Shown here in pieces: positions 1-64,000 of a DNA stretch of 64,000 nucleotides. Numbering within the stretch: position 1 is the first letter of the stretch; each line of letters opens with the position of its first letter. The DNA comes from Sphingopyxis sp. GTDB taxonomy: Bacteria > Pseudomonadota > Alphaproteobacteria > Sphingomonadales > Sphingomonadaceae. The notes beneath the pieces were generated by a model. The model was not told the DNA's origin, made no database searches, and saw only the letters and a list, made by a program, of their open reading frames with translations. Made by a program: the position numbers and the translations under genes. The stretch is taken from positions 70,073-134,072 of the forward strand of contig JAEMRT010000003.1 of assembly GCA_016463225.1 (NCBI GenBank). The letters are read 5' to 3'.

Positions 1-232
1 GCAGGAACGACAACATGATCGACTCTACTGCCCCCACAAGCTCACTCTCTCCTCCATCGGAGAGAAAGCGACACTTCTTCAAGCGCCATCCTCATCCATT
101 TTTCGAATAGAGAACATTCACGAAGGCACGTGGAGCGGCCCCGGTCACGGTGCTATTTCAGACGAGGATGCTGCGACGGATCGGGCGGATAGCTCGCTGC
201 GCAGTTCAAACCAATAATTTTGGAGAGCGATC
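1..232 (+). promoter_or_regulatory. Leader region upstream of pcpA
   Basis: No convincing coding sequence is seen here; the only ORF in the track is an antisense shadow. The segment lies directly before the pcpA GTG start and ends with a TTGGAGAG ribosome binding site, so it should carry the pcpA promoter. I could not fix -35 and -10 boxes with confidence. In Sphingobium chlorophenolicum a LysR gene (pcpM) and a maleylacetate reductase gene (pcpE) precede pcpA; if the order is kept here they would lie left of base 1. Confidence 0.4.
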
Positions 233-1195
233 GTGGACAACAACCATATCACCAGCTTGCACCATATCACCATCTGCACCGGTACGGCGCAGGGGGACAT
301 CGATTTCTTCGTAAAGGTGCTCGGGCAGCGCTTCGTCAAGCGTACGCTGTTCTACGACGGCAATATTCCCATCTACCACCTCTATTTTGCCGACAAGACG
401 GGCACGCCCGGTACGGTCATGACTACTTTCCCGACCCGTCGTACCGGCCTCAAGGGCCGCAAGGGATCGAACCAATTCACCGTCTGCACCTATTCGATTC
501 CGAAAGGTTCGCTCGAATGGTGGGTCGATCATCTCAACAAGCATGGCATCGCGACCGGTGAACCGGGGACGCGCTTTGGACAGCGTTTCATCGGCTTTTC
601 CCACCCCGAATGCGGCATCGACTTCGAGGTGCTCGAGGACGAGAATGACAATCGCGAACCGTTCGACTCGCCCTATGTCCCTCGCGAAAAAGCGCAGCGC
701 GGCTTCCACAGCTGGACCGCCTCGGTGCGTGAGCTTGAGGACATGGATGTCTTCATGAGCAGTTGCTGGAATTTCGAGAAGATCGGAGAAGAAGGAAATC
801 GGCACCGCTATCGGGTCAAAGACACCGATGCTGCAGGTACCATCATCGACATCCTGCATGAGCCCGACCGCCGCCAAGGCAGCTGGACGATCGCTGAAGG
901 CATCATCCACCATGGTGCGTTCGCCGTACCTGACATGGAGGTTCAAGCCCGGATCAAGTTCGATACCGAAGGTGCGGGCTTTACCGACTTTTCGGACCGC
1001 AAGAACCGCGGCTACTTCGAATCCATTTATGTCCGCACCCCTGGGGGTGTGATGTTCGAAGCGACGCATAGTCTTGGCTTCACGCACGACGAAGATGAAG
1101 CGATGCTCGGCACGGACCTCAAGGTCTCGCCGCAGTTCGACGACAAAAAACATCTAATCGAACAGGCGATGCAGGACGATCCGATCGTCGTTTGA
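233..1195 (+). CDS. pcpA: Hydroquinone 1,2-dioxygenase, PcpA/LinE type
   Basis: This is a non-haem Fe(II) ring-cleavage dioxygenase of the vicinal-oxygen-chelate (glyoxalase) superfamily. PcpA opens 2,6-dichlorohydroquinone to 2-chloromaleylacetate, and LinE does the same to chlorohydroquinone in lindane degradation. The 320-residue length equals PcpA, and from memory the sequence is nearly colinear with it over the full length. The three known iron ligands fall at the expected numbers: His11 (SLHHITI), His227 (GIIHHGAF) and Glu276 (VMFEATHS). The GTG start is chosen because a GGAG Shine-Dalgarno sits 7-8 bases upstream and the N-terminus then aligns with PcpA. A strong terminator follows, so it may be a single-gene transcript. 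Substrate preference (chlorinated, methylated or plain hydroquinone) cannot be read from sequence. Confidence 0.96.
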   Translation: MDNNHITSLHHITICTGTAQGDIDFFVKVLGQRFVKRTLFYDGNIPIYHLYFADKTGTPGTVMTTFPTRRTGLKGRKGSNQFTVCTYSIPKGSLEWWVDHLNKHGIATGEPGTRFGQRFIGFSHPECGIDFEVLEDENDNREPFDSPYVPREKAQRGFHSWTASVRELEDMDVFMSSCWNFEKIGEEGNRHRYRVKDTDAAGTIIDILHEPDRRQGSWTIAEGIIHHGAFAVPDMEVQARIKFDTEGAGFTDFSDRKNRGYFESIYVRTPGGVMFEATHSLGFTHDEDEAMLGTDLKVSPQFDDKKHLIEQAMQDDPIVV

Positions 1196-1228
1196 CCGCA
1201 TAACCGCTGTCGGGGGGCGGCGGAAGAA

Positions 1229-1260
1229 GGGCTCCGGCACATCATGCTGGAGCCCTTTTT
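1229..1260 (+). terminator. Rho-independent terminator after pcpA
   Basis: The inverted repeat GGGCTCC / GGAGCCC, with an inner GCA/TGC pair, is followed directly by TTTTT. It starts about 33 bases past the pcpA stop and fits an intrinsic terminator on the plus strand. Confidence 0.88.
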
Positions 1261-1566
1261 GCATCTTCGCGGCATCGCGCTCGCGGAACAGCGGATAGGC
1301 ATGTGTATCTGACGGCCGATCCCCCAATCGTGTCGACGGATGCGCAGCGGGCGGGCCGACGCATAAGTTTAGTGTGTCGGCTCGCCCCATCGGGCGCTCA
1401 TGGCAGCCGTCAAGCTGGGATCTGACGAAGCGAGGCGGGTCGGGGAGGATTCTACTACCTAGCCAAGACCTATTCATAAAACGGAACCGGACAATCCGGA
1501 TCGCAATATGAGGCGGCTGCGAGATCGGTGCTAGCCGACATCCCCAAAGAGCAGGAGCTATGGGAA
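1261..1566 (+). promoter_or_regulatory. pcpA-pcpC intergenic region, probable pcpC promoter
   Basis: There is no credible gene here. Because a terminator closes pcpA, pcpC needs its own promoter in this stretch. A small inverted repeat CCGGA-CAA-TCCGG at 1487-1499 lies about 70 bases before the pcpC start and could be a regulator site. An AGGAG ribosome binding site lies about 9 bases before the chosen pcpC ATG. Promoter boxes could not be assigned with confidence. Confidence 0.4.
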
Positions 1567-2313
1567 ATGCCCGAGATCGACCTTTTCAACTACACCATGT
1601 CGATTTGCTCGATGAAAACCCGCCTAGCGATGGACGAGTTCGGTATCGTCTACAATGACAAGCAAATCGACATCGGCTTCGCACTCGAGAATTTCGAGCC
1701 GGACTATGTGCGGCTGAACAGCAAGTGCGTGGTTCCGACCCTGGTGGTGGGCGACGCGATCGTCACCGATTCCTATAATATCATTCTCGAAGCGGCTCGC
1801 CTCGCCTCGATGGGCCTGCCGTCGAATCCGGCCGCGCGGCAATTCGCCTTGGACTGGTTCAAGAAGGGCGACGAGGTCAATTTCCAGGTTATCACCTACG
1901 GCCGAAAAGGGGTTCCGCGTGGCGACGAACTGTTGATCGCGCGGCGTGAACGGACGAAAGAATACGCCGCCAAATATCCCCAACTGCGCACGATCTATCT
2001 TGCCGCTTATGAGCGGATCGTCGAGCATGGAAACCGCGCTTACGACACGGCGACGACAGCCGCTGCCGAAGCGGATCTCGCAGCGCGGTTAGACGAACTC
2101 GACGCGCATCTCGCGGAGCGTCCAGTTATCGCGGGCGACGAATATAGCGTAGCGGACATTGTGTGGACGGTGCTCCTCGCCCGGATCGAGATGCTGCACT
2201 TGACGGCGCTGATCAATGATCGCCGAAATGTGCTCGCCTATTATCAGCGCATGAAGGCACGTCCAAGCTTCGAGCGGGCGCGGGTCATGCCGAACTGGAA
2301 GGGCGGCATCTGA
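1567..2313 (+). CDS. pcpC: Glutathione-dependent reductive dehalogenase, PcpC/LinD type
   Basis: A GST-superfamily reductive dehalogenase. PcpC removes chlorine from tetrachloro- and trichlorohydroquinone at the cost of glutathione, and LinD does the same with 2,5-dichlorohydroquinone. The N-terminus carries YTMSICSMKT with the nucleophilic cysteine (Cys13 of mature PcpC), and the C-terminus ends MPNWKGGI as in PcpC. I use the ATG at 1567 rather than the GTG at 1528 in the ORF track. It gives 248 residues, the PcpC length, and has an AGGAG site upstream. It pairs with pcpA as in the pcpMAC arrangement: dehalogenation first, then ring opening. The closely related maleylacetoacetate isomerase fold lacks this SICSMK context, so I favour dehalogenase. 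Confidence 0.95.
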   Translation: MPEIDLFNYTMSICSMKTRLAMDEFGIVYNDKQIDIGFALENFEPDYVRLNSKCVVPTLVVGDAIVTDSYNIILEAARLASMGLPSNPAARQFALDWFKKGDEVNFQVITYGRKGVPRGDELLIARRERTKEYAAKYPQLRTIYLAAYERIVEHGNRAYDTATTAAAEADLAARLDELDAHLAERPVIAGDEYSVADIVWTVLLARIEMLHLTALINDRRNVLAYYQRMKARPSFERARVMPNWKGGI

Positions 2314-2413
2314 TCGATACCTTAGCACAGGCTCTTTACCAATCAGAGGAAAGCTTAAATCTCAAAATCACCCCGTGGGGCATCGCTTTCGGTTCAATCT
2401 CAAGCCCAAAGCT

Positions 2414-2962
2414 CTAGCGTCGTGACTGCAAGATTGCCGGCGCAATCTGGCGGTTCGCGACTTCGCGCAACACGAAGCTGCTGCGGATGCGGGCGACATG
2501 CGGCAGGACCGACAGCTCCTTGCGATAGATCATATCGTAATCTTCGAGCGACTGGACATTCAGGATCATCAGAAAATCGGTGTCGCCAGAAACAAAGGCG
2601 CAAAAGCGCATCGACGGGCTTTGCAATACCGCCTGTTCGAAATCCTGCAGGACATTTTCAGCCTGCGACACCAGCTCGATCGAGACTACGACTAGCGTAC
2701 CATATCCGAGCGATCGCACGTTGAGGTGCGCCGAATAGTGGGTGATGTAGCCGGTCTCTTCCAGAATTTTTCGTCGCCGCGCCACTGCCGTGCTGGACAG
2801 GTGCACATTGTCGCCCAGCCAGACATCCGATGCGCGCCCTTGGGTGACTAGGGCGCGCATCAGACGAAAGTCGGTATCATCGAGCTCGTGCTGGACGGGG
2901 CGGCTTGGTGTCGAATCAAGCCAATTTGTGCGGCCGCGCGGCAGATCCATATTAGTATGCAC
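2414..2962 (-). CDS. Lrp/AsnC family transcriptional regulator
   Basis: A 182-residue regulator with an N-terminal winged helix-turn-helix (about residues 28-75, LSSTAVARRRKILEE) and a C-terminal RAM ligand-binding domain (about 90-170). Family members bind small molecules, often amino acids, and control nearby transport or catabolic genes. It is on the same strand as the MetE-like gene and starts about 40 bases after that gene ends, so the two could be cotranscribed. Its N-terminal extension of about 25 residues before the HTH is longer than usual; an internal start is possible. The effector is unknown. Confidence 0.85.
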   Translation of the reverse strand: MHTNMDLPRGRTNWLDSTPSRPVQHELDDTDFRLMRALVTQGRASDVWLGDNVHLSSTAVARRRKILEETGYITHYSAHLNVRSLGYGTLVVVSIELVSQAENVLQDFEQAVLQSPSMRFCAFVSGDTDFLMILNVQSLEDYDMIYRKELSVLPHVARIRSSFVLREVANRQIAPAILQSRR

Positions 2963-3004
2963 CCCCCTCTTAATTCCATAAGCTGAACCCGCGATCGGTG
3001 GATG

Positions 3005-4042
3005 CTATGCGGATGCCGCGTCGAGCGTTCGCGCGATTTCCGTGTGCAATGCCAAGAGGCCGGACACCGTCTCGGGCGACCGGCGCCCGAACCCGCATTC
3101 GGTAGCGATGCCGAATTCGCGCAGATGCTGTTTTGCGCCGCGGGCGCGGCGAAGCGCCCCCTCCAAGCCGTCACGGGCATGGACAAGGCCGAGATAGATC
3201 GTTGTTTCGGGATCGGTTTCAAGCTTCGAGAGTGGTTCGAAATAGGCCGCGTCGTCGCGGGCGATCGGTACCGGCAAGTGGAACCAGTCGATCGAGCGGC
3301 GAACCTGATCAGCGAGTTGGTTCATGACCTGAACCATCAGCAACGTATCATCCGGTTCCTTGAAATGCTGGTGCCCAGCATCGCCATAGCAAAGATGGAA
3401 GCCGAGTTTCACATTGTCGGGAACCCAGGAGGCGAGTTCGATCATGCGGCCGAGGAGCGACCCGAAATCATTGACCGATGCAGGAAAGACGCCTTCGAGT
3501 GCTGCAAATTCAAGCGCGGCGTCCCATTGGATCGCAAGTTGTTCATTGGGTATGGCCTTGCAAATGAGGTCAACCTCGCGGCGCATCGCTTCGACATAGA
3601 GCGGCTCGATCGCGGCAAAGCTTTCGGGTTCGATAAAAGACATCATCGGCGCAAAGGGCGTTGGCAACGCCACCTGGAAGCGCGTTCCGGCCGCGATCTT
3701 GCCGCTCTCGACGAGCTGGCGGAAGGATGCGTAGGACTGGATTGCCGCCTCGGCATAGCCAAGAGGGGGAAATTGTCGTTCGCAGGCCCGATCCTTCTTC
3801 TCCGCATAGAGATCGACTTGAACCGCGCCATAGCCATCGTCGTGGCGGAGCCGTTCGAGCATCGGCGCGCGTTCCATGACATTTTTCTGCCAGTTGATCC
3901 AGTTGGTACGCTCACCCGTCTCGCCATCCGGGATCGCGCCGAGGCGGTCGCCGAGATTGGCCGACGCTGCAATAAACACTTCGGCCTCGTCCTTGAGGGG
4001 AATACTGCCGACAAGCAGGATGGGGGTTTGTGTACTACTCAT
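3005..4042 (-). CDS. MetE-like (UROD/MetE superfamily) zinc protein
   Basis: A 345-residue protein of the cobalamin-independent methionine synthase II / UROD-like superfamily. It is about the size of the catalytic barrel alone. A GFHLCYGD segment gives the His-x-Cys metal pair, and a late ECGFG gives the final cysteine typical of the MetE zinc site. The family includes thiol methyltransferases and epoxyalkane:CoM transferase, so the reaction may be methyl or alkyl transfer to a thiol. The start at 4042 has AAGGA at good spacing; the longer start in the track adds an unlikely Arg/Pro-rich stretch. In a locus full of folate C1 genes a methyltransferase role is attractive, but the substrate is unknown. 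Confidence 0.75.
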   Translation of the reverse strand: MSSTQTPILLVGSIPLKDEAEVFIAASANLGDRLGAIPDGETGERTNWINWQKNVMERAPMLERLRHDDGYGAVQVDLYAEKKDRACERQFPPLGYAEAAIQSYASFRQLVESGKIAAGTRFQVALPTPFAPMMSFIEPESFAAIEPLYVEAMRREVDLICKAIPNEQLAIQWDAALEFAALEGVFPASVNDFGSLLGRMIELASWVPDNVKLGFHLCYGDAGHQHFKEPDDTLLMVQVMNQLADQVRRSIDWFHLPVPIARDDAAYFEPLSKLETDPETTIYLGLVHARDGLEGALRRARGAKQHLREFGIATECGFGRRSPETVSGLLALHTEIARTLDAASA

Positions 4043-4402
4043 TGCCATTCCTTGTGCTGGGCATGAAGTCCTTAGAAGTGCCAGAGGACTTCGCGGTCTT
4101 CCGCATCCGTCCGGCCCGCCGGCAAGCGCCAACGGTCGATCGCAGGCTGCGGCGCCAAATGTCGGAGCTTTGGGACTTGGGCGGCGGGCTGCCGCGCTGC
4201 GCGCGGTTGAGGCTTTGCCGGCGCATGACCGTGAGCTTGGACGCTAGGACGCTCATCCGATTTCGAAAACTGCCAATTCCTAAGCGACGGATAGGAGGGC
4301 GAGCGTCAACCGAGAAGCTTCCAAATCCGGATTGCCTCCATCCGAAAAGTGGATGCTCGTATTCGACCTCGGGCATCGCCCAGCCCTCGTCGGCGCAGTT
4401 CG
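4043..4402 (-). other. Intergenic region, no gene supported
   Basis: This 360-base gap separates the pcaJ stop from the MetE-like start, both on the minus strand. The overlapping ORFs listed here (4030-4422 plus, 4035-4376 minus) read as low-complexity Arg/Ser/Pro-rich shadows with no family signature. It presumably contains the promoter of the MetE-like gene; no clear operator or terminator was found. Confidence 0.5.
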
Positions 4403-5041
4403 TTATCCCGCAGCGACCGTAATTCCGGTTTGCGAGCGGACGGTTTCAAGGTCCATGCCATCGGCAAGTTCCTGCACCACCAGCCGACCATTCTCGCGGT
4501 CGAGGATGAAGCGCCCAAAGTCCGAGATGATCGCGTCGACGATGGCGGTTCCAGTCAGCGGCAGGCTACATTGTTCAACGATCTTGGGGTTGCCCGCCTT
4601 GTCGGCGTGATTCATCACGACAACGACACGTTTGACGCCCGCGACGAGATCCATCGCGCCGCCCATGCCCTTGATCATCTTGCCGGGCACCGCCCAGTTC
4701 GCGAGATCGCCGTTTCCCGCGACCTCCATTGCCCCGAGGATGGCGAGATCGATATGTCCTCCGCGGATCATGGCGAAGCTGTCCGCCGAGCTGAAGAAGC
4801 TCGACGTGGACAGCGCGGTGACCGTCTGCTTGCCCGCGTTGATGAGGTCGGGGTCGACCTCGTCCTCATATGGGAAGGGACCGATACCGAGCATGCCGTT
4901 TTCAGACTGGAGAATAACTTGAATGTCAGCCGGCACAAAATTGGCAACTAGTGTCGGAATCCCGATGCCGAGATTGACATAATAGCCGTCCTTGAGTTCG
5001 AGCGCAGCCCGTTCTGCCATCTCTTCGCGTGTCCAGGGCAT
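4403..5041 (-). CDS. pcaJ: 3-oxoacid (3-oxoadipate) CoA-transferase subunit B
   Basis: The beta subunit of a heteromeric succinyl-CoA:3-oxoacid CoA-transferase. The 212-residue length matches PcaJ/ScoB. The LQSENGMLG motif carries the catalytic glutamate that forms the CoA thioester intermediate, and GIGIPTLVA and GAMEVAGNGDLANW are family signatures. Its start overlaps the pcaI stop in a TGATG arrangement, so the two subunits are translationally coupled. Because maleylacetate-forming enzymes (PcpA, hydroxyquinol dioxygenase) and a PcaF-like thiolase share the window, 3-oxoadipate is the most likely substrate; acetoacetate (ScoB) cannot be excluded. Confidence 0.92.
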   Translation of the reverse strand: MPWTREEMAERAALELKDGYYVNLGIGIPTLVANFVPADIQVILQSENGMLGIGPFPYEDEVDPDLINAGKQTVTALSTSSFFSSADSFAMIRGGHIDLAILGAMEVAGNGDLANWAVPGKMIKGMGGAMDLVAGVKRVVVVMNHADKAGNPKIVEQCSLPLTGTAIVDAIISDFGRFILDRENGRLVVQELADGMDLETVRSQTGITVAAG

Positions 5042-5760
5042 CAGGCAGTTACCTCCTCACGCGATCGCGTCGTACGGAATTCGATACGTTTTTCGTACGA
5101 CGGGCCCTGGATCACCCGGTTTACGTAGATGCCAGGCGTATGGATATGGTCCGGATCGAGACTGCCTGCAGGGACGATTTCCTCGACCTCCGCGATGGTC
5201 ACCGCGCCAGCGGTTGCCATGTTCGGATTAAAGTTGCGAGCCGTCTTTCGGTAGACGAGATTGCCTTCGGGATCGGCCTTCCATGCCTTCACGATCGAGA
5301 GATCGGAGCGGAGCCAAGTCTCGCGCACATAGAGCGCGCCCTCAAATTCCTCGACGGGCTTGCCTTCTGCGACCACGGTGCCGACGCCGGTCTTCGTAAA
5401 GAAGGCTGGGATTCCAGCGCCGCCCGCACGGATGCGCTCCGCCAGTGTGCCCTGCGGATTGAGCTCAAGTTCGAGCTTCCCCGACAGATATAGGTCGGCG
5501 AATAGCTTGTTCTCGCCGATGTAGGACGAGACCATCTTGCGGATCTGGCCATTGTTGAGAAGCGTCCAGAGCCCGAATCCGTCCGCACCGCAATTGTTCG
5601 AGATGACGGTCAAACCCGTAATGCCGCTACGGAGCAGCCCCTCGATCAAATGCTCGGGATTTCCCGAAAGCCCAAAGCCTCCCGACATGATTGTCATACC
5701 GTCGAACAGGATTCCGTCGAGCGCTGCATCGGCATTCGGAAATATCTTGTGCTTCGCCAT
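5041..5760 (-). CDS. pcaI: 3-oxoacid (3-oxoadipate) CoA-transferase subunit A
   Basis: The alpha subunit, partner of the downstream pcaJ. The start is set at MAKHKIFPNADAAL (5760), not the track's 5799, because a GGGG-rich ribosome site lies just upstream and the extra residues are not family-like. The CoA-binding segment IMSGGFGLSGNPE is present near the N-terminus, and GADGFG and the later GGAGIPAFFT segments fit the family. The complex makes 3-oxoadipyl-CoA for the thiolase encoded across the divergent promoter. A palindromic operator candidate sits 13 bases upstream of the start, next to the IclR gene. Confidence 0.92.
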   Translation of the reverse strand: MAKHKIFPNADAALDGILFDGMTIMSGGFGLSGNPEHLIEGLLRSGITGLTVISNNCGADGFGLWTLLNNGQIRKMVSSYIGENKLFADLYLSGKLELELNPQGTLAERIRAGGAGIPAFFTKTGVGTVVAEGKPVEEFEGALYVRETWLRSDLSIVKAWKADPEGNLVYRKTARNFNPNMATAGAVTIAEVEEIVPAGSLDPDHIHTPGIYVNRVIQGPSYEKRIEFRTTRSREEVTA

Positions 5761-5772
5761 AAAAGCCCCTAA

Positions 5773-5789
5773 TGTCCGAATATCGGACA
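5773..5789. promoter_or_regulatory. Palindrome in the pcaI-iclR divergent promoter, probable IclR operator
   Basis: TGTCCGA-ATA-TCGGACA is a perfect inverted repeat (7-base arms, 3-base spacer) between the pcaI start at 5760 and the IclR start at 5829. IclR-family PcaR/PcaU-type regulators bind short palindromes in such divergent promoters. The position would let one protein control both directions. Confidence 0.6.
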
Positions 5790-5828
5790 AATAGTTCAAT
5801 AATCGGTTTTATCGAAAAGGTCAATACG

Positions 5829-6605
5829 ATGAGCCCGAAGGACGAGACCGGCGATCCCAACTATATGCTCTCGCTCGCCCGCGGGCTCGAGGTGCTGCGT
5901 GCCTTCGAGGGCCAACCCTCCTTGTCCGCTGCGGAAGCTGCACGGATTACCGGCCTCAATCGACCGAGCGCCAGCCGCTGTCTCTATACGCTCGTGCGCC
6001 TAGGCTATGTGCGGGAGCAAAATGGGCGCTATTCGTTGACACCCGGATTGCTGCCGCTTGCTTGCGGCTATCTGTCTTCGGCGCCGCTGGCGAGCGCGAG
6101 CCAGGCCATCTCCAATGCGCTGCGCGACCGATTGCAGGAAACGGTGTCGGTCGCGACACTCGACCCATCGGACCTCGGGCGTATCATCTACATCGCGCGA
6201 GCCGAACGAAACCAAATCATCGCGGCGCCGCTCATGGTCGGGAGCACGCTTCCCAGTCATTGCACCTCGATGGGGCGCATTTTGCTCGCGGCGCGGGACA
6301 GTGGGGAGCGCGAAGCCTGGCTGGCCGGGACGACGCTCGAACGTCGCACCGATCGCACGATTACCGACAAGACCCGGCTTCGCGATGAGTTTGTCGCGGT
6401 GGCTGAGCAGCGATGGAGTCTTGTCGAAGAGGAACTTGAACCGGGGCTGCGCTCGCTGGCGGTCCCGGTGCGTGATCGAAGCGGGGCGGTGGTTGCCGCG
6501 CTCAATGTCGCGACTTTCTCGGGAGCGCACAACCGCGAGGATCTGATCGAGAATTATCTGCCCGAACTGAGGGCTGCCGCGGCGCAGCTCGAACGGGCCA
6601 TCTGA
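5829..6605 (+). CDS. IclR family regulator, PcaR-like
   Basis: An IclR-type regulator with an N-terminal winged HTH (about residues 20-70, SAAEAARITGLNRPSASRCL) and a C-terminal effector domain ending in a conserved LAVPVRDRSGAVVAALNV region. Relatives such as PcaR and PcaU control protocatechuate/3-oxoadipate genes. The start at 5829 (MSPKDET) is chosen because AAAAGG lies 8 bases upstream; the longer ORF start at 5772 would run through the palindromic operator. It is divergent from pcaIJ and 31 bases upstream of the thiolase gene, so it probably controls the whole 3-oxoadipate segment. The effector may be 3-oxoadipate or an upstream aromatic; this is inference. Confidence 0.88.
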   Translation: MSPKDETGDPNYMLSLARGLEVLRAFEGQPSLSAAEAARITGLNRPSASRCLYTLVRLGYVREQNGRYSLTPGLLPLACGYLSSAPLASASQAISNALRDRLQETVSVATLDPSDLGRIIYIARAERNQIIAAPLMVGSTLPSHCTSMGRILLAARDSGEREAWLAGTTLERRTDRTITDKTRLRDEFVAVAEQRWSLVEEELEPGLRSLAVPVRDRSGAVVAALNVATFSGAHNREDLIENYLPELRAAAAQLERAI

Positions 6606-6636
6606 ATTCGACGAGACCATGTAAGGAGATTGAGTG

Positions 6637-7845
6637 ATGGAATTGCGTCGCGTAGCCATCGTGTCGCCGGTTCGTACGGCAGTAGGGAAATTCGGTGGCG
6701 GCCTTTCTACGCTTACCGCGGGCGAGTTGGGTGCCGCAATTCTCAAGGCGCTCGTCGAACGCAGCGGCATCGATCCCGAGCGGGTCGATGATGTCGTGTT
6801 CGGCCAAGGCTATGCGAGCGGCGAAGCGCCTAGCATCGGCCGATGGTCGTGGCTTGCCGCGGGGCTTCCCCAGACGGTGCCGGGTTTCCAGCTCGACCGT
6901 CGTTGCGGTTCGGGTCTGCAGGCGATCATCGAGGCCGCGATGATGGTGCAGACCGGCGCCGCCGACGTGGTCGTTGCAGGCGGCGCTGAGAGCATGTCGA
7001 ACGTCGAGCATTATTCGACAAGCCTTCGGAATGGAACGCGCCTCGGTAACATCGAGCTATATGACCGCTTGACGCGTGCGCGGCTCATGTCGCAGCCGAT
7101 CGAACGCTATGGCGCGATCTCCGGAATGATCGAGACAGCGGAGAATGTCGCGCGCGACCATGAAATCACGCGCGAACAGTCGGACGCTTATGCGGTGCGC
7201 TCGCATCAGCGGGCGGCCGCGGCCTGGCGCGAAGGCCGTTTCCAGGACGAAGTTGTTCCCGTGGCGGTTCCGCAGAAGCGCGGAGAGCCCGTGATTTTCG
7301 ACCATGACCAAGGCTATCGGGCCGACGCCTCGATTGAAACCCTGTCAGCGCTCCGGCCACTCGAGGGAGGTGTCGTAACTGCCGGTAACGCGAGCCAGCA
7401 GAATGATGCGGCGGCCGCCTGTTTGCTGGTCGCGGAGGATCAGCTTAACAAACTCGGCCTCAAGCCGGCCGGATGGTTCGTCGGCTGGGCCGCCGCGGGC
7501 TGCGATCCCTCGCGAATGGGGATCGGCCCGGTGCCCGCGGTCGAGCGGCTCTTCTCCCGCACGGGTCTCGGCTGGAACGATATGGGGCTCGTCGAACTTA
7601 ATGAAGCCTTCGCGCCGCAGGTGCTAGGCGTGCTCAAGGGGTGGGGCTGGAGCGAGAATGACGGCCGGCACGATATCCTCAATGTCAACGGATCGGGAAT
7701 TTCGCTAGGCCATCCGATCGGGGTCACGGGCGCCCGCATTGCGGCGACGTTGCTCAACGAAATGCGGCGCCGCGATGTTCGATATGGCTTGGAAACGATG
7801 TGCATCGGAGGCGGGCAGGGGCTTGCGGCAATTTTCGAGCGCTGA
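6637..7845 (+). CDS. Thiolase, probable 3-oxoadipyl-CoA thiolase (PcaF-like)
   Basis: A 402-residue type II thiolase that cleaves 3-oxoacyl-CoA with CoA. Active-site residues are in place: nucleophilic Cys90 in DRRCGSGLQA, the NEAFAPQ loop, the GHPIGVTG histidine and the CIGGGQG second cysteine near the C-terminus. The ATG at 6637 is preceded by AAGGAG with 8-base spacing. Its position right after the IclR gene and across from pcaIJ suggests it produces succinyl-CoA and acetyl-CoA from 3-oxoadipyl-CoA. A general acetyl-CoA acetyltransferase (PhaA/AtoB) is the alternative, since family members are hard to separate by eye. Confidence 0.88.
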   Translation: MELRRVAIVSPVRTAVGKFGGGLSTLTAGELGAAILKALVERSGIDPERVDDVVFGQGYASGEAPSIGRWSWLAAGLPQTVPGFQLDRRCGSGLQAIIEAAMMVQTGAADVVVAGGAESMSNVEHYSTSLRNGTRLGNIELYDRLTRARLMSQPIERYGAISGMIETAENVARDHEITREQSDAYAVRSHQRAAAAWREGRFQDEVVPVAVPQKRGEPVIFDHDQGYRADASIETLSALRPLEGGVVTAGNASQQNDAAAACLLVAEDQLNKLGLKPAGWFVGWAAAGCDPSRMGIGPVPAVERLFSRTGLGWNDMGLVELNEAFAPQVLGVLKGWGWSENDGRHDILNVNGSGISLGHPIGVTGARIAATLLNEMRRRDVRYGLETMCIGGGQGLAAIFER

Positions 7846-7850
7846 TCACG

Positions 7851-9179
7851 ATGTCGCTTCTGTCGCAACGTCGCCCCTTCGTGCTGCTCGAGGATCTCGA
7901 GAGAGGGAAGGCCCGGTTGTTCGAGGGGCCGCGGCGATCGATCAGCGCGGCCGCCGAGAGCGAAGTCGCTCCCGCGCTCCGGCAAGCCGACGCGCTTGCA
8001 GCGACGGGGCACGCTATCGCGGGCTGGATCGGTTATGAAGCCGGCTATGCGCTTGAGGCGCGGCTCGGCGGCCGCGCCGATGCTGCACGAGACAATCGCC
8101 TTCTCGCGCTTTTCGCCTTCGATGGCTGCATTGAATTGGACCTTTGCGAGGTAGACGGCTGGCTCGTGAGCCAGATTGAGGGGGCGGGCGAACTCAGCGC
8201 ACTTCAGCCGGGTATCTCGTTCGATCAATATTCCGAAGCGTTCGGCCAGGTGAAGGAGGCGATCCTGGCAGGTGACATCTATCAGGCAAACCTGACCTTT
8301 CCGCTATACGCCGCCTGGCGGGGTGATCCGATCGCGATCTATCGCGCCATACGTCCCGAGGCCAACGCAGGGTATGCCGCGCTGATATTCGACGGCGTCG
8401 ATTGGCTGCTGAGTTTTTCGCCCGAACTCTTTTTCGAGCTCGACGGCCGCGAGATTCGCGCAAGACCGATGAAGGGGACACGCCCCCGAGGAACCGATGC
8501 GGAAAGCGATCGGCGAAATGCCGACGACCTAGCGTCGAGCGCCAAGGACCGCGCCGAAAACCTCATGATCGTCGATCTGATGCGCAACGATCTTTCGCGG
8601 ATCGGCGTTCCGGGAAGCGTCCGTGTGGACTCGCTTTTCCGGATCGAAACCTATCCTACGGTCTTTCAAATGACGACGGGTGTGTCGGCAACGCTCAGCG
8701 GGCGGCCTTCGCTTGAGCACATGCTGGGTTCGCTTTTTCCCTGCGGTTCAATCACCGGTGCGCCGAAGATCCGGGCGATGGAGGTCATCCGTGATGTGGA
8801 GCGTTGGGTACGTGGCCCCTATTGTGGTGCTATCGGCGAGCTGCGTGTCGATCGAAACGGTACGGACGCCGATGAGCGCGCCTACGCTCGGTTCAACGTT
8901 GCAATCCGGACCCTCCGGCTTTCCACGGATGCATCGGGGCAAGGCGGTCGTGCCGAATTTGGGATTGGGTCGGCGGTGGTCGCGGACTCAGAGCTTCACG
9001 ACGAATGGAAGGAATGCCTGCTTAAAGCGAAGTTCGTCGAACGCGGCGCAGCAAATCTCGCCGTAGGCGGGAAGAAGACGGTAGAGAATATTGGTCTCGC
9101 ACGCGCCCACTCGGCCAATTCGGCGAATTGCCGGCACGCCCGGTCGACGAGGCCCGCGAGACAAACCAGGGCAAACTGA
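7851..9179 (+). CDS. pabB: Aminodeoxychorismate synthase component I (p-aminobenzoate synthesis)
   Basis: A chorismate-binding enzyme that aminates chorismate to 4-amino-4-deoxychorismate, the first dedicated step to the pABA part of folate. Residues about 130-400 show the chorismate-binding core: AGDIYQANLTFPL, RPMKGTRPRG, ENLMIVDLMRNDLSRIG and GSITGAPKIRAMEVI. In many alphaproteobacteria PabB is fused to a PabC-like lyase. Here the sequence loses similarity after about residue 410 (KAKFVERG) and ends in a 35-40 residue low-complexity tail, so the PabC domain is absent or cut off by a frameshift. It starts 5 bases after the thiolase stop and is followed by folC, suggesting a folate-supply pair inside a catabolic locus. 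Confidence 0.88.
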   Translation: MSLLSQRRPFVLLEDLERGKARLFEGPRRSISAAAESEVAPALRQADALAATGHAIAGWIGYEAGYALEARLGGRADAARDNRLLALFAFDGCIELDLCEVDGWLVSQIEGAGELSALQPGISFDQYSEAFGQVKEAILAGDIYQANLTFPLYAAWRGDPIAIYRAIRPEANAGYAALIFDGVDWLLSFSPELFFELDGREIRARPMKGTRPRGTDAESDRRNADDLASSAKDRAENLMIVDLMRNDLSRIGVPGSVRVDSLFRIETYPTVFQMTTGVSATLSGRPSLEHMLGSLFPCGSITGAPKIRAMEVIRDVERWVRGPYCGAIGELRVDRNGTDADERAYARFNVAIRTLRLSTDASGQGGRAEFGIGSAVVADSELHDEWKECLLKAKFVERGAANLAVGGKKTVENIGLARAHSANSANCRHARSTRPARQTRAN

Positions 9180-9281
9180 CGAATTCGGTACGATCAAATC
9201 CGTCGGGCGGAATGGAGAATACTTGTCGTCGCGCCTATGGGTCAGTGTGAAGCAATAAGAATAGCCTGAGGGGATAAGTGG

Positions 9282-10607
9282 ATGCGGCCATCGGACCATG
9301 CCGTTTCCGGCGATCCGGACGTTCAGCGGCAACTCGATCGGATCAAACCGCCGCATCCGGACGACCCGCTCGGAATAGACGCCATCCGGATGCTGCTGGG
9401 GAGGCTGGGTGATCCGCAATATGCGATTCCGCCGGCGTTTCACATCGCAGGTACCAATGGAAAGGGATCGACTTGCGCCTTTCTGCGCGCGATGCTCGAG
9501 GCGGCTGGATATCGAGTGCATTCTTACTCATCCCCCCATCTGGTTCGGGTGAACGAACGCATCCGCGTCCGTGGCTCGCTGATTGGAGACGGGCTATTGG
9601 CTCAGCTGCTCGGCGAGGTACTAGACGCAAGCGAAGGGCTGGGCATTAGTTTCTTCGAGGTAATGACGGCCGCAGCCTTCCTGGCTTTCGCGCGCGAGCC
9701 GGCCGATGCGGCGATTATCGAAGTCGGTCTCGGCGGTCGTCTCGATGCGACCAATGTCATGCGTACGCCCGTGGCAACCGGCATTGCCCAGCTCGCGCTC
9801 GACCACCAGTTTTTCCTCGGCAACGATCTTTGCTCGATCGCGGCCGAAAAGGCGGGAATCGCAAAGGCGGGCGTGCCGCTGGTAACGATGGACTATCCGG
9901 GCTCCGTTGCCGATGTTGTCGGCCGCACGGCTCGATCGGCAGGTGCCGTCTGGCTACCTCGCGCGAAGAGCTGGTCGAGCCAGGTTAAGGGAGGCGTCGC
10001 TTATCGCGATGATCTTGGCAGTCTGGATCTGCCAATGCCCTCGCTTGCCGGCGTTCATCAGGCGGAAAATGCTGCGCTTGCGGTGGCGATGCTGCGGCAT
10101 CAGTCGCGGCTTCCGGTAGCCGAGCATGCGCTTTGCGCTGGAATTACCACCGCAACATGGCCCGCAAGGCTTCAGCCGCTCGGCTCCGGTCCCTTCACGA
10201 CACGCGTTCGGGCGGTCGAGGGAGAAATCTGGTTGGACGGCGGCCATAATCCCTCCGCCGGCGATATGCTGCGTCGGCATTTCTTCGAAGGGGGAATGCG
10301 ACCCCATTCGTTGACGGTCATTCTCGCTATGCTAGCCGGCAAGGATGCACAGGGTTTCATCGCGGCCGTTGCTCCCCTGATCGCTCATCTCCATGCGGTT
10401 CCGCTAGCGGGACAGCAATGTCATCCGTCGGACTACTTGGCGAAGCTTGCTGCAATCGAGGGTGTGCCCGCGACCGCGCATTCAAGTTTGGATGCGGCGA
10501 TCTCCGCGCTAGGAAGCGAAGATCGAAGACCCGGCGCGATGCTGATTGCCGGTTCTCTTCACCTTGCGGGCGAAATCTTGCAGCTCAACCAACAAGCTGC
10601 GGCCTGA
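9282..10607 (+). CDS. folC: Dihydrofolate synthase / folylpolyglutamate synthase
   Basis: A Mur-ligase-type ATP-dependent enzyme that adds glutamate to dihydropteroate and extends folylpolyglutamate chains. The P-loop FHIAGTNGKGST is near residue 55. SSPHLVRVNERIRV, the central EVGLGGRLDATN and the C-terminal LDGGHNPSAG are all FolC signatures. The 441 residues are normal for the family. It stands alone rather than beside accD and trpF-type genes, its usual setting in alphaproteobacteria, which suggests a second, accessory copy. Polyglutamylated tetrahydrofolate is the preferred cofactor of the GcvT, MetF, FolD and PurU enzymes encoded further right. Confidence 0.93.
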   Translation: MRPSDHAVSGDPDVQRQLDRIKPPHPDDPLGIDAIRMLLGRLGDPQYAIPPAFHIAGTNGKGSTCAFLRAMLEAAGYRVHSYSSPHLVRVNERIRVRGSLIGDGLLAQLLGEVLDASEGLGISFFEVMTAAAFLAFAREPADAAIIEVGLGGRLDATNVMRTPVATGIAQLALDHQFFLGNDLCSIAAEKAGIAKAGVPLVTMDYPGSVADVVGRTARSAGAVWLPRAKSWSSQVKGGVAYRDDLGSLDLPMPSLAGVHQAENAALAVAMLRHQSRLPVAEHALCAGITTATWPARLQPLGSGPFTTRVRAVEGEIWLDGGHNPSAGDMLRRHFFEGGMRPHSLTVILAMLAGKDAQGFIAAVAPLIAHLHAVPLAGQQCHPSDYLAKLAAIEGVPATAHSSLDAAISALGSEDRRPGAMLIAGSLHLAGEILQLNQQAAA

Positions 10608-10632
10608 GACGGTGCGCCGCGGCGACACCGTC
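10608..10632. terminator. Hairpin between convergent folC and Rieske ferredoxin genes
   Basis: GACGGTG and CACCGTC form a 7-base-pair stem around a self-complementary CGCCGCGGCG centre immediately after the folC stop. There is no good U-run on either strand, so it may be a weak bidirectional terminator or only an RNA-stabilising hairpin. Confidence 0.45.
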
Positions 10633-10672
10633 ATCTCCCTGGACGCCGCCCACACCGCCACATCCCTCATGC

Positions 10673-11056
10673 TTAGTCTGATTCTGGTTGTGTCGGTACA
10701 CCGGTTTTGATCCACCCGTCTTCGACGAAGACGGGCCATTTGATGAGCCTCTGCCCGACGCATGGGCCGCCGATGCAAATGCCGTCCTCGATGGTAAAAA
10801 GCGCGCCGTGCCACCTACAGGCGATGAGACTTCCGTCGGGCGAGAGATATTCATCGAGTTTATGTGCGAGCATCGCGCCGATGTGAGGGCAGCGATCGGC
10901 ATAGCCCCACACTGCGTCGTCGCGCCGGACCACAAAGCCATGAAAGCGGCCAGCGCGCATCTGGAGGACGAAGTTGCGCGCCTGCCCGTCACCGACGTCC
11001 TCTAAACGGCAAAGCTTCACATCCGCCGGCGTGGCATAGAGGCGCGCCTCGCTCAC
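10673..11056 (-). CDS. Rieske-type [2Fe-2S] ferredoxin
   Basis: A 127-residue single-domain Rieske protein. Cluster ligands are Cys56/His58 (CPHIG) and Cys80/His83 (CRWHGA), the CxH...CxxH pattern of oxygenase ferredoxins and NirD-like proteins. It has no signal or membrane segment, so it is cytoplasmic. Such proteins pass electrons to Rieske oxygenases or ring hydroxylases. No reductase gene is adjacent. It is divergent from nothing and sits on the same strand as the fumarylacetoacetase gene about 150 bases away. It might serve one of the two Rieske oxygenases of this window, but that is inference from proximity only. Confidence 0.85.
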   Translation of the reverse strand: MSEARLYATPADVKLCRLEDVGDGQARNFVLQMRAGRFHGFVVRRDDAVWGYADRCPHIGAMLAHKLDEYLSPDGSLIACRWHGALFTIEDGICIGGPCVGQRLIKWPVFVEDGWIKTGVPTQPESD

Positions 11057-11207
11057 GACTGGTCCGCGTCGGGCTGACGATCGGGGTGGGCAGCTGTGAG
11101 GGCATTTGCCGCCACACCGACTGCGACCAATGCAGGACAGATACCGAAGCCTTGTACCGAATAGGCCCCACTTGACCGCCGATAGCCGTGCAGGATGAAG
11201 TCAGCGC

Positions 11208-12509
11208 TCATTGCGCGGGCAGGACGATCGCACGGCACTGCCCAAAACCGATCGATACAAAGCCGTCTGCATGGGCCGTTGCCGTCAGTAGGATCTCGTC
11301 GCCGTCTTCGACAAAGGTTCGCGCCTCCCCGGAAGGCAGGGTAATCGGTGTCTTCCCGCCATTGCTGATCTCAAGCAGGCTGCCGTAGCCATCAATAGTA
11401 GGCGCGGATATGGTGCCAGTGCCCAGCAGATCGCCCGGGTTCAGATTGCAGCCGTTGGAGGCGTGGTGCGTCACGATCTGCGCTGCGGTCCAGTACATGT
11501 TCGATGCCGGCCCCTCGCTCAGGCGATAGGGCGCCTGACCTGTCTGCCGCATCCGGGCCGTGACGATGCTCGCGGACAGCTTGATCGCGAGCGCGCCGCT
11601 CGCTTGGTCTGCCGTGTCGAACAAGTAGGGGAGCGGCGCAGGGTCGCCTTGAGGCCGTGCGGGCTGGGCGATCCGGAATGGCGCAAGCGCCTCGGCCGTG
11701 ATGACCCAGGGTGAGATGGTGGATTGGAAGCTCTTCGCCAGAAACGGCCCGAGCGGCTGGTATTCCCATGCCTGGAAATCGCGTGCAGACCAGTCGTTGA
11801 GCAGGCAGTATCCGGCAATATGGCGGGCGGCGTCCGTCATCGCGATCGGTTCGCCCAGCGCGTTGCCTTCCCCTATCCACACCCCCAATTCCAGTTCATA
11901 GTCGAGCCGCACGGTCGGTCCCACGATCGGCGCGTCCTGCTCGGGTACCTTGCGCTGCCCCTTGGGACGCACCACCGGCACGCCGGAAGGGCGGATCGAG
12001 GAGGCGCGGCCGTGATAGCCGATCGGCACATATTTATAGTTCGGCAGCAGTGGGTTATCCGGCCTGAACAGCGCACCGACATTATTGGCATGATGAATGC
12101 CCACATAGAAGTCGGTGTAATCGCCGATCGCGGCCGGCAAATGCAAGGTGCAGGCGTCGGCTGGTTTGAGATGAGGCGTGACGGCGGCGCGGTGTCGTTC
12201 GTTGGTCAACAGCTCGAACAGGGCGCGGCGTAACGTCAATCGCTCGTCAGGCGAAAACGCCATCAACGCGTTAAGGCTGGAGCCCGCCAGCCAGCTTGCG
12301 TCGGCGTCCCGCAGGAGCCCGGCGCTCGCAGTGCCGGCGAGATCGAGAATATGGTCACCGATCGCAACGCCGATTTGCGGCCTGCCGCCACCGCGACAGA
12401 ACACACCATAAGGCAGATTCTGAACCGGAAAGTCACCATGGCCGTTGGCGCTTTCGACCCAACTGGTCGCAGCGGCATCGTGCGTATGGTCGATCTGGGG
12501 GAGGCTCAT
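11208..12509 (-). CDS. fahA: Fumarylacetoacetase
   Basis: The last enzyme of tyrosine/homogentisate breakdown, splitting fumarylacetoacetate to fumarate and acetoacetate. The 433 residues are typical. A small N-terminal SH3-like domain is followed by the FAH catalytic fold. YVGIHHANNVGALFRP carries the catalytic histidine, LDYELELGVWIG holds metal-binding glutamates, and LLNDWSARDFQAWEYQPLGP is a family signature. The neighbouring aromatic aminotransferase on the same strand supports a tyrosine or phenylpyruvate route. Homogentisate dioxygenase and HPPD are not in the window. A hydrolase for another acylpyruvate formed from a ring-cleavage product is possible. Confidence 0.93.
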   Translation of the reverse strand: MSLPQIDHTHDAAATSWVESANGHGDFPVQNLPYGVFCRGGGRPQIGVAIGDHILDLAGTASAGLLRDADASWLAGSSLNALMAFSPDERLTLRRALFELLTNERHRAAVTPHLKPADACTLHLPAAIGDYTDFYVGIHHANNVGALFRPDNPLLPNYKYVPIGYHGRASSIRPSGVPVVRPKGQRKVPEQDAPIVGPTVRLDYELELGVWIGEGNALGEPIAMTDAARHIAGYCLLNDWSARDFQAWEYQPLGPFLAKSFQSTISPWVITAEALAPFRIAQPARPQGDPAPLPYLFDTADQASGALAIKLSASIVTARMRQTGQAPYRLSEGPASNMYWTAAQIVTHHASNGCNLNPGDLLGTGTISAPTIDGYGSLLEISNGGKTPITLPSGEARTFVEDGDEILLTATAHADGFVSIGFGQCRAIVLPAQ

Positions 12510-12660
12510 TTGGCTAGCTGCGCTTTCAGAAAATCAACCAGCACGCGTCATAGTTGAGCTGGAAGAGTTGGGTTTTGAGAGACAGTGTTGGTCGACTGAC
12601 GTGACGGCTCTCGAAATTGAAAGCTATTGTGCTGGTCACGGTGGCGATCCTCTCGAGGGT

Positions 12661-13872
12661 TCAAAGATGCGGTGCGAGGCCCGCAACGAACGTCGAAATA
12701 TTTTGCAGGGTGAGGCCGGCGATATTGATGCGGCCGTTGCCGGCCATGTAGATGCCGTTGCCTTCTCGCATGGCAGCAACGGCATCCGAGCTTATTGGCA
12801 ACATCGCGAACATGCCGCGTTGCCGGGCGATGAAATCGAGGCCCACATGCGTTGAGGCGACCGCTTGCCGCAGTGCGTTGATCCGCAGCCGCATGTCGGT
12901 GAGTTCTGCGCTCCAGTCGGCGCGTAGATCGTCATGCTCGAGGATCGTGCGAACGATGGCTGCCCCGTGATCGGGCGGCATCGACCAGAGGCTGCGCGCC
13001 AGCGAGAGCATGTTCCCGCGTACAATGGCGGCCGTAGATGGGGCGTGTGCCTGCACCCAGAGTGCACCCACCCGCTCGCGATAGAGACCGAAATTCTTGT
13101 CGCAGCTATAGGCGACCATGGCGGACGGAAGCGCCGAAATCAGCGTGCGGGTGGCCGCTGCGTCTTCCTCCAGTCCGTCGCCGAGCCCCTGATAGGCGAG
13201 GTCTACGAAAGGAAGCAGACCCTTGCGTTCGCACAGGTCGACGATCGCCGCCCAATGCTCTTGCGAGAGCGCCACGCCGGACGGGTTGTGGCAACAGCCA
13301 TGCAACAGCAGGATATCGCCGGGGGCCGCTTGCTGGAGATCCTCTAGCATCGCCTCGAAATCGAGCATAGCGGTCGGCACATCGTAAAAGCGGTGCGACC
13401 GCACAGGGAGCCCGGCCTCGGTGAAAATAGGACCATGATTGGGCCAGGTAGGGGTGCCGATCCAGACCGTCGCCGCGGGCCTTGCGCGTGCGAGTAACTC
13501 TGCGCCGAGACGCAACGCCCCGGTTCCGCCCGGTGTCTGGACGCCGGTGATCCGCCCCGAACCCGCCAGCTTCTCGCCGAAGACGATTGCAGCTAGCAGA
13601 TCGGTGTAAGCGGCGTCGCCTTCCGCGCCAAGATAGGCCTTGGTCGTCTGTTCTCGCAGCAGCACCGCCTCGGCCGCTTTGACTGATCGCATGACGGGCG
13701 TAGCGCCTTCGTCGTCGCGGAAAACACCTACGCCGAGATCGATCTTGTCCGCACGGGGGTCCGCCCGGTAAAGCGCAATAAGCCCGAGAAGTGCGTCGGC
13801 GGGCTGTGCAGTCAAAGCAGCAAAAGCGTCGGGGGCGACTGGATTCCGATCGAGCTGGGCAGGCGCGGTCAT
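12661..13872 (-). CDS. Aromatic amino acid / aspartate aminotransferase (class I)
   Basis: A PLP-dependent fold-type I aminotransferase of the AspC/TyrB subgroup, 403 residues. The PLP lysine is Lys259 in SYSCDKNFGLYRERVG. LHGCCHNPSGV (asparagine facing PLP) and VDLAYQGLGDGL (aspartate and tyrosine) complete the site, and KAYLGAEGD is typical of AspC/TyrB. Placed just upstream of fumarylacetoacetase, it may convert tyrosine to 4-hydroxyphenylpyruvate. It overlaps the end of the unknown 13869-14768 gene by an ATGA, so the two are one transcription unit. Substrate choice between aspartate and aromatic amino acids is not determined. Confidence 0.9.
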   Translation of the reverse strand: MTAPAQLDRNPVAPDAFAALTAQPADALLGLIALYRADPRADKIDLGVGVFRDDEGATPVMRSVKAAEAVLLREQTTKAYLGAEGDAAYTDLLAAIVFGEKLAGSGRITGVQTPGGTGALRLGAELLARARPAATVWIGTPTWPNHGPIFTEAGLPVRSHRFYDVPTAMLDFEAMLEDLQQAAPGDILLLHGCCHNPSGVALSQEHWAAIVDLCERKGLLPFVDLAYQGLGDGLEEDAAATRTLISALPSAMVAYSCDKNFGLYRERVGALWVQAHAPSTAAIVRGNMLSLARSLWSMPPDHGAAIVRTILEHDDLRADWSAELTDMRLRINALRQAVASTHVGLDFIARQRGMFAMLPISSDAVAAMREGNGIYMAGNGRINIAGLTLQNISTFVAGLAPHL

Positions 13873-14768
13873 GCGGGCAAACTCCCCGACGCGAGAAGCG
13901 AATAGGGGCCGAGCATGTCGATCGCGGAACCTTGGTCGATCCGCCGGAATGTCTCCGTCAGGCCGCCTAGCTGCTCGGCCCGTTCGAGCCGTTGCACGGC
14001 CGCAAGTCGAAAAGTGTCGTCTTCTCGCACTTCGACCAATCGTTCCTGTGTTCTGGCAAGGCCGATGCGCGCATCCTCTTCCGCCGCCGTTCCCGCCGGG
14101 CGTGCCGGATCACTCTTGATCGTTGCGAGGGCTTTCGTAAGAAACGCCTTTGGAAAAACCGTCCGGCGATAGTCGGCCAGCGCCATCGCGTCCGACGTCG
14201 TCACGGTAACGTCGGCATCCTTCACCTTTCCATCTGCTCCATAGGCAAAGGATCGCTTGAGCCGCATGATGGCTTCCTCTTTCATCGTATAACGAAAAGG
14301 GTCGATGTCGGGTGTGCAATCCGGCACGAGCAAATGGGTTATGCCTCGACTGTTGATCGCGGCGAGCATGGCCCCGCGATCGGCGGGGACGAATACTTCC
14401 TTATAGTCCGGCCAAAAGTCGAAGGCCCAGTGATTGCCCCAGGGGCCGCCAAAGTGGAATAAATGCATATCGGGATAGACCGGCCGGCGTCGCCGCTCGC
14501 TTCCGGAAAAGTCGAAAAAGGCTGTCGCAACGAGTTGAATCAGCAGGCTCGCGCCGGTTGCGCCGAACGGACTATTGATGACGACGCCCAGCCGATCTCG
14601 CGCGTCCCAGTCGAGAATGTCGTCACGACTTGCCGGCTCTCCGGTCAATTCGATGCGAAACATCTCCTGCTTGATCTTGAAGGCGGTATGCAAGCTTCTC
14701 TTCCAGGCTGATTTAGGATGCCGACTGTCGTTCTTGCCGAATGCTCGCGCATTCTCCGCGTCCGGCAA
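13869..14768 (-). CDS. Conserved hypothetical protein of unknown function
   Basis: I do not recognise this family. The protein of up to 299 residues is soluble, with no signal peptide or membrane segment. It has an aromatic-rich central part (HLFHFGGPWGNHWAFDFWPDYKEVFVP) and an alpha-helical C-terminus rich in Arg/Glu. A segment LLVPDCTPDIDPFRYTMKEEAIMRLKR looks conserved. The frame is uninterrupted and its stop overlaps the aminotransferase start (ATGA), which supports real translation. The start is uncertain: the track start is a TTG, and an ATG at 14663 has AGGAG directly abutting it. It might act in the same amino acid pathway as the aminotransferase and fumarylacetoacetase. Confidence 0.6.
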   Translation of the reverse strand: MPDAENARAFGKNDSRHPKSAWKRSLHTAFKIKQEMFRIELTGEPASRDDILDWDARDRLGVVINSPFGATGASLLIQLVATAFFDFSGSERRRRPVYPDMHLFHFGGPWGNHWAFDFWPDYKEVFVPADRGAMLAAINSRGITHLLVPDCTPDIDPFRYTMKEEAIMRLKRSFAYGADGKVKDADVTVTTSDAMALADYRRTVFPKAFLTKALATIKSDPARPAGTAAEEDARIGLARTQERLVEVREDDTFRLAAVQRLERAEQLGGLTETFRRIDQGSAIDMLGPYSLLASGSLPA

Positions 14769-14985
14769 AGCATAATTCTGCCAAGTCGTCCTTTGGCCCT
14801 ATTTTCTCGTCCATTGTGTTGAAACACATAGGAGCGGTGCATCGATCGAGGACGAGAGGGCCGCCGCCCAATCGCATGAAATTCTTGTCCGCCCAACGCT
14901 GGCACGGCCTCGCCATCAGCTTAACGTTCAGGCTGAGGTTTTTCGCGTCCATGCCGGTGCGATTCACTATGAAAAGGGCAGCCAG

Positions 14986-17382
14986 ATGCAGACACATGCG
15001 CGCGTAGTTATCATAGGCGGGGGAGTCATCGGGTGCAGCGTGCTGTACCATCTGACCAAAAATGGCTGGAAAGACGTCGTCCTCATCGAGCGCAAGGAAC
15101 TCACCGCGGGGTCGACCTGGCATGCTGCGGGCGGCTTCCACACGGTGAACGGCAACGCCAATATCTCACGCCTGCAGGCCTATACCTGTGGAATCTACAA
15201 GGAGATCGAGGAACTTTCGGGTCAGGATGTGGGCGCCCATTATTGCGGCGGTCTTCTGGTCGCGGCGACTAAGCCTCGCTGGGAGTTCTTGCGCGCCGAA
15301 CATGCGCGCCACAAGGTGCTGGGCCTGCAATCCGAGCTTGTTGGCCCGGAAGAGATCAAGAAGATGGTCCCCATCATGGACGTCTCGGATGTCCTGGGCG
15401 CGATCTACGATCCCGTCGAGGGCTATCTCGACCCGTCCGGTGCAACGCATGCTTATGCCAAGGCCGCCCGTGCCGCAGGGGCCAAGATCCATCGTCACAC
15501 CAAGGTCGAAGGGCTCGCGCGTCTCGACAGCGGAGAATGGGAAGTCCAGACCGATAAGGGCAACATCATTGCTGAGCATGTCGTCAATGCGGCGGGGCTG
15601 TGGGCGCGCGAAGTCGGCAAGATGGTCGGGGTCGAGCTGCCCCTGATTCCCATGGAACATCATTATCTGGTCACGGAGGATATTCCGGATCTCAAGGACC
15701 TCGCGACCGAAATTCCGCAGGTGGCCGATCTCGATGGCGGTCTTTACCTGCGCCAGGAGCATAAGGGCATCCTTCTGGGGGTTTACGAAAAAAATGCGGT
15801 GCCATGGGCGGTGCCCGGAACGCCTTGGGACTATGCAGAGGATGCGCTACTCATCCCCGATCTCGAGCGGCTGGGTGATGACCTGACGCATGGCTTCGTT
15901 CGTTTCCCCGCGGTGGCGGAAGCGGGGATCAAGCGCATCATCAATGGCCCTTTCACCTTCTCTCCTGACGGCAATCCGCTGGTCGGTCCGATCGCAGGCC
16001 TGCCAGGCTATTGGGTCGCTTGCGGCTGCATGGCCGGCTTCGTCCAAGGCGGCGGCATCGGGCGTTCGCTTGCCGAATGGATTATCGACGGTCAGCCGAG
16101 CATGGACGTCTTTGGAATGGACATTGCTCGTTTCGACCCGAAACTGCCCGAGCCCAACATGATCGCGCGCGCCAAGGAGTTCTACGCGCGGCGCTTCGAC
16201 ATCCCCTATCCCAACGAAACATGGCCGGCCGGACGCCCGCTCAAGACCTCGCCACTCTATCCGGTCTTCGAGCAGAAGAAGGCGGTCTTCACCAGCACCT
16301 TCGGCATGGAAGTTCCGGCCTATTTCCCAAACTCCGACGAAGATTGGCAGGAAACGCCGACCTTTTACCGATCCAATGCCTTTTCGACCATCGGCGCCGA
16401 AGCCCGGTCGGTTCGCGAAGCGGTTGGCGTCATCGAGTTCACGGCGGTCGCAAAATATATCGTCGCCGGCACCGATGCCGAAGCCTTTCTACGCCGCCTG
16501 ATCGCATCGCCTCTGCCAGGTGCGGGGGAGAATGTGCCGGCACTGCTGCTATCGGGCAACGGCCGTATGATCGGCGATCTCAATGTCGCGAAGCTATCGG
16601 ATGGGCGATATTTCGTGACGGCGCCGACCTTCATGCAAGCCCACTATATGCGCTGGTTCGAGCAACATCGGCAGGCATTTGCCGTAACGGTCGAAAATGT
16701 CTCGGAGAATCTTGGCGGCCTTTTCGTGGTAGGACCCAAGGCGCCGGAGTTGATCGACCAGCTGACCGCTCATTACCGGTACGGCAGCGCGCTCGAGGAC
16801 GGCCAGGTGACCGAAGGCGCAGTTGGCTCCGCGCCCTGCCGGATCATCGCATCGAACCGGCTTGGGGTTCTCGGCTTCGAACTCTACACGCCGATCGTCT
16901 ATCTGTATTCGCTCTATCAGCAGATCATGGCGGTGGGCGAGGATCTGGGCGTCCGCGATGTCGGTATCCGCGCCTTCAGCTCATTGGTGATGGAATATAC
17001 GCCAGGTGTCACGCTCCGTGAGATATCGCAGGATCGCAGCGTCGCGGAATGCGGTTATGAAGCGCTGCTGGACGACAGCCGCGATGACTATATCGGGCGC
17101 GCCGGAGCGCTCGCCTCCCTGACAGAAAAACCCAAATATCGTCTGACGGGGCTGCGCGTCGAGACGGTCGATGCCGATCCAGTCGGCGAGGAACCGGTGT
17201 GGATCGGCGAACGCTATGTCGGCCAAACCAGCTCGGGCTATTATGGCCACACGGTCGGGTTTGCCATGGCCATGGCGTTTCTGGAGGAGGACGCCTTTGC
17301 GCCGGGCGCCGAACTGGAAGTGACCGTGCTTGGCGACCGTCACCGCGCGACGATCGTCGAAACGCCGTTTTTCACGGGCTGA
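14986..17382 (+). CDS. Dimethylglycine/sarcosine dehydrogenase-like flavoprotein with GcvT domain
   Basis: A two-part enzyme of 798 residues. The N-terminal DAO-type FAD domain (about 1-380) starts with VVIIGGGVIGCSVLYHL and includes ELTAGSTWHAAGGFH, where the histidine is the covalent FAD attachment site in DMGDH. The C-terminal half (about 420-795) is a GcvT/aminomethyltransferase tetrahydrofolate-binding region. Family members oxidise dimethylglycine or sarcosine and hand the methylene group to tetrahydrofolate as 5,10-methylene-THF. The ATG is preceded by AAGGG. It runs towards the TetR gene. With the GbcA-like oxygenase and soxBDAG further right it fits stepwise demethylation of a betaine. 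Other N-methylated substrates are possible. Confidence 0.9.
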   Translation: MQTHARVVIIGGGVIGCSVLYHLTKNGWKDVVLIERKELTAGSTWHAAGGFHTVNGNANISRLQAYTCGIYKEIEELSGQDVGAHYCGGLLVAATKPRWEFLRAEHARHKVLGLQSELVGPEEIKKMVPIMDVSDVLGAIYDPVEGYLDPSGATHAYAKAARAAGAKIHRHTKVEGLARLDSGEWEVQTDKGNIIAEHVVNAAGLWAREVGKMVGVELPLIPMEHHYLVTEDIPDLKDLATEIPQVADLDGGLYLRQEHKGILLGVYEKNAVPWAVPGTPWDYAEDALLIPDLERLGDDLTHGFVRFPAVAEAGIKRIINGPFTFSPDGNPLVGPIAGLPGYWVACGCMAGFVQGGGIGRSLAEWIIDGQPSMDVFGMDIARFDPKLPEPNMIARAKEFYARRFDIPYPNETWPAGRPLKTSPLYPVFEQKKAVFTSTFGMEVPAYFPNSDEDWQETPTFYRSNAFSTIGAEARSVREAVGVIEFTAVAKYIVAGTDAEAFLRRLIASPLPGAGENVPALLLSGNGRMIGDLNVAKLSDGRYFVTAPTFMQAHYMRWFEQHRQAFAVTVENVSENLGGLFVVGPKAPELIDQLTAHYRYGSALEDGQVTEGAVGSAPCRIIASNRLGVLGFELYTPIVYLYSLYQQIMAVGEDLGVRDVGIRAFSSLVMEYTPGVTLREISQDRSVAECGYEALLDDSRDDYIGRAGALASLTEKPKYRLTGLRVETVDADPVGEEPVWIGERYVGQTSSGYYGHTVGFAMAMAFLEEDAFAPGAELEVTVLGDRHRATIVETPFFTG

Positions 17383-17407
17383 CTACCGGTGGCGGCGGAC
17401 CCGACAA

Positions 17408-18007
17408 TTAGAAATCAGCAAAGCCCGTCAAAACGCGGAAATATATATTCGCCAACCTCATGCGCTCCTGCGGGGTCTCCTGAATATGGAGCGCATAGTA
17501 ACCGATCTGATGGAAATAGACGATCCTGGCTCGGACGAGTGCCTCATCCGCGTCATAGGCTGCCTCCCTGAAAAGGTCCGCGAAGGCGGTGATCCGCTCT
17601 TCGTCGACCTGATGCACGATGGCGGCCACGTCCGGTGATACCAGCGCCCAGTTGCGCACGGCGGTGTCGAAGCGTGGATCAAAATCTCGTTCCTCGATCC
17701 ACAGTGACGCCGCCGCGCGGAATCGTTCGGCGAGCGTGCCAGGGCCTCGGAGTGTGGCGATCAACGGTGCGGTATTGGTCTGGCGCCATTCATCCAACAG
17801 GAGGCCCAGCAGTTCACCGCGATCCTTGAAGCGCCAATAAAAGCCGCCACGGGTAACCCCGCATTCCTTGGCAATTCGGCCGATCTTGACCGCATCTATT
17901 CCATCCCGAACCAGAAGTGCGCGCGCGGCATCGAGCCAGTCCCGCGTCGACAGCGTCTCAATCAGATCCGTATCTTCGCCTTCGCTCAATGTTTTGAACC
18001 AATCCAA
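17408..18007 (-). CDS. TetR family transcriptional regulator
   Basis: A 199-residue regulator with the TetR HTH at about residues 20-70 (RIAKECGVTRGGFYWRFKDRGELL) and an all-helical ligand domain. It converges on the dimethylglycine dehydrogenase-like gene and lies about 60 bases downstream of the DddP-like gene on the same strand, so it may be the last gene of the MFS-M24-TetR unit. A repressor role for that unit is a fair guess. No obvious operator palindrome was found beside it. Confidence 0.87.
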   Translation of the reverse strand: MDWFKTLSEGEDTDLIETLSTRDWLDAARALLVRDGIDAVKIGRIAKECGVTRGGFYWRFKDRGELLGLLLDEWRQTNTAPLIATLRGPGTLAERFRAAASLWIEERDFDPRFDTAVRNWALVSPDVAAIVHQVDEERITAFADLFREAAYDADEALVRARIVYFHQIGYYALHIQETPQERMRLANIYFRVLTGFADF

Positions 18008-18068
18008 TCCGCCCTCTAGGCATAGCTAACAATCTGTGAGCCAATATCAAACCCTTCCATCCTAGGAA

Positions 18069-19268
18069 TTAGGCAAGCAGGGCATCTTCAAAAGGATAGT
18101 CATTGAGCAAACACGGGCCGTCGTCGGTGACATGGACCATCTGCTCCAGCTTCACCGCTTCTCGTCCATCGTCGACTGCCACTAGCGCTTCGACACAGAT
18201 TACCATTCCCGCGTCGAGACACACATCCTCGCGCGACGAATCTCGCAGATCCCAGGGATGGCGAATGATCGGCGCCTCGTCGCACATTCCAACACCATGT
18301 GCGATCATCGAATAATAGGTGCCCTGGCATCGCTCGGGAACACGGTAGGCAGCATTTGATATGTCACGATGGCTTACCCCAGGCCGGATCAGGTCGAAAT
18401 TATGCTGAATCTGTTCATGGGCGATCCGATAGATAAAGCGCTGTTCGTCGGTTGGCGCGACATCGCCGCACAGCCAGGAACGTGATATATCTGCGCAGTA
18501 CCCGTTCGGCCCGATCATATCGGTGTCGAAGGAAACGAGGTCCCCAGCCTCGATCTGCCGGTGACCGCATTCCTGAAACCAAGGCTTGGTCTTGGGGCCG
18601 GAGGTCAAAAGGCGGGTCTCGATCCATTCTCCTCCGAGCTCGATGTTCGTCTGCTGGAGGATTGAGAAAAGAGCATTCTCGGTGATGCCGGGTTGCAGCG
18701 CTGCCTGCATCCGGGCCATTCCCTTCTCGCATGCCTGAATCGCCTCGCGCATAGCCAGGATTTCAACGTCGTTCTTGATCCAGCGAGCATGCTCCATCAC
18801 CTGCGTGCCGTTCTCGCTGCGGATGCCGAGTCCTGCGAGCGCGACGGTCATGTGAGGATCTACGACGTCAACTGCCAGTCGACGATTGGCGCCGCCTGCA
18901 CGGCGCAATAGATCGTCGATGTCCATCGCCCAGGCCCGGGTGTCGGCGTCGATGTCCGAACCCGAGATCAGATATGTCGCGCTCTTGCCCGGCCTCGTCT
19001 CCGCGATCGTTTCGATGTCGGCCGAAAGATGCTCCGCGCCCGGAAACTCGAACAGGGTGACTCCGCCGTCCGCCGGAACGAAGGCATAACGCACGCGATT
19101 GTGCAACAGCCAGACCTGCATATTGGGACAGTCGGTCGCATAGCGGATGTTGATCGGATCGAACAGCAAGGCCGCCGGCATGTCACGTTCGCGCAGCTGC
19201 TGCTGAATTCTACCCAGACGATAGGCGCGCAGGGCCGCCCGGTCGATCGTACTGATATGGTAGGTCAT
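18069..19268 (-). CDS. M24 metallopeptidase-fold enzyme resembling DMSP lyase DddP
   Basis: A 399-residue protein of the creatinase/aminopeptidase (M24) fold that resembles DddP, which cleaves dimethylsulfoniopropionate to DMS and acrylate. Shared segments recalled from DddP include FDPINIRYATD, GGEWIETRLLTSGP and WFQECG. All six expected metal ligands are present: Asp248 and Asp250 (SFDTDMIG), Asp260 (CADISRSW), His324 (AHGVGMCDE), Glu360 (CVEALV) and Glu375 (KLEQMV). The aspartate used as general base in DddP corresponds to Asp330. Creatinase and ectoine hydrolase share the fold but match less well. The gene overlaps the MFS transporter by ATGA. A related betaine or sulfonium substrate is likely; true DMSP lyase activity is not proven. 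Confidence 0.72.
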   Translation of the reverse strand: MTYHISTIDRAALRAYRLGRIQQQLRERDMPAALLFDPINIRYATDCPNMQVWLLHNRVRYAFVPADGGVTLFEFPGAEHLSADIETIAETRPGKSATYLISGSDIDADTRAWAMDIDDLLRRAGGANRRLAVDVVDPHMTVALAGLGIRSENGTQVMEHARWIKNDVEILAMREAIQACEKGMARMQAALQPGITENALFSILQQTNIELGGEWIETRLLTSGPKTKPWFQECGHRQIEAGDLVSFDTDMIGPNGYCADISRSWLCGDVAPTDEQRFIYRIAHEQIQHNFDLIRPGVSHRDISNAAYRVPERCQGTYYSMIAHGVGMCDEAPIIRHPWDLRDSSREDVCLDAGMVICVEALVAVDDGREAVKLEQMVHVTDDGPCLLNDYPFEDALLA

Positions 19269-20485
19269 GCTTTGCGCAGGTCATTGGATTTGAAGGCGGC
19301 CCGCAAGGCCGGCAGGCAGAATGGCAGCAGTCCGACGCAGGCGACAGCCCCGAGGATGCCAACGGCTCCGAAGGAGAAATGCTCAATCAACAAGCCGCCC
19401 AGCGGCGCCCCCAGGGCAAAACCCATGCGCTCGCAGCCGCCACCGGCTGTCCCGATGCGTCCATTGGGATCCAGCGCGGCAGCGGAACCCAGCAGATAGG
19501 AGTAGAGGAACATATAGAAGATCCAATACATCAGGACGCCGAGGCCGAAAGTTACGATCCCTGTGGCGAAGCCTAGAAGGAGGCAAGCGCAGGCCGTGGC
19601 CCCAAAGCCGAGCAGAAGAGCCGGTATTCTAGCGATCCGTCCAGAGAAGGCCGCCGCCACGCCGGTTCCAAGAATGCCGCAGAAGGTGCTCGCCGAAAGC
19701 ACGATGCCGATCGTTTCTGCGTCTACATTCAGGCCGTGGCCGATCCTCTCGGCGAAACTCCACACCGCGCCAGTCCCGAATGAAAAGGCGGACCAGATGG
19801 CGAGCAGCGGCAAAACTCCCTTCTGCTTGAAGGAGATCTGGGGTTGGTGTGCGGGCGCGCGTGGCGGGTTCCTGAACCCCGCATAGGCCGGCATTGTGAT
19901 CCCGAGCAGGATGGCGATGCCCAGAAACGGGCCGAGCGCCCCGAAGCGCGCGCTAGCGAATGGAAGTGCTGCCATCAGCGCGACGATCACCACCAGTGCG
20001 CCACCATTGGCGATCGCATAGACCCGGTCGGCATTGCCGGAGGCTGCCACGCCCGAGACCATCGCGGCAAAGACCAGCCCATAACCGGCGCCGGCGATGG
20101 CCGCGATCAGATACAGCAGAGGCAGGATGTTCGGCGCGAAGTAGAGACCAACATGCGCGAGAAGGCAGATTAGGGCGCCCGTGAACGCGACGCGTGCGGG
20201 CGTGAGCCGATGAATGAAGGGGGAAACGAGCAACATCGACAGAGAGAGTGCGCCGACTTCGAAAAAGCCGAATGTTCCAGCGGCGCTTGCACTGAGCCCC
20301 AGGCCGTCCATCAGCGCACCGACCTGGAACGGCATCGTTGATGTGCCCAGATGAGCGACACCCGCTCCAACGCAGGCCGCGACCACCGTTCGCATCGGCG
20401 CCTTCCCTGATGACACACCCTCTACAACGGGAATGATCCCACCTTCATGTTCGATCTCTAAAGCCATCCCCGATTTACCTTTCAT
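19265..20485 (-). CDS. MFS transporter
   Basis: A 406-residue integral membrane protein with about 12 hydrophobic segments and the two-bundle layout of the major facilitator superfamily. There is a short soluble N-terminus of about 25 residues. It is the first gene of the MFS to M24-enzyme unit, overlapping the DddP-like gene by ATGA, so it probably imports that enzyme's substrate or exports its product. The family alone does not reveal the substrate. It is divergent from the AraC gene at 20711, which is a plausible regulator. Confidence 0.85.
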   Translation of the reverse strand: MKGKSGMALEIEHEGGIIPVVEGVSSGKAPMRTVVAACVGAGVAHLGTSTMPFQVGALMDGLGLSASAAGTFGFFEVGALSLSMLLVSPFIHRLTPARVAFTGALICLLAHVGLYFAPNILPLLYLIAAIAGAGYGLVFAAMVSGVAASGNADRVYAIANGGALVVIVALMAALPFASARFGALGPFLGIAILLGITMPAYAGFRNPPRAPAHQPQISFKQKGVLPLLAIWSAFSFGTGAVWSFAERIGHGLNVDAETIGIVLSASTFCGILGTGVAAAFSGRIARIPALLLGFGATACACLLLGFATGIVTFGLGVLMYWIFYMFLYSYLLGSAAALDPNGRIGTAGGGCERMGFALGAPLGGLLIEHFSFGAVGILGAVACVGLLPFCLPALRAAFKSNDLRKA

Positions 20486-20623
20486 CGTCGGCGGAGCATT
20501 CCTTCACAGGCGCCCATTGTCCAACGTCTTCGGATGGCCGGTCGCTTCGCAGCAAAAATCCGTCGCTCCGCACGAATCCGCACACCGAAGGCGGTTCTGC
20601 GACACATTCGATCGCGCGCCAAG

Positions 20624-20633
20624 ACACATGTGT
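20624..20633. promoter_or_regulatory. Palindrome in the MFS-AraC divergent promoter region
   Basis: ACACATGTGT is a perfect 10-base palindrome inside the 225-base region between the divergent MFS (starts 20485, minus) and AraC (starts 20711, plus) genes. It is short and could be chance; its location makes it a candidate regulator site. Confidence 0.3.
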
Positions 20634-20710
20634 ATTTTACATTTACGGATCGCGACGTTCCTGTTACGAAGCGATGAAGGGGCGGACATCAGATTTGCCC
20701 AGGTTCGCAG

Positions 20711-21817
20711 ATGGAATTGACGGTTAGTCTTGCTGCGGGAAGCTCGTTTATGGGTGTATTAGCGGTTCGCGAAGCATTGATGGGACGGCAAGGAGGCTTG
20801 GAGGAGGCTTTCGACGGGCTGGAGGACAGTCTTGCCTCCTCGATCCATACCTTGCCGCGTTCGGATTGCACCTTGGCCTCCGCACGTTTCGATGTCTGCA
20901 GCCGCGAGGGCGAGGGCTATTGGGAGTTCCTCAGGCTAGGCCCGGACCTATTCGCAATCGTATCAAATGTCCTCTATTCTCAGGCCGTCACGATCCCAGT
21001 GGTAGGCGAGGATTGGGTTGAGTTTCATTTTCGTCTCTCTGGGGAATTGAAGCTAGTCGAAGGTGAGGACTGCGTCGATGTATCTCCGGATAGCCTGCTG
21101 ATCTGGCGGCAGCCCAGGGGTTGCGATATCATCGAGTATCTCAACGGCGACGGGAAGCGCGAAACATCCGTAACCTTTTACTGTCGCCCCAGCTTTTTCG
21201 AGCGCCATTTTGGAGGGCTGGCCTCTTTGCTCGACGATGGCCTTGCGGAGACATTAGGCGCCCAATGCGATCAGCTTCAGCTGCTGCGGGCCGTGCTGTA
21301 CCCGGCACTGTCTCGCCTTATTATCGATTTTGCGTCCACCAGCGACCGTCCGGGGATTCTACTGGTCAAGGCAGAGAGCCTTGCGGTGCAGATCATCAGC
21401 GAGGTCCTATTGAATGTGCCTCTGCAGGGTAGGGTGGATGCATCGCATACGAGACTGAGTGATCAGGATTTCAAATGCCTCCGCGCCGCCCGGCAGATTT
21501 TGCTCGAGCAGCATGCACCGCCCCCCACCATCGAGCAGTTAGGCCGCCGGATTGGTATGAGCGGAACCAAGCTGAAATGCGGATTCCGTATGCTCTTCGG
21601 GCAGACCATCTCGCAATTTGCTAACGAACTTCGCATGTCGGCAGCGAAGGAAATGCTTCGCAAGTGCGATCGGCCGATCGCGCAGGTCTCAGCCGAGTTG
21701 GGCTATGAATATCAAAACAGTTTCACCGTTGCGTTCCGGCGCAGGTGGGGGGTTCTTCCCAAGGATTACAGGCGCGATCCCTTGGCTTATGATCAATCAC
21801 CGACCGTCGCAGCCTAA
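20711..21817 (+). CDS. AraC family transcriptional regulator
   Basis: A 368-residue protein with a PchR-like N-terminal sensing domain and a C-terminal pair of AraC HTH motifs (about residues 265-355; IEQLGRRIGMSGTKLKCGFRM, then GYEYQNSFTVAFRRRWGVLPKDYRR). AraC activators of this type usually respond to the substrate of the adjacent pathway. It is divergent from the MFS/DddP-like unit and its 3' end overlaps the LysR gene by 4 bases in convergent orientation. Either unit could be its target; the MFS/M24 unit is favoured by the shared promoter region. Confidence 0.87.
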   Translation: MELTVSLAAGSSFMGVLAVREALMGRQGGLEEAFDGLEDSLASSIHTLPRSDCTLASARFDVCSREGEGYWEFLRLGPDLFAIVSNVLYSQAVTIPVVGEDWVEFHFRLSGELKLVEGEDCVDVSPDSLLIWRQPRGCDIIEYLNGDGKRETSVTFYCRPSFFERHFGGLASLLDDGLAETLGAQCDQLQLLRAVLYPALSRLIIDFASTSDRPGILLVKAESLAVQIISEVLLNVPLQGRVDASHTRLSDQDFKCLRAARQILLEQHAPPPTIEQLGRRIGMSGTKLKCGFRMLFGQTISQFANELRMSAAKEMLRKCDRPIAQVSAELGYEYQNSFTVAFRRRWGVLPKDYRRDPLAYDQSPTVAA

Positions 21818-22710
21818 ATGCCGGGCACGGCCAACCGCTCTATATAGCCTTTCAGTTCCGAGGCTCCGGTCCGCTTACGCGACGGCGCGGACCAGATGAG
21901 ATAATAAGCGAAGCCGGTGGCAAGTGAGACGTCGAACGGCGCCGCCAAGCCCTGGGCCGCAAGATTTCTGTCTGCCAATCGGGTGTCCGCAAGCGCGAGC
22001 CCGGCACCAGCACGCGCAAATTCGATCGCCAAGGCGGCAGTTTCGAACGCGAGCGACGATGGCTTGAACGCATTGATCCCATTGGCGTGCGCGAACCTTC
22101 GCCACAAATGATCCTGCGGGTAGCCTTCCAACTGGACATGAAGCAAGTCCTCCTGCCGCAGTGCTTCTTCAAGCCCGATCGCCTTAATCCGCGGGGCATC
22201 GTCGATACTGCAGAGCGGCGTCATCGAGATCGGCCAAAGCAGGGTTCGGCCGTCTTTATGATCGCCGATATGATCGAAGATGATGGCGATATCATAGTCC
22301 CCGGACGGTATGCCCGTGCTGTAGGTGCTCATGATCGTGAGCCCCAATCCCTGATGCTCCTCCTTGAACCGCTGAATGAACGGCAGTCCCATGGTCTGCA
22401 CGAAGGTGGGCGGAACATGTAAGGTGAGAATCGCATCTGTGCTGACCTGATCGAGCGCGCGAACCAGGACGTCAAATGCCCGCTGCACCGCCGGCAAAAG
22501 TTGCTCTCCGGCCTCCGTCAGGCGAATGGCCTTGCCCGAACGAAGGAACATGCGTCTGCCGACGATCTCCTCCAGCCGGGCGATATGCCGGCTGCACGCG
22601 CTTTGCGCGATGTTGAGCGCGTCGGCGCCGAGCGTAAAGCTGCGCGCGCGCGCAACCGCTTCGAAGGCCCGCAAGGCGTTGAGTGGAAGATCGCGACGCG
22701 AATATGTCAT
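21814..22710 (-). CDS. LysR family transcriptional regulator (GcvA-like)
   Basis: A LysR-type regulator with an N-terminal winged HTH in the GcvA style (LPLNALRAFEAVARARSFTLGADALNIAQSACSRHI) and a C-terminal periplasmic-binding-like effector domain. It is divergent from the GbcA-like Rieske gene with only about 100 bases between the starts, the usual layout for a LysR gene and its target. The start at 22710 (MTYSRRDLPLN) fits the family best; ATGs at 22722 and 22740 in the same frame are possible. It probably controls the Rieske monooxygenase in response to its substrate. Confidence 0.87.
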   Translation of the reverse strand: MTYSRRDLPLNALRAFEAVARARSFTLGADALNIAQSACSRHIARLEEIVGRRMFLRSGKAIRLTEAGEQLLPAVQRAFDVLVRALDQVSTDAILTLHVPPTFVQTMGLPFIQRFKEEHQGLGLTIMSTYSTGIPSGDYDIAIIFDHIGDHKDGRTLLWPISMTPLCSIDDAPRIKAIGLEEALRQEDLLHVQLEGYPQDHLWRRFAHANGINAFKPSSLAFETAALAIEFARAGAGLALADTRLADRNLAAQGLAAPFDVSLATGFAYYLIWSAPSRKRTGASELKGYIERLAVPGI

Positions 22711-22808
22711 AACAATATCCATCTCATTTAGGCATAACATGTCTGCGCCATAGCATTGGATTTCGCAACCGCTTCCGAACAGACCTCAGGCACACGGAGG
22801 AATTTGGA

Positions 22809-24035
22809 ATGGATCTTGACCAGCTGCGGCATCTGATCGGAACGCGACGCCCTTGGCACTCGCTTCCCCAGCAATTTTATCTCGATCGAGAGATCTTTGA
22901 GATCGAGAAAAAGGCGATTTTCGAACGCTCCTGGGCAATGATCGGACTTGAGGCGCAGCTCGACCGGCCGGGCGCCTATATCGCAACTAAAATCGGCTCG
23001 ACGCCCGTCATGGTGCTGCGCAACAAGGAAGGCGACATTGCTGGCTTCTACAATAGCTGCCGGCATCGCGGCGCGCAGATTTGCGCCTCTGGAACCGGGC
23101 GGGTCCCGCGGCTGGTCTGCCCCTACCACCAATGGACCTATGATCTCGACGGGCGCCTGCTCGTCGCGCGCCGCATGGGCGAGGATTTCGATAAGGGTGA
23201 GCACGGACTGCGCCCGATACGGATCGAGACGGTGGCCGGCTGCATCTATGCCTGCCTGGCCGAGGACGCACCCGATTTCACGCCCTTTCGCGCTGCGCTC
23301 GAGGCGGCACTGGAGCCGCAGGGACTGCGCAATGCGAAGGTCGCGCACGTCGCCCGACTTGAGGAGCATGCGAACTGGAAGCTGGTCGTCGAGAATGGCC
23401 GCGAATGCCATCATTGCGCGGTCTGCCATCCCGAACTGATCAAGGCGTTCCCAATCAACATGGCTGATGGCGCGACCTTTCACGAGAACACTGCCGAGAT
23501 GCCCTTCATGGCGCGGATGCGCGAAGTCGGCTTGGGCCACGCCGCGGTCGAGGACAGTTGGTGGCAGGTGGGCCGCTTCCCGTTCAGCGACGGCGTGGTA
23601 TCCTATTCGGTGGATGGCAAACCCCTGGCCGACAAGCGCCTTTGCGATCTCAACGGTGGCGATATCGGATCGCTGCGATGGGCCATCGAGCCCAACAATT
23701 TCTGCCATGCGACAGGCGACTGCGCGATCATGGTCAACATGGATCCAGTGGACGTGCTGCGCACCGACGTGACGGCGACATGGTTTGTCCACAAGGACGC
23801 GGTCGAGGGCGTCGACTATCACATCGACCGGCTGATCCATGTATGGGACCAGACCAACCGGCAAGACCGCGACCTTGCCGAGAACAATCAGCGCGGCGTC
23901 AGCGGATCAGGCTATGTGCCAGGCCCCTATTCGCCCGAGGCCGAGAGTTATGTGAACAGTTTCGTAGACTGGTATTGCACCCGGATGCTCGAAATCATTC
24001 CAGACCAAATCGAGCACGCTGCACTGAATTGCTAA
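22809..24035 (+). CDS. Rieske oxygenase, GbcA-like (betaine-type N-demethylase)
   Basis: The alpha subunit of an aromatic-ring-hydroxylating-type oxygenase whose closest look is GbcA/stachydrine demethylase. Such enzymes hydroxylate an N-methyl group and release formaldehyde. Rieske ligands are Cys84/His86 (CRHRG) and Cys104/His107 (CPYHQWTYD). The mononuclear iron region is ENGRECHHCAVCHPEL, the form seen in choline monooxygenase and GbcA. The ATG has GGAGG upstream. No reductase (GbcB) gene follows, so electrons must come from elsewhere. Formaldehyde produced here would feed the formaldehyde dehydrogenase encoded in the next, convergent gene. The exact quaternary amine is not known. Confidence 0.88.
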   Translation: MDLDQLRHLIGTRRPWHSLPQQFYLDREIFEIEKKAIFERSWAMIGLEAQLDRPGAYIATKIGSTPVMVLRNKEGDIAGFYNSCRHRGAQICASGTGRVPRLVCPYHQWTYDLDGRLLVARRMGEDFDKGEHGLRPIRIETVAGCIYACLAEDAPDFTPFRAALEAALEPQGLRNAKVAHVARLEEHANWKLVVENGRECHHCAVCHPELIKAFPINMADGATFHENTAEMPFMARMREVGLGHAAVEDSWWQVGRFPFSDGVVSYSVDGKPLADKRLCDLNGGDIGSLRWAIEPNNFCHATGDCAIMVNMDPVDVLRTDVTATWFVHKDAVEGVDYHIDRLIHVWDQTNRQDRDLAENNQRGVSGSGYVPGPYSPEAESYVNSFVDWYCTRMLEIIPDQIEHAALNC

Positions 24036-24259
24036 TAGGCGCTCCACGCCTTCTGTGCTCCTGCGAACCCGGTGGGGCGTCCGAGCGGGCAAAAAACATG
24101 ACCCTACCGCCAACGTGGCTATCGTTTTCAGGCCGGAAATCCAGATATGAACCGTCAGACGCCGTCGGGGCCGCCGGATCGACAACGCTGGGCTGGCGTC
24201 CGAATATTCACTGGCCGGCGCAATCACCGGCAAATATTATTCTTTGGAGTTGACGCGGA

Positions 24260-25378
24260 TCAGAACACCACGACTGACCGGATGCTCTCGCCCGCATGCA
24301 TGAGGTCGAAGCCTTTGTTGATCTCTTCGAGGCCCATGACGTGGGTGATCATCGGGTCGATCTCGATCTTGCCGGTCATATACATGTCGACGATCTTGGG
24401 CACGTCGGTGCGGCCCTTGGCGCCGCCGAACGCGGTGCCGCGCCAGTTGCGGCCGGTAACGAGCTGGAACGGACGCGTCGCGATCTCCTTGCCCGCCTCG
24501 GCGACACCGATGATGATCGAGGTGCCCCAGCCGCGGTGGCAGGCTTCCAATGCGGTGCGCATCACGTCGGTGTTGCCCGTGGCATCGAAGGTATAGTCAG
24601 CGCCGCCGTCGGTCAGCTGGACGATCGCGGCCACCGTGTCTTCGCGGCTCATGCCCTTGCTATTGAGGAAGTCGGTCATGCCGAACTTGCGGCCCCATTC
24701 CTCACGCGCGGGATTGATGTCGACGCCGATGATCTTGTTGGCGCCTGCGAGGCGCGCGCCCTGAATCACGTTGAGGCCGATGCCGCCGAGCCCGAAGATC
24801 ACGACATTGTCGCCGACCTGAACCTTGGCGGTGTTGATCACCGCACCGACGCCGGTGGTCACGCCGCAGCCGATATAACAGCTCGACTGGAACGGCGCGT
24901 CCTCACGGATTTTCGCGACCGCGATCTCGGGCAGCACGGTGAAGTTTGAGAAGGTCGAGCAGCCCATATAATGGAAGATCGGCTGCCCCTTGTACGAAAA
25001 GCGCGTCGTGCCGTCGGGCATCAGCCCCTTGCCCTGCGTGGCGCGGATCGCGGTGCAGAGGTTGGTCTTGCCCGAAAGGCAGCTTTTGCACTGGCGGCAT
25101 TCGGGGGTGTAGAGCGGGATGACATGGTCGCCGGGGACGACGCTGGTGACGCCGGCGCCGACCTCGCGCACGACGCCTGCCCCCTCATGCCCCAGCACGC
25201 TCGGAAAGATGCCTTCGCTGTCGAAGCCGTCGAGCGTGTAAGCGTCGGTGTGGCAGATGCCCGTCGCCATGATCTCGACCAGCACTTCGCCCGCCTTGGG
25301 GCCTTCGAGGTCGAGTTCGACGATTTCGAGCGGCTTTTTCGCTTCGAACGCAACGGCAGCACGGGTCTTCACGATCAC
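24260..25378 (-). CDS. frmA: S-(hydroxymethyl)glutathione dehydrogenase (class III ADH)
   Basis: A zinc-dependent class III alcohol dehydrogenase of 372 residues that oxidises the glutathione adduct of formaldehyde to S-formylglutathione with NAD. Catalytic zinc ligands lie in [12 protein letters not shown] and GHEGAG. The structural zinc cysteines lie in [18 protein letters not shown]. The NAD-binding [13 protein letters not shown] follows, and the family-specific [14 protein letters not shown] is present. It is convergent with the Rieske demethylase. Its role here is likely detoxification of formaldehyde from oxidative demethylation. The matching S-formylglutathione hydrolase is not in the window. 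Confidence 0.95.
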
Positions 25379-25460
25379 CTCTTTTCAATTCGGCAATGTC
25401 AACAACGAAGGTCGGCGGGCCAATGCCCGCCGACCAGAATGTTCATCGCATTTCGGGATG

Positions 25461-27770
25461 TCAGAATTTGACCTTGCCACGCACGCCGATCGTACGGGGC
25501 TTCCCATAGAATAGAGCTGCATCGGGGGCGGTGATCGTCCCCGGCCGATCCCGGACACTATCCACCAGCGCCAGGTTCCGACTGTTACCCAGATTCGTGC
25601 CGAATAGGCCGACCTCGTAATTGCCGGTGCTATAGCTGATCGAGGCGTTGAGAAGCGTCTGGGCGGGCGTTTCCCGATAATTCACGTTCAGCGGACTAAA
25701 CCGATTGTAGAACGATCCCCGATATTGGACGTCGCCGGAAAGGGTCATCTCGCCCTCGCCGAGCGGGAATTCATATTGGGTGGAAAGCGAGCCTAGCCAG
25801 CGCGGAAACAACGGGGCGCGATCGCCGCTCGCCACGATCGGGTCGGCGCCCACCACAGCAACGCCCTGCTTGGCCTTCGCATCAGTATAGCTGCCGTTGA
25901 GCGCGATCGTTAATCCGTCAAATGGACGGAAAGCCGTTTCCAGTTCGATGCCCTTGCTTTCGATCTTCCCGGCATTGATGCGATAATAATAGCCGCACGA
26001 CAGGTCCACTCGGGTCTGGGGAGTGTTCCAATCGACGAAGAAGCCGGTGACGTTGAAAGTCACCCGACGATCCGCAAATTGGCTCTTGAGGCCCATTGCA
26101 TAGTTCCACAGGCTGTCCGCACCGACGGTTGTTGGCCCCTGGGAGCCATTGCAGAAGGCGGGCGCGACTGGTTCATTGACCGATCCGTAGCGAAAGCCCT
26201 TGGATACCTCCGCAAAGATCATCGCATCTTTATCCGCGTGATAGCTCGCAACGAAGCGCGGATTGAAGCCATCGGCTTTCGGCTTGCCGGACTGCGTGAG
26301 CGGCAGGAAAGTCGGCGATCCGGAAGGGTTCGCTTCAAAGGCGGAACCGGCCAGACCAGTGAACGCCAAATTGAAGCTTTGCCGGAAATTGAAATAGCGA
26401 ACCCCGGCCGTAACGTCGAAAGCTTCGGAGAATTTGTAATTGGCCTCGCCAAAGAGGGCGTACTGCCGTTCTTTGATATGCTGTGTGCCGTAGAACAAGT
26501 CGTCGGCGAACGGTGTGCCAAAGCTCGGGACCGATGGCAGTCCGACCGCGGCGTCAAGTCCCGCGAGTGGATTGTTCTGCTCATAATCGCGCGTGGTATG
26601 CTCATAGAACCCGCCAAAGGAGTATGTGAACGGCAGGCTCGGATCCGAGACGTAACGCAGTTCGTTGGTGAACGTCTGGACATTTTGCACAACGGAGGCC
26701 GGGCTCGCTGTGCGCACGCCACCGAAAATGAAGTCATTGAGATACTCGTAGCTAAAGCCGCCCGTGATCGATTTGAAATCGCGATCGACGTAGCTCGCCG
26801 AATTGGTCAGGTGACCTCCTCCGACGGCAAGGTCGATCGTGAGGTTGCCGACCAGCATGCGATCCCGAAATGTTTCGGGTGACAGGCTGTCATATTGATA
26901 GCGCGTCAGAGTCGAATAGCCGACGGGAAGGCCGCCGGTCTTCAGGCGTGTGTAGAGGAGGCTTGCATCGACGGTAAGGTCACTGACGCCCGTCCATCGG
27001 AGAGCGCCGCGCGCCTGCGTCGTTCTGACGGTGTTAGCGTCCTTCTTGCCCGTGCCGAGATTGTCGATCCAGCCGGCATCGCGGCCGGTATACGCCGACG
27101 CAAGCAGCGCAAGCGATTCGCCGAGCGGCGCATTGATGCTGCCGCGGATGTTCCAGTTCGGGTTTCCAGCGTGGCTGGTGCCGCTCAGCACGCCTTCGGC
27201 GGAACCGGAGAAGCGATCCGTGGATGGCTTGATCGTGATGTAACGGATCGTTCCCGCCATCGAACCCGAACCATAGAGCGTGCCCTGCGGGCCACGTAGC
27301 ACTTCGACGCGTTCGAGGTCGAACACCTTGAGGTCGGGATTTGCGCCCTGGATCGAGATCGGGACATCGTCGAGATAAATGGAAACAAGCGGCCGGTCGC
27401 CGGTCTCGGTAATCGAGAAGGCGCCCGAGGAGATGCCTCGAATGGTGACTTGCGACTGACCCGGTCCGCGCTCGACGATATTCACCGAAGGCACCGATTT
27501 CACGATGTCGGCGATGTTGTCGATGCCCTTGGTCGACAGCGTGCTCGCTTGGATCGCGGACACGGCCATCGGGATGGTTTGCAGGGATTGGGCGCGGCCG
27601 CGAGCCGCCGTCACCACAATCTCCCCTGGGTCGGAGGGAGCGGCGGCCTTGCTTTCGCTCTCAGCTTCCTGCGCGTGTGCGACCGTCGTACTTGTCGCAA
27701 GCGCAATCGCCAACATCGAGCAAGCTACCACCTTGCCCCGGCTAAAATCGGATTCAGTCCCCCGCATCAT
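25461..27770 (-). CDS. TonB-dependent outer membrane receptor
   Basis: A 769-residue TonB-dependent receptor. A signal peptide (about residues 14-34, ending VAHAQ) is followed by a TonB box region (PGEIVVTAARG), a plug domain (VRGISSG-type segments, VEVLRGPQGTLYGSGSMAGTIRY) and a beta-barrel ending in GVRGKVKF with a terminal aromatic. Sphingomonads use such receptors to import aromatic and other organic substrates besides iron chelates. It lies downstream of folD on the same strand (about 140 bases) and next to the sox operon, so it probably brings in the substrate of this N-methyl pathway. The ligand cannot be deduced. Confidence 0.92.
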   Translation of the reverse strand: MMRGTESDFSRGKVVACSMLAIALATSTTVAHAQEAESESKAAAPSDPGEIVVTAARGRAQSLQTIPMAVSAIQASTLSTKGIDNIADIVKSVPSVNIVERGPGQSQVTIRGISSGAFSITETGDRPLVSIYLDDVPISIQGANPDLKVFDLERVEVLRGPQGTLYGSGSMAGTIRYITIKPSTDRFSGSAEGVLSGTSHAGNPNWNIRGSINAPLGESLALLASAYTGRDAGWIDNLGTGKKDANTVRTTQARGALRWTGVSDLTVDASLLYTRLKTGGLPVGYSTLTRYQYDSLSPETFRDRMLVGNLTIDLAVGGGHLTNSASYVDRDFKSITGGFSYEYLNDFIFGGVRTASPASVVQNVQTFTNELRYVSDPSLPFTYSFGGFYEHTTRDYEQNNPLAGLDAAVGLPSVPSFGTPFADDLFYGTQHIKERQYALFGEANYKFSEAFDVTAGVRYFNFRQSFNLAFTGLAGSAFEANPSGSPTFLPLTQSGKPKADGFNPRFVASYHADKDAMIFAEVSKGFRYGSVNEPVAPAFCNGSQGPTTVGADSLWNYAMGLKSQFADRRVTFNVTGFFVDWNTPQTRVDLSCGYYYRINAGKIESKGIELETAFRPFDGLTIALNGSYTDAKAKQGVAVVGADPIVASGDRAPLFPRWLGSLSTQYEFPLGEGEMTLSGDVQYRGSFYNRFSPLNVNYRETPAQTLLNASISYSTGNYEVGLFGTNLGNSRNLALVDSVRDRPGTITAPDAALFYGKPRTIGVRGKVKF

Positions 27771-27908
27771 GTCACTTCTCCACCCTGGCCGGCGATGCTC
27801 GCCTGTTCCGGTGCTACGTTGCCACAGCCACGTGCGCTGTCTCTATCCGGCCCGACGGAATTTTCATGAGGTCGGACTCGCACATCGTTGCGAGCATTTT
27901 CGATGGCA

Positions 27909-28811
27909 TCAAGCGGCGCGAGTGCCCGAAGACCCTAACCGATCCCGGCAAGCAAGTTCCGCCGCCGCCAAAGTGTTCTTGAGAAGACATGCGATCGTCA
28001 TGGGTCCCACTCCGCCCGGAACGGGCGTGATGGCGGAGGCTACGGGAGCAGCTTCGTTAAATCGTACATCGCCGACGATCCGCGCCTTGCCGGTCTCCGG
28101 GCAGAGGATGCGATTGATACCGACGTCGATGACGACGGCGCCCTGCTTGATCCACGATCCCCGCACCAGGCCGGGTGCGCCCGCCGCGACCACCAGAATG
28201 TCAGCCTGTGCGACGATGTCCGGCAGGTCCCGGGTATGGATGTGCGCGATGCTCACCGTGCAGCGCGCCTGCAGAAGGAGCTCCGCCATAGGCCGCCCGA
28301 CGATGGTGGAGCACCCCACGACGACGGCGTGGAGGCCCTCCAGATTGCCGAGCTGTTCGGACAACAGCAGCATGCACCCCAGCGGCGTGCACGGGACGAT
28401 GGCCGGCGCCCCCACCGCGAGCTTGCCGGCATTGACGATATGAAAACCGTCAACGTCCTTGTTCGGATCGATCCCGCTCAATACGCGGCCGCGATCGATA
28501 TGCGCCGGCAGCGGGAGCTGAACGAGGATCCCGTGGACGCCGGCATCGCCGTTGAGGCGGTCGATCAAGTCCAGCAGCTCGGTTTCACTGATTTCGGACG
28601 GAAGTTTGAAGCTAAGCGACCGCATGCCGACTTCCTGCGTGTGCTCGCCCTTCCGCCGGACATAAATGGCGCTGGCGGGGTCGTCGCCGACGAGGATCGC
28701 GGCAAGCGTCGGTTGCACGCCGAATTCGGCGGCTAACCGCTCGGTGGCGGTGGCGATCTCAGCGCGAATCCGCTGAGCAGTGGCTTTTCCGTCGATGATT
28801 TTCGCGGCCAT
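27909..28811 (-). CDS. folD: Methylene-THF dehydrogenase / methenyl-THF cyclohydrolase (copy 1)
   Basis: A bifunctional enzyme that oxidises 5,10-methylene-THF to methenyl-THF with NADP and hydrolyses it to 10-formyl-THF. Signatures are SAIYVRRK (the catalytic lysine after the tyrosine), [26 protein letters not shown] and [10 protein letters not shown]. The nucleotide loop reads GCSTIVGRP. The start at 28811 (MAAKIIDG) has GGAG upstream; the track extension is not family-like. It is divergent from soxBDAG-purU: sox generates methylene-THF, FolD turns it to formyl-THF and PurU releases formate. A second FolD is encoded at 38449. Confidence 0.95.
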
Positions 28812-28906
28812 TTCAGTCTCCGCTGGAGGAACGCTGAGGAGTTGCAAGCCTCTATATGGCCAGTTAATGACAAGCAATACACTACTGTATCGTCAAAGGA
28901 TCGCAT

Positions 28907-30166
28907 GTGGGAATCCATGGGTACTCAGGCTGGAGAGTATTTCGGGAAGGTCTGAGGGATCAGGCCGGATGGAAACGGGCGTGGAGAAGCCCCGAGCCGA
29001 AATCCCGTTACGACGTGGTCATCATCGGCGGCGGCGGCCACGGACTGGCCACCGCCTATTATCTTGCGAAGACATACGGGATTCGGAACATCGCGGTTCT
29101 GGAAAAGGGATGGCTGGGTGGCGGCAATACCGGCCGCAACACGACGGTGATCCGCTCCAATTATTATTATCGCGAGAGCGCGGCGCTCTACGATCATTCG
29201 ATGAAACTCTACGAAGGGCTGTCGCGCGAGCTCAATTATAATGTCATGTTCAGCCAGCGCGGAGTCATCGCACTAGCGCACAGCCGGCACGATCTGGACG
29301 CGGTGCAGCGCTGGGTCGGGGCGATGCGCATCAACGGCGTCGATACCGACATCCTCTCGCGCGAAGAGATCGCGCGCCGCGTGCCGATCCTCGATATGTC
29401 GCCCGAGGCCCGCTATCCGGTGCTCGGCGGCTTCGTGCAGAAGCGCGCGGGGACAGCGCGCCATGATGCCGTCGCTTGGGGCTATGCCCGCGCTGCTGAC
29501 ATGCTGGGCGTCGACATCATCCAGCAATGCGAAGTCACCGGCTTCCGCCGGCATCCGAACGGCGTGATCGCCGGGGTCGAAACCTCGCGTGGTTTCATAG
29601 GCGCCAAGAAGGTCGCGATGGCAGTGGCAGGCCATTCGACCGTGCTGGCGGACATTGCGGGCTTCCGCCTGCCGGTCACCAGCTATGCGCTGCAGGCTTT
29701 CGTCACCGAACCGCTTAAGCCCGTGCTCGACACCGTCGTGCTGTCGCTGGCGACGGGCGTCTACCTCAGTCAGTCAGACAAGGGCGGGCTGGTGATCGGC
29801 GGCTCTCTCGATCTCTACCCCTCCTACGCCCAGCGAGGGAATATACCGACGGTGCGCAACGTGCTCGGCGCGGTGGCGCAGCAATATCCATCGCTCGGGC
29901 GGGTTCGCTTCCTGCGGCAATGGGCAGGCATCGTCGATGTCGTCGCCGATTCCAGCCCGATCCTCGGCGCCACGCCGATTCCCGGACTTCTGATCAACTG
30001 CGGATGGGGCACCGGCGGCTTCAAGGCGATCCCGGCCGGCGGAACCATGCTCGCTCATCATCTGGCAACCGGCGAGCCGCATGCGCTCGCACGCCCCTTT
30101 TCGCTCGAACGGTTTTCGACCGGGGCGCTGATCGACGAGGCCGCGGCCTCCGGTATCGCTCACTGA
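28907..30166 (+). CDS. soxB: Sarcosine oxidase beta subunit
   Basis: The catalytic subunit of heterotetrameric sarcosine oxidase, 419 residues. The FAD-binding GGGGHGLATA lies near residue 41, GWLGGGNTGRNTT follows, and His186 in GTARHDAVAWG matches the histidine that holds covalent FMN. Sarcosine is oxidised to glycine and a methylene group for THF. The start is a GTG at 28907 with AAAGGA upstream; the N-terminus then matches the family (GWKRAWRSPEPKSRYDVV). It is the first gene of the soxB-D-A-G-purU operon. An ATG two bases earlier is out of frame. Confidence 0.95.
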   Translation: MGIHGYSGWRVFREGLRDQAGWKRAWRSPEPKSRYDVVIIGGGGHGLATAYYLAKTYGIRNIAVLEKGWLGGGNTGRNTTVIRSNYYYRESAALYDHSMKLYEGLSRELNYNVMFSQRGVIALAHSRHDLDAVQRWVGAMRINGVDTDILSREEIARRVPILDMSPEARYPVLGGFVQKRAGTARHDAVAWGYARAADMLGVDIIQQCEVTGFRRHPNGVIAGVETSRGFIGAKKVAMAVAGHSTVLADIAGFRLPVTSYALQAFVTEPLKPVLDTVVLSLATGVYLSQSDKGGLVIGGSLDLYPSYAQRGNIPTVRNVLGAVAQQYPSLGRVRFLRQWAGIVDVVADSSPILGATPIPGLLINCGWGTGGFKAIPAGGTMLAHHLATGEPHALARPFSLERFSTGALIDEAAASGIAH

Positions 30167-30178
30167 GGTATTACCAAG

Positions 30179-30463
30179 ATGCTGCTGATTACCTGCCCCT
30201 GGTGCGGTCCTCGCGAAGAACTCGAATTCCGCTGCGGGGGCGAGAGCCATATCCAGCGCCCGGGTCCCTCCGAGACGGTCTCCGACGAAAGCTGGGGCGA
30301 TTATCTGTTCACGCGCAAGAACCCCAAGGGCATGCATTACGAACGCTGGGTTCACCTCTTCGGTTGTCGGCGCTGGTTCAATGTAGCGCGACATACCGCG
30401 ACACACCGGATCGAGGCGATCTACGAAATGCACGAGCCCGCGCCGTCCGGAGGCGCGCTATGA
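30179..30463 (+). CDS. soxD: Sarcosine oxidase delta subunit
   Basis: The small zinc-binding subunit of tetrameric sarcosine oxidase, 94 residues, the normal size. Cys6 and Cys9 (ITCPWCG) plus the later HLFGC stretch supply the zinc ligands. The YLFTRKNPKGMHYERW segment is a strong family signature. It starts 12 bases after soxB and overlaps the soxA start by ATGA. Confidence 0.95.
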   Translation: MLLITCPWCGPREELEFRCGGESHIQRPGPSETVSDESWGDYLFTRKNPKGMHYERWVHLFGCRRWFNVARHTATHRIEAIYEMHEPAPSGGAL

Positions 30464-33381
30464 CCGCGCGGGTCGCCGGTGGCGAGATCAACCGTTTGAA
30501 GCCGCTCCGCTTCACCTGGGAGGGCAGGGCCTATACCGGCTTCGAAGGCGATACCTTAGCCTCTGCGCTGCTCGCAAATGGCGTGCGGGTGGTGGGCCGG
30601 TCGTTCAAATATCATCGGCCGCGCGGCATCATCGCCGCCGGGGTCGAGGAGAGCAATGCGCTCGTCCAGTTGGGAACCGGCGCCCGCAGCACGCCCAATA
30701 TGCGCGCGACGGAGATCCGTCTCTACGACGGGCTGGTAGCGAACCCGGTCAATTGCTGGCCCAGCGCCCGTTTCGATGTCGGTGCGGTCAACAATCTGGC
30801 GTCGCGCTTCCTGTCGGCTGGCTTTTACTACAAGACCTTCATGTGGCCGGACTGGCACCTCTATGAGGGGTTCATCCGGCGCGCGGCGGGCCTGGGCAAG
30901 GTTGCAAAGCAAGCCGATCCCGATCGCTACGAAAGCCGTTTCGCCCATTGCGACGTGCTGGTGGTCGGCGCCGGGCCGGCGGGGCTGACTGCAGCGCTGG
31001 AAGCGGCGTGGACCGGGGCGCGAGTGATCCTGGTTGAGCAGGACAATGAGGTCGGCGGCGCGCTGCATCAGGATGAGCGCACGATCGACGGAAAGATTGG
31101 CACCTTCTGGGCGAAGCGCACCGCCGCTGCGATCGCGCAATTCCCCGAAGCGCGGATCCTGCTGCGCACCGCGGCGGTCGGTTATCACGATCACAACAGC
31201 CTGACCCTGGTCGAGCAGGTCGGCGACGAGGCGGCCTGCGCGGCAGACCCGCGTACGGCGCGCTACCGGACCTGGCTGGTCCGCGCGCGGCAAGTGATCC
31301 TCGCGACCGGCGCCATCGAGCGACCGCTAGTGTTTTCGGGCAATGACCGGCCGGGCGTCATGCTCGCCTCGGCCGCGCGGCACTATGCCCGCCGCTATGC
31401 CGTGCTGCCCGGCAAAAATGCGGTCGTCTTCACCAACAATGACGACGCCTACCGGACCGCAATGACGCTCCATGATCTTGGGGGCAGGGTCGAGGCGGTG
31501 GTCGATCTTCGGCCCCATGTCTCGGCGGACCTGATCCGCGATCTCGACGCCCGCGGCATCTCGCTCCTGACCGGCAGCAGCGTGACCGATACGAAGGGCG
31601 CAAAGGGCCTATCCGCCGTCAAAGTGGGTTCGCGCTGGCTGCGATGCGACACGCTGTGCATGTCGGGCGGCTATAATCCGACCGTCCACCTGCTCAGCCA
31701 GTCGGGCGGGCAGCTTCGGTTCGACGAAGCAATCGCGAGCTATGTTCCCGCGCGGTCGGCGCAGGCCGAGGTCTCGGTCGGCGCGGCGTCCGGCGCTTTC
31801 GGTCTCAGCGATGCGCTTGCCCAGGGCCATGAAGCGGGACGCGCGGCAGCCGTCGCCGCCGGGTTCGACCCCGGGGCCGAACCGGTGCCCGAAAGCGGCC
31901 CGGAGCGCGCTGAGGCCTCGCTGCTTCCATCCTGGCATATTGAAGGCGGCCGCAACAAAGCGTTCGTCGATTTCCAGAACGACGTGAGTGCTGCTGATAT
32001 CGCGCTGGCAGCGCGTGAGAATTTCCAGTCGATCGAGCATCTCAAACGCTACACCACGCTCGGCATGGCGGCCGACCAGGGCAAAACCTCCAACGTGAAT
32101 GCGCTAGCGATCATGGCGTCGCTAACTGGGCGCAGCGTCGAGGAGACCGGGCACACCCGCTATCGCTTTCCCTATGTTCCGATGGCGCTCGGCGCGCTCG
32201 CGGGTCAAACCCGCGGCGAGATATTCCGGCCGCTGCGACGCCTGCCCGCCGATCGCTGCCATGCGGAAGCGAGCGCAGTGTTCGAAGATTTCGGCGGCTG
32301 GGCAAGGCCCGCCTATTATCCGCAGCCGGGAGAGACCCGGCATCAGGCCGAACGGCGCGAAGCGCTGGCCGTGCGCAACACGGTCGGCCTGTTCGACGGC
32401 TCCCCGTTGGGCAAGATTGAGGTGAAGGGCCCCGACGCGGCACGCTTTCTTGACCTCATCTATGCCAATACCATGTCGACGCTGAAGCCCGGCAAGGTCC
32501 GTTACGGCCTGATGCTGAGCGAGACGGGCGTCGTCATCGACGATGGCGTGGCAACCCGCCTGGGCGACGACCATTTCCTCGTCGGCACTTCGAGCGCGGG
32601 AGCCGAACGGATCGCGGCGTGGATGGAGGAATGGCTGCAATGCGAGTGGCTCGATTTCGATGTTCTCGTCGCGCCCGTCACCACCTCCTGGGGTGTGGTC
32701 ACGCTGACTGGGCCTGGCGCCAAGACGCTGCTTGCCAAGGTCGGCACCGATATCGATCTCGACGCCTTCCCCCATATGAGTTTCGCGATCGGCCATGTTG
32801 GCGGCATCCCGGCGCGCGTGTTCCGTGTCAGCTATACTGGCGAAACCTCTTATGAGATCAACGTCCCGGCGCGCGCGTCGGAGGGGCTGTGGCGCTTGCT
32901 GCTGACCGAGGGGCAGACGGACGGGATCACGCCGATCGGCATCGACGCATGGGATGTGCTGCGGACAGAAAAGGGCTATCTCCATATCGGCGCCGATACC
33001 GACGGCACGACCAACGCGCTGGATGTGGGCTGGTCCCATATCCTCAAGAAGACCAACGAGTTCATAGGCAAGCGCTCGCTGCTGCGGCCCGCAGACCAGC
33101 ACGCCGACCGGCTCAATTTCGTCGGCCTCGCCGCCGCGCCGGGGCAGCCCAAATTGCCCATCGGCGCCCATATCACGAGTGGCGGAGGCGAGAGCGAGGG
33201 CTATGTCACTTCCTCGGCGTTCAGTCCCTTCCTTCAGAGGCCGGTAGCGCTCGGCATGCTGCGCAACGGCCGGGCGCGGCTGGGCGAGCCGGTCCGCCTG
33301 ATCTGCGGGGGCGAGACTTTCACTGCCACGATCGTCGATCCGACATTCTACGACAAGCAAGGGGAGCGGCTGCGTGACTGA
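30460..33381 (+). CDS. soxA: Sarcosine oxidase alpha subunit
   Basis: The 973-residue alpha subunit. The N-terminal ferredoxin-like domain (FTWEGRAYTGFEGDTLASALLANGV) is followed by an NAD/FAD-binding domain (VLVVGAGPAGLTAALEAAWTG near residue 166) and a C-terminal GcvT-like tetrahydrofolate-binding domain from about residue 600 (FDGSPLGKIEVKGPDAARFLD). The true start is the ATG at 30460 that overlaps the soxD stop; the track ORF opens 540 bases earlier only because the frame is open inside soxB. This subunit receives the methylene group at THF. It overlaps soxG by 8 bases. Confidence 0.95.
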   Translation: MTARVAGGEINRLKPLRFTWEGRAYTGFEGDTLASALLANGVRVVGRSFKYHRPRGIIAAGVEESNALVQLGTGARSTPNMRATEIRLYDGLVANPVNCWPSARFDVGAVNNLASRFLSAGFYYKTFMWPDWHLYEGFIRRAAGLGKVAKQADPDRYESRFAHCDVLVVGAGPAGLTAALEAAWTGARVILVEQDNEVGGALHQDERTIDGKIGTFWAKRTAAAIAQFPEARILLRTAAVGYHDHNSLTLVEQVGDEAACAADPRTARYRTWLVRARQVILATGAIERPLVFSGNDRPGVMLASAARHYARRYAVLPGKNAVVFTNNDDAYRTAMTLHDLGGRVEAVVDLRPHVSADLIRDLDARGISLLTGSSVTDTKGAKGLSAVKVGSRWLRCDTLCMSGGYNPTVHLLSQSGGQLRFDEAIASYVPARSAQAEVSVGAASGAFGLSDALAQGHEAGRAAAVAAGFDPGAEPVPESGPERAEASLLPSWHIEGGRNKAFVDFQNDVSAADIALAARENFQSIEHLKRYTTLGMAADQGKTSNVNALAIMASLTGRSVEETGHTRYRFPYVPMALGALAGQTRGEIFRPLRRLPADRCHAEASAVFEDFGGWARPAYYPQPGETRHQAERREALAVRNTVGLFDGSPLGKIEVKGPDAARFLDLIYANTMSTLKPGKVRYGLMLSETGVVIDDGVATRLGDDHFLVGTSSAGAERIAAWMEEWLQCEWLDFDVLVAPVTTSWGVVTLTGPGAKTLLAKVGTDIDLDAFPHMSFAIGHVGGIPARVFRVSYTGETSYEINVPARASEGLWRLLLTEGQTDGITPIGIDAWDVLRTEKGYLHIGADTDGTTNALDVGWSHILKKTNEFIGKRSLLRPADQHADRLNFVGLAAAPGQPKLPIGAHITSGGGESEGYVTSSAFSPFLQRPVALGMLRNGRARLGEPVRLICGGETFTATIVDPTFYDKQGERLRD

Positions 33382-33910
33382 GGCAGGCTGGACGGCATCG
33401 GCCGACGCAATCCGCATCTCCCGTCTCCCGGCGGCGCGGCTGTCGGTTCTTCGCGTGCGCAAGCCGAACGAGGCCGTGGTCGCGTCGATTGCCAAGGCGC
33501 TTAGCTCGGAATTGCCGCTGGAGCCGAACACGGTGGCGGTCGGCTCCGCGCGGACGCTGTGGCTGGCGCCCGGCGAATGGCTCATCGTCGATCACGCGGT
33601 CGAGGGCGGCGCAATCGAAGCGGCCGCGCCGGTCGCGCACATCGTGGAGGTCACCGATGGACGCGTGGTCTATGAGGTCGCCGGACCCAATGCAGAGACC
33701 CTGTTAGCCAAGGGCTGCACGCTAGACTTCCACCCGCGCGCCTTCGCGCCCCAATCCTGCGCTCAGTCCGCGCTGGCCCAAACCTTAGTGCTCATCGAGC
33801 GAACGGATCAACAGACGTTCCATATTTATGCGGACGCGAGTTTGGCACGACATCTCGAACTCTGGTTCGAAGATGCGCTGATCGAATTTCAACTGGGGAA
33901 ACTCCACTGA
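33374..33910 (+). CDS. soxG: Sarcosine oxidase gamma subunit
   Basis: The small gamma subunit, 178 residues, with a GcvT-like fold. VGSARTLWLAPGEWLIV and the C-terminal FHIYADASLARHLELWFEDAL fit SoxG. It starts with GTG overlapping the soxA end, and its stop overlaps the purU start (TGATG), so the whole operon is translationally coupled. Gamma subunits are poorly conserved, but the place in the operon settles the call. Confidence 0.92.
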   Translation: MTEAGWTASADAIRISRLPAARLSVLRVRKPNEAVVASIAKALSSELPLEPNTVAVGSARTLWLAPGEWLIVDHAVEGGAIEAAAPVAHIVEVTDGRVVYEVAGPNAETLLAKGCTLDFHPRAFAPQSCAQSALAQTLVLIERTDQQTFHIYADASLARHLELWFEDALIEFQLGKLH

Positions 33911-34761
33911 TGCGGCCACCCTATATCCTGACCGTCCGCTGCCCCGACGTGCGCGGCATCGTCGCCTCGACGACGACCTTCCTTGCCGAGCAGGATTGCT
34001 CGATCGTCGAAGCCCATCAACATCAGGATGGCGGCATGTTCTTCATGCGCGTCGCTTTCGAGACAGATGGGGCGAATGACGAAACGATCAGCAAGCTGGA
34101 AGAACGCTTTCGGCCGATCGCCGCACGGCTGGCAATGGAGGCGCATTTCCACGATCGCACGGTGAAGCCGCGCGTCCTGCTCATGGTGTCGAAGTTCGGC
34201 CATTGTCTGTTCGACCTGCTGAATCGCTGGCGGGCGGGACAGCTTCCGGCGGACATCGTCGGCGTCGTATCCAACCACGACGACATGCGCTCGTTCGTGG
34301 AATGGAACGGGCTACCCTATCACCATTTTCCGGTCACCAAGGAGACCAAGGCGGAGCAGGAGCGCAAGATCATCGATCTCGTCGAAAGCGCGAATGTCGA
34401 CCTGGTCGTGCTTGCCCGCTACATGCAGATCCTGTCCCCGACCCTGTGCGCCGTGCTGTCGGGGCGCTGCATCAACATCCATCACAGCTTTCTACCGAGC
34501 TTTAAGGGCGCCAAGCCCTATCATCAGGCGCACGCGCGCGGCGTGAAGGTGATCGGCGCCACCGCGCATTATGTGACGACCGATCTCGATGAGGGGCCGA
34601 TCATCGAACAGGATACCCGTCGCGTGAATCATGCGCGCGGACCGGAGGATCTCGTCGTCATCGGGCAGGAGGTCGAATGCTCCGTCCTCGGTCGAGCGGT
34701 CCAGTGGCATCTCGACCGCCGCGTTATGATGAACGGGACGCAGACCATTGTTTTTGAATAG
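33910..34761 (+). CDS. purU: Formyltetrahydrofolate deformylase (copy 1)
   Basis: Hydrolyses 10-formyl-THF to formate and THF. An N-terminal ACT domain (about 1-80, LTVRCPDVRGIVASTTTFLAEQ) is followed by a formyltransferase-fold domain (about 90-283). The catalytic asparagine and histidine are in CINIHHSFLPSFKGAKPY and the aspartate in LDEGPIIEQD. It is the last gene of the sox operon and recycles THF for demethylation, since the cell would otherwise trap folate as the C1 adduct. A second, clearly divergent copy lies at 39331. Confidence 0.95.
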   Translation: MRPPYILTVRCPDVRGIVASTTTFLAEQDCSIVEAHQHQDGGMFFMRVAFETDGANDETISKLEERFRPIAARLAMEAHFHDRTVKPRVLLMVSKFGHCLFDLLNRWRAGQLPADIVGVVSNHDDMRSFVEWNGLPYHHFPVTKETKAEQERKIIDLVESANVDLVVLARYMQILSPTLCAVLSGRCINIHHSFLPSFKGAKPYHQAHARGVKVIGATAHYVTTDLDEGPIIEQDTRRVNHARGPEDLVVIGQEVECSVLGRAVQWHLDRRVMMNGTQTIVFE

Positions 34762-34762
34762 G

Positions 34763-34794
34763 GTGCCCGCGACCGCGCATATCGAGTTTGGATG
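34763..34794 (+). repeat. Short copy of a folC internal sequence
   Basis: The 18 bases GTGCCCGCGACCGCGCAT occur here just after the purU stop and also inside folC at 10464-10481. In both places AGTTTGGATG follows after a 3-4 base unmatched gap. The shared stretch is about 30 bases and is non-coding here. It looks like a remnant of a rearrangement that once joined folC to this region. Chance in GC-rich DNA is possible but less likely for the two-block match. Confidence 0.5.
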
Positions 34795-34815
34795 AAGTTC
34801 CCGCCCGAAGCGATG

Positions 34816-36024
34816 CTAAATTGCGCGTTCTGTGCAGTCGGCGGCTGGCGCAGACTCGACCTTTGGTGCAAGTAGGTTGAACAGGAGCGGCCCCATCGCG
34901 GAGCTTAGAATTGCGACGAGCACCATTGCCGCATTGGTGGCAGGATCGAAAACACCGATCCGGGTCGCGATGTCCGAGGCAGCCACGATCAGGCTCAGGC
35001 GCGCGCTCAGCAAGGTTCCCGCAGCAATGGCGTTTCGGGTCCCGTAATCGGGGATCATGAGAAGGGACGGCAGAAATTTATTGCCGAACGCGACGGCGAG
35101 AAACCCGGGAACCAGCCACAGCGCCGTCGACGATGAGACGAGGGCAGCAAGATCGAATTTCAGCCCGACATTGATGAAGAAGAAGGGAACGACAAAGCCA
35201 TAGCCAATAGCTTCGATCATCTCGCGCCTTTGCCCCCCTCTTGGGATGACTCTGCCCAGCAAAAGTCCGGCAAGAAAGGCTGCAAGAACCAACTCGGAGC
35301 CCAGCCCCTCGGCAAGGAAAGCCGCCACAAACAAAAGGGCGAAGCTTGCGCGAACGAGAGGGAGGCTTGTCCGGCTATCGAACCTGGAGGCAGGGAGGCG
35401 AATAAGGAAGCGCGGTAGGAGCCAGATCAGGAGAAACGCAATTCCAACCAGCGTGAGGCTACCCAACGCCCCCCATGCGCCGCCCGCGACGATGATGCCC
35501 GCCAAGGCTGAAATGCCGATCATGGTGAAGAAATCTGCGAGGAGCGCCGTCGAAAGGATCGTCTGACCGTAAGGCCTGTCCGCCAAGCCTCGTTCCTGCA
35601 CTGTCGGCACGACGATTCCGACCGACGTTGTCGAGAGGATCACCGCATAGATGGCAATATGAAGAAGCGGCGTCGCGCGATCAAGAAGCAGCCAGGCACC
35701 CACCGCTGCGAGAGCGAACGTCGTCAGAGACATAGTCAGCGCAAGCTTGAGGGGGCTGGCGCCTCGCGGCGTGTTTTGCCGTCCGAGCAACATATCGAGG
35801 TCGATCTCAAGCCCCGCTATCAGCATCAGCACGGCAAAGCCGAGCTGGGCGAGCACAGTCATGACGGATGAAGGGGCCAGCAGGCCGAGGCCGCTTGGGC
35901 CGATCGCGATCCCGAAGGCGATCTCGAATACCAGCGCCGGCATCAATGCTCTCGGAACCCACCGTGCGACGACGGCGGCGATGGCGCTGCCAGCACAAAC
36001 AAGCGCAAGGGTGGCAGTCACCAT
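34816..36024 (-). CDS. Cation:proton antiporter, CPA2/KefB type
   Basis: A 402-residue membrane protein with about 11-12 hydrophobic segments. The family signatures are the N-terminal FEIAFGIAIGPSGLGLL, GLEIDLDMLL and the later GVVP/STTSVGIVVPTVQERG region; the membrane aspartate in TALLADFFTM may be an ion-binding residue. It exchanges Na+ or K+ for protons and could counter pH or electrophile stress from quinones. It lacks the C-terminal TrkA-N domain of full KefB/C. Its start overlaps the stop of the small upstream gene (TGATG). It converges on purU. Confidence 0.85.
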   Translation of the reverse strand: MVTATLALVCAGSAIAAVVARWVPRALMPALVFEIAFGIAIGPSGLGLLAPSSVMTVLAQLGFAVLMLIAGLEIDLDMLLGRQNTPRGASPLKLALTMSLTTFALAAVGAWLLLDRATPLLHIAIYAVILSTTSVGIVVPTVQERGLADRPYGQTILSTALLADFFTMIGISALAGIIVAGGAWGALGSLTLVGIAFLLIWLLPRFLIRLPASRFDSRTSLPLVRASFALLFVAAFLAEGLGSELVLAAFLAGLLLGRVIPRGGQRREMIEAIGYGFVVPFFFINVGLKFDLAALVSSSTALWLVPGFLAVAFGNKFLPSLLMIPDYGTRNAIAAGTLLSARLSLIVAASDIATRIGVFDPATNAAMVLVAILSSAMGPLLFNLLAPKVESAPAADCTERAI

Positions 36025-36323
36025 CAGTCTGCGAGCGCCTTCTCATGACTAAGGCTGTTTTGGGCGAAACCGGCGCGCAGGAGCCGTTGAACCAGGCGCT
36101 CGGCGAGTGAACGGCGTACCGGCAGATCATCCCGAAGCTTGACCCAGGAGTTCATGCTGATTCCGAAGGTGGCCATTACGCAGGGAGGCGTCTGCGCAGG
36201 CAGCTGCTCTCGCATTCGCTCGACTAGGCCTCGCTCGACGCGGCACATTCGAAATGTGCCCGTGTTGGGTGCAGAAATAAGATAGGCAGCGAGCACATCC
36301 TTATGGTCCGGCGGCATCGTCAT
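36024..36323 (-). CDS. Small hypothetical protein upstream of the antiporter
   Basis: The open frame ends by overlapping the antiporter start, and its C-terminal half (MATFGISMNSWVKLRDDLPVRRSLAERLVQRLLRAGF) reads like a genuine small helical domain, possibly a degenerate helix-turn-helix. I set the start at 36323, giving about 99 residues. The track start at 36461 is possible, and the ribosome site is weak at both. Function is unknown. Confidence 0.4.
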   Translation of the reverse strand: MTMPPDHKDVLAAYLISAPNTGTFRMCRVERGLVERMREQLPAQTPPCVMATFGISMNSWVKLRDDLPVRRSLAERLVQRLLRAGFAQNSLSHEKALAD

Positions 36324-36584
36324 GCCGCACCCATTGTTTGACTTTGGGTACACAGAAGCCTTGCCTGAAATGCCTGTCCCACCATCCACCCCGATCATTG
36401 TTGGAACATCTGTCCAGTTGGACACGCCTATCTTCGCTTCATTTGCCGGAAGCCGATGCACCCCTACCTAAAGCGCAGCGATCCAAACGCCCAACCCGCA
36501 TCTTGAATGCCGTTTATCTGGAATTCGGCTTGAGCTTGGTTGTGGGAGCGGGCCGTCGCCGGGTTTTCACGCAACCCGGATGGA

Positions 36585-37424
36585 TCACCCGAATGCGAAC
36601 GAGGAAACAGCCTTTCCGAAGATGGCATCCCGATAGATGTTACGGCCATTTTCATCGTGCCCCGCGCCTGCCGCAACAAAAAGTGGAGCGAGATGTTCGG
36701 CGCGTGGATGGGATGCTACCGCGCCCGGGGCCTTCGCCCAATTGCCGAGCCTCGCGGCGCGGCTCTGAAGATCCGGTGAGGCGATGGTTGTCCGCAGCCA
36801 ATCGTCGAATGCGGATGCGTCGGCATTCGCCTGGTTCGAGCCGAATGCCCGCAAATTGTGATAGCTCATTCCGCTCCCCACAATCAGAACGCCTTCCTCG
36901 CGCAGCGGCGCGAGCGCGCGGCCGATCGCGATATGGTCTTCGGGGTCGTGGCTCGCGAGCAGCGATAATTGCACGACCGGGATCTGCGCCTGCGGATAGG
37001 CCAGCATCAGCGGAATAAATACGCCGTGATCATATCCTCGGTCACGGTTGAAGCTGACCGGGAAGCCGGCGTCGTTCAACATGTCGATCGTCTTGCCTGC
37101 AAGGATGGGGTCGCCGGAGACGGGGTACGAGAATTCGTAGGTGCGCTGAGGGAAGCCATAATAGTCGAAATATAGCTTGGGCTTGTCCGGCGAATATATC
37201 TGTAGTGTCTCTTCTTCCCAGTGGGCCGAGACGATAAGAATGGCGGACGGGCTCGCGCCCACATCCTGCGGGACGTTGGTGAGATGTTGGCCCATGCGAT
37301 CCCATGTTCCAGCGGGGAACCGTTCGCCCGGCTCGAGAAAGAAACATGGCCCGCCGCCATGCGACAAAAATAGGGCGGGTAGCCGCGGCGTGTCGGCCGG
37401 TTCGGTTGGAATGCGCTCGTTCAT
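36585..37424 (-). CDS. LigB-type extradiol dioxygenase (DODA family)
   Basis: A single-domain class III extradiol ring-cleavage dioxygenase, about 279 residues, of the 4,5-DOPA-dioxygenase group. Metal ligands are visible in LSHGGGPC, ILIVSAHWE and DRGYDHGVFIPL, with an extra catalytic histidine in GSGMSYHNLRA. Such enzymes open catechol-like rings next to the hydroxyl pair. The start at 37424 (MNERIPTEP) has GAGG upstream. It is divergent from a LysR gene across a perfect palindrome, so it is probably regulated by it. The aromatic substrate is unknown; genes of this type are common in many genomes and need not belong to the demethylation pathway. Confidence 0.87.
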   Translation of the reverse strand: MNERIPTEPADTPRLPALFLSHGGGPCFFLEPGERFPAGTWDRMGQHLTNVPQDVGASPSAILIVSAHWEEETLQIYSPDKPKLYFDYYGFPQRTYEFSYPVSGDPILAGKTIDMLNDAGFPVSFNRDRGYDHGVFIPLMLAYPQAQIPVVQLSLLASHDPEDHIAIGRALAPLREEGVLIVGSGMSYHNLRAFGSNQANADASAFDDWLRTTIASPDLQSRAARLGNWAKAPGAVASHPRAEHLAPLFVAAGAGHDENGRNIYRDAIFGKAVSSFAFG

Positions 37425-37532
37425 TTGACTTGCCTCAAGAAAAAAAGTCCATGCGCACGACGAATGGCGCGTGCCCAATCACCGATTTAGGATCTTCTTT
37501 CCGCCAAAGAAGCGATGGAATATTGATATTTC

Positions 37533-37551
37533 CCATCTATTATGTAGATGG
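37533..37551. promoter_or_regulatory. Palindromic LysR operator between dioxygenase and lysR genes
   Basis: CCATCTA-TTATG-TAGATGG is a perfect inverted repeat of 7-base arms with a 5-base spacer. It contains the T-N11-A layout typical of LysR boxes. It lies 4 bases before the LysR start (37556) and about 110 bases before the dioxygenase start, so binding could both activate the enzyme gene and repress the regulator. Confidence 0.7.
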
Positions 37552-37555
37552 AAGT

Positions 37556-38452
37556 ATGCTCGGAGCGCTCACACTCGACCAGCTACGCGTTCTCGTCGCC
37601 ATCGCTGATTCCGGAAGCTTTTCGGCCGCAGGCCGCAAACTGATGCGTGCGCAATCGGCAGTCAGCCATGCGGTCCAAGCGCTCGAGCGAAGCCAGCAGG
37701 TCGCCCTCTTCGATCGTGGTGGACGGCGCCCGCATTTGACGCCGGCCGGCGCCGCGCTCGTTCTGCAAGCCCGGCAGGTGCTCCGGCAAGCAGACCTGTT
37801 CGAGCGGACGGCGGCGGGCATTGCGGGGGGCCTCGAACCCGAGTTGACGTTGGCGGTCGATGCCTTGGTGGCAACGCATCCGATCATCGAAACGCTCGGC
37901 GGCCTGATGCGCCAATTTCCAGATCTGGTCGTCAATTACCGGACCGAGGCGATATGGGGTGGGGAACAGCGCGTCCGGCGCGCCGAGGCGACGCTCGCCA
38001 TTTGCACGCTTCGGCCAGTCGAGGTGCAGGACCTTCATGCGACGCGGCTTACCCATCTGGAACTGGTTCCCGTCGTCGCGCCGTCGCATCCGCTCGCGAT
38101 CGAGAAGGGACCGATCGCCAGGGACAAGCTTGCTGCCCATGTGCAGTTGATCCTCACCAACCCCGACGATGCAAGTGGTATCAGCTATAGCGTCGTCAGT
38201 CCCCGGATCTGGCGTTTCGTCGATCTTGCGCGGAGGCTTGAATTCCTACTTGCAGGGCTGGGCTGGGGAACCATGCCGCGCCATTCGGTGGCCGAGCATC
38301 TGCGCGCGGGGGACCTCGTTGCGCTTCCGATCGACGATCCGTCGATCGTGCCGGAACCGATTCCGATCTATGCCGCCTTTCACCGAGACAGGCCATTGGG
38401 GCCTGCCGGCGCCTGGCTTCTGGATAACCTCCAGCGCCAGCGCTGGCCCTAG
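37556..38452 (+). CDS. LysR family transcriptional regulator
   Basis: A 298-residue LysR regulator. The N-terminal HTH is LTLDQLRVLVAIADSGSFSAAGRKLMRAQSAVSHAVQAL, followed by a substrate-binding domain. The start at 37556 (MLGALTLD) is chosen because it aligns with the family; the 252-base longer track ORF crosses the operator and the dioxygenase promoter. It is divergent from the LigB-type dioxygenase. Its 3' end overlaps the folD stop by 4 bases in convergent orientation. Confidence 0.9.
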   Translation: MLGALTLDQLRVLVAIADSGSFSAAGRKLMRAQSAVSHAVQALERSQQVALFDRGGRRPHLTPAGAALVLQARQVLRQADLFERTAAGIAGGLEPELTLAVDALVATHPIIETLGGLMRQFPDLVVNYRTEAIWGGEQRVRRAEATLAICTLRPVEVQDLHATRLTHLELVPVVAPSHPLAIEKGPIARDKLAAHVQLILTNPDDASGISYSVVSPRIWRFVDLARRLEFLLAGLGWGTMPRHSVAEHLRAGDLVALPIDDPSIVPEPIPIYAAFHRDRPLGPAGAWLLDNLQRQRWP

Positions 38453-39327
38453 CCGGCGCTGGCTTCGCCCCTTGCTAAGCTGCTCGCCGCCTTGAAGGTG
38501 TTCAGCAATAGACATGCGATCGTCATGGGCCCGACGCCGCCGGGAACGGGTGTGTAGGCGCCCGCATGATCGAGTTCCTCAGACACGGCGTCTCCGACTA
38601 TTCGGGTGCCGCCAACCTCATCGACGATGCGGTTGATCCCGACATCGATGACGACCGCGCCGGGCTTGACCCAGTCTCCCCGGACAAGTCCGGGGCTTCC
38701 CGCGGCCACCACGATAACGTCGGCCTGTCGACAAATCGAAGCCAGATCACGTGTGTAGATATGGCAGATCGTAACGGTACATTCCTGCTCGAGGAGAAGA
38801 AGAGCGACCGGCTTTCCGACGATATTGGATTTCCCGATGACGACCGCCTTCTTTCCCTTGAAGTCGGGAATCTCGCTCTGGAGAAGGAGGAGGCAACCCA
38901 TCGGCGTACACGGGATGAGCCCGCCGGTGCCTGTCGATAGCCGCCCCACATTCACGGGATGAAAACCATCGACATCCTTGCGAGGGTCGATGGCGTCGAG
39001 GACCTTGGAACTGTCGATCGAGGGGGGCAACGGGAGCTGGACGAGAATGCCGTGGACCGCCGGGTCTGCGTTGAGGCGCGCGATGAGCTCGAGCAGTTCA
39101 CTTTCCCCGCAATCGCTGCCGTACCGGAACTGGAGGGATTCCATGCCCACCTTGCGGCACTCGAGGATCTTGCGCCGGACATAGATTTCGCTCGCCGGAT
39201 CGTTGCCGACGAGTACCACCGCCAGCTTGGGCACAATGCCTTTTTCGGCCACGAAACGCTCGACGGATACCGACAGGTCGGCCCTCAATTGTGCGGCCAT
39301 CGCGGTACCTGAAATGATCTTGGCCAT
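38449..39327 (-). CDS. folD: Methylene-THF dehydrogenase / methenyl-THF cyclohydrolase (copy 2)
   Basis: A second FolD, 292 residues. [39 protein letters not shown] and VVIGKSNIVGKP are all intact. It starts 3 bases after the second purU, forming a purU-folD pair on the minus strand. In LigM- and Dmt-type O-demethylation, methyl-THF is oxidised by MetF and then FolD and PurU, so this pair probably serves the O-demethylase operon at 45966-48282. The amino acid sequence differs clearly from copy 1, so it is not a recent duplication. Confidence 0.95.
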   Translation of the reverse strand: MAKIISGTAMAAQLRADLSVSVERFVAEKGIVPKLAVVLVGNDPASEIYVRRKILECRKVGMESLQFRYGSDCGESELLELIARLNADPAVHGILVQLPLPPSIDSSKVLDAIDPRKDVDGFHPVNVGRLSTGTGGLIPCTPMGCLLLLQSEIPDFKGKKAVVIGKSNIVGKPVALLLLEQECTVTICHIYTRDLASICRQADVIVVAAGSPGLVRGDWVKPGAVVIDVGINRIVDEVGGTRIVGDAVSEELDHAGAYTPVPGGVGPMTIACLLLNTFKAASSLARGEASAG

Positions 39328-39330
39328 CGA

Positions 39331-40188
39331 TCAGTCCCGGAAGACGATGGTTTTGGTGGCGTTGATGAAGACGCGATCCTGAACATGATAGCGCACGGCC
39401 TGAGCCAGAACTCGCTGCTCGATATTGCGGCCCTTGCGCACCAGATCGTCGGGGCTGTCGTCGTGCGAAACAGGTTCGACATCCTGATGAATGATCGGAC
39501 CTTCGTCCAAGTGCTCGGTCACATAATGCGCGGTCGCTCCGATCATCTTCACGCCTCGGCGGTGCGCTTGATGATAGGGCTTCGCGCCCTTGAAGCCCGG
39601 CAAGAAGCTGTGATGGATGTTGATGCAGCGGCCCGAGAGAAATGATGCAAGATCGTCCGAGAGAATCTGCATGTACCGCGCGAGAATGATCAGCTCGGCG
39701 CCGAGCTCGTCGACGATCTCCTTGATCCGCCCCTCCTGTTGCGGTTTGGTGTCCGCGCTAATCGGCAGATGGTAATAGGGCACGTCCTCGATCCAGGATT
39801 TGATCTTTAGATGCTCCATCGGATGGTTGGAGATGATCCCGACGACATCCATGTCGATCTCCCCGATTCGGCTGCGATAGAGAAGGTCGCCAAGACAGTG
39901 ATCGAACTTGGAGACGAGGATCACTGTCTTGCGCCGGTCGTTTCGCGACCGGAGGCTCCAGCGCATATCGAACTGCCGCGCGGTCGCACCAAAGCTCTTG
40001 CGGAACGCTGCCCCCGCACCGTCGGGGAATTCGAGCGCAACGCGCATGAAAAATTGCCCAGTCTCCCGGTCGTCGAACTGCTGCGATTCCTTGATATTGG
40101 CTTCGACGTCGAAAAGCGCAGTGCTTACGGTAGAAACGATGCCCGGACGATTGGCACACGACAGAGTTAATGTTTGCTCTCCAGGCAC
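39331..40188 (-). CDS. purU: Formyltetrahydrofolate deformylase (copy 2)
   Basis: A 285-residue PurU with an N-terminal ACT domain (LSCANRPGIVSTVSTALF) and a hydrolase domain carrying CINIHHSFLPGFKGAKPY and LDEGPIIHQD. It is the first gene of the purU-folD unit. It releases formate and regenerates THF for the methyl-accepting reaction. The long 722-base region upstream should hold its promoter. Confidence 0.95.
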   Translation of the reverse strand: MPGEQTLTLSCANRPGIVSTVSTALFDVEANIKESQQFDDRETGQFFMRVALEFPDGAGAAFRKSFGATARQFDMRWSLRSRNDRRKTVILVSKFDHCLGDLLYRSRIGEIDMDVVGIISNHPMEHLKIKSWIEDVPYYHLPISADTKPQQEGRIKEIVDELGAELIILARYMQILSDDLASFLSGRCINIHHSFLPGFKGAKPYHQAHRRGVKMIGATAHYVTEHLDEGPIIHQDVEPVSHDDSPDDLVRKGRNIEQRVLAQAVRYHVQDRVFINATKTIVFRD

Positions 40189-40910
40189 ATCACGCTCCCA
40201 AAAATTGTTATGATTTATCCCGCGTCCCTGATCGGAACGCGCTGTTCATTGATCAGCCTAGCGCGCGTATCGGCATTTGGCAGCGCCGCGCGGCGGCTTT
40301 GATCCTTCCAATTTCCGGATAGTGCAGGAGAAGCCATTCGGAAGCGGGCCTCTGCCGGCCCGCCGGTTCCCGCGCAGCGTTGAATTTGGCCCGGCATGAG
40401 CGGCGCGTGGGCCGACGCCGAAGCTAGCTGCCCCTACGGCGCAGGGCCTGTTCGGCGATCGAACAGCATCTCGATCTCGAATTCGGTGCATGTAAATTGC
40501 GGATAAGAGGTCGGCAGCACGGGATCGTCCTGCCGACATACAGCGAAGGATTTGTATGTCAGAGCGTGGCGGTGCAGGCGTGTTCTGCGCCGACCTTTCG
40601 ACAAATTTAATAATGAAATTAAATGCTTATTCGCATATTTCAGCTGATTTGGGGCATATTGCGGAAGGGTGGGTTGTTCATTCGAGCAATTCCTGCTCGA
40701 TGAACAGCCCTGCGCGGACATGACCTTGGTCGGCGCGAAATTTGTATCCCCTCGATTATCCGATTTTCGAATATGGCCTATTCAGAAGCGGCCATGTTCA
40801 TCGGCAATGTTTGTTGTCATCCCTTTTGTGACCGCGGGCGGCTCAGACCGGAGCTGCGGCAACAATGAAATCGGCGCCGCGATAGAGACGGCACGTGGAG
40901 GGGATAGAGG
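40189..40910. promoter_or_regulatory. Long divergent promoter region between purU and TonB receptor
   Basis: No believable gene; the ORFs here (40215-40397, 40434-40721, 40669-40914) lack family features. The middle (about 40600-40660) is AT-rich compared with its surroundings and holds an inverted repeat TGAAAT (40614-40619) / ATTTCA (40637-40642) with inner ATGC/GCAT. TATTCAGAA at 40779-40787 lies 124 bases before the TonB receptor start and recurs in other promoters of the cluster. A GGAGGGG ribosome site precedes the receptor ATG. Confidence 0.5.
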
Positions 40911-43397
40911 ATGAATATTGGGCCTAATGGAGGCATCCGTGCTTTCTGCAATTTTTTGATGGCGGGTAGCGCTGTTGTCGCCTGTGGTTTTGTTGTGACG
41001 CCGGCAAGCGCACAGTCGACGACCGAGGTTGCGGCGCCGACGACGACCGAGCCCGCCGCTGAGGCGGCGCCCGAAACCGGGCAGAGCGCACCGGCTGCTG
41101 ATCCGCAGGCATCATCGACCGATTCCGGGGGCACGATCGGCGACATCGTGGTCACCGCTCGGCGCCGCTCCGAATCTCTCCAGAACACGCCCGTCGCAGT
41201 CTCGGCGGTCACCGCCGCGGCGCTTGAGGCTCGCGGCGCAACCGACATTTCGGCGATCGCCCAGTCGGTACCGAGCGTGACCTTCAATACAACCGCGGGC
41301 AACTCGGGGGCCAGCAATGCCGCCGTGGTCTTCATTCGCGGCATCGGTCAGGACGACTTTTTCCCCACGATCGATCCGGGCGTCGGCATCTATCTCGACG
41401 GCGTTTATGTGTCGCGCACGCTCGGGTCGGTTCTCGATACGGTCGATCTTGAGCAGATCGAAGTGCTGCGCGGGCCGCAGGGTACATTGTTCGGCAAGAA
41501 CACGATCGGCGGCGCCGTCCAGATCGCGACCAAGAAGCCGTCGGACACGTTTGAGGGCTATCTCGAGGCAACGACCGGCCGCTTCAACCGGATCGACGTC
41601 AAGGGAAGCGTGAACATTCCCTTCAGCGACACGTTCTTCGCGCGCTTCTCGGTCGCGACGCTGAACCGTGATGGCTATGTCACCATCCTTCAGAAGGACC
41701 CGGTCACCGGTGCGGTGTCGAAAGCCGACGCGGATAAACTTGGCGATATCTCGACCATGGCGGGTCGCGCCGCTGTGCGCTGGGAGCCCAGCTCGGCTTT
41801 CAGCGCAGACCTCAGCTTCGACTATACGGGCAAGCGCGAGCAGTCGTCAGGCAGTACATTGTTGGCTACGCAGCCGCTCGTTCCCGGAATTCCGACGAAC
41901 GATCCGAACTTCTTCCCGGCGAACGCTGCCACCCTTGGTGGCTTCTGGAACCTCATCCGGGCCGGCGGTGCGGGATGCAACCCGCTTGCCGGCGGCGATC
42001 CCTTCAACCAGTCCAACCCGGCGTGCTTCAACAATCAGTATGTCACGGGTAATCCGTATACGACCTTCTATGAGCCCAGCCGATCGCTCTCGGATCTCGA
42101 TCTTTGGGGTCTGACGGGTGTCCTCAACTGGGATGTTGCGCCTGACGTCAGCATCAAGTCGATCACTGGTTATCGCCACACCAAGTCGCACTTTATGCGC
42201 GACGACAATATGCCGCTGCATCTGCTGGAATTGGAGACCCGCCAGACCGCCGAGCAGATCAGCCAGGAACTCCAGTTCTCCGGCAAGGCGTTCGACAGCC
42301 ATCTCAACTGGCTGGTTGGTCTTTATTATTTCAACGAGAAGGTCGATTTCGACAATCCCGCCTGTTTCTCGTTCATTTGCACCGCGGTGCAAACGAAGCT
42401 CGATACGGATAGCTATGCGGCCTTCGCCCAGGGCACCTATGCGGTCGGCGACCGGACTAACATCACGGCCGGCCTTCGCTATACCAACGAGACCAAGCGT
42501 AACGATCCGGACAATTTCTACATCGATATCGGCTTCGGATTGCCGCCCTTCGCAGCCAACAACCCGAACCCCAACCCTGCGACGGTCATCGACAATCCCT
42601 CGAAGGTGCGTCTGCGCAATGTCTCGCCTATGGTGTCGATCGACCATCGCTGGTCGTCGACCGTCATGACCTATGTCTCGTTCTCGCAAGGGGTGAAGGG
42701 CGGTGGCTTTCAGCAACGCGTCATTTTGCCGCGGCTTCAACAGCCGACGTTCGGGCCGGAGAAGCTGACGTCTTATGAAATCGGCGCCAAGACCGACCTT
42801 TTTGATCGGCATGTCCGCCTGAACGTCGCGGCTTTCTGGTCGGACTACAAGGATCTGCAAATCACGGTATTCGATCCGAATTTCAGCATCGAACCGCTGC
42901 AGGTCAATGGAGGCACCGCACGCATCCGAGGCATCGAGGTCGAATCCACGATCAAGCCGATCGATGGCCTGACCGCGACGCTGGGCGGTAGCTACCTCGA
43001 CACCGAATATACGAGGATCGCGGCCAATGCGGCCATCCCGGCCAATGCCGTCCTGCCGTTCACGCCGAAATGGTCGGTCAGCGGTGGATTAAGCTATCAA
43101 TTTGCGGTGGGGAATGCCGGCACGCTCACGCTGCGCGGCGACTGGAACTATCGCAGCCGGGTGTTCTTCAACGCGCCGAATGATCCGATCATTTCGCAGC
43201 CCGGCTACCACACCGCGAATCTCGCGGCTACGTTCGAAACGCTGGACGAGCACTGGCGCATCACCGCCGGCGTGACGAACGTGACCGACAAGGCTTATCT
43301 CGCGTCGGGCTTCGCCGACCTGCGCAACTCATCCTTCGCCGATGGCGTCTATGGGCGTCCGCGCGAATGGTATCTGACAGCACGGTATTCCTTCTGA
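40911..43397 (+). CDS. TonB-dependent outer membrane receptor
   Basis: An 828-residue receptor. A signal peptide with a hydrophobic core (FLMAGSAVVACGFVVTPASAQ) is followed by an acidic/alanine-rich linker, a TonB box region (IGDIVVTARRRSESLQ), the plug (VEVLRGPQGTLFGKNTIGGAVQ) and the barrel ending REWYLTARYSF with a C-terminal Phe. It sits 30 bases ahead of the Rieske O-demethylase gene, likely in one operon, so it is a good candidate importer of the methoxylated aromatic. The plug most resembles the sphingomonad receptors used for organic substrates rather than siderophores. Confidence 0.93.
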   Translation: MNIGPNGGIRAFCNFLMAGSAVVACGFVVTPASAQSTTEVAAPTTTEPAAEAAPETGQSAPAADPQASSTDSGGTIGDIVVTARRRSESLQNTPVAVSAVTAAALEARGATDISAIAQSVPSVTFNTTAGNSGASNAAVVFIRGIGQDDFFPTIDPGVGIYLDGVYVSRTLGSVLDTVDLEQIEVLRGPQGTLFGKNTIGGAVQIATKKPSDTFEGYLEATTGRFNRIDVKGSVNIPFSDTFFARFSVATLNRDGYVTILQKDPVTGAVSKADADKLGDISTMAGRAAVRWEPSSAFSADLSFDYTGKREQSSGSTLLATQPLVPGIPTNDPNFFPANAATLGGFWNLIRAGGAGCNPLAGGDPFNQSNPACFNNQYVTGNPYTTFYEPSRSLSDLDLWGLTGVLNWDVAPDVSIKSITGYRHTKSHFMRDDNMPLHLLELETRQTAEQISQELQFSGKAFDSHLNWLVGLYYFNEKVDFDNPACFSFICTAVQTKLDTDSYAAFAQGTYAVGDRTNITAGLRYTNETKRNDPDNFYIDIGFGLPPFAANNPNPNPATVIDNPSKVRLRNVSPMVSIDHRWSSTVMTYVSFSQGVKGGGFQQRVILPRLQQPTFGPEKLTSYEIGAKTDLFDRHVRLNVAAFWSDYKDLQITVFDPNFSIEPLQVNGGTARIRGIEVESTIKPIDGLTATLGGSYLDTEYTRIAANAAIPANAVLPFTPKWSVSGGLSYQFAVGNAGTLTLRGDWNYRSRVFFNAPNDPIISQPGYHTANLAATFETLDEHWRITAGVTNVTDKAYLASGFADLRNSSFADGVYGRPREWYLTARYSF

Positions 43398-43427
43398 TCG
43401 ACAAATGAAGATGGCGGGGGAAGTGCG

Positions 43428-44483
43428 ATGGCATATCTAAGAAGCGCTTGGTATGTCGCCGCACTTTCCTCCGAAATCGAAACGGGAAAGATCGTAAGTC
43501 GCACGCTGATCGATATCCCGATGATCATCGTTCGCGATCGGAGCGGAACTCCAGCGGTGCTGGAGGACCGTTGTCCGCACCGGTTCGCGCCTCTCTCTTT
43601 GGGCGCAATGTGCGACGACAGCATCGAATGCGGCTATCATGGCATGCGCTTTGCGTTCGATGGCCGTTGCGTTGAAAATCCCACGCAACCCGACGAGCGG
43701 CTTCCCGACCGCGCCCGCGTCAAAACCTATCCCGCGATCGAGCGGTACGGCTTCATCTGGTTCTGGGCCGGCGAAGGGGATCCGGATCCCGAACTCATGC
43801 CCGACTTCCCGCAATATGAGAGCGAGGATTATGGGTTCGATACGGCCTACAAATTTATCGCCGGCAACTACCAGCTGCTTATCGATAATCTTCTCGATCT
43901 AAGCCATGCGCCATGGGTCCACAAAGGTCTGCTGGGCGATAAGAATACTATGGCCAACTGGGACTTTTCCTGGGATCAGGGGCCGCGACACATCATCGAT
44001 CGACGCTCCTTCCCAAATCGTCCCGCCGTCCCAGCCTGGGCAAAGGCTTATGGCGACGCCTTCGGATCTTTCGATGGAGCGATGGACCATTGGCAAGAAA
44101 CCTATTGGTATGCGCCGGCGAATATGCTGCTCGACGCGGGCCTGGTCATGCCCGGCGCGGCGCGAGGAACCGGGATCGACATCATCGGGCTCAATCTCAT
44201 GACGCCCGAAACGCAGACCACCACTCATTATTTCTACGGGATGGCCCACCAGTACCGCCATGAAGAGCGATGGGTTACCGACTTCTGGATGAATGCCGTC
44301 TTTCACGCCTTCGAAGACGATCGCCTCATGATCGAGGCGGTGCAGCGCAACATGGGCTCGGAGACCGATGTGGTTACGTTACGTCCGCACATCAACAAGG
44401 CTGACCAGACGGCCCTCATGGCAAGGCGGCACCTCGCAAAGCTCATCCATGAAGAGAATAAAGGTCTGCCAGCCAAGAGCTAG
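43428..44483 (+). CDS. Rieske O-demethylase oxygenase subunit (VanA/DdmC-like)
   Basis: A 351-residue Rieske mono-oxygenase alpha subunit of the VanA/dicamba-monooxygenase group, which oxidise O-methyl groups and release formaldehyde. Rieske ligands are Cys49/His51 and Cys68/His71, and iron ligands Asn154/Asp157/His160/His165 (NLLDLSHAPWVH) fall at the numbers I recall for dicamba monooxygenase; the third iron aspartate is about residue 297 (AFEDDR). No reductase or ferredoxin gene is adjacent. It probably shares an operon with the TonB receptor. The substrate is likely a methoxylated aromatic acid or phenol; ring hydroxylation or another demethylation is possible. Confidence 0.88.
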   Translation: MAYLRSAWYVAALSSEIETGKIVSRTLIDIPMIIVRDRSGTPAVLEDRCPHRFAPLSLGAMCDDSIECGYHGMRFAFDGRCVENPTQPDERLPDRARVKTYPAIERYGFIWFWAGEGDPDPELMPDFPQYESEDYGFDTAYKFIAGNYQLLIDNLLDLSHAPWVHKGLLGDKNTMANWDFSWDQGPRHIIDRRSFPNRPAVPAWAKAYGDAFGSFDGAMDHWQETYWYAPANMLLDAGLVMPGAARGTGIDIIGLNLMTPETQTTTHYFYGMAHQYRHEERWVTDFWMNAVFHAFEDDRLMIEAVQRNMGSETDVVTLRPHINKADQTALMARRHLAKLIHEENKGLPAKS

Positions 44484-44487
44484 CCGC

Positions 44488-45492
44488 TCACTCGCATTCA
44501 GCGGGAGCGGAACAGGACGAAGGGCAGGCCGCTCGAACCAGTTCGGTCTCGAGATTATGTTCGAGGCGGCAGTCCGAGATCAACGATCGAAGCCACATGT
44601 TGCCCGGATCGTGATCGTAGCGTTCGTGCCAATATTGCTTGACCTCGATGATCGGCAGATCAAGCTCCGCAGGCGGTGCGACGACCTTCATGTGTGGGGC
44701 CTTGATGCAGCGCGCGACCCAACGCGGGATTGTCAGGACGAGATCGGCGCAAAGCTCTGTTATGAGCGCGGTCACCATGAAATTCTCGGCCACGATGCGG
44801 ACGCGATCTTCCGGAATGATATCGAGGATGCGTTGCTCGGCCTCCTGATGGCCGTGGCTGTAGTAGCGGCCGTCGACGACAATATGATCGAGCGCCTTGA
44901 AGTCTGCGATGCTTAAAGACCCCGAGGTCGCCACCGATTGGGGGACGATGCAGACATAATCCTCGCGAAAGAGGGTCTGCTCCTTGATATTGGCATAGAG
45001 CGCCGGATAGCTTCCGACGGCAACATCGGCATATCCTTCCTCCAGATCCGCCACGAGTTTGTTCTTGCCGATCGTGACTGCTGTGAATCTGAGGAAGGGC
45101 GCGCGTTTCGCAGCTTGGTGCATCACCAGAGGCAAGATGCAATAATGGCCGAGGTCCGAAGCGGATATCCGGAAATTGCGCTGTGACGTTTCTGGATCGA
45201 ATTCGCGCCGTTCGCTCAGGCTGAAGCGGAATATGCGCAGCGCCTCCTCGATGTCCTTCGCGAGCGATTGCGCAACCGCTGTCGGAACCATGCCCTGCCG
45301 CGTCCGGATGAACAGCTGATCGTTGAAATGCTCGCGCAGCGTCTGTAGATTGCGACTGAGCGACGACTGGGGCAGTTCCAGTTCGTCAGCTGCCATGGTA
45401 ACGCTCTTCAGCCGCATAATGGCGTTGAAGACCGTAAGATGGAAAAAGGATAGGCTCGCCGCCCGATCCCGTCCGGATGCAAGGATATTCAT
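44488..45492 (-). CDS. LysR family transcriptional regulator
   Basis: A 334-residue LysR regulator. The HTH near residues 20-60 is LTVFNAIMRLKSVTMAADELELPQSSLSRNLQTL. The C-terminal extension is rich in Cys/Pro (ACPSSCSAPAECE). Its stop is 4 bases from the Rieske O-demethylase stop (convergent), and downstream of the metF operon on the same strand a terminator separates it. It is a likely regulator of the O-demethylation genes. TTGGATAT occurs twice upstream of its start (45549 and 45608), possible autoregulatory sites. Confidence 0.88.
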   Translation of the reverse strand: MNILASGRDRAASLSFFHLTVFNAIMRLKSVTMAADELELPQSSLSRNLQTLREHFNDQLFIRTRQGMVPTAVAQSLAKDIEEALRIFRFSLSERREFDPETSQRNFRISASDLGHYCILPLVMHQAAKRAPFLRFTAVTIGKNKLVADLEEGYADVAVGSYPALYANIKEQTLFREDYVCIVPQSVATSGSLSIADFKALDHIVVDGRYYSHGHQEAEQRILDIIPEDRVRIVAENFMVTALITELCADLVLTIPRWVARCIKAPHMKVVAPPAELDLPIIEVKQYWHERYDHDPGNMWLRSLISDCRLEHNLETELVRAACPSSCSAPAECE

Positions 45493-45913
45493 CGATAGCT
45501 CTCCCGCGGCGGCACCCCGTTTTCACTGATGCGCGTCATTTTCACTTATTGGATATCCATATTCCGGGATTAGCAAGTTCGTAATTGGGATCGAGTCTAT
45601 CCGGTTTTTGGATATATCGCGAAAAGGGCGCTCTAACAGGCGCCGGTCGGGATCGAGATCCTAACCCAAATTACCACGAAATGTGGTGGTTGGTGGGGTA
45701 TTTCTCGAGCAAATGAGCGGCCGCTCTTGTCTGAATGCTCCGCCTCGGAAATTGGCTTTGCGGATCAGCCGCCGCTCGGATCGAGCGGAGCGATGCGGTG
45801 TATATCCGTATCGCGCAAATTGGTCGCGGCCTCGGATACAGGGTGCGCGGTGGCTGTGGAGACGGCTCGCGGTGCCGCGGCTCTTAAGGAGAGGCGGTCA
45901 ATATTGAAAAGAA
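45493..45913 (-). promoter_or_regulatory. Promoter region of the lysR gene
   Basis: This stretch between the lysR start and the metF terminator has no supported gene; ORFs at 45683 and 45727 are low-quality. The lysR-proximal part (45540-45620) is AT-rich relative to its surroundings and contains TTGGATAT at 45549-45556 and 45608-45615, the first within the palindrome GGATATCC. These may be regulator half-sites. Confidence 0.4.
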
Positions 45914-45941
45914 AAGGGGGCAACCGCCAGATTGCCCCCTT
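45914..45941 (-). terminator. Rho-independent terminator of the O-demethylase-metF operon
   Basis: AAGGGGGCAA and TTGCCCCCTT form a perfect 10-base-pair stem around an 8-base loop, 25 bases after the metF stop. Read on the minus strand it is followed by TTTTCTTTTC, a U-rich tract. This marks the end of the 48282-45966 transcript. Confidence 0.92.
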
Positions 45942-45965
45942 GCTTAATCAGTTCGAAGGCGCGCC

Positions 45966-46838
45966 TTAGCGGGCGGACGCTCCATAATTTTCGTCGATAT
46001 ATCGTGCGGTATCGACGAGCGACCCGAATGGGTAGAAATGCAGCAAAACCTCGCCATGGCGCGAGGGATCGCAGCGTTCGGCCAGCGTCTCGATGAGACG
46101 CTCGGGTCCGGCGGTTGTGAACAGCTGCGTGATCGACGTGCCATACTTCATCATGACCTTGGCCGATGCGCCGACACCGCAACGCGCGGCGAAGCGGATC
46201 AGCTTCTTGACGCTTGCGGGGCCGGGGACGCCGACGCGAACGGGGGCAGTGATGCCGTCCTGGCGGATGCGCTCGAGCCAGGCCAGGACGGCGTCGGCGT
46301 CAAATGCGAACTGCGTCATGATTTCAGCCTGTTTGCCCTGTTCGGCCAGTGCCGCAATCTTGTCTTTCATAGCTTGCGCGAGCTTCGCATTATCGATGTC
46401 CGGATGGCCTTCGGGATAGCCCGAAATGCCCACCATCTCGATGCCCGCCGTGTCGAGGAGCCCGCTGCGGATCACCGCGAGCGCATCTTCATACGGGCCC
46501 ATCGGGCTGGGCGGATCGCCGGCGATGACGAAAGCACGTTCGATGCCGACCTCGTCGCGCAGCGCATTGAGGAACGCCATGAGGTCCTCGCGAGAGAGGA
46601 CCCGGCGTGCCGAGATATGGGGAACGGGGACGAAGCCGAGCGCTTTCACTGCCTTGGCGGCGGCGACGCGAGCTGGCATTTCCTCACCCGGCAGATAGGT
46701 GACCGAGATGGGCGTACCCGGTGGGATCAGCGGCGCGGCGTCGTCGAGGCTCTCGACATCCTTTGCCGTCATTTCGAGCGAGAAGGATCGAACCAGGTTC
46801 AGCTCAGGGGCTGCCTGGCGCGCAACAGCGAGTGTCAT
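45966..46838 (-). CDS. metF: 5,10-methylenetetrahydrofolate reductase
   Basis: A 290-residue FAD-dependent TIM-barrel enzyme of the MetF family. In this setting it would run in the oxidative direction, from 5-methyl-THF to 5,10-methylene-THF. Family features include an N-terminal FSLEMTAKD, VTYLPGEEMP, VPHISARRVLSRED and AFVIAGDPPSPMGPY, and GISGYPEGHPD. It is the second gene after the LigM/Dmt-like O-demethylase with 70 bases between, the same pairing known from LigM and Dmt systems in sphingomonads. The product is then handled by FolD and PurU. A biosynthetic role in methionine supply is less likely given the operon. Confidence 0.93.
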   Translation of the reverse strand: MTLAVARQAAPELNLVRSFSLEMTAKDVESLDDAAPLIPPGTPISVTYLPGEEMPARVAAAKAVKALGFVPVPHISARRVLSREDLMAFLNALRDEVGIERAFVIAGDPPSPMGPYEDALAVIRSGLLDTAGIEMVGISGYPEGHPDIDNAKLAQAMKDKIAALAEQGKQAEIMTQFAFDADAVLAWLERIRQDGITAPVRVGVPGPASVKKLIRFAARCGVGASAKVMMKYGTSITQLFTTAGPERLIETLAERCDPSRHGEVLLHFYPFGSLVDTARYIDENYGASAR

Positions 46839-46908
46839 GGTGCGGCCTTTCGAAAAATGGCCGGTCTCGCGGGCCCTGGGAGGAGGTGCGAGACCGGCAG
46901 GAGAGAGC

Positions 46909-48282
46909 TCAGTCTTTCTTGATGATCTTTTCGAAATAGGGCGCCGGGGCGACCGTGACGCGAACCTCGCGCAGCGTGTTGCGCTCGATCGTTGGACGCG
47001 GCATCGTTTCCTCGCCCCACATCAGGGTCAACTGGGTGCCGGGTTCCGCGTGCTCCATATCGACGACCGCGAGCGTGATGAACTCGTTCGCATTGGCCGA
47101 GAAGCCCGAGAACTGACCCACGCCGATGTGGCGGCCGTTTTTCTGGACGTCGTCGATGTGGAAGGTCGAATAGGCGGCGAGTGGGAAATTGACGAAGCGG
47201 GCCGGCGGATCGGCATAGAGCGAGTCATGGATGACCTTCATCAGGTCGTCGTGGTTCCAGACGAGCGTCACCTTCTTGCGGCGCTGGTTAGCGGCTCTCT
47301 CGGCGAGAGCTGCCTTGCCGATGAAGTCGTCGCGCTTCGGGTCGATAAAAGGACCGTATCCGACTTCGATCGGGTCCATATAATAGTCGCGGATGTCATC
47401 GGAGTAGAAGCTGCCACCCATCGAGCCGAGTGTTTCGAGCGACTGCGGCGGAAGCCATTCGCGGAAACCCTTCATCTCGTCGGTGTGATAGACGGCCGGA
47501 ACCGGATGCGGCATCCAGCCCGATTCCATCGACGTCGTCGGATAGGCCAGCGAGCCGACCTTCTTGATGTTGTACTTCTCGCCGACTTCCATCAGGGCGT
47601 CCATGACGGCTTCCTGATCTTCCCAGGGTCCGAACATCTCGAAGCCGGGTTCGCCGGCCATGCCGTGACGCAGCGCGCGGACCTTCTTGCCGCGGATCTC
47701 GAAGCTGCCGATACCGAAGAAGGGAATTTCGGGCAGCGTTCCGTCGGTGACTTCTTGCATCAGGGCAAGCGCGTGCGGCCCCTGAATCTGGTAGATCCAA
47801 ATCCGCGGTTCGCCGGGACGCAGGCTGACGGTCTCGTCGCGGTCGATTTCGACATCATAGCCGCCCGTTTCGGCATGATACTGCGTCCAGTCGCTGATAA
47901 CCGGGGGGCCGACGACGCGGAAATGGTCCTGCTCGAGATGGAAGACGATGCCGTCGCCGATCAGATAACCATCGGGGCTCGCAGCGATCAACTGCTTGCC
48001 GCGATTGACCGGGAACGTCGCCATCTTGGTAAGGCCGACCTTCTGCAACACCTTGAGCGCATCGGGGCCCTTGAGGTAGAGATCGGTCATGTGGAAGGAC
48101 TGGTTGAGCAGCGCGACGCCCTCTTTCCAGGCCCGCTGTTCGTCGCGCCAGTTCGTATATTCCGGCGCTGCGACCGGGAATTGGTAAGGGCCGAGCTGTG
48201 AACTGCGCAACAACTTGACCGGACCGCCAACCGCTTGGAGAACTTCCTCGAGATTGCGGTACTTGAAGAGTGGGCTTTTCAT
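46909..48282 (-). CDS. THF-dependent O-demethylase, LigM/DesA/Dmt type
   Basis: A 457-residue GcvT-family protein, close in length to LigM, DesA and dicamba methyltransferase Dmt, which transfer an aromatic O-methyl group to tetrahydrofolate. The N-terminal opening YRNLEEVLQAVG...LLRSSQLGPYQFP and NWRDEQRAWKEGVALLNQSFHM are typical, as are RHGMAGEPGFEMFGPWED and SLAYPTTSMESGWMPHPVPAVY. It lacks the FAD domain of the other GcvT fusions here. AAAGGA precedes the ATG. It is the first gene of an operon with metF. Vanillate, syringate, dicamba or a chloro-methoxyphenol are candidate substrates; DMSP demethylase (DmdA) is a more distant alternative. Confidence 0.87.
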   Translation of the reverse strand: MKSPLFKYRNLEEVLQAVGGPVKLLRSSQLGPYQFPVAAPEYTNWRDEQRAWKEGVALLNQSFHMTDLYLKGPDALKVLQKVGLTKMATFPVNRGKQLIAASPDGYLIGDGIVFHLEQDHFRVVGPPVISDWTQYHAETGGYDVEIDRDETVSLRPGEPRIWIYQIQGPHALALMQEVTDGTLPEIPFFGIGSFEIRGKKVRALRHGMAGEPGFEMFGPWEDQEAVMDALMEVGEKYNIKKVGSLAYPTTSMESGWMPHPVPAVYHTDEMKGFREWLPPQSLETLGSMGGSFYSDDIRDYYMDPIEVGYGPFIDPKRDDFIGKAALAERAANQRRKKVTLVWNHDDLMKVIHDSLYADPPARFVNFPLAAYSTFHIDDVQKNGRHIGVGQFSGFSANANEFITLAVVDMEHAEPGTQLTLMWGEETMPRPTIERNTLREVRVTVAPAPYFEKIIKKD

Positions 48283-48329
48283 AACATCCTTTCCGTGTGA
48301 AGAAATTTTTTCTCGTTGTAGAAGCTAAA

Positions 48330-48346
48330 TCTGATTTTTATTCAGA
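48330..48346. promoter_or_regulatory. Inverted repeat TCTGA-N7-TCAGA upstream of the O-demethylase
   Basis: TCTGA and TCAGA are separated by 7 AT bases, about 50-65 bases upstream of the O-demethylase start. It has the T-N11-A form of a LysR site and contains the recurring TATTCAGAA motif. The LysR at 44488 is a natural candidate to bind it. Confidence 0.5.
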
Positions 48347-48364
48347 ATCGCACAAGTAATTTTC

Positions 48365-48389
48365 ATCGATAGATCATAGATATATCGAT
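48365..48389. promoter_or_regulatory. Inverted repeat ATCGATA-N11-TATCGAT upstream of the O-demethylase
   Basis: Perfect 7-base arms separated by 11 bases lie about 85-105 bases upstream of the O-demethylase ATG. The spacing suggests a dimer binding two successive major grooves. The region is AT-rich, so some self-complementarity is expected by chance. Confidence 0.45.
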
Positions 48390-48938
48390 AATCTTGCTAT
48401 ATTATATTTGTTACTAATGGGCGATCACGCATGTTATACGTGCTCGGCCAAATCAATGTTTCGTATCGATAGAGGAAGGCCGCGGACTTGTGGAGAACGC
48501 GGCGCGGATAGCCCTAATCCGCAGCGCGGATTATCCGCAGAGCTGACGAAACGGCTGGAAAGGCCAAGGGGCAGCCCAACTGCGCAGTTTTGCCACGGTC
48601 CGATGACCCCAGCGCGGCTTAGCGCTCGGCTGTCGACCAATTGGCCTCACATTGCGAATGCCAAGAAAAGCTGGGGCGGTCGCTTTGCAGATTTGCGCAG
48701 CGCCCAGTTCAGGCGCGAGACCGGGCTGTACTCGGCGGGGCGCGGTACGTACCCCATGCTGCACGTTTTCGGCCGCGCGCCGACAACAATCGCCAATTGC
48801 GATTTTCCCTATTCTGAATCCGAGTTTGAATATTCCGCCATTGGCGGCATTCCCGCGTCCGCGAGCGCGCCGCGAAGATCATCTCCGCGAGAGTGGCCCG
48901 GTCTCGCCCAACCCAAATATTCGAGAAAGAGGATGACT

Positions 48939-49214
48939 ATGCTGTTCCTGAGACTTTGCATCGACAAACCGGATGCCCTCGAGCTGCGCAATCAGCATCG
49001 GGACGACCATCGCGCCTACCTAGGCTCGGGCGTCGCCAAAATTGTCCAAGCGGGCCCGCTTCTCGACGAAAGCGGCGATATGGCTGGCAGCATGATCATC
49101 GTGGACGCAGAATCGCTCGGCGATGTTCAAGCTTTTCACGATGATGACCCCTTCACCAAGGTCGGATTGTTCGACAAGGTTCTCCTGTACAAATGGGACC
49201 GCCATATCGGCTGA
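48939..49214 (+). CDS. YCII-family protein (copy 1), possible dehydrochlorinase
   Basis: A small cytoplasmic YCII protein of 91 residues with a ferredoxin-like fold. The conserved histidine is in RDDHRAYLGSG, and GPLLDESGDMAGSMIIVDAES is the YCII core. One characterised member, TftG, eliminates HCl from 5-chlorohydroxyhydroquinone in 2,4,5-T degradation. The start at 48939 (MLFLRLC) has AGAGG 6 bases upstream; the 268-residue track ORF is rejected. It lies just before a glutathionyl-hydroquinone reductase gene and 2.3 kb from hydroxyquinol dioxygenase, a TftG/TftH-like pairing that suggests a chlorinated hydroxyquinol intermediate. Confidence 0.85.
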   Translation: MLFLRLCIDKPDALELRNQHRDDHRAYLGSGVAKIVQAGPLLDESGDMAGSMIIVDAESLGDVQAFHDDDPFTKVGLFDKVLLYKWDRHIG

Positions 49215-49303
49215 AACTAGCTGCCGTCGGGGGGAGAGGCCTCCGACGGCCATTGCTCGATCGAGGCGTTGCACGAACGACGTGCGGGAGAAGGGTTGCC
49301 ACC

Positions 49304-50269
49304 ATGGCCGATGTAAAGCAGCTTAAATCTCGATTCGAGGTTAGCACGACGAGCGGGCGTTTCGTCCGCAAGGACGCCGCGTTCCGTAACTGGATCACGG
49401 CCGACGGCAGCCCGGGGCCGAGCGGTGAAGGCGGTTTCGCGGCCGAGCCCGGCCGATATCATCTCTACATCTCGGCTGCATGCCCATGGGCGCACCGCAC
49501 CCGGATCTTCCGCAAGATCAAAGGACTGGAGGCGATGATCTCCATGTCCGTCACTCACTGGTTCATGGGAGGCTTCGGCTGGACCTTCGAGCCGGGCGGC
49601 GGCGTCGTTCCCGATCCGATTCTGGGCGCCGTATTCGTCTCCGAAATCTATCAGGCGGCCGATTCTCAATATGACGGGCGGTTCACCGTTCCGCTGCTCT
49701 GGGATCGGAAGAGGGCAACGATCGTCAGCAATGAATCGTCCGAAATCATCCGGATGTTCAACTCCGCCTTCGACGGCGCCGGAGCGATCGCCGGCGATTA
49801 TTATCCAGCCGAGCATCGCGCTGAAATCGATGCCATCAACCTGCGAGTCTATGAGACGCTGAACAATGGCGTCTACAAAGCAGGCTTCGCGGCAACCCAG
49901 GAAGCCTATGAAGAAACGGTCGTTCCGCTCTTCGAGACGCTGGACTGGCTCGAAGAGAGACTAACGCGGCAACGCTATCTCGTCGGAGACAGCGTAACCG
50001 AAGCGGACTGGCGGCTCCTCCCCACGCTGCTCCGATTTGACGCGGTCTACGTCGGGCACTTCAAATGCAATCTGCGCCGCCTCATCGATTATCCGTCGCT
50101 CTCGGCCTATACGCGCGAGCTTTACCAGTGGCCGGGCATACGCGAGACGGTCGATTTCGATCATATCAAACGACACTATTTTGAGAGCCACAAGTCGATC
50201 AATCCGCTCGGTGTCGTGCCGCTTGGGCCGCTTATCGATTTCGACGCCCCGCATCACCGCGATCGATGA
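49304..50269 (+). CDS. pcpF: Glutathionyl-hydroquinone reductase, PcpF type
   Basis: A Xi-class GST of 321 residues that reduces glutathionyl-hydroquinones back to free hydroquinones. The catalytic cysteine is Cys60 in ISAACPWAHRTRIFR, and the C-terminal domain contains DWLEERLTRQRYLVGDSVTEADWRLLPTLLRFD, both hallmarks of the PcpF/YqjG family. The start at 49304 (MADVKQLKS) follows a GGGAGAAGGG ribosome site. PcpF repairs the dead-end adducts formed by PcpC in pentachlorophenol degraders; pcpC is 47 kb to the left, so this copy may serve either pathway, or more generally protect from quinones made in the hydroxyquinol route. Confidence 0.93.
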   Translation: MADVKQLKSRFEVSTTSGRFVRKDAAFRNWITADGSPGPSGEGGFAAEPGRYHLYISAACPWAHRTRIFRKIKGLEAMISMSVTHWFMGGFGWTFEPGGGVVPDPILGAVFVSEIYQAADSQYDGRFTVPLLWDRKRATIVSNESSEIIRMFNSAFDGAGAIAGDYYPAEHRAEIDAINLRVYETLNNGVYKAGFAATQEAYEETVVPLFETLDWLEERLTRQRYLVGDSVTEADWRLLPTLLRFDAVYVGHFKCNLRRLIDYPSLSAYTRELYQWPGIRETVDFDHIKRHYFESHKSINPLGVVPLGPLIDFDAPHHRDR

Positions 50270-50283
50270 CGACGCGCCTCGTC

Positions 50284-51183
50284 TCAGCGGTGGCGCAGGC
50301 GGCGATAGCGCGCAGGCGTTTCTCCGGTCTGACGGCGAAAGATCCCGGTCAGATGCTCCTGATGTGAAAAGCCGCAAATGTCAGCGATTTCTGCAATCGG
50401 TGCGTGAGTCCAGAGCAACAAGTGTCTCGCGCGCTCGACCCTGCGCCGTAGGACATATTGATGCGGGGAAACGCCCGTTGCGCGCCGGAACTGCCGGGTA
50501 AAGTGGGTGACACTGAGACCCGCGATCGCGCTCATCTCCTCTAGGCTGTGCCGCTGATCAAGCGTGTCCTCGATAAAGGCCCTTACCGGCTCGATCGCCC
50601 GGGGATCGAAGGGACCAGCCAACAGGCTCGCCCTGCCAGATGCGCCCGACCGCCGGAGCATACGCCCCGCGATGAGGCGAGAAAGCTGGTCGATCAGCAG
50701 GGTCCCGGTCTCACCCGATTGCGCTGCCGCGGCAGCCTCGAGGGCGAGCTGCCCGATCACCTCGTCATGTTCGCCCAATAAGGGCTCTATCGATACATCC
50801 TTGCCGCCCTCGATGAACGCCTGCGCGACGTCGTCGACCACCGATTGCCGGACATAGAGGTGGAGCGTGTCCACCGCCCCCTCCAGTTCGACGCGGAAAG
50901 TCTGGCCCGCCGGCCATAGGAACAGGCCACCGGGATCGACTTTCTTGCGCACCTCCCGGCCACCCACAGCGCCATGCACGGTTACGGGACCACCGAGATG
51001 CATAACAATCAGATGGGCTCTTGTGGCGGGCACTTCGGCAAGGAAGGGCTTCTCTAGTTGCTCCGAAACGAAGAGCGATGTCCATCCAAGGGCCTCGCTC
51101 GACCCGTAGGTTCGTCCTGCCGAGCGGTCGAGAATACCATGGGTCTGCTCGCGGTGAAATGGACGCACATTGGTGTCTAGCAC
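50284..51183 (-). CDS. AraC family transcriptional regulator
   Basis: An AraC regulator with a cupin-like N-terminal domain and two C-terminal HTH motifs (LEEMSAIAGLSVTHFTRQFRRATGVSPHQYVLRRR and IAEIADICGFSHQEHLTGIFRRQTGETPARYR). I prefer a GTG start at 51183, with GAGAGG upstream and a 299-residue product typical for the family; ATGs at 51249 and 51354 in frame are alternatives. It is divergent from hydroxyquinol dioxygenase with 345 bases between, so it is the likely activator of the HQD-YCII-GST-GST-nitroreductase operon. It converges closely on pcpF. Confidence 0.87.
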   Translation of the reverse strand: MLDTNVRPFHREQTHGILDRSAGRTYGSSEALGWTSLFVSEQLEKPFLAEVPATRAHLIVMHLGGPVTVHGAVGGREVRKKVDPGGLFLWPAGQTFRVELEGAVDTLHLYVRQSVVDDVAQAFIEGGKDVSIEPLLGEHDEVIGQLALEAAAAAQSGETGTLLIDQLSRLIAGRMLRRSGASGRASLLAGPFDPRAIEPVRAFIEDTLDQRHSLEEMSAIAGLSVTHFTRQFRRATGVSPHQYVLRRRVERARHLLLWTHAPIAEIADICGFSHQEHLTGIFRRQTGETPARYRRLRHR

Positions 51184-51528
51184 CGGATATTTCCTCTCCG
51201 TACCACTAAGTCGCCGGTGGCGCCCGGTCGTCGCCCTGCTTTTTGTCATGCAGCTCGGCCCGCCAGAATAGTCGATGATGCGAAGTCCGGCGCACGGCAA
51301 AACCGGATTCTTCCAATCACTTTTTCGGATGGGAATTCGGGCCGGCAGCCGCACGCCGCCGATTTTCGGAAGAGGATGGCCGGTCTACGTGAGCGCGATC
51401 GCCAATGCGATGCCGACAAGAACGCTGATCCGGGGCGCTGACGATGGTCTGAACTTGCAGGACAGGAGCAATTTCCCCGGCGTACGCCTCGCCGGAACAA
51501 TGTCTCAGCTTCGGAGCAAGGTCTGTCC
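51184..51528. promoter_or_regulatory. Divergent promoter region between araC and hydroxyquinol dioxygenase
   Basis: No supported gene. This should contain the promoters of the AraC gene and of the five-gene hydroxyquinol operon. I saw no strong palindrome, which fits AraC sites, usually asymmetric direct repeats. An AAGG site lies 8 bases before the dioxygenase ATG. Confidence 0.4.
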
Positions 51529-52398
51529 ATGCGCAATCTCGACGAATTCACGATCACACAGGAAGCTTTGCGCAGACTCGAGGAAACCCCCGATCCGCGC
51601 CTGAAGCAGATCATGGCCTCTCTGATCCGGCACCTTCATGACTTCGCGCGCGACGTCAAATTGACAGAAGAAGAATGGCTGCAAGGCATTCTCTTCCTGA
51701 CCCGCACCGGTCATCTCTGCACCGACGTCCGGCAGGAATTCATCTTGCTATCCGATACGCTCGGGCTCTCGCAACTCGTCGTCGCCCAAAGCCACAGCCG
51801 CCCCGAAGACGTTTCGGAGCAGACCGTTTTCGGACCTTTTCACGTCGAGGGTGCGCCGAAGCTGCCAACCCATGGATGCGACCTTGCCGCGGGGATTGAG
51901 GGTGAACCGCTCTTCGTGACAGCGCAGGTTCTCGCGAACGGCGAGCCGGTAGCCGACGCCGAAGTCGATATCTGGCACGCCGATGCCGAAGGCTTTTACG
52001 ACGTCCAAGAAGACGGGTGGGCAGTCGACGATGCAAGGCTTCGGGCCACCTTCCGCACCGATGCTGACGGAAAACTAAGCTTCAAGACGATCCTTCCCAA
52101 AAGCTATCCGATACCAACCGATGGGACCGTTGGGGAGATGCTTGCAGCGACGAAGCGCAGCCCGATGCGTCCGGCGCACATTCACTTCAAAATCGACAAA
52201 GAGGGCTTCGATCCGCTGATCACGCATGTGTTCCGCGAGGATGACGATTATCTCGACTCCGACGCTGTTTTTGGCGTTCGAGGATCGTGCATCGGCGCCT
52301 ATGAGCCGCACGAGCGCGGTACGACGCCCTTCGGCGAGGAGGCCGAGGATCGTTTTTACACGCTCGACTCCCGCTTCGTCCTTCATCCTTTGTCCTGA
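51529..52398 (+). CDS. Hydroxyquinol 1,2-dioxygenase (intradiol)
   Basis: An Fe(III) intradiol dioxygenase that opens hydroxyquinol (1,2,4-trihydroxybenzene) to maleylacetate. The N-terminal helical linker domain (about 1-95) is followed by the beta-sandwich catalytic domain. Iron ligands are Tyr157 (GFYDVQ), Tyr193 (KSYPIP), His217 and His219 (RPAHIHF), the 2-Tyr/2-His set. The 289 residues and HSRPEDVSEQTVFGPFHVEGAP, typical of hydroxyquinol rather than catechol dioxygenases, support the call. Maleylacetate would need maleylacetate reductase, absent from this window, before PcaIJ and the thiolase. It leads an operon with YCII, two GSTs and a nitroreductase. Confidence 0.9.
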   Translation: MRNLDEFTITQEALRRLEETPDPRLKQIMASLIRHLHDFARDVKLTEEEWLQGILFLTRTGHLCTDVRQEFILLSDTLGLSQLVVAQSHSRPEDVSEQTVFGPFHVEGAPKLPTHGCDLAAGIEGEPLFVTAQVLANGEPVADAEVDIWHADAEGFYDVQEDGWAVDDARLRATFRTDADGKLSFKTILPKSYPIPTDGTVGEMLAATKRSPMRPAHIHFKIDKEGFDPLITHVFREDDDYLDSDAVFGVRGSCIGAYEPHERGTTPFGEEAEDRFYTLDSRFVLHPLS

Positions 52399-52410
52399 CG
52401 CGCAGCGGTC

Positions 52411-52719
52411 ATGTATTTCGTCATCTACGCCCTCGATCGCCCGGATGCCGGCGACCTGCGTGAAAAGACGCGTCCGGCGCACAGGGAATATCTCCATGGC
52501 TCCGATCTTCCTGTTCGTCTCCGGCTCGCTGGGCCGCTTCTCGCCGACGACGGCGCGACGATGATCGGCTCGTTGATCATCGTCGAGGCCGACGACAGCG
52601 CCAGCGTGGAGGCCTTTTCAGCCGCCGATCCTTACCGACTCGCTGGACTGGTGGGCAGCGTCACCATCCGCCCGTGGAACTGGACGACGGGAAATCGCGA
52701 TGCGGAGGCGATATCATGA
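52411..52719 (+). CDS. YCII-family protein (copy 2)
   Basis: A second YCII protein of 102 residues, starting 12 bases after the dioxygenase. The histidine is in TRPAHREYLHGS, and LAGPLLADDGATMIGSLIIVEADD matches the YCII core. It is clearly different in sequence from copy 1. TftG-like dehydrochlorination, or isomerisation of a hydroxyquinone, is a reasonable guess. Its stop overlaps the GST start by ATGA. Confidence 0.87.
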   Translation: MYFVIYALDRPDAGDLREKTRPAHREYLHGSDLPVRLRLAGPLLADDGATMIGSLIIVEADDSASVEAFSAADPYRLAGLVGSVTIRPWNWTTGNRDAEAIS

Positions 52720-53342
52720 CCATCGACCTTTACACCTGGAGCACACCCAATGGGCGCAAGGTCTCGATCATGCTCGAGGAGCTTGGCGCGTCCTATCAAG
52801 TCCATCCAATCGACATCACTAAGGACGAGCAATTCGCGCCCGCTTTTCTCGCGATCAATCCGAACAACAAGATTCCCGCGATCGTGGACGCGCAGGGACC
52901 AGCAGGGAAGCCCATTGTCGTCTTCGAGTCCGGCGCAATCCTCCTCTACCTTGCGCGCAGGTTTGCTAGCCCACTCTTGCCTGAGGACGAGCGCCGCCAG
53001 GCGGAAGTGCTCCAATGGCTCATGTTCCAGATGGGCGGCATCGGGCCGATGTTCGGTCAACTGCATCACTTCCGGCGCTACGCGCCGCACGAAACATACG
53101 GGCTTGGCCGGTATGAAAAGGAGGTCCATCGCCTCTACGGCGTGATGGATCGCCTTCTTGCCGACAGGCCGTACCTAGGCGGCGACGATTACTCGATAGC
53201 CGACATTGCGACATACCCTTGGATCGCGCGCTTCCCGCTCCATGGCCTCGAATGGGCACAGGTCCCCAACGTTCAGCGATGGTACGATGCGTTAAGCGGA
53301 CGGCCGGCGGTTATCCGCGGCATGGCAATCCCGGCGGCATGA
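52716..53342 (+). CDS. Glutathione S-transferase (Nu/YfcG-like)
   Basis: A 208-residue soluble GST. The N-terminal thioredoxin-like domain (LYTWSTPNGRKVSIMLEELG, then NPNNKIPAIVD and FESGAILLYLA) matches the Nu-class/YfcG group, where a Thr/Asn pair replaces the catalytic Tyr/Ser. The all-alpha C-terminal domain ends in GDDYSIADIATYPW. It may reduce or conjugate a quinone or haloaromatic intermediate with glutathione. The ATG at 52716 overlaps the YCII stop, so coupling is certain at the DNA level. Confidence 0.9.
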   Translation: MTIDLYTWSTPNGRKVSIMLEELGASYQVHPIDITKDEQFAPAFLAINPNNKIPAIVDAQGPAGKPIVVFESGAILLYLARRFASPLLPEDERRQAEVLQWLMFQMGGIGPMFGQLHHFRRYAPHETYGLGRYEKEVHRLYGVMDRLLADRPYLGGDDYSIADIATYPWIARFPLHGLEWAQVPNVQRWYDALSGRPAVIRGMAIPAA

Positions 53343-53349
53343 GGACGCC

Positions 53350-53973
53350 ATGTTGAGACTCCTCGGTCGCGCCTCCTCGGCTAATGTGCAGAAAGTCGCG
53401 TGGCTGCTCGACGAAATGGAGATCGCCTTCACTCGCGAGAATTACGGCGGGGAGTTCGGCGGCAACCGCTCCGCGGAATATCTCCGCCTCAATCCCAATG
53501 GCGTCGTACCCGCCCTCGTCGATGGCGACGCCGTCATATGGGAATCCAACACGATTCTTCGCTATCTTGCTAACCGATATGGCCCCACGCCTTTCTATCC
53601 GGAGGTCCCGGAAGTTCGCGCCGCGTGTGAATGCTGGATGGACTGGCAGCTCGGTACGCTCAATCTCTGCATGACCCCGCTTTATATCGGCCATGTTCGA
53701 ACGCCACCCGACCAGCGCGACGAAGGCGCTCTCGAGCGCCACCATGCAAGGGCCGCCTCGCTCTTCGGCATATTGGATGAAGCACTTTCGGATCGGCCGT
53801 TCCTCGCGGGAAGCAATCCGACCCTGGCCGAGATCTGCACCGCGATCTTTGCCTATCGCTGGTATGAACTCGCGCTCGATACGAGAGGGGTAAACCCCAA
53901 TCTGCGACGCTGGTTCGATGCGATCGCCAGCCGCCCGAAATTTCAGAAGCACGTGATGATTGGGCTTTCCTGA
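53350..53973 (+). CDS. Glutathione S-transferase (theta/beta-like)
   Basis: A 207-residue GST. The N-terminal domain shows [20 protein letters not shown] with a Ser/Asn at the glutathione site, and [32 protein letters not shown]. The C-terminal domain keeps [11 protein letters not shown]. It is distinct from the preceding GST and starts 7 bases after it. Dechlorination, isomerisation or glutathione conjugation are possible; dehalogenating GSTs of sphingomonads have this general form. Confidence 0.88.
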
Positions 53974-54010
53974 AAAGCCGAAAATTCGATTCCAAAAGGA
54001 GATATTGCCT

Positions 54011-54601
54011 GTGACAATGATTGGCGCCCAAGCGGCGAATGCGCTGTTCCTCGACGCCCGCTCACACAATGGCTGGCAGGATACGCCCGTGTCGGACGAG
54101 GAGCTTCAGGCCGCCTATGACGTCGCCAAATGGGGAGCTACATCGATGAACTGCCAGCCGATGCGCCTGGTGTTCCTGCGCAGCCTGGAGGCTAAGGAAA
54201 AACTGAAGCCTGCGCTGATGCCCGGTAATGTCGACAAGGCGATGAGCGCCCCCGTCGTAGCGATCGTCGCCCACGATCTTCGCTTCCATGACCGGCTTGC
54301 CGATCTCTTTCCCCACAATCCGGCGGCCGGGGCGATGTTCGCCAGCAACGATGGGCTCGCCGCCGCGACGGCGTTTCGCAACGGCTCGCTGCAAGGTGCC
54401 TATTTCATCATGGCGCTGCGCGCGATCGGTCTCGATGTAGGACCCATGTCCGGCTTCGATCCACAGCAGGTCGATGCCGCATTCTTCGCCGGGACGTCCT
54501 TGCGATCCAATTTTCTTCTCGGGATCGGACACGGCGACAGCTCTCGGCTCTTCGAACGCCTGCCGCGCCTCAGTTTCGAGGAGAGCACCCGTACCTTGTA
54601 A
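54011..54601 (+). CDS. RutE-like nitroreductase family flavoprotein
   Basis: An FMN/NAD(P)H-dependent nitroreductase-family protein of 196 residues, the same length as E. coli RutE (malonic semialdehyde reductase). [36 protein letters not shown] and [16 protein letters not shown] are RutE hallmarks. A GTG start at 54011 is chosen because GGAG lies 9 bases before it; the in-frame ATG at 54017 is 15 bases away. As the last gene of the hydroxyquinol operon it may reduce a quinone, an enone such as maleylacetate, or an aldehyde. No other rut genes are present, so pyrimidine use is unlikely. Confidence 0.88.
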
Positions 54602-54614
54602 ACCTTGCATCCGG

Positions 54615-54642
54615 CGAGACTCCCAAGCGCCCGGGGGTCTCG
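54615..54642 (+). terminator. Hairpin after the hydroxyquinol operon
   Basis: CGAGACTCCC and GGGGGTCTCG pair over 10 positions with one T-G wobble, 14 bases past the nitroreductase stop. There is no U-run after it, so termination may be weak or Rho-assisted. Confidence 0.5.
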
Positions 54643-55091
54643 TCGGTACCGAAAACCGAGGCACTCCATCACCAACACAATATCTGGCCGGGTGGCCGAG
54701 ACGTATGTCCAGGCCCTGACGAGCTAAAGGTCTCGGCACATGCTCAAGCATGTTTTCGTCACCCGGCTTTTTGCCGGATCTACATCCGCTTGCAATGTAG
54801 ACACGCCAATATATGCTGAACCCGCGCGCTTCTTAGGATAGCGTGCGAGGCAAGATTGCCGCGCAACGGGAAATTGGGCCGGAACATCTTGTATCCGGGC
54901 CGCAGCCGCGAATGTCCAGGCCGCGCGGGCGGCTAAAGGCGGCAGCGCATGTTCCGTACGGGCGTCTGACAACCGGCACTGCCGGCTGGCCTCCATACCG
55001 GAGTGCTGCCCATGGCTTTGGGCTTCCCGATCGCGCGCGGCGTGTGCGGTCGATGTGCCGGGCGCGCGGTTTGCGCGCGCAGGGTGCTTCC
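54643..55091. other. Intergenic region before the ECF sigma factor
   Basis: No convincing gene. A 33-codon ORF at 54740-54841 (AAAGG upstream) is noted under rejected items. The long frame joined to the sigma gene in the track (54843) is Arg/Pro-rich and not family-like before residue 84. The promoter for the sigma factor operon should lie here; boxes were not assigned. Confidence 0.4.
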
Positions 55092-55676
55092 ATGCGCCTG
55101 AATTCCGTCCCAGATCATCCGGGTCTCGCGGCTATCGCGGAGGCGGATCCGTTGCCGCCCGAAGACCGCTCCTTGGCCGTGCAGGACGCCTTTCTCGACA
55201 GGCTTTACCGAGCGCATCACGATCGGCTTTTGCGCTTCATTCGGGGGCGCGTGCGCGATGAGCGCGCTCGTGATGTGGTCCAGCGGGTCTTTTGCAGGCT
55301 GGCGGGTCTGACCGAAGGCGAGCAGCAGCGGATCGTGGCGCCTGGCGCCTATCTCAGGCGCACGGCCGATAATCTGCTGCGCGATGATGCGCGGCAGGCA
55401 GCGCGGCGCTCCGCTACCCTGCATTTGAGCGAGGATGAAGTCGCCCTGAGAGCCGGCGATCCCTTGGCGGCGCTCGAGGCGCGCGATCGGCTGCGGCGTC
55501 TCGAAGAAGCGCTCATGCAGCTCAAGCCGCGGACGCGCGAAATATTTCTCGCGCATCGGATTGACGGCTATAGCTATGCCGAAATCGCTGCCCGGACGGG
55601 ATTGAGCATCAAGACGGTCGAAATGCATATGACGCGTGCCATCGCCTATCTCGAAAAATTCCGCGTGAAACCATGA
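55092..55676 (+). CDS. ECF-type RNA polymerase sigma factor, FecI-like
   Basis: A 194-residue extracytoplasmic-function sigma factor. Region 2 (about 30-95, LDRLYRAHHDRLLRFIRGRVRDERARDVVQRVF) and region 4 (about 130-190, LMQLKPRTREIFLAHRIDGYSYAEIAARTGLSIKTVEMHMTRAI) are both present. FecI-type factors activate an outer membrane receptor operon after a signal through FecR. The start at 55092 (MRLNSVPD) fits region 2 spacing. It overlaps fecR by ATGA and precedes the STN receptor, a set that accompanies lasso isopeptidases in sphingomonads. Confidence 0.92.
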   Translation: MRLNSVPDHPGLAAIAEADPLPPEDRSLAVQDAFLDRLYRAHHDRLLRFIRGRVRDERARDVVQRVFCRLAGLTEGEQQRIVAPGAYLRRTADNLLRDDARQAARRSATLHLSEDEVALRAGDPLAALEARDRLRRLEEALMQLKPRTREIFLAHRIDGYSYAEIAARTGLSIKTVEMHMTRAIAYLEKFRVKP

Positions 55677-56704
55677 CCGACGCACCCCGAGGCGGAACCG
55701 CGCGGAGCGCGGCGGAATGGTTCGTCGTCATGCGAGGGCCCGATGCAGACAGTGAAAGCCGCGCATTCGAGGATTGGCGCGCGACCTCTGCCAATGCCGA
55801 CGCTTATGCTCGGTTCGAGGCGACCTGGAACGACAGCCGCTTTCTTGCGAACAGTTCGGTCGGACGCGACCGGGATCTTTCGCGGGCGCGACGAAAAGTC
55901 CCGCCGGCAGCCTTGCTGGCAGCGGGCGTAGCATTGCTCACCCTGCTTTCGGCAAGCCTGCTTTCCGACCATATGGGATGGCTTGGCCCTGCCGCCGTGC
56001 AGCAGCCCGCCGCCACCCGGATTGCGGCTGGGGATATTGTCCGTACGGTCCGGCTGCCCGATGGGTCGCGCGTGACGATTGATCGCGGTGCGTTGCTCAG
56101 CGATCGGAGTACGGCGGGAGAGCGGCGCTTTGTCCTATTGCGCGGACGCGCGCGTTTCGAAGTCGCGCACGACCTTGCGCGGCCTTTTACCGTCGACGCC
56201 GGCGAGGGGCGCGTCGTCGCGCACGGTACGATCTTCGATGTTGGTATTGAAGGTGGCGGGGTCCGCGTCATTCTCCTCAAGGGCTCGGTCGAAGTGCGCG
56301 ACCGGAACGCCGTGAAATCGGAAAAGGGTGTGCGGCGTTTTCTGGCGCCGGGCGAGCAGTTGGTCGTCGTCCGCGGCGAGGTGGGAGCTCCCTCGCGCGC
56401 GAGCCCGATCTTCCTGTCGTGGCCGGACGCAATGATCAGCTTCGACGACACACCGCTCGCCGAGGCTGTCGGCGCCTTCAACAAGATTGGAGGGCGGACG
56501 GTCCGGCTTGAAAGTGGCTGGCCGACTTCGCAGCGTGTTTCGGGTGCGTTCCGGCGCGATGATCCGCAAGGCTTCGCCGACGCTCTCGCGGCGAGTTTCG
56601 GAATGGAGGTCGAGGCCGCAGCCGACGGAAGTCTCGTGCTGCGCCCCGCTGCATCGGGTGCCACCGTGAGCATCCGGCGACCCTTGAAAAAGTCACAGGG
56701 TTAA
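55673..56704 (+). CDS. FecR-type anti-sigma factor / sensor
   Basis: A 343-residue inner-membrane regulator. A cytoplasmic DUF4880-like N-terminus (AAEWFVVMRG, then FEDWRATSANADAYARFEATW), one membrane segment at about 78-96 (AALLAAGVALLTLLSASLL), and a periplasmic FecR domain (GDIVRTVRLPDGSRVTIDRGALL, HGTIFDVGIEGGGVRVILLKGSVEV) are seen. It ends with a secretin/STN-like module (FDDTPLAEAVGAFNKIGG). It relays the state of the TonB receptor to the sigma factor. Confidence 0.92.
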   Translation: MTDAPRGGTARSAAEWFVVMRGPDADSESRAFEDWRATSANADAYARFEATWNDSRFLANSSVGRDRDLSRARRKVPPAALLAAGVALLTLLSASLLSDHMGWLGPAAVQQPAATRIAAGDIVRTVRLPDGSRVTIDRGALLSDRSTAGERRFVLLRGRARFEVAHDLARPFTVDAGEGRVVAHGTIFDVGIEGGGVRVILLKGSVEVRDRNAVKSEKGVRRFLAPGEQLVVVRGEVGAPSRASPIFLSWPDAMISFDDTPLAEAVGAFNKIGGRTVRLESGWPTSQRVSGAFRRDDPQGFADALAASFGMEVEAAADGSLVLRPAASGATVSIRRPLKKSQG

Positions 56705-56767
56705 TCGCACGATCAACGTCTCACCGGTCGAAGGGGGCACGCAAGGTGCCCGCTCGATCGGGAGACG

Positions 56768-59689
56768 ATGATGCGAAACGGGGATTTATTTCTTTTCTTG
56801 ATGGGCTCGGCCGCCTTGCTGGCGCCCGCTCCGCTTATGGCGCGTGAAGAGGTCCGGCAGCAGGTGCGCCTGCCCGAGCAGTCGCTCGGCGCTTCGCTGC
56901 GCATGGTCGGGGCACAGTTCGGACGCAATGTCAGCATGTCCTCCGACCTGGTGGCGGGACGAAGTGCGCCGGCGGTTGACGGACGCTACAGCTTTGAGGA
57001 AGCCGTTGCGCAACTCCTTCGCGGCAGCGGCCTGACCGCGGTGCCGGCGGGACGCGGCTTGGCGATCCGGCCAGCGCGGGTCGCGGCGGCGAGCGATGGC
57101 GAGCCAGTTGCCGATGAGGACATCGTCGTGACCGGCAGCCGCATTCGCGGTGCGCCGCCCGCCGGCGCCCGCGTCGTCACGATCGACCGCAACGATATCG
57201 AACAAAGCGGATATGCGACAACGCAGCAGATCGTTCAGGCGCTGCCGCAGAATTTCGGCGGCGGCCTCAACGAAGGGACGATCGGCTTTACGATCCGCAA
57301 CAACAGCAATGCCAACCTCGGTTATGGATCGAGCGTCAATTTGCGCGGGCTCGGGGCAACATCGACGCTGACGCTGATCGACGGCAATCGCGTCGCGCTC
57401 GGCGGCGTGTCGGGTATGTTCGTCGACCTGTCGCTGATCCCGGCGTCGGCGATCGATCGCGTCGAAATCCTCGCGGACGGCGCGTCGGCGATTTACGGTT
57501 CCGACGCAGTGGCGGGGGTCGTGAACATCCGGCTGCGCAACGACTTCGAGGGTGCGGAGACGCGCGCCCGCTTCGGCTCGGCGAAGGGTTTCGACGAGTG
57601 GCAGCTCGGCCAGATCGCCGGTCTCGGCTGGTCGAGCGGTCACCTGACGCTCGGCTATGAATATTATCAGCGCGGCAATCTTGCTGCATCAGACCGGGCC
57701 TATATCACCGAGGATTTGCGGCCGTTCGGTGGTCCAGACTATCGCAAGAGCTTCGCCAATCCCGGGACGATCATCGCCGCCGACGGGTCGGTCTACGGCA
57801 TCCCGCGCGGACAGGACGGCACGCAGCTGACGCCAGGCCAACTGCTCGCGGGCCAGCCCAATCTTGCGGACGGACGTGCAAACAGCGATATCCTCCCGCG
57901 GCAGAAGCGGCATGCCGCCTTCGCCTCACTGACCCAATCGCTCGCACCATGGCTCCGGTTCACCGCACAGGGTTTCTACGCGGCGCGGCACAGCGACGTC
58001 AGGACCACACCAGACAACTATGGCTATGTTGTCGTGCCGGCGGCCAATCCCTTCTATGTCGACCCGATCGGGACGGGCGAACCAATCGCCGTCAACTATG
58101 ATTTCGCCAAAGATCTGGGACCGCAGGTGCGGCGCGCCTTTGTGCGAACCTGGAGCGGCAACGCCGGGCTCGAAGCAACGATCGGGCGCTGGCGCGCCGA
58201 ACTGCGCGGTTCCTACGGCGTCCAGCGCGAGCGCGACCGCTCGATCAATATTCCCAACTATTATCATCTCGCGCAGGCACTCGCCGATCCCGACCCAGCG
58301 AGTGCCTATAATCCGTTCGGCGACGGCTCGTTCACGCCGCGCGCGACGATTGAGGGCGTCCGGGGCTTTTACGAGAATAATGGAACATCGCGCGTTCGGT
58401 CGGGCGCGTTAAAGCTCGACGGTCCGTTATTCGCGCTTCCCGGTGGACCGGCCCGGCTTGCCATCGGAGGAGAAATCCGGTCGGAGCGCTACAGTTCGAA
58501 TTCGATCGCCTTCGATTTCTCGCCCGAACCCGTCGATGGCGGTTCGGCGGGGTTTCCGATATCGCGCCGCGTCACGGCCGGATATGCCGAACTGTCGCTG
58601 CCGCTCATAGGGTCCGAGCAGTCGGTTCCGTTCGTCGAAGCCCTCGACCTGTCGCTCGCCGGCAGGATCGAGCGCTACAGCGACTTCGGCACGACCACTA
58701 ATCCGAAGATCGGGGCGACGTGGAAGATCGGCGGGGGCTTTGCGCTTCGCGGCAGTTGGGGCAAATCCTTCCGCGCGCCGAGCTTCGCCGATATCCGGAC
58801 GGGGCGCGGAACGAGCGCCTATATTCCGCTGCCGGTCCCCGACCCCGCGTCACCAACCGGAACGACTAACGTCCTCGCGCTGATCGGCTCGAACCCCGAC
58901 GTCGGACCCGAAAAGGCGGACACATGGACGCTCGGCGCGGTCTTCGTGCCGCCGAAGCTGCCGGGCCTCCGGCTCGATGTCGGCTATTTCGACATCAATT
59001 ATAAGAACCGGATCGCCAATCTCGGGACCGACTATATGTCATTCCTCGGCAACCGCGCACTTTATCAGTCGCTGATCACCGACGATCCGTCGCCGGCGCT
59101 GCTCGACCTCTATTATCGCGACGAGAATTTCCGCAATCCCTTCGGCATCGCCGCGGGCACGATCGGCGCGATCGTCGATGGGCGGACGCTGAACCTCTCC
59201 TCGGTCCATATGCGCGGACTCGACTTCGATCTCGGCTACGGGTTCACCGAAGGGAAAACCTCGATCGCAGCGGGCGTGAGCGGCGCCTGGATTTTCCATG
59301 CCCGCCAGCGGATCACCCCGACGGCGCCTGTGGCCGACGTCGTGTCGACAACCGGCAACCCCGTCGACCTCCGCGTGCGCGGACGTCTGACCCTCTCGAA
59401 CGGGCCATGGAACGCCGCGGCCTTCGTGAATTATGTGAACGACTATCGCAATACCGTGATCGTCCCCGCGGAACCTGTGTCGAGCTGGACCACGGTCGAT
59501 CTGCAGCTCGGTTACGATCTCGGCCACTTCCTGCCCGGCACGCGTCTGTCGCTCAGCATATCGAACCTGTTCGACCGCAAGCCGCCCTATGTCGAAAACG
59601 CCAATATCTTCTCGGCATCGGGCTTCGACCCCGACAATGCCAGCGCGGTAGGTCGCCTCGTGGCGCTGCAGTTGGTGAAGACATGGTAG
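56768..59689 (+). CDS. TonB-dependent receptor with N-terminal STN signalling domain
   Basis: A 973-residue FecA-type receptor. The signal peptide (FLFLMGSAALLAPAPLMA) is followed by an STN domain (about 32-102, LPEQSLGASLRMVGAQFGRN), then a TonB box (DEDIVVTGSRIRG), the plug (VEILADGASAIYGSDAVAGVVN) and a barrel ending LVALQLVKTW. The STN domain contacts FecR, so ligand binding can switch on the sigma factor. It overlaps the isopeptidase start by 7 bases. In sphingomonad lasso loci this receptor is thought to import the lasso peptide, perhaps with bound cargo, for isopeptidase cleavage. Two tandem ATGs (56768, 56771) are possible starts. Confidence 0.92.
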   Translation: MMRNGDLFLFLMGSAALLAPAPLMAREEVRQQVRLPEQSLGASLRMVGAQFGRNVSMSSDLVAGRSAPAVDGRYSFEEAVAQLLRGSGLTAVPAGRGLAIRPARVAAASDGEPVADEDIVVTGSRIRGAPPAGARVVTIDRNDIEQSGYATTQQIVQALPQNFGGGLNEGTIGFTIRNNSNANLGYGSSVNLRGLGATSTLTLIDGNRVALGGVSGMFVDLSLIPASAIDRVEILADGASAIYGSDAVAGVVNIRLRNDFEGAETRARFGSAKGFDEWQLGQIAGLGWSSGHLTLGYEYYQRGNLAASDRAYITEDLRPFGGPDYRKSFANPGTIIAADGSVYGIPRGQDGTQLTPGQLLAGQPNLADGRANSDILPRQKRHAAFASLTQSLAPWLRFTAQGFYAARHSDVRTTPDNYGYVVVPAANPFYVDPIGTGEPIAVNYDFAKDLGPQVRRAFVRTWSGNAGLEATIGRWRAELRGSYGVQRERDRSINIPNYYHLAQALADPDPASAYNPFGDGSFTPRATIEGVRGFYENNGTSRVRSGALKLDGPLFALPGGPARLAIGGEIRSERYSSNSIAFDFSPEPVDGGSAGFPISRRVTAGYAELSLPLIGSEQSVPFVEALDLSLAGRIERYSDFGTTTNPKIGATWKIGGGFALRGSWGKSFRAPSFADIRTGRGTSAYIPLPVPDPASPTGTTNVLALIGSNPDVGPEKADTWTLGAVFVPPKLPGLRLDVGYFDINYKNRIANLGTDYMSFLGNRALYQSLITDDPSPALLDLYYRDENFRNPFGIAAGTIGAIVDGRTLNLSSVHMRGLDFDLGYGFTEGKTSIAAGVSGAWIFHARQRITPTAPVADVVSTTGNPVDLRVRGRLTLSNGPWNAAAFVNYVNDYRNTVIVPAEPVSSWTTVDLQLGYDLGHFLPGTRLSLSISNLFDRKPPYVENANIFSASGFDPDNASAVGRLVALQLVKTW

Positions 59690-61698
59690 GCGGACTGCTC
59701 CCCGCCATCGCCTTGCTCGCCGCCGCTGGTCCGGTCGATCCCGGGCCGACGGTGCGCGAGATCGTCGAACTCGCCGACATGTCGAGCATAGCCGTCTCGC
59801 CCGACGGGCAGCGGCTCGCCTTCCGCATCGAGCACGCGTCGGTTGCAGTGAATGATTTCGAGCTCGGCTGGTATATCGTGCCGACCGACGGATCGGCCCC
59901 ACCGCGGCGGATCGCCGATGCGGGCGAGGGCGAACGGCGCGACGGCGAACTGGCAACGGAGCCGCCGGTCTGGTCGGCGGACGGACGCTCCATTCTCTTT
60001 CGCAAGATCGCGAACGGCGAGATCCAGATCTGGCGCGCTGCGGTCGACGGGTCGGCGAGCGAGGCGCTGACCCACGACGATGCCAATGTCCGGCGCTTCG
60101 CGCTGGAGCCCGACTCCGGGATAATCATCTACTCGGTCGGGGCGACACGCGCGGCAGTCAGCGAGGCCGAGGGCCATGAATATGACGAAGGGGTGCTGAT
60201 CGACGCGCGGGTCGATCCGGCGCGCCAGCTTCATCGCGGCGCGCGGATCGAGGGGCGGGGGGCGAGCGATCGCTTCTCGGGTCGCTGGTTCACGTTCGGG
60301 CATCTGCTGGCGGGCGCGCCGCTCACCTATCGGGCGCTCGACCTCGGGACGGGTGCGTCGCGCGATGCGGCGGGATCGGAAGCGGCGCGCATCACCGACG
60401 CACCGAGCTCATCCGATATCACCAACACGTATCCGGTTACCGCCGAGACGCGATCGGGAGATCGCCGTGGCAACGCCTTTGTCACCGCCGATGACTTCGT
60501 TTCGCGCCTTTCGATCCGTCGTCCGGGCGGCCGCTCGATCGATTGCGAACGACCGCAATGCCGGCAGCGGATTGGCAAGATCGCCTGGCAAGGGACACGC
60601 GACGGTGTCGTTTTCGTCACCACCGATCACGCGGCCGGCCAGACCCTTCGCCTTTGGTCGCCTGGAAGCGGACAGGTCCGGCGGATCGCGGGGGGAACCG
60701 GGCGCTGGAATGGTGGGCGCGATGAAGCGGGCTGCGCCGTCGATGCCGCGGCGCTCTATTGCGTCGCCGCAGACGCCGACAACCCGCCCCGTCTCGTCCG
60801 CATTGCTCTCTCCACCGGAAAGATTACCACGCTCGCCGATCCCAACCGCTCGCTCCGTCAATCCGGCTTTCTGCGGTCTGAGCCGATGGAATGGGTGGGC
60901 GCATCAGGACAGCGCTTCACGGGGCAGTTGATGGTGCCGTCGGGCGAGCGGCGCGCTCTGCCTTTGTTCGTCACCTATTATCTCTGCGACGGTTATCTGC
61001 GGGGCGGCGTCGGCGACGAGTTTCCACTCCGCCAGCTCGCGGCTTCGGGAATGGCGGTCCTCTGCATCAATCGCGTTCCCATGCGGGCCGGCCTTGGCGA
61101 TCAGGTGGAGCAATATCGTATCGGGCAGGAAGGGGTGAGCGAGGCGGTTCGACTATTGGCGCGTCGCGGCATCGTGGATCCGGCGCGCGTCGGCATGGGC
61201 GGCGTGAGCTTCGGTGGCGAGACGACGATGTGGATCGCTCAGCACAGCTCGATCCTCTCGGCGATATCGATCGGCAATACCTTGCTCTCGCCAACCTATT
61301 ATTGGTTCAACGCGCTTCCCGGCAACCCCATGCCGCCCATCCTCAACCAAGTCTGGGGCATCGGCGCGCCCGACGATGATCCCGAACGCTGGAAGCAGCT
61401 TTCGCCGACGCTTTCGACCGACACGATCCATGCGCCGTTGCTGATGCAGCTTCCCGAGCGCGAGTTTCGCTTCAACGTCGAACTCGCGGCGCGGTTGGCG
61501 CAGGCTGGCAAGCCTGTCGAGCTCTGGGCCTTTCCCGAGGAAACCCATCTCAAATATCAACCGCGGCACAAGGCAGCAGTCTATGAGCGTAACCTCGACT
61601 GGTTCCGCTTCTGGCTCCAGGATTATGTCGATCCCGATCCGACAAAAGCGGAGCAATATCGCCGCTGGCGGGGGATGAAGGACGCGCGGTCACCGTGA
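59683..61698 (+). CDS. S9-family lasso peptide isopeptidase (AtxE2-like)
   Basis: A 671-residue prolyl-oligopeptidase-type serine hydrolase with an N-terminal secretion signal (MVGGLLPAIALLAAAG), a beta-propeller region and a C-terminal alpha/beta-hydrolase domain. The nucleophile is in GMGGVSFGGET and the histidine in PEETHLKYQP. The third catalytic residue may be an acid in QLPEREFRF, since AtxE2 uses a glutamate as I recall. The ATG at 59683 lies inside the receptor gene end. AtxE2-type enzymes open the isopeptide ring of a lasso peptide. The convergent lasso cyclase and B-protein genes confirm the context. The product likely acts in the periplasm. Confidence 0.88.
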   Translation: MVGGLLPAIALLAAAGPVDPGPTVREIVELADMSSIAVSPDGQRLAFRIEHASVAVNDFELGWYIVPTDGSAPPRRIADAGEGERRDGELATEPPVWSADGRSILFRKIANGEIQIWRAAVDGSASEALTHDDANVRRFALEPDSGIIIYSVGATRAAVSEAEGHEYDEGVLIDARVDPARQLHRGARIEGRGASDRFSGRWFTFGHLLAGAPLTYRALDLGTGASRDAAGSEAARITDAPSSSDITNTYPVTAETRSGDRRGNAFVTADDFVSRLSIRRPGGRSIDCERPQCRQRIGKIAWQGTRDGVVFVTTDHAAGQTLRLWSPGSGQVRRIAGGTGRWNGGRDEAGCAVDAAALYCVAADADNPPRLVRIALSTGKITTLADPNRSLRQSGFLRSEPMEWVGASGQRFTGQLMVPSGERRALPLFVTYYLCDGYLRGGVGDEFPLRQLAASGMAVLCINRVPMRAGLGDQVEQYRIGQEGVSEAVRLLARRGIVDPARVGMGGVSFGGETTMWIAQHSSILSAISIGNTLLSPTYYWFNALPGNPMPPILNQVWGIGAPDDDPERWKQLSPTLSTDTIHAPLLMQLPEREFRFNVELAARLAQAGKPVELWAFPEETHLKYQPRHKAAVYERNLDWFRFWLQDYVDPDPTKAEQYRRWRGMKDARSP

Positions 61699-63432
61699 GC
61701 CGGCGACGAGCGCACGCGCCCATAGCTCGGTGTCGATGATCGGGAGGAGCTGGTAGAAAAGCTGGTCGCGATTGGCGAACGGGCGAGTGAGATAGGTCTC
61801 GGTCGCGGCGCGGTCGAGTAGTCCCGCGCCCGCAATCAACCCATCGAGCAGGAAGGGTTTTAGCCGCTCGCGGTTGAGGTCGAAGGTGCGCGCGCAGAAG
61901 GCATCCATTGCGCCCTTCGTGCGCCGCTCGGCGACGATGCGGGGCAGCTCGGCCCGGAAGGCAGCGCGCGCGACCGCCCGGTCGCGGCCGTCCGCCACCC
62001 AGAGCCAGCTTGGGACCGCGAGGCAGGCTTCGACGACCGGCTGCGACAGCAGCGGGAAGAGCGAGGGGGCGACGGCATGCCGACCATAGCCGTCGAGATG
62101 CGAATAGGACGCGAGGATTGCATGAACATGCGCGCGTGTTCCACCGAATGTACCTGCCGGTTCCTCGAGCCATGGGTGAAAGGCGGGATCGGCGGGAAGC
62201 CGAGCTTCTGTGAGAAAGAGCTGGTTTCGCGGCCAGATCGGCGACGGGCGGGGCCGCCGGGCCCGGCGGATCGTCATTCCCGCCACCGTCCAGATATTGC
62301 TGCCATGGACGCGCGCGACATCCCTTATCGCTGTCATGAGCCCTAGGCCAATCCCGTGAGCGCGGAGCCAATCCGACGCGGGCGCCGACGTTCCCAAAGA
62401 ACAGAAAACGCAATCACCGCCGGTGCCGTTGATGAAGGCGGCTACCGCCTCAGCGCCGCCGATCTCGGCAAAGGCTCGGTCGGCAGGCCGCAGCATCGCT
62501 AGCATTCCCGGCCGCGCCTCGACGAGAGGTTCGACATGGGTGAGGTCGATCTCGCCCTCGATCGGCGCTTCGACGAGCGATATTCCGGTCATCTCGCTCA
62601 CTGCGCGCGCGTAGTGACGCTCGTCGCCTTCGCCGCCGGGCGTCACGAGGTTAATGCCGACTGCGTATCGCGCCTGAGTAGAGAGCGCGGCTGCGACAAT
62701 CGAGGAATCGAGACCGCCAGAGAGTTCGAGAGCCACCCGCGCCCCGGGTTCGACGAGCGCCGCGACCGACAGCAGGACAGCCTCGCGCACGTGCCGTGCC
62801 GCCTCGCCGAAATCCTCGATGCGCCGACCCGGTACCGCGAAAGTCCATGGCGACCAGAGCGCTCGCCGCTCGCCGCCGTGCCCCGTCTCGATCGCACAGT
62901 CCCCGGCTATGATCTCGTCGACCCCCGCTATGCCGGTCAGGCCGGTGTGCAGGTGCGAAAAGGCGAGATGCTGGGCAACATAGTTCCAGTCGATCAGGGG
63001 CGGAGCGAGACCGAGTTCCCTCAACAGCTCGACGTGCGAGGCAAGGAAGACGAGCTCATCTTGTCGCACGCGGAAGGCGTGCACGCCGCCCGAGGGGGAG
63101 CGCGTAGCGAAAATCGACGTCTCGTCGGCGCTCGCTGTGATCGCGACATAGTCGCCCCAATATCGCTTGACGAGCACGCTCCCGAGACCGTCGGCCTCGA
63201 CGGCATCGAACCGGTCGACCTTGATCGACGATTTTGCCGCATGGACGGCGCCGACGATGACACCGGCCCCCCCTAGAGGAAGCCAGGGCGTTCCGGGCGC
63301 CGCGAATATGGTGAGGCTGTCGGTGTCAAGAACGGGGACAAGGTCGGTCAGGCCTGTCAGGCGCGTCTTCCATGCGGCCTTCGCCTCCGCGTGTGCCGGA
63401 TTCAGCATCGCGAGATAGACGGGCGCGTTCAT
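61690..63432 (-). CDS. Lasso cyclase, asparagine synthetase-like (C protein)
   Basis: An asparagine-synthetase-family lasso cyclase of 580 residues that adenylates a core Asp/Glu side chain and closes the macrolactam. The ATP pyrophosphatase motif is LELSGGLDSSIVAAAL near residue 270. An N-terminal glutaminase-like domain lacks the usual catalytic Cys2 (MNAPVYLAML). The start at 63432 overlaps the B gene stop by ATGA; the track start at 63609 runs back through the B gene. It converges on the isopeptidase gene with 9 bases of overlap. No canonical precursor gene lies between B and C. Confidence 0.9.
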   Translation of the reverse strand: MNAPVYLAMLNPAHAEAKAAWKTRLTGLTDLVPVLDTDSLTIFAAPGTPWLPLGGAGVIVGAVHAAKSSIKVDRFDAVEADGLGSVLVKRYWGDYVAITASADETSIFATRSPSGGVHAFRVRQDELVFLASHVELLRELGLAPPLIDWNYVAQHLAFSHLHTGLTGIAGVDEIIAGDCAIETGHGGERRALWSPWTFAVPGRRIEDFGEAARHVREAVLLSVAALVEPGARVALELSGGLDSSIVAAALSTQARYAVGINLVTPGGEGDERHYARAVSEMTGISLVEAPIEGEIDLTHVEPLVEARPGMLAMLRPADRAFAEIGGAEAVAAFINGTGGDCVFCSLGTSAPASDWLRAHGIGLGLMTAIRDVARVHGSNIWTVAGMTIRRARRPRPSPIWPRNQLFLTEARLPADPAFHPWLEEPAGTFGGTRAHVHAILASYSHLDGYGRHAVAPSLFPLLSQPVVEACLAVPSWLWVADGRDRAVARAAFRAELPRIVAERRTKGAMDAFCARTFDLNRERLKPFLLDGLIAGAGLLDRAATETYLTRPFANRDQLFYQLLPIIDTELWARALVAGSR

Positions 63433-64000
63433 AGGACGAGGATCGGCGAGAAGGAGCGTACATGATCGAGCGCGTCGTTGAGCGCGCAATCTCCGGCCTG
63501 GGCCCAGCAATGCGCGGCGAAGGGCCATGCCTCGACGCCGAAAACGAGGTGCGGAGAGCAGCCGCGGCGCCCGGCGAAACGAAGAAAGGCTATCGTATCG
63601 GGCAGACACAAGGGCGGGAGCGGTACAAGGCGGCGGTAACGGTGGAAATGCTGTGCGACAAGGATCACGTCTGTCTCCTCACTTCCCCGGCCAAGGCTTC
63701 GGCTTCGCATGACGCCGTCGAGAAGGGTTCGCAGCGGCAGACGGCGGACTAGACGCCGCGCCGCGATGGACAGATGCGCGACCTCCAGGGCCTCGGCGAG
63801 CTGGAAGCGCCCGCCGATCACCTCTTGCTCGGTCGCACTTGTCGCAGGAGAAGCTATGTCGGCGGCGGGCGCTGCCGACGCATCGCCCTGGGCGCGTTCG
63901 ACGAGGCCCAGATCTTCGAGCATGGCGACATCCTCCGGCTCAAGCCGTGTGCCATCGCCTCTCGCCACCCGATCGAGAGCCGCTCCCACGCGGTCCGACA
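63429..64000 (-). CDS. Lasso leader peptidase (B protein), partial at window end
   Basis: The 3' part of a transglutaminase-like lasso B protein, cut by the window edge. The C-terminal protease domain shows the Cys-His-Asp set in LCLPDTIAF, FAAHCWAQ and LNDALD. The N-terminal visible part (DRVARGDGTRLEPEDVAMLEDLGLVER) looks like the end of a PqqD-type leader-binding (RRE) domain, so this is a fused B1-B2 form. The frame stays open to base 64000, and the GTG start in the track is probably internal. It precedes C with an ATGA overlap, an unusual B-C order for proteobacterial lasso loci, usually A-C-B. Confidence 0.87.
   Translation of the reverse strand, partial: SDRVGAALDRVARGDGTRLEPEDVAMLEDLGLVERAQGDASAAPAADIASPATSATEQEVIGGRFQLAEALEVAHLSIAARRLVRRLPLRTLLDGVMRSRSLGRGSEETDVILVAQHFHRYRRLVPLPPLCLPDTIAFLRFAGRRGCSPHLVFGVEAWPFAAHCWAQAGDCALNDALDHVRSFSPILVL

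Follow-up and report, generated by a model that had tools for sequence, protein, structure and literature searches.

The YCII family is large, and hardly any of its functions are known. To our knowledge, the only member that has been enzymatically tested is TftG of Burkholderia phenoliruptrix AC1100 (PDB 4LBH/4LBI/4LBP), a 5-chlorohydroxyhydroquinone dehydrochlorinase belonging to a hydroxyquinol pathway with a dioxygenase and a maleylacetate reductase. In this pathway, TftG acts on 5-chlorohydroxyquinol; its product, hydroxybenzoquinone, is returned by a reductase to benzenetriol before ring cleavage (PMC3975901), and a passage of PMC7641849 cites the His-Asp dyad as required in a TftG-type dehydrochlorinase. 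Another YciI, PnpX1, is encoded directly behind the hydroxyquinol dioxygenase in the pnpC1C2DECX1X2 operons for p-nitrophenol, a chlorine-free pathway (PMC6063337). Also relevant here are the PcpF-PcpC-PcpA-PcpE pathway of Sphingobium chlorophenolicum and the GcvT-like, THF-dependent O-demethylases LigM, DesA, Dmt, and Dmt50.

The window analysed here, 64,000 nucleotides of a Sphingopyxis sp. contig, encodes two YCII proteins on the forward strand, YCII1 (48939-49214, 91 aa), with AGAGG 6 nt before its ATG, and YCII2 (52411-52719, 102 aa). Both passed the curated cut-off (24 bits) of the Pfam YCII profile PF03795, with 59.1 bits (6e-16) for YCII1 and 65.0 bits (8.8e-18) for YCII2, and a search of the whole 5.6 Mb assembly revealed them as its sole YCII genes. 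They share 43% identity over 87 aa and flank the genes for a glutathionyl-hydroquinone reductase and a hydroxyquinol dioxygenase, so that the arrangement of two divergent YCII proteins bracketing these enzymes, as described in an earlier note, was confirmed. TftG was the best solved relative of both, by sequence (43% identity for YCII1, 36% for YCII2) as well as by fold. The monomer models matched 4LBP and 1MWQ, corresponding to the ferredoxin-like dimeric a/b fold of the YCII superfamily (DABB-like in YCII1), with TM values to TftG of 0.78-0.89; the highest was that of YCII1 against 4LBP (model pLDDT 96). In the alignment, Asp9, Arg17, His24, and the Gly-Pro and Asp-Pro motifs of TftG were kept in both proteins, including the positions of the His-Asp dyad, whereas the TftG loop insertion GAGTGTDDK was absent from both.

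Given the pentachlorophenol-type genes and the demethylase on the same contig, we consider that YCII1 and YCII2 probably help to process chlorinated or oxidised hydroxyquinols, possibly derived from natural fungal chloro-methoxyphenols. More specifically, they may be cofactor-free acid-base enzymes whose substrates are hydroxyquinols or hydroxybenzoquinones, forming a side branch of chlorohydroquinone degradation. In this reading, to which we give a probability of about 0.4, the active site would consist of His24, Asp9, and the aspartate of Asp-Pro. The steps described for the TftG pathway (PMC3975901) are the same set as those expected from the YCII2/dioxygenase operon, which was counted in favour of this reading. 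The narrower idea of TftG-like dehydrochlorinases, put forward earlier, stands in part: the closest match, the conserved residues, and the PcpA and PcpC-like genes on the contig agree with it, whereas the missing loop, the tree described below, and the occurrence of YCIIs in chlorine-free pathways do not.

In this tree, TftG paired with the YciI of P. aromaticivorans (support 99/96), whereas YCII1 and YCII2 fell in a dioxygenase-linked clade without TftG (86/91). YCII2 grouped with PnpX1, to which it is 43% identical, and with the YciI of pBB2 (pBB2a; 99/78), while YCII1 joined a different dioxygenase-linked clade (89/78), on a long branch and with a weak placement. The differences between both sequences, from which distinct chlorines or tautomers had been proposed as targets, only say that they appear to originate from two different clades. 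Among 80 related hydroxyquinol dioxygenase loci, 25 had a YCII nearby (26 copies, every one on the dioxygenase strand), and 16 a homologue of the RutE-like protein described below. This recurrent same-strand placement offers a concrete reaction space in which the family can be tested, and the present host supplies two natural paralogues for it. However, YCIIs are also found with the dioxygenase where no LinD-type dehalogenase was seen, as in p-nitrophenol loci and others (PMC6063337), so membership in the family leaves dechlorination possible without implying it. Such loci, the grouping of YCII2, the separation from TftG, and the presence of muconolactone isomerase-like enzymes in the same fold family would fit YCIIs being general helpers of hydroxyquinol pathways and not dehalogenases, which tautomerise hydroxybenzoquinone or 3-hydroxymuconate to maleylacetate, presumably the role of PnpX1 in the p-nitrophenol pathway. 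We regard this as a serious possibility that is still more doubtful than otherwise, as the dehydrochlorinase activity of TftG and the chlorinated substrates expected from the PcpA and PcpC-like genes on the contig argue against it.

YCII2 lies directly 3' of the dioxygenase on the same strand, as PnpX1-like YCIIs do, whereas YCII1 is separated from the dioxygenase by the reductase gene. The best identity partner of YCII1 (50%) was a YciI linked to TsaD, GpsA, and EVE genes, which, together with its weak position in the tree and the lack of any further YCII in the genome, could make it a displaced relative of the chromosomal alphaproteobacterial YciI (e.g., the TsaD-GpsA-YciI-EVE copy), with YCII2 alone being catabolic. 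This seems quite improbable to us, since YCII1 adjoins the reductase gene, is divergent from a demethylase gene, and was placed by the tree, although weakly, with dioxygenase-linked YCIIs. No TsaD, GpsA, or EVE neighbours were found near the four sphingomonad YCIIs most like YCII1 and YCII2 (loci L215-L218).

The reductase gene (49304-50269, + strand), single copy in the genome, encodes a genuine member of the glutathionyl-hydroquinone reductase family (PcpF/YqjG), with a full-length match of 60% identity to 4FQU (7.8e-115), which we take to be PcpF. Nevertheless, the score to YqjG (3R3E, 1.6e-119) was higher (402.7 against 387.3 bits), so that generic YqjG, not PcpF, is the nearer match. An AraC-family regulator (Pfam HTH_18; 50284-51249, - strand) is divergent from the intradiol dioxygenase gene (51529-52398, + strand), whose top PDB matches were hydroxyquinol 1,2-dioxygenase 1TMX (1.3e-75) and PnpC (1.2e-72), followed by the 6-chlorohydroxyquinol dioxygenase 8R2X (3e-68). 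YCII2 starts 12 bp behind it, and its stop overlaps the start of the next gene (ATGA), in agreement with the suggestion that it belongs to the dioxygenase operon. Three more genes follow on the same strand: GST A (52716-53342), YfcG/Nu-like (NCBIfam PRK13972-type, 5e-58, below cut-off), GST B (53350-53973; Pfam GST_N/GST_C), and a RutE-like nitroreductase-fold flavoprotein (54017-54601; NCBIfam NF003768, 282.7 bits, cut-off 152), a candidate (hydroxy)quinone reductase. The same order of four genes as in 52411-54601, YciI-GST-GST-nitroreductase, was found on plasmid pSHV3 of Sphingobium herbicidovorans MH, at identities of 56, 65, 55, and 73% (for the nitroreductase, over just 64 aa), but there the dioxygenase is missing, IS1247 lies in front, and the nitroreductase is split into two reading frames. 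The pPNP1 copy of the p-nitrophenol operon, in contrast, has neither the GST pair nor the RutE-like gene behind PnpX1.

The contig also carries, some 47-52 kb away from the YCII operon, genes for PcpA, 2,6-dichlorohydroquinone 1,2-dioxygenase (233-1195, + strand; PDB 4HUZ, 2e-205, 88% identity), for a putative tetrachlorohydroquinone reductive dehalogenase of GST fold (1528-2313, + strand), and for a maleylacetate reductase. The dehalogenase, named PcpC-like after what we take to be the PcpC sequence, was present in 2 of 401 genomes of the family and was 75% identical to its homologue in Rhizorhabdus dicambivorans. The 3-oxoadipate lower pathway is encoded at 4403-7845 by pcaJ and pcaI (- strand) and pcaR and pcaF (+ strand), in an order conserved with locus L207. 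Given PcpA and the PcpC-like dehalogenase, chlorinated hydroxyquinols are plausible substrates. Along with an IclR regulator and the reductase mentioned above, these genes liken the contig to the S. chlorophenolicum pathway, from which it differs in its additional hydroxyquinol dioxygenase and two YCIIs and in its entry. No HpaB-type or TftD-type hydroxylase was found in the genome, and no FAD_binding_3 protein as long as PcpB matched strongly, although in an assembly 96% complete and 7% contaminated this is not proof of absence.

In place of PcpB, a THF-dependent O-demethylase of the LigM/DesA family (46909-48282, - strand), single copy in the genome and 656 bp from the divergent YCII1, appears to provide the entry together with folate genes. 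It scored below the NCBIfam cut-offs for DesA (7e-152) and LigM and matched LigM 5X1I with 4e-125. Next to it is a metF-like methylene-THF reductase (45966-46838, - strand; NCBIfam TIGR00676, below cut-off; 82% to the L207 homologue), and farther away folD and purU for C1-THF oxidation (38449-40188, - strand) and pabB and folC for folate supply (7845-10607, + strand; TIGR00553 and TIGR01499), these four above their NCBIfam cut-offs. Such a set, partly shared with LigM, DesA, Dmt, and Dmt50 (metF, purU, folD), would also serve the chlorine-free degradation of lignin-type methoxy compounds, in which the demethylase converts methoxyhydroquinone into hydroxyquinol for the YCII, the reductase, and the dioxygenase, and in P. 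aromaticivorans, a dioxygenase 61% identical has a Rieske oxygenase and a formaldehyde dehydrogenase in its neighbourhood. Favoured early, this alternative was weakened by PcpA, the maleylacetate reductase, and the R. dicambivorans cluster, and we now deem it unlikely. In R. dicambivorans, an orthologous string, demethylase (78%)-metF-PcpF type-PcpC, joins the demethylase to chlorohydroquinone genes, and PcpA, folD, purU, and pcaIJRF are also present. In the Sphingopyxis genome, where no hydroxylase of PcpB or TftD type was found, the adjacent demethylase is the likely entry. As this cluster has neither a YCII nor a hydroxyquinol dioxygenase, the hydroxyquinol branch would be dispensable for the core route.

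A Pro of the Sphingopyxis demethylase aligned with the Arg that we take to be R122 of LigM, which was uninformative, as the R. dicambivorans copies fitting Dmt and Dmt50 likewise lack this Arg. These two paralogues, of 466 and 475 aa, match the lengths of Dmt and Dmt50 (PMC9404685) and are 39-42% identical to the Sphingopyxis protein, whereas the third copy is the one beside PcpF/PcpC; the latter thus appears distinct from both dicamba demethylases and belongs to a separate lineage linked to PcpC/PcpF. A role in dicamba degradation had been considered because of a DdmC-like Rieske oxygenase (PDB 3GB4, 8.8e-49), encoded with a TonB-dependent receptor at 40911-44483 (+ strand), and the Dmt-type demethylase, and for the demethylase it was excluded on these grounds.

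The analysis established the identities and the order of the genes, their invariant residues and fold, which of them are single copy, and their conservation across genomes; from these we infer the following reactions and substrates for the chlorohydroquinone reading, in which the proposed substrates are chlorohydroquinone methyl ethers of the drosophilin A type. The demethylase would O-demethylate a chlorinated methoxyphenol to a chlorohydroquinone, from which the PcpC-like enzyme would strip chlorines, PcpA would open the ring, and maleylacetate reductase and pcaIJF would complete the route. Some chlorohydroquinone may be oxidised to quinones adding glutathione or water: the glutathione adducts would be repaired by the reductase, whereas water addition would yield (chloro)hydroxyquinols. 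YCII2 would tautomerise the hydroxyquinol and, where chlorinated, eliminate HCl to give hydroxybenzoquinone, which the RutE-like flavoprotein and/or the GSTs could reduce to hydroxyquinol for cleavage to maleylacetate by the dioxygenase. YCII1 may carry out the same reactions on a related compound that arises with the help of the reductase. Tentatively, and at somewhat less than even odds, we propose that this contig and the R. dicambivorans cluster represent a native aerobic pathway for tetrachloro-4-methoxyphenol and related chlorinated hydroquinone methyl ethers from wood-decay fungi, in which the dedicated demethylase feeds PcpC, PcpA, and PcpF, and the YCIIs and the dioxygenase salvage hydroxylated by-products. 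If true, such a pathway would be a natural origin for the enzymes of the pentachlorophenol pathway; the demethylase-PcpF-PcpC string would tie fungal organochlorines to bacterial turnover and suggests, in a form that can be tested, which purpose PcpC and PcpA served before there was pentachlorophenol.

Regarding regulation, the contig had no sites for ATTC-N7-GAAT, presumably the PcpR-type operator, and none were expected above chance, nor was any operator or motif shared among the upstream regions found; this and the distance of the PcpA, PcpC-like, and maleylacetate reductase genes from the YCII operon count against the chlorohydroquinone reading. No promoter match above shuffled sequences was detected upstream of YCII1, and the reductase gene follows 89 bp downstream on the same strand, so that the separate promoter unit assigned to YCII1 in the earlier note is unproven. 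A GC-rich hairpin lies between both genes. A LysR-type regulator, identified from its translation, is encoded at 44488-45492 (- strand), and the GST A and GST B pair also occurs in loci L033, L039, and L040.

The two YCII genes described in the earlier note were recovered at the positions it had given, YCII1 at 48939-49214 and YCII2 at 52411-52719, both on the forward strand and each above the Pfam cut-off, and their products are indeed quite different, sharing 43% identity. As it had also proposed, they bracket the genes for a glutathionyl-hydroquinone reductase (49304-50269) and a hydroxyquinol 1,2-dioxygenase (51529-52398); an AraC gene on the opposite strand also lies between them. These are the only YCII genes of the 5.6 Mb assembly. 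At least one YCII gene was present in half of 121 sampled genomes of the same family, mostly a single one, so a pair within 3.8 kb is unusual. The operon downstream is ordered as dioxygenase, a 12 bp gap, YCII2, a stop/start overlap, two GST genes and a RutE-like flavoprotein gene, which places YCII2 in the dioxygenase operon as claimed; the promoter of its own suggested for YCII1, however, is no more than possible: the reductase gene starts 89 bp behind it, and a hairpin in this gap did not fold clearly better than shuffled sequences. Among solved structures, the dioxygenase comes closest to 1TMX, to PnpC and to a 6-chlorohydroxyquinol dioxygenase.

The comparison with TftG, the 5-chlorohydroxyhydroquinone dehydrochlorinase invoked by the note, held in part for both proteins: TftG was the best solved fold match of the two predicted models (TM 0.89 for YCII1 and 0.78 for YCII2) and the top solved match by sequence, and its Asp9, Arg17, His24, Gly-Pro and Asp-Pro positions are retained in the alignment, whereas its loop insertion is absent from both. 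A tree computed from 96 columns of 84 YCII domains paired TftG with a YciI protein of Paraburkholderia aromaticivorans (74% identity) and with neither window protein. YCII2 formed a pair (100/88) with the YciI encoded on S. herbicidovorans plasmid pSHV3, joined next by PnpX1 and by one member of the tandem YciI pair of C. necator pBB2. YCII1, on a long branch, grouped weakly with a second dioxygenase-linked clade including the other pBB2 YciI; thus, pBB2 and the window would each carry one YCII per clade in one hydroxyquinol locus, the YCII1 side being uncertain.

On the P. aromaticivorans plasmid (L034:9480-12876), the TftG orthologue lies beside a hydroxyquinol dioxygenase which, of those on plasmid records, is the most similar to that of the window (61%). 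Gentisate genes are close by, and a Rieske oxygenase and formaldehyde dehydrogenase lie further up; no chlorophenol-specific gene was recognised within the stretch read. On pSHV3 (L033:5693-7820), a YciI-GST-GST-nitroreductase segment follows the order of the window operon, adjoins IS1247 and has its nitroreductase split across two frames; it is a mobilised and probably decayed copy.

Among the 80 closest dioxygenase loci, one genome per species, 25 carried YCII within 10 kb of the dioxygenase (26 copies over 1.40 Mb), all 26 on its strand. About 0.3 would be expected over this length from some 94 hits in 121 sphingomonad genomes of about 3.4 Mb, a rough guide since this background comes from another bacterial order and a different profile. 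A RutE-like reductase was found in 16 of the 80 loci, nine of them also with YCII, and a glutathionyl-hydroquinone reductase in one. The trio of dioxygenase, YCII and RutE-like reductase recurs in Burkholderiales, mostly Comamonadaceae (loci L044, L045, L046, L063, L065, L074, L075, L093 and L095). The association needs no chlorine, as it is present in the p-nitrophenol operon of PnpX1, named as a YciI protein (PMC6063337).

The whole contig (143 kb; the window is C208:70073-134072) also carries PcpA (233-1195, 88% to PDB 4HUZ), a GST (1528-2313) called PcpC-like by comparison with the PcpC sequence, pcaJI, pcaR and pcaF, and, at C208:66715-67755, a maleylacetate reductase of which no second copy was found in the genome. 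The LigM/DesA-family demethylase gene (46909-48282), the sole one of the genome, lies 656 bp from YCII1 on the opposite strand. With metF, two folD, three purU, pabB and folC, the folate genes of the contig make a complete set for passing methyl groups along the tetrahydrofolate route. No HpaB-type hydroxylase (of the TftD, HadA, TcpA kind) was found in the genome (96% complete, 7% contamination), and its four strong FAD_binding_3 proteins, of 371-432 aa versus 538 aa for PcpB, are interpreted as PobA, UbiH and two further monooxygenases. The PcpA/PcpC part lies about 47-52 kb from the YCII part, and a search for an operator common to both found none. A palindrome, ATCGATAGATCATAGATATATCGATAATCT, located 5' of the demethylase start (48365-48394), with a 25-base core occurring once in the window, is a possible LysR-type operator.

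Across 401 family genomes, the PcpC-like gene had a close relative in just one other, Rhizorhabdus dicambivorans, whose third contig is identical to plasmid NZ_CP023451 over the 3 kb compared. There, pcaF, pcaR, pcaI, pcaJ, an orphan, a demethylase, metF, a PcpF-type reductase (75% to 4FQU), the PcpC-like gene and a TonB receptor form one string, with PcpA (87%), folD and purU on the other strand; identities to the window are 69% for the orphan, 78% for the demethylase, 82% for MetF and 75% for the PcpC-like protein. Read from their in-frame starts, the two other demethylase copies of this genome are 466 and 475 aa long, which agrees with the published lengths of the dicamba demethylases Dmt and Dmt50 (PMC9404685). 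Behind the 466 aa copy lie metF, purU and folD, the arrangement also of dmt. The PcpC-linked demethylase therefore appears to be a third enzyme, of which we know of no study. Both YCII and the hydroxyquinol dioxygenase are missing from the R. dicambivorans block, which makes them an added branch in the window. The orphan (window 3005-4129, reverse strand; L207:5311-6348 in R. dicambivorans), beside pcaJ in both genomes and without a Pfam or NCBIfam match, may either act as an enzyme of the pathway or use methyl-tetrahydrofolate.

The string of demethylase, PcpF, PcpC, PcpA, folD, purU and pcaIJRF (L207:1762-17619; window 233-10607 and 38449-48282) is a candidate natural pathway for chlorohydroquinone methyl ethers. 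From the gene identities, order, conservation and residues observed, we infer its reactions and substrate: the ether would pass through the demethylase, PcpC, PcpA, maleylacetate reductase and pcaIJF. The natural candidate substrate would be tetrachloro-4-methoxyphenol, a fungal product present in forest litter (PMC6299022). A literature search found no report of its aerobic turnover by a tetrahydrofolate-dependent route, which may nonetheless have been published elsewhere. Chlorohydroquinones autoxidise to quinones, which react with glutathione (PMC6247019); the glutathionyl-hydroquinone reductase would undo this addition, and hydroxylated by-products would enter a side branch of YCII, reductase and dioxygenase, modelled on TftG, hydroxybenzoquinone reductase and benzenetriol dioxygenase (PMC3975901).

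Elsewhere in the window (14986-34761), genes resembling those for glycine betaine, dimethylglycine and sarcosine demethylation, namely a Rieske oxygenase, sarcosine oxidase-like proteins, a formaldehyde dehydrogenase-like gene, folD and purU, make the contig rich in C1 transfer.
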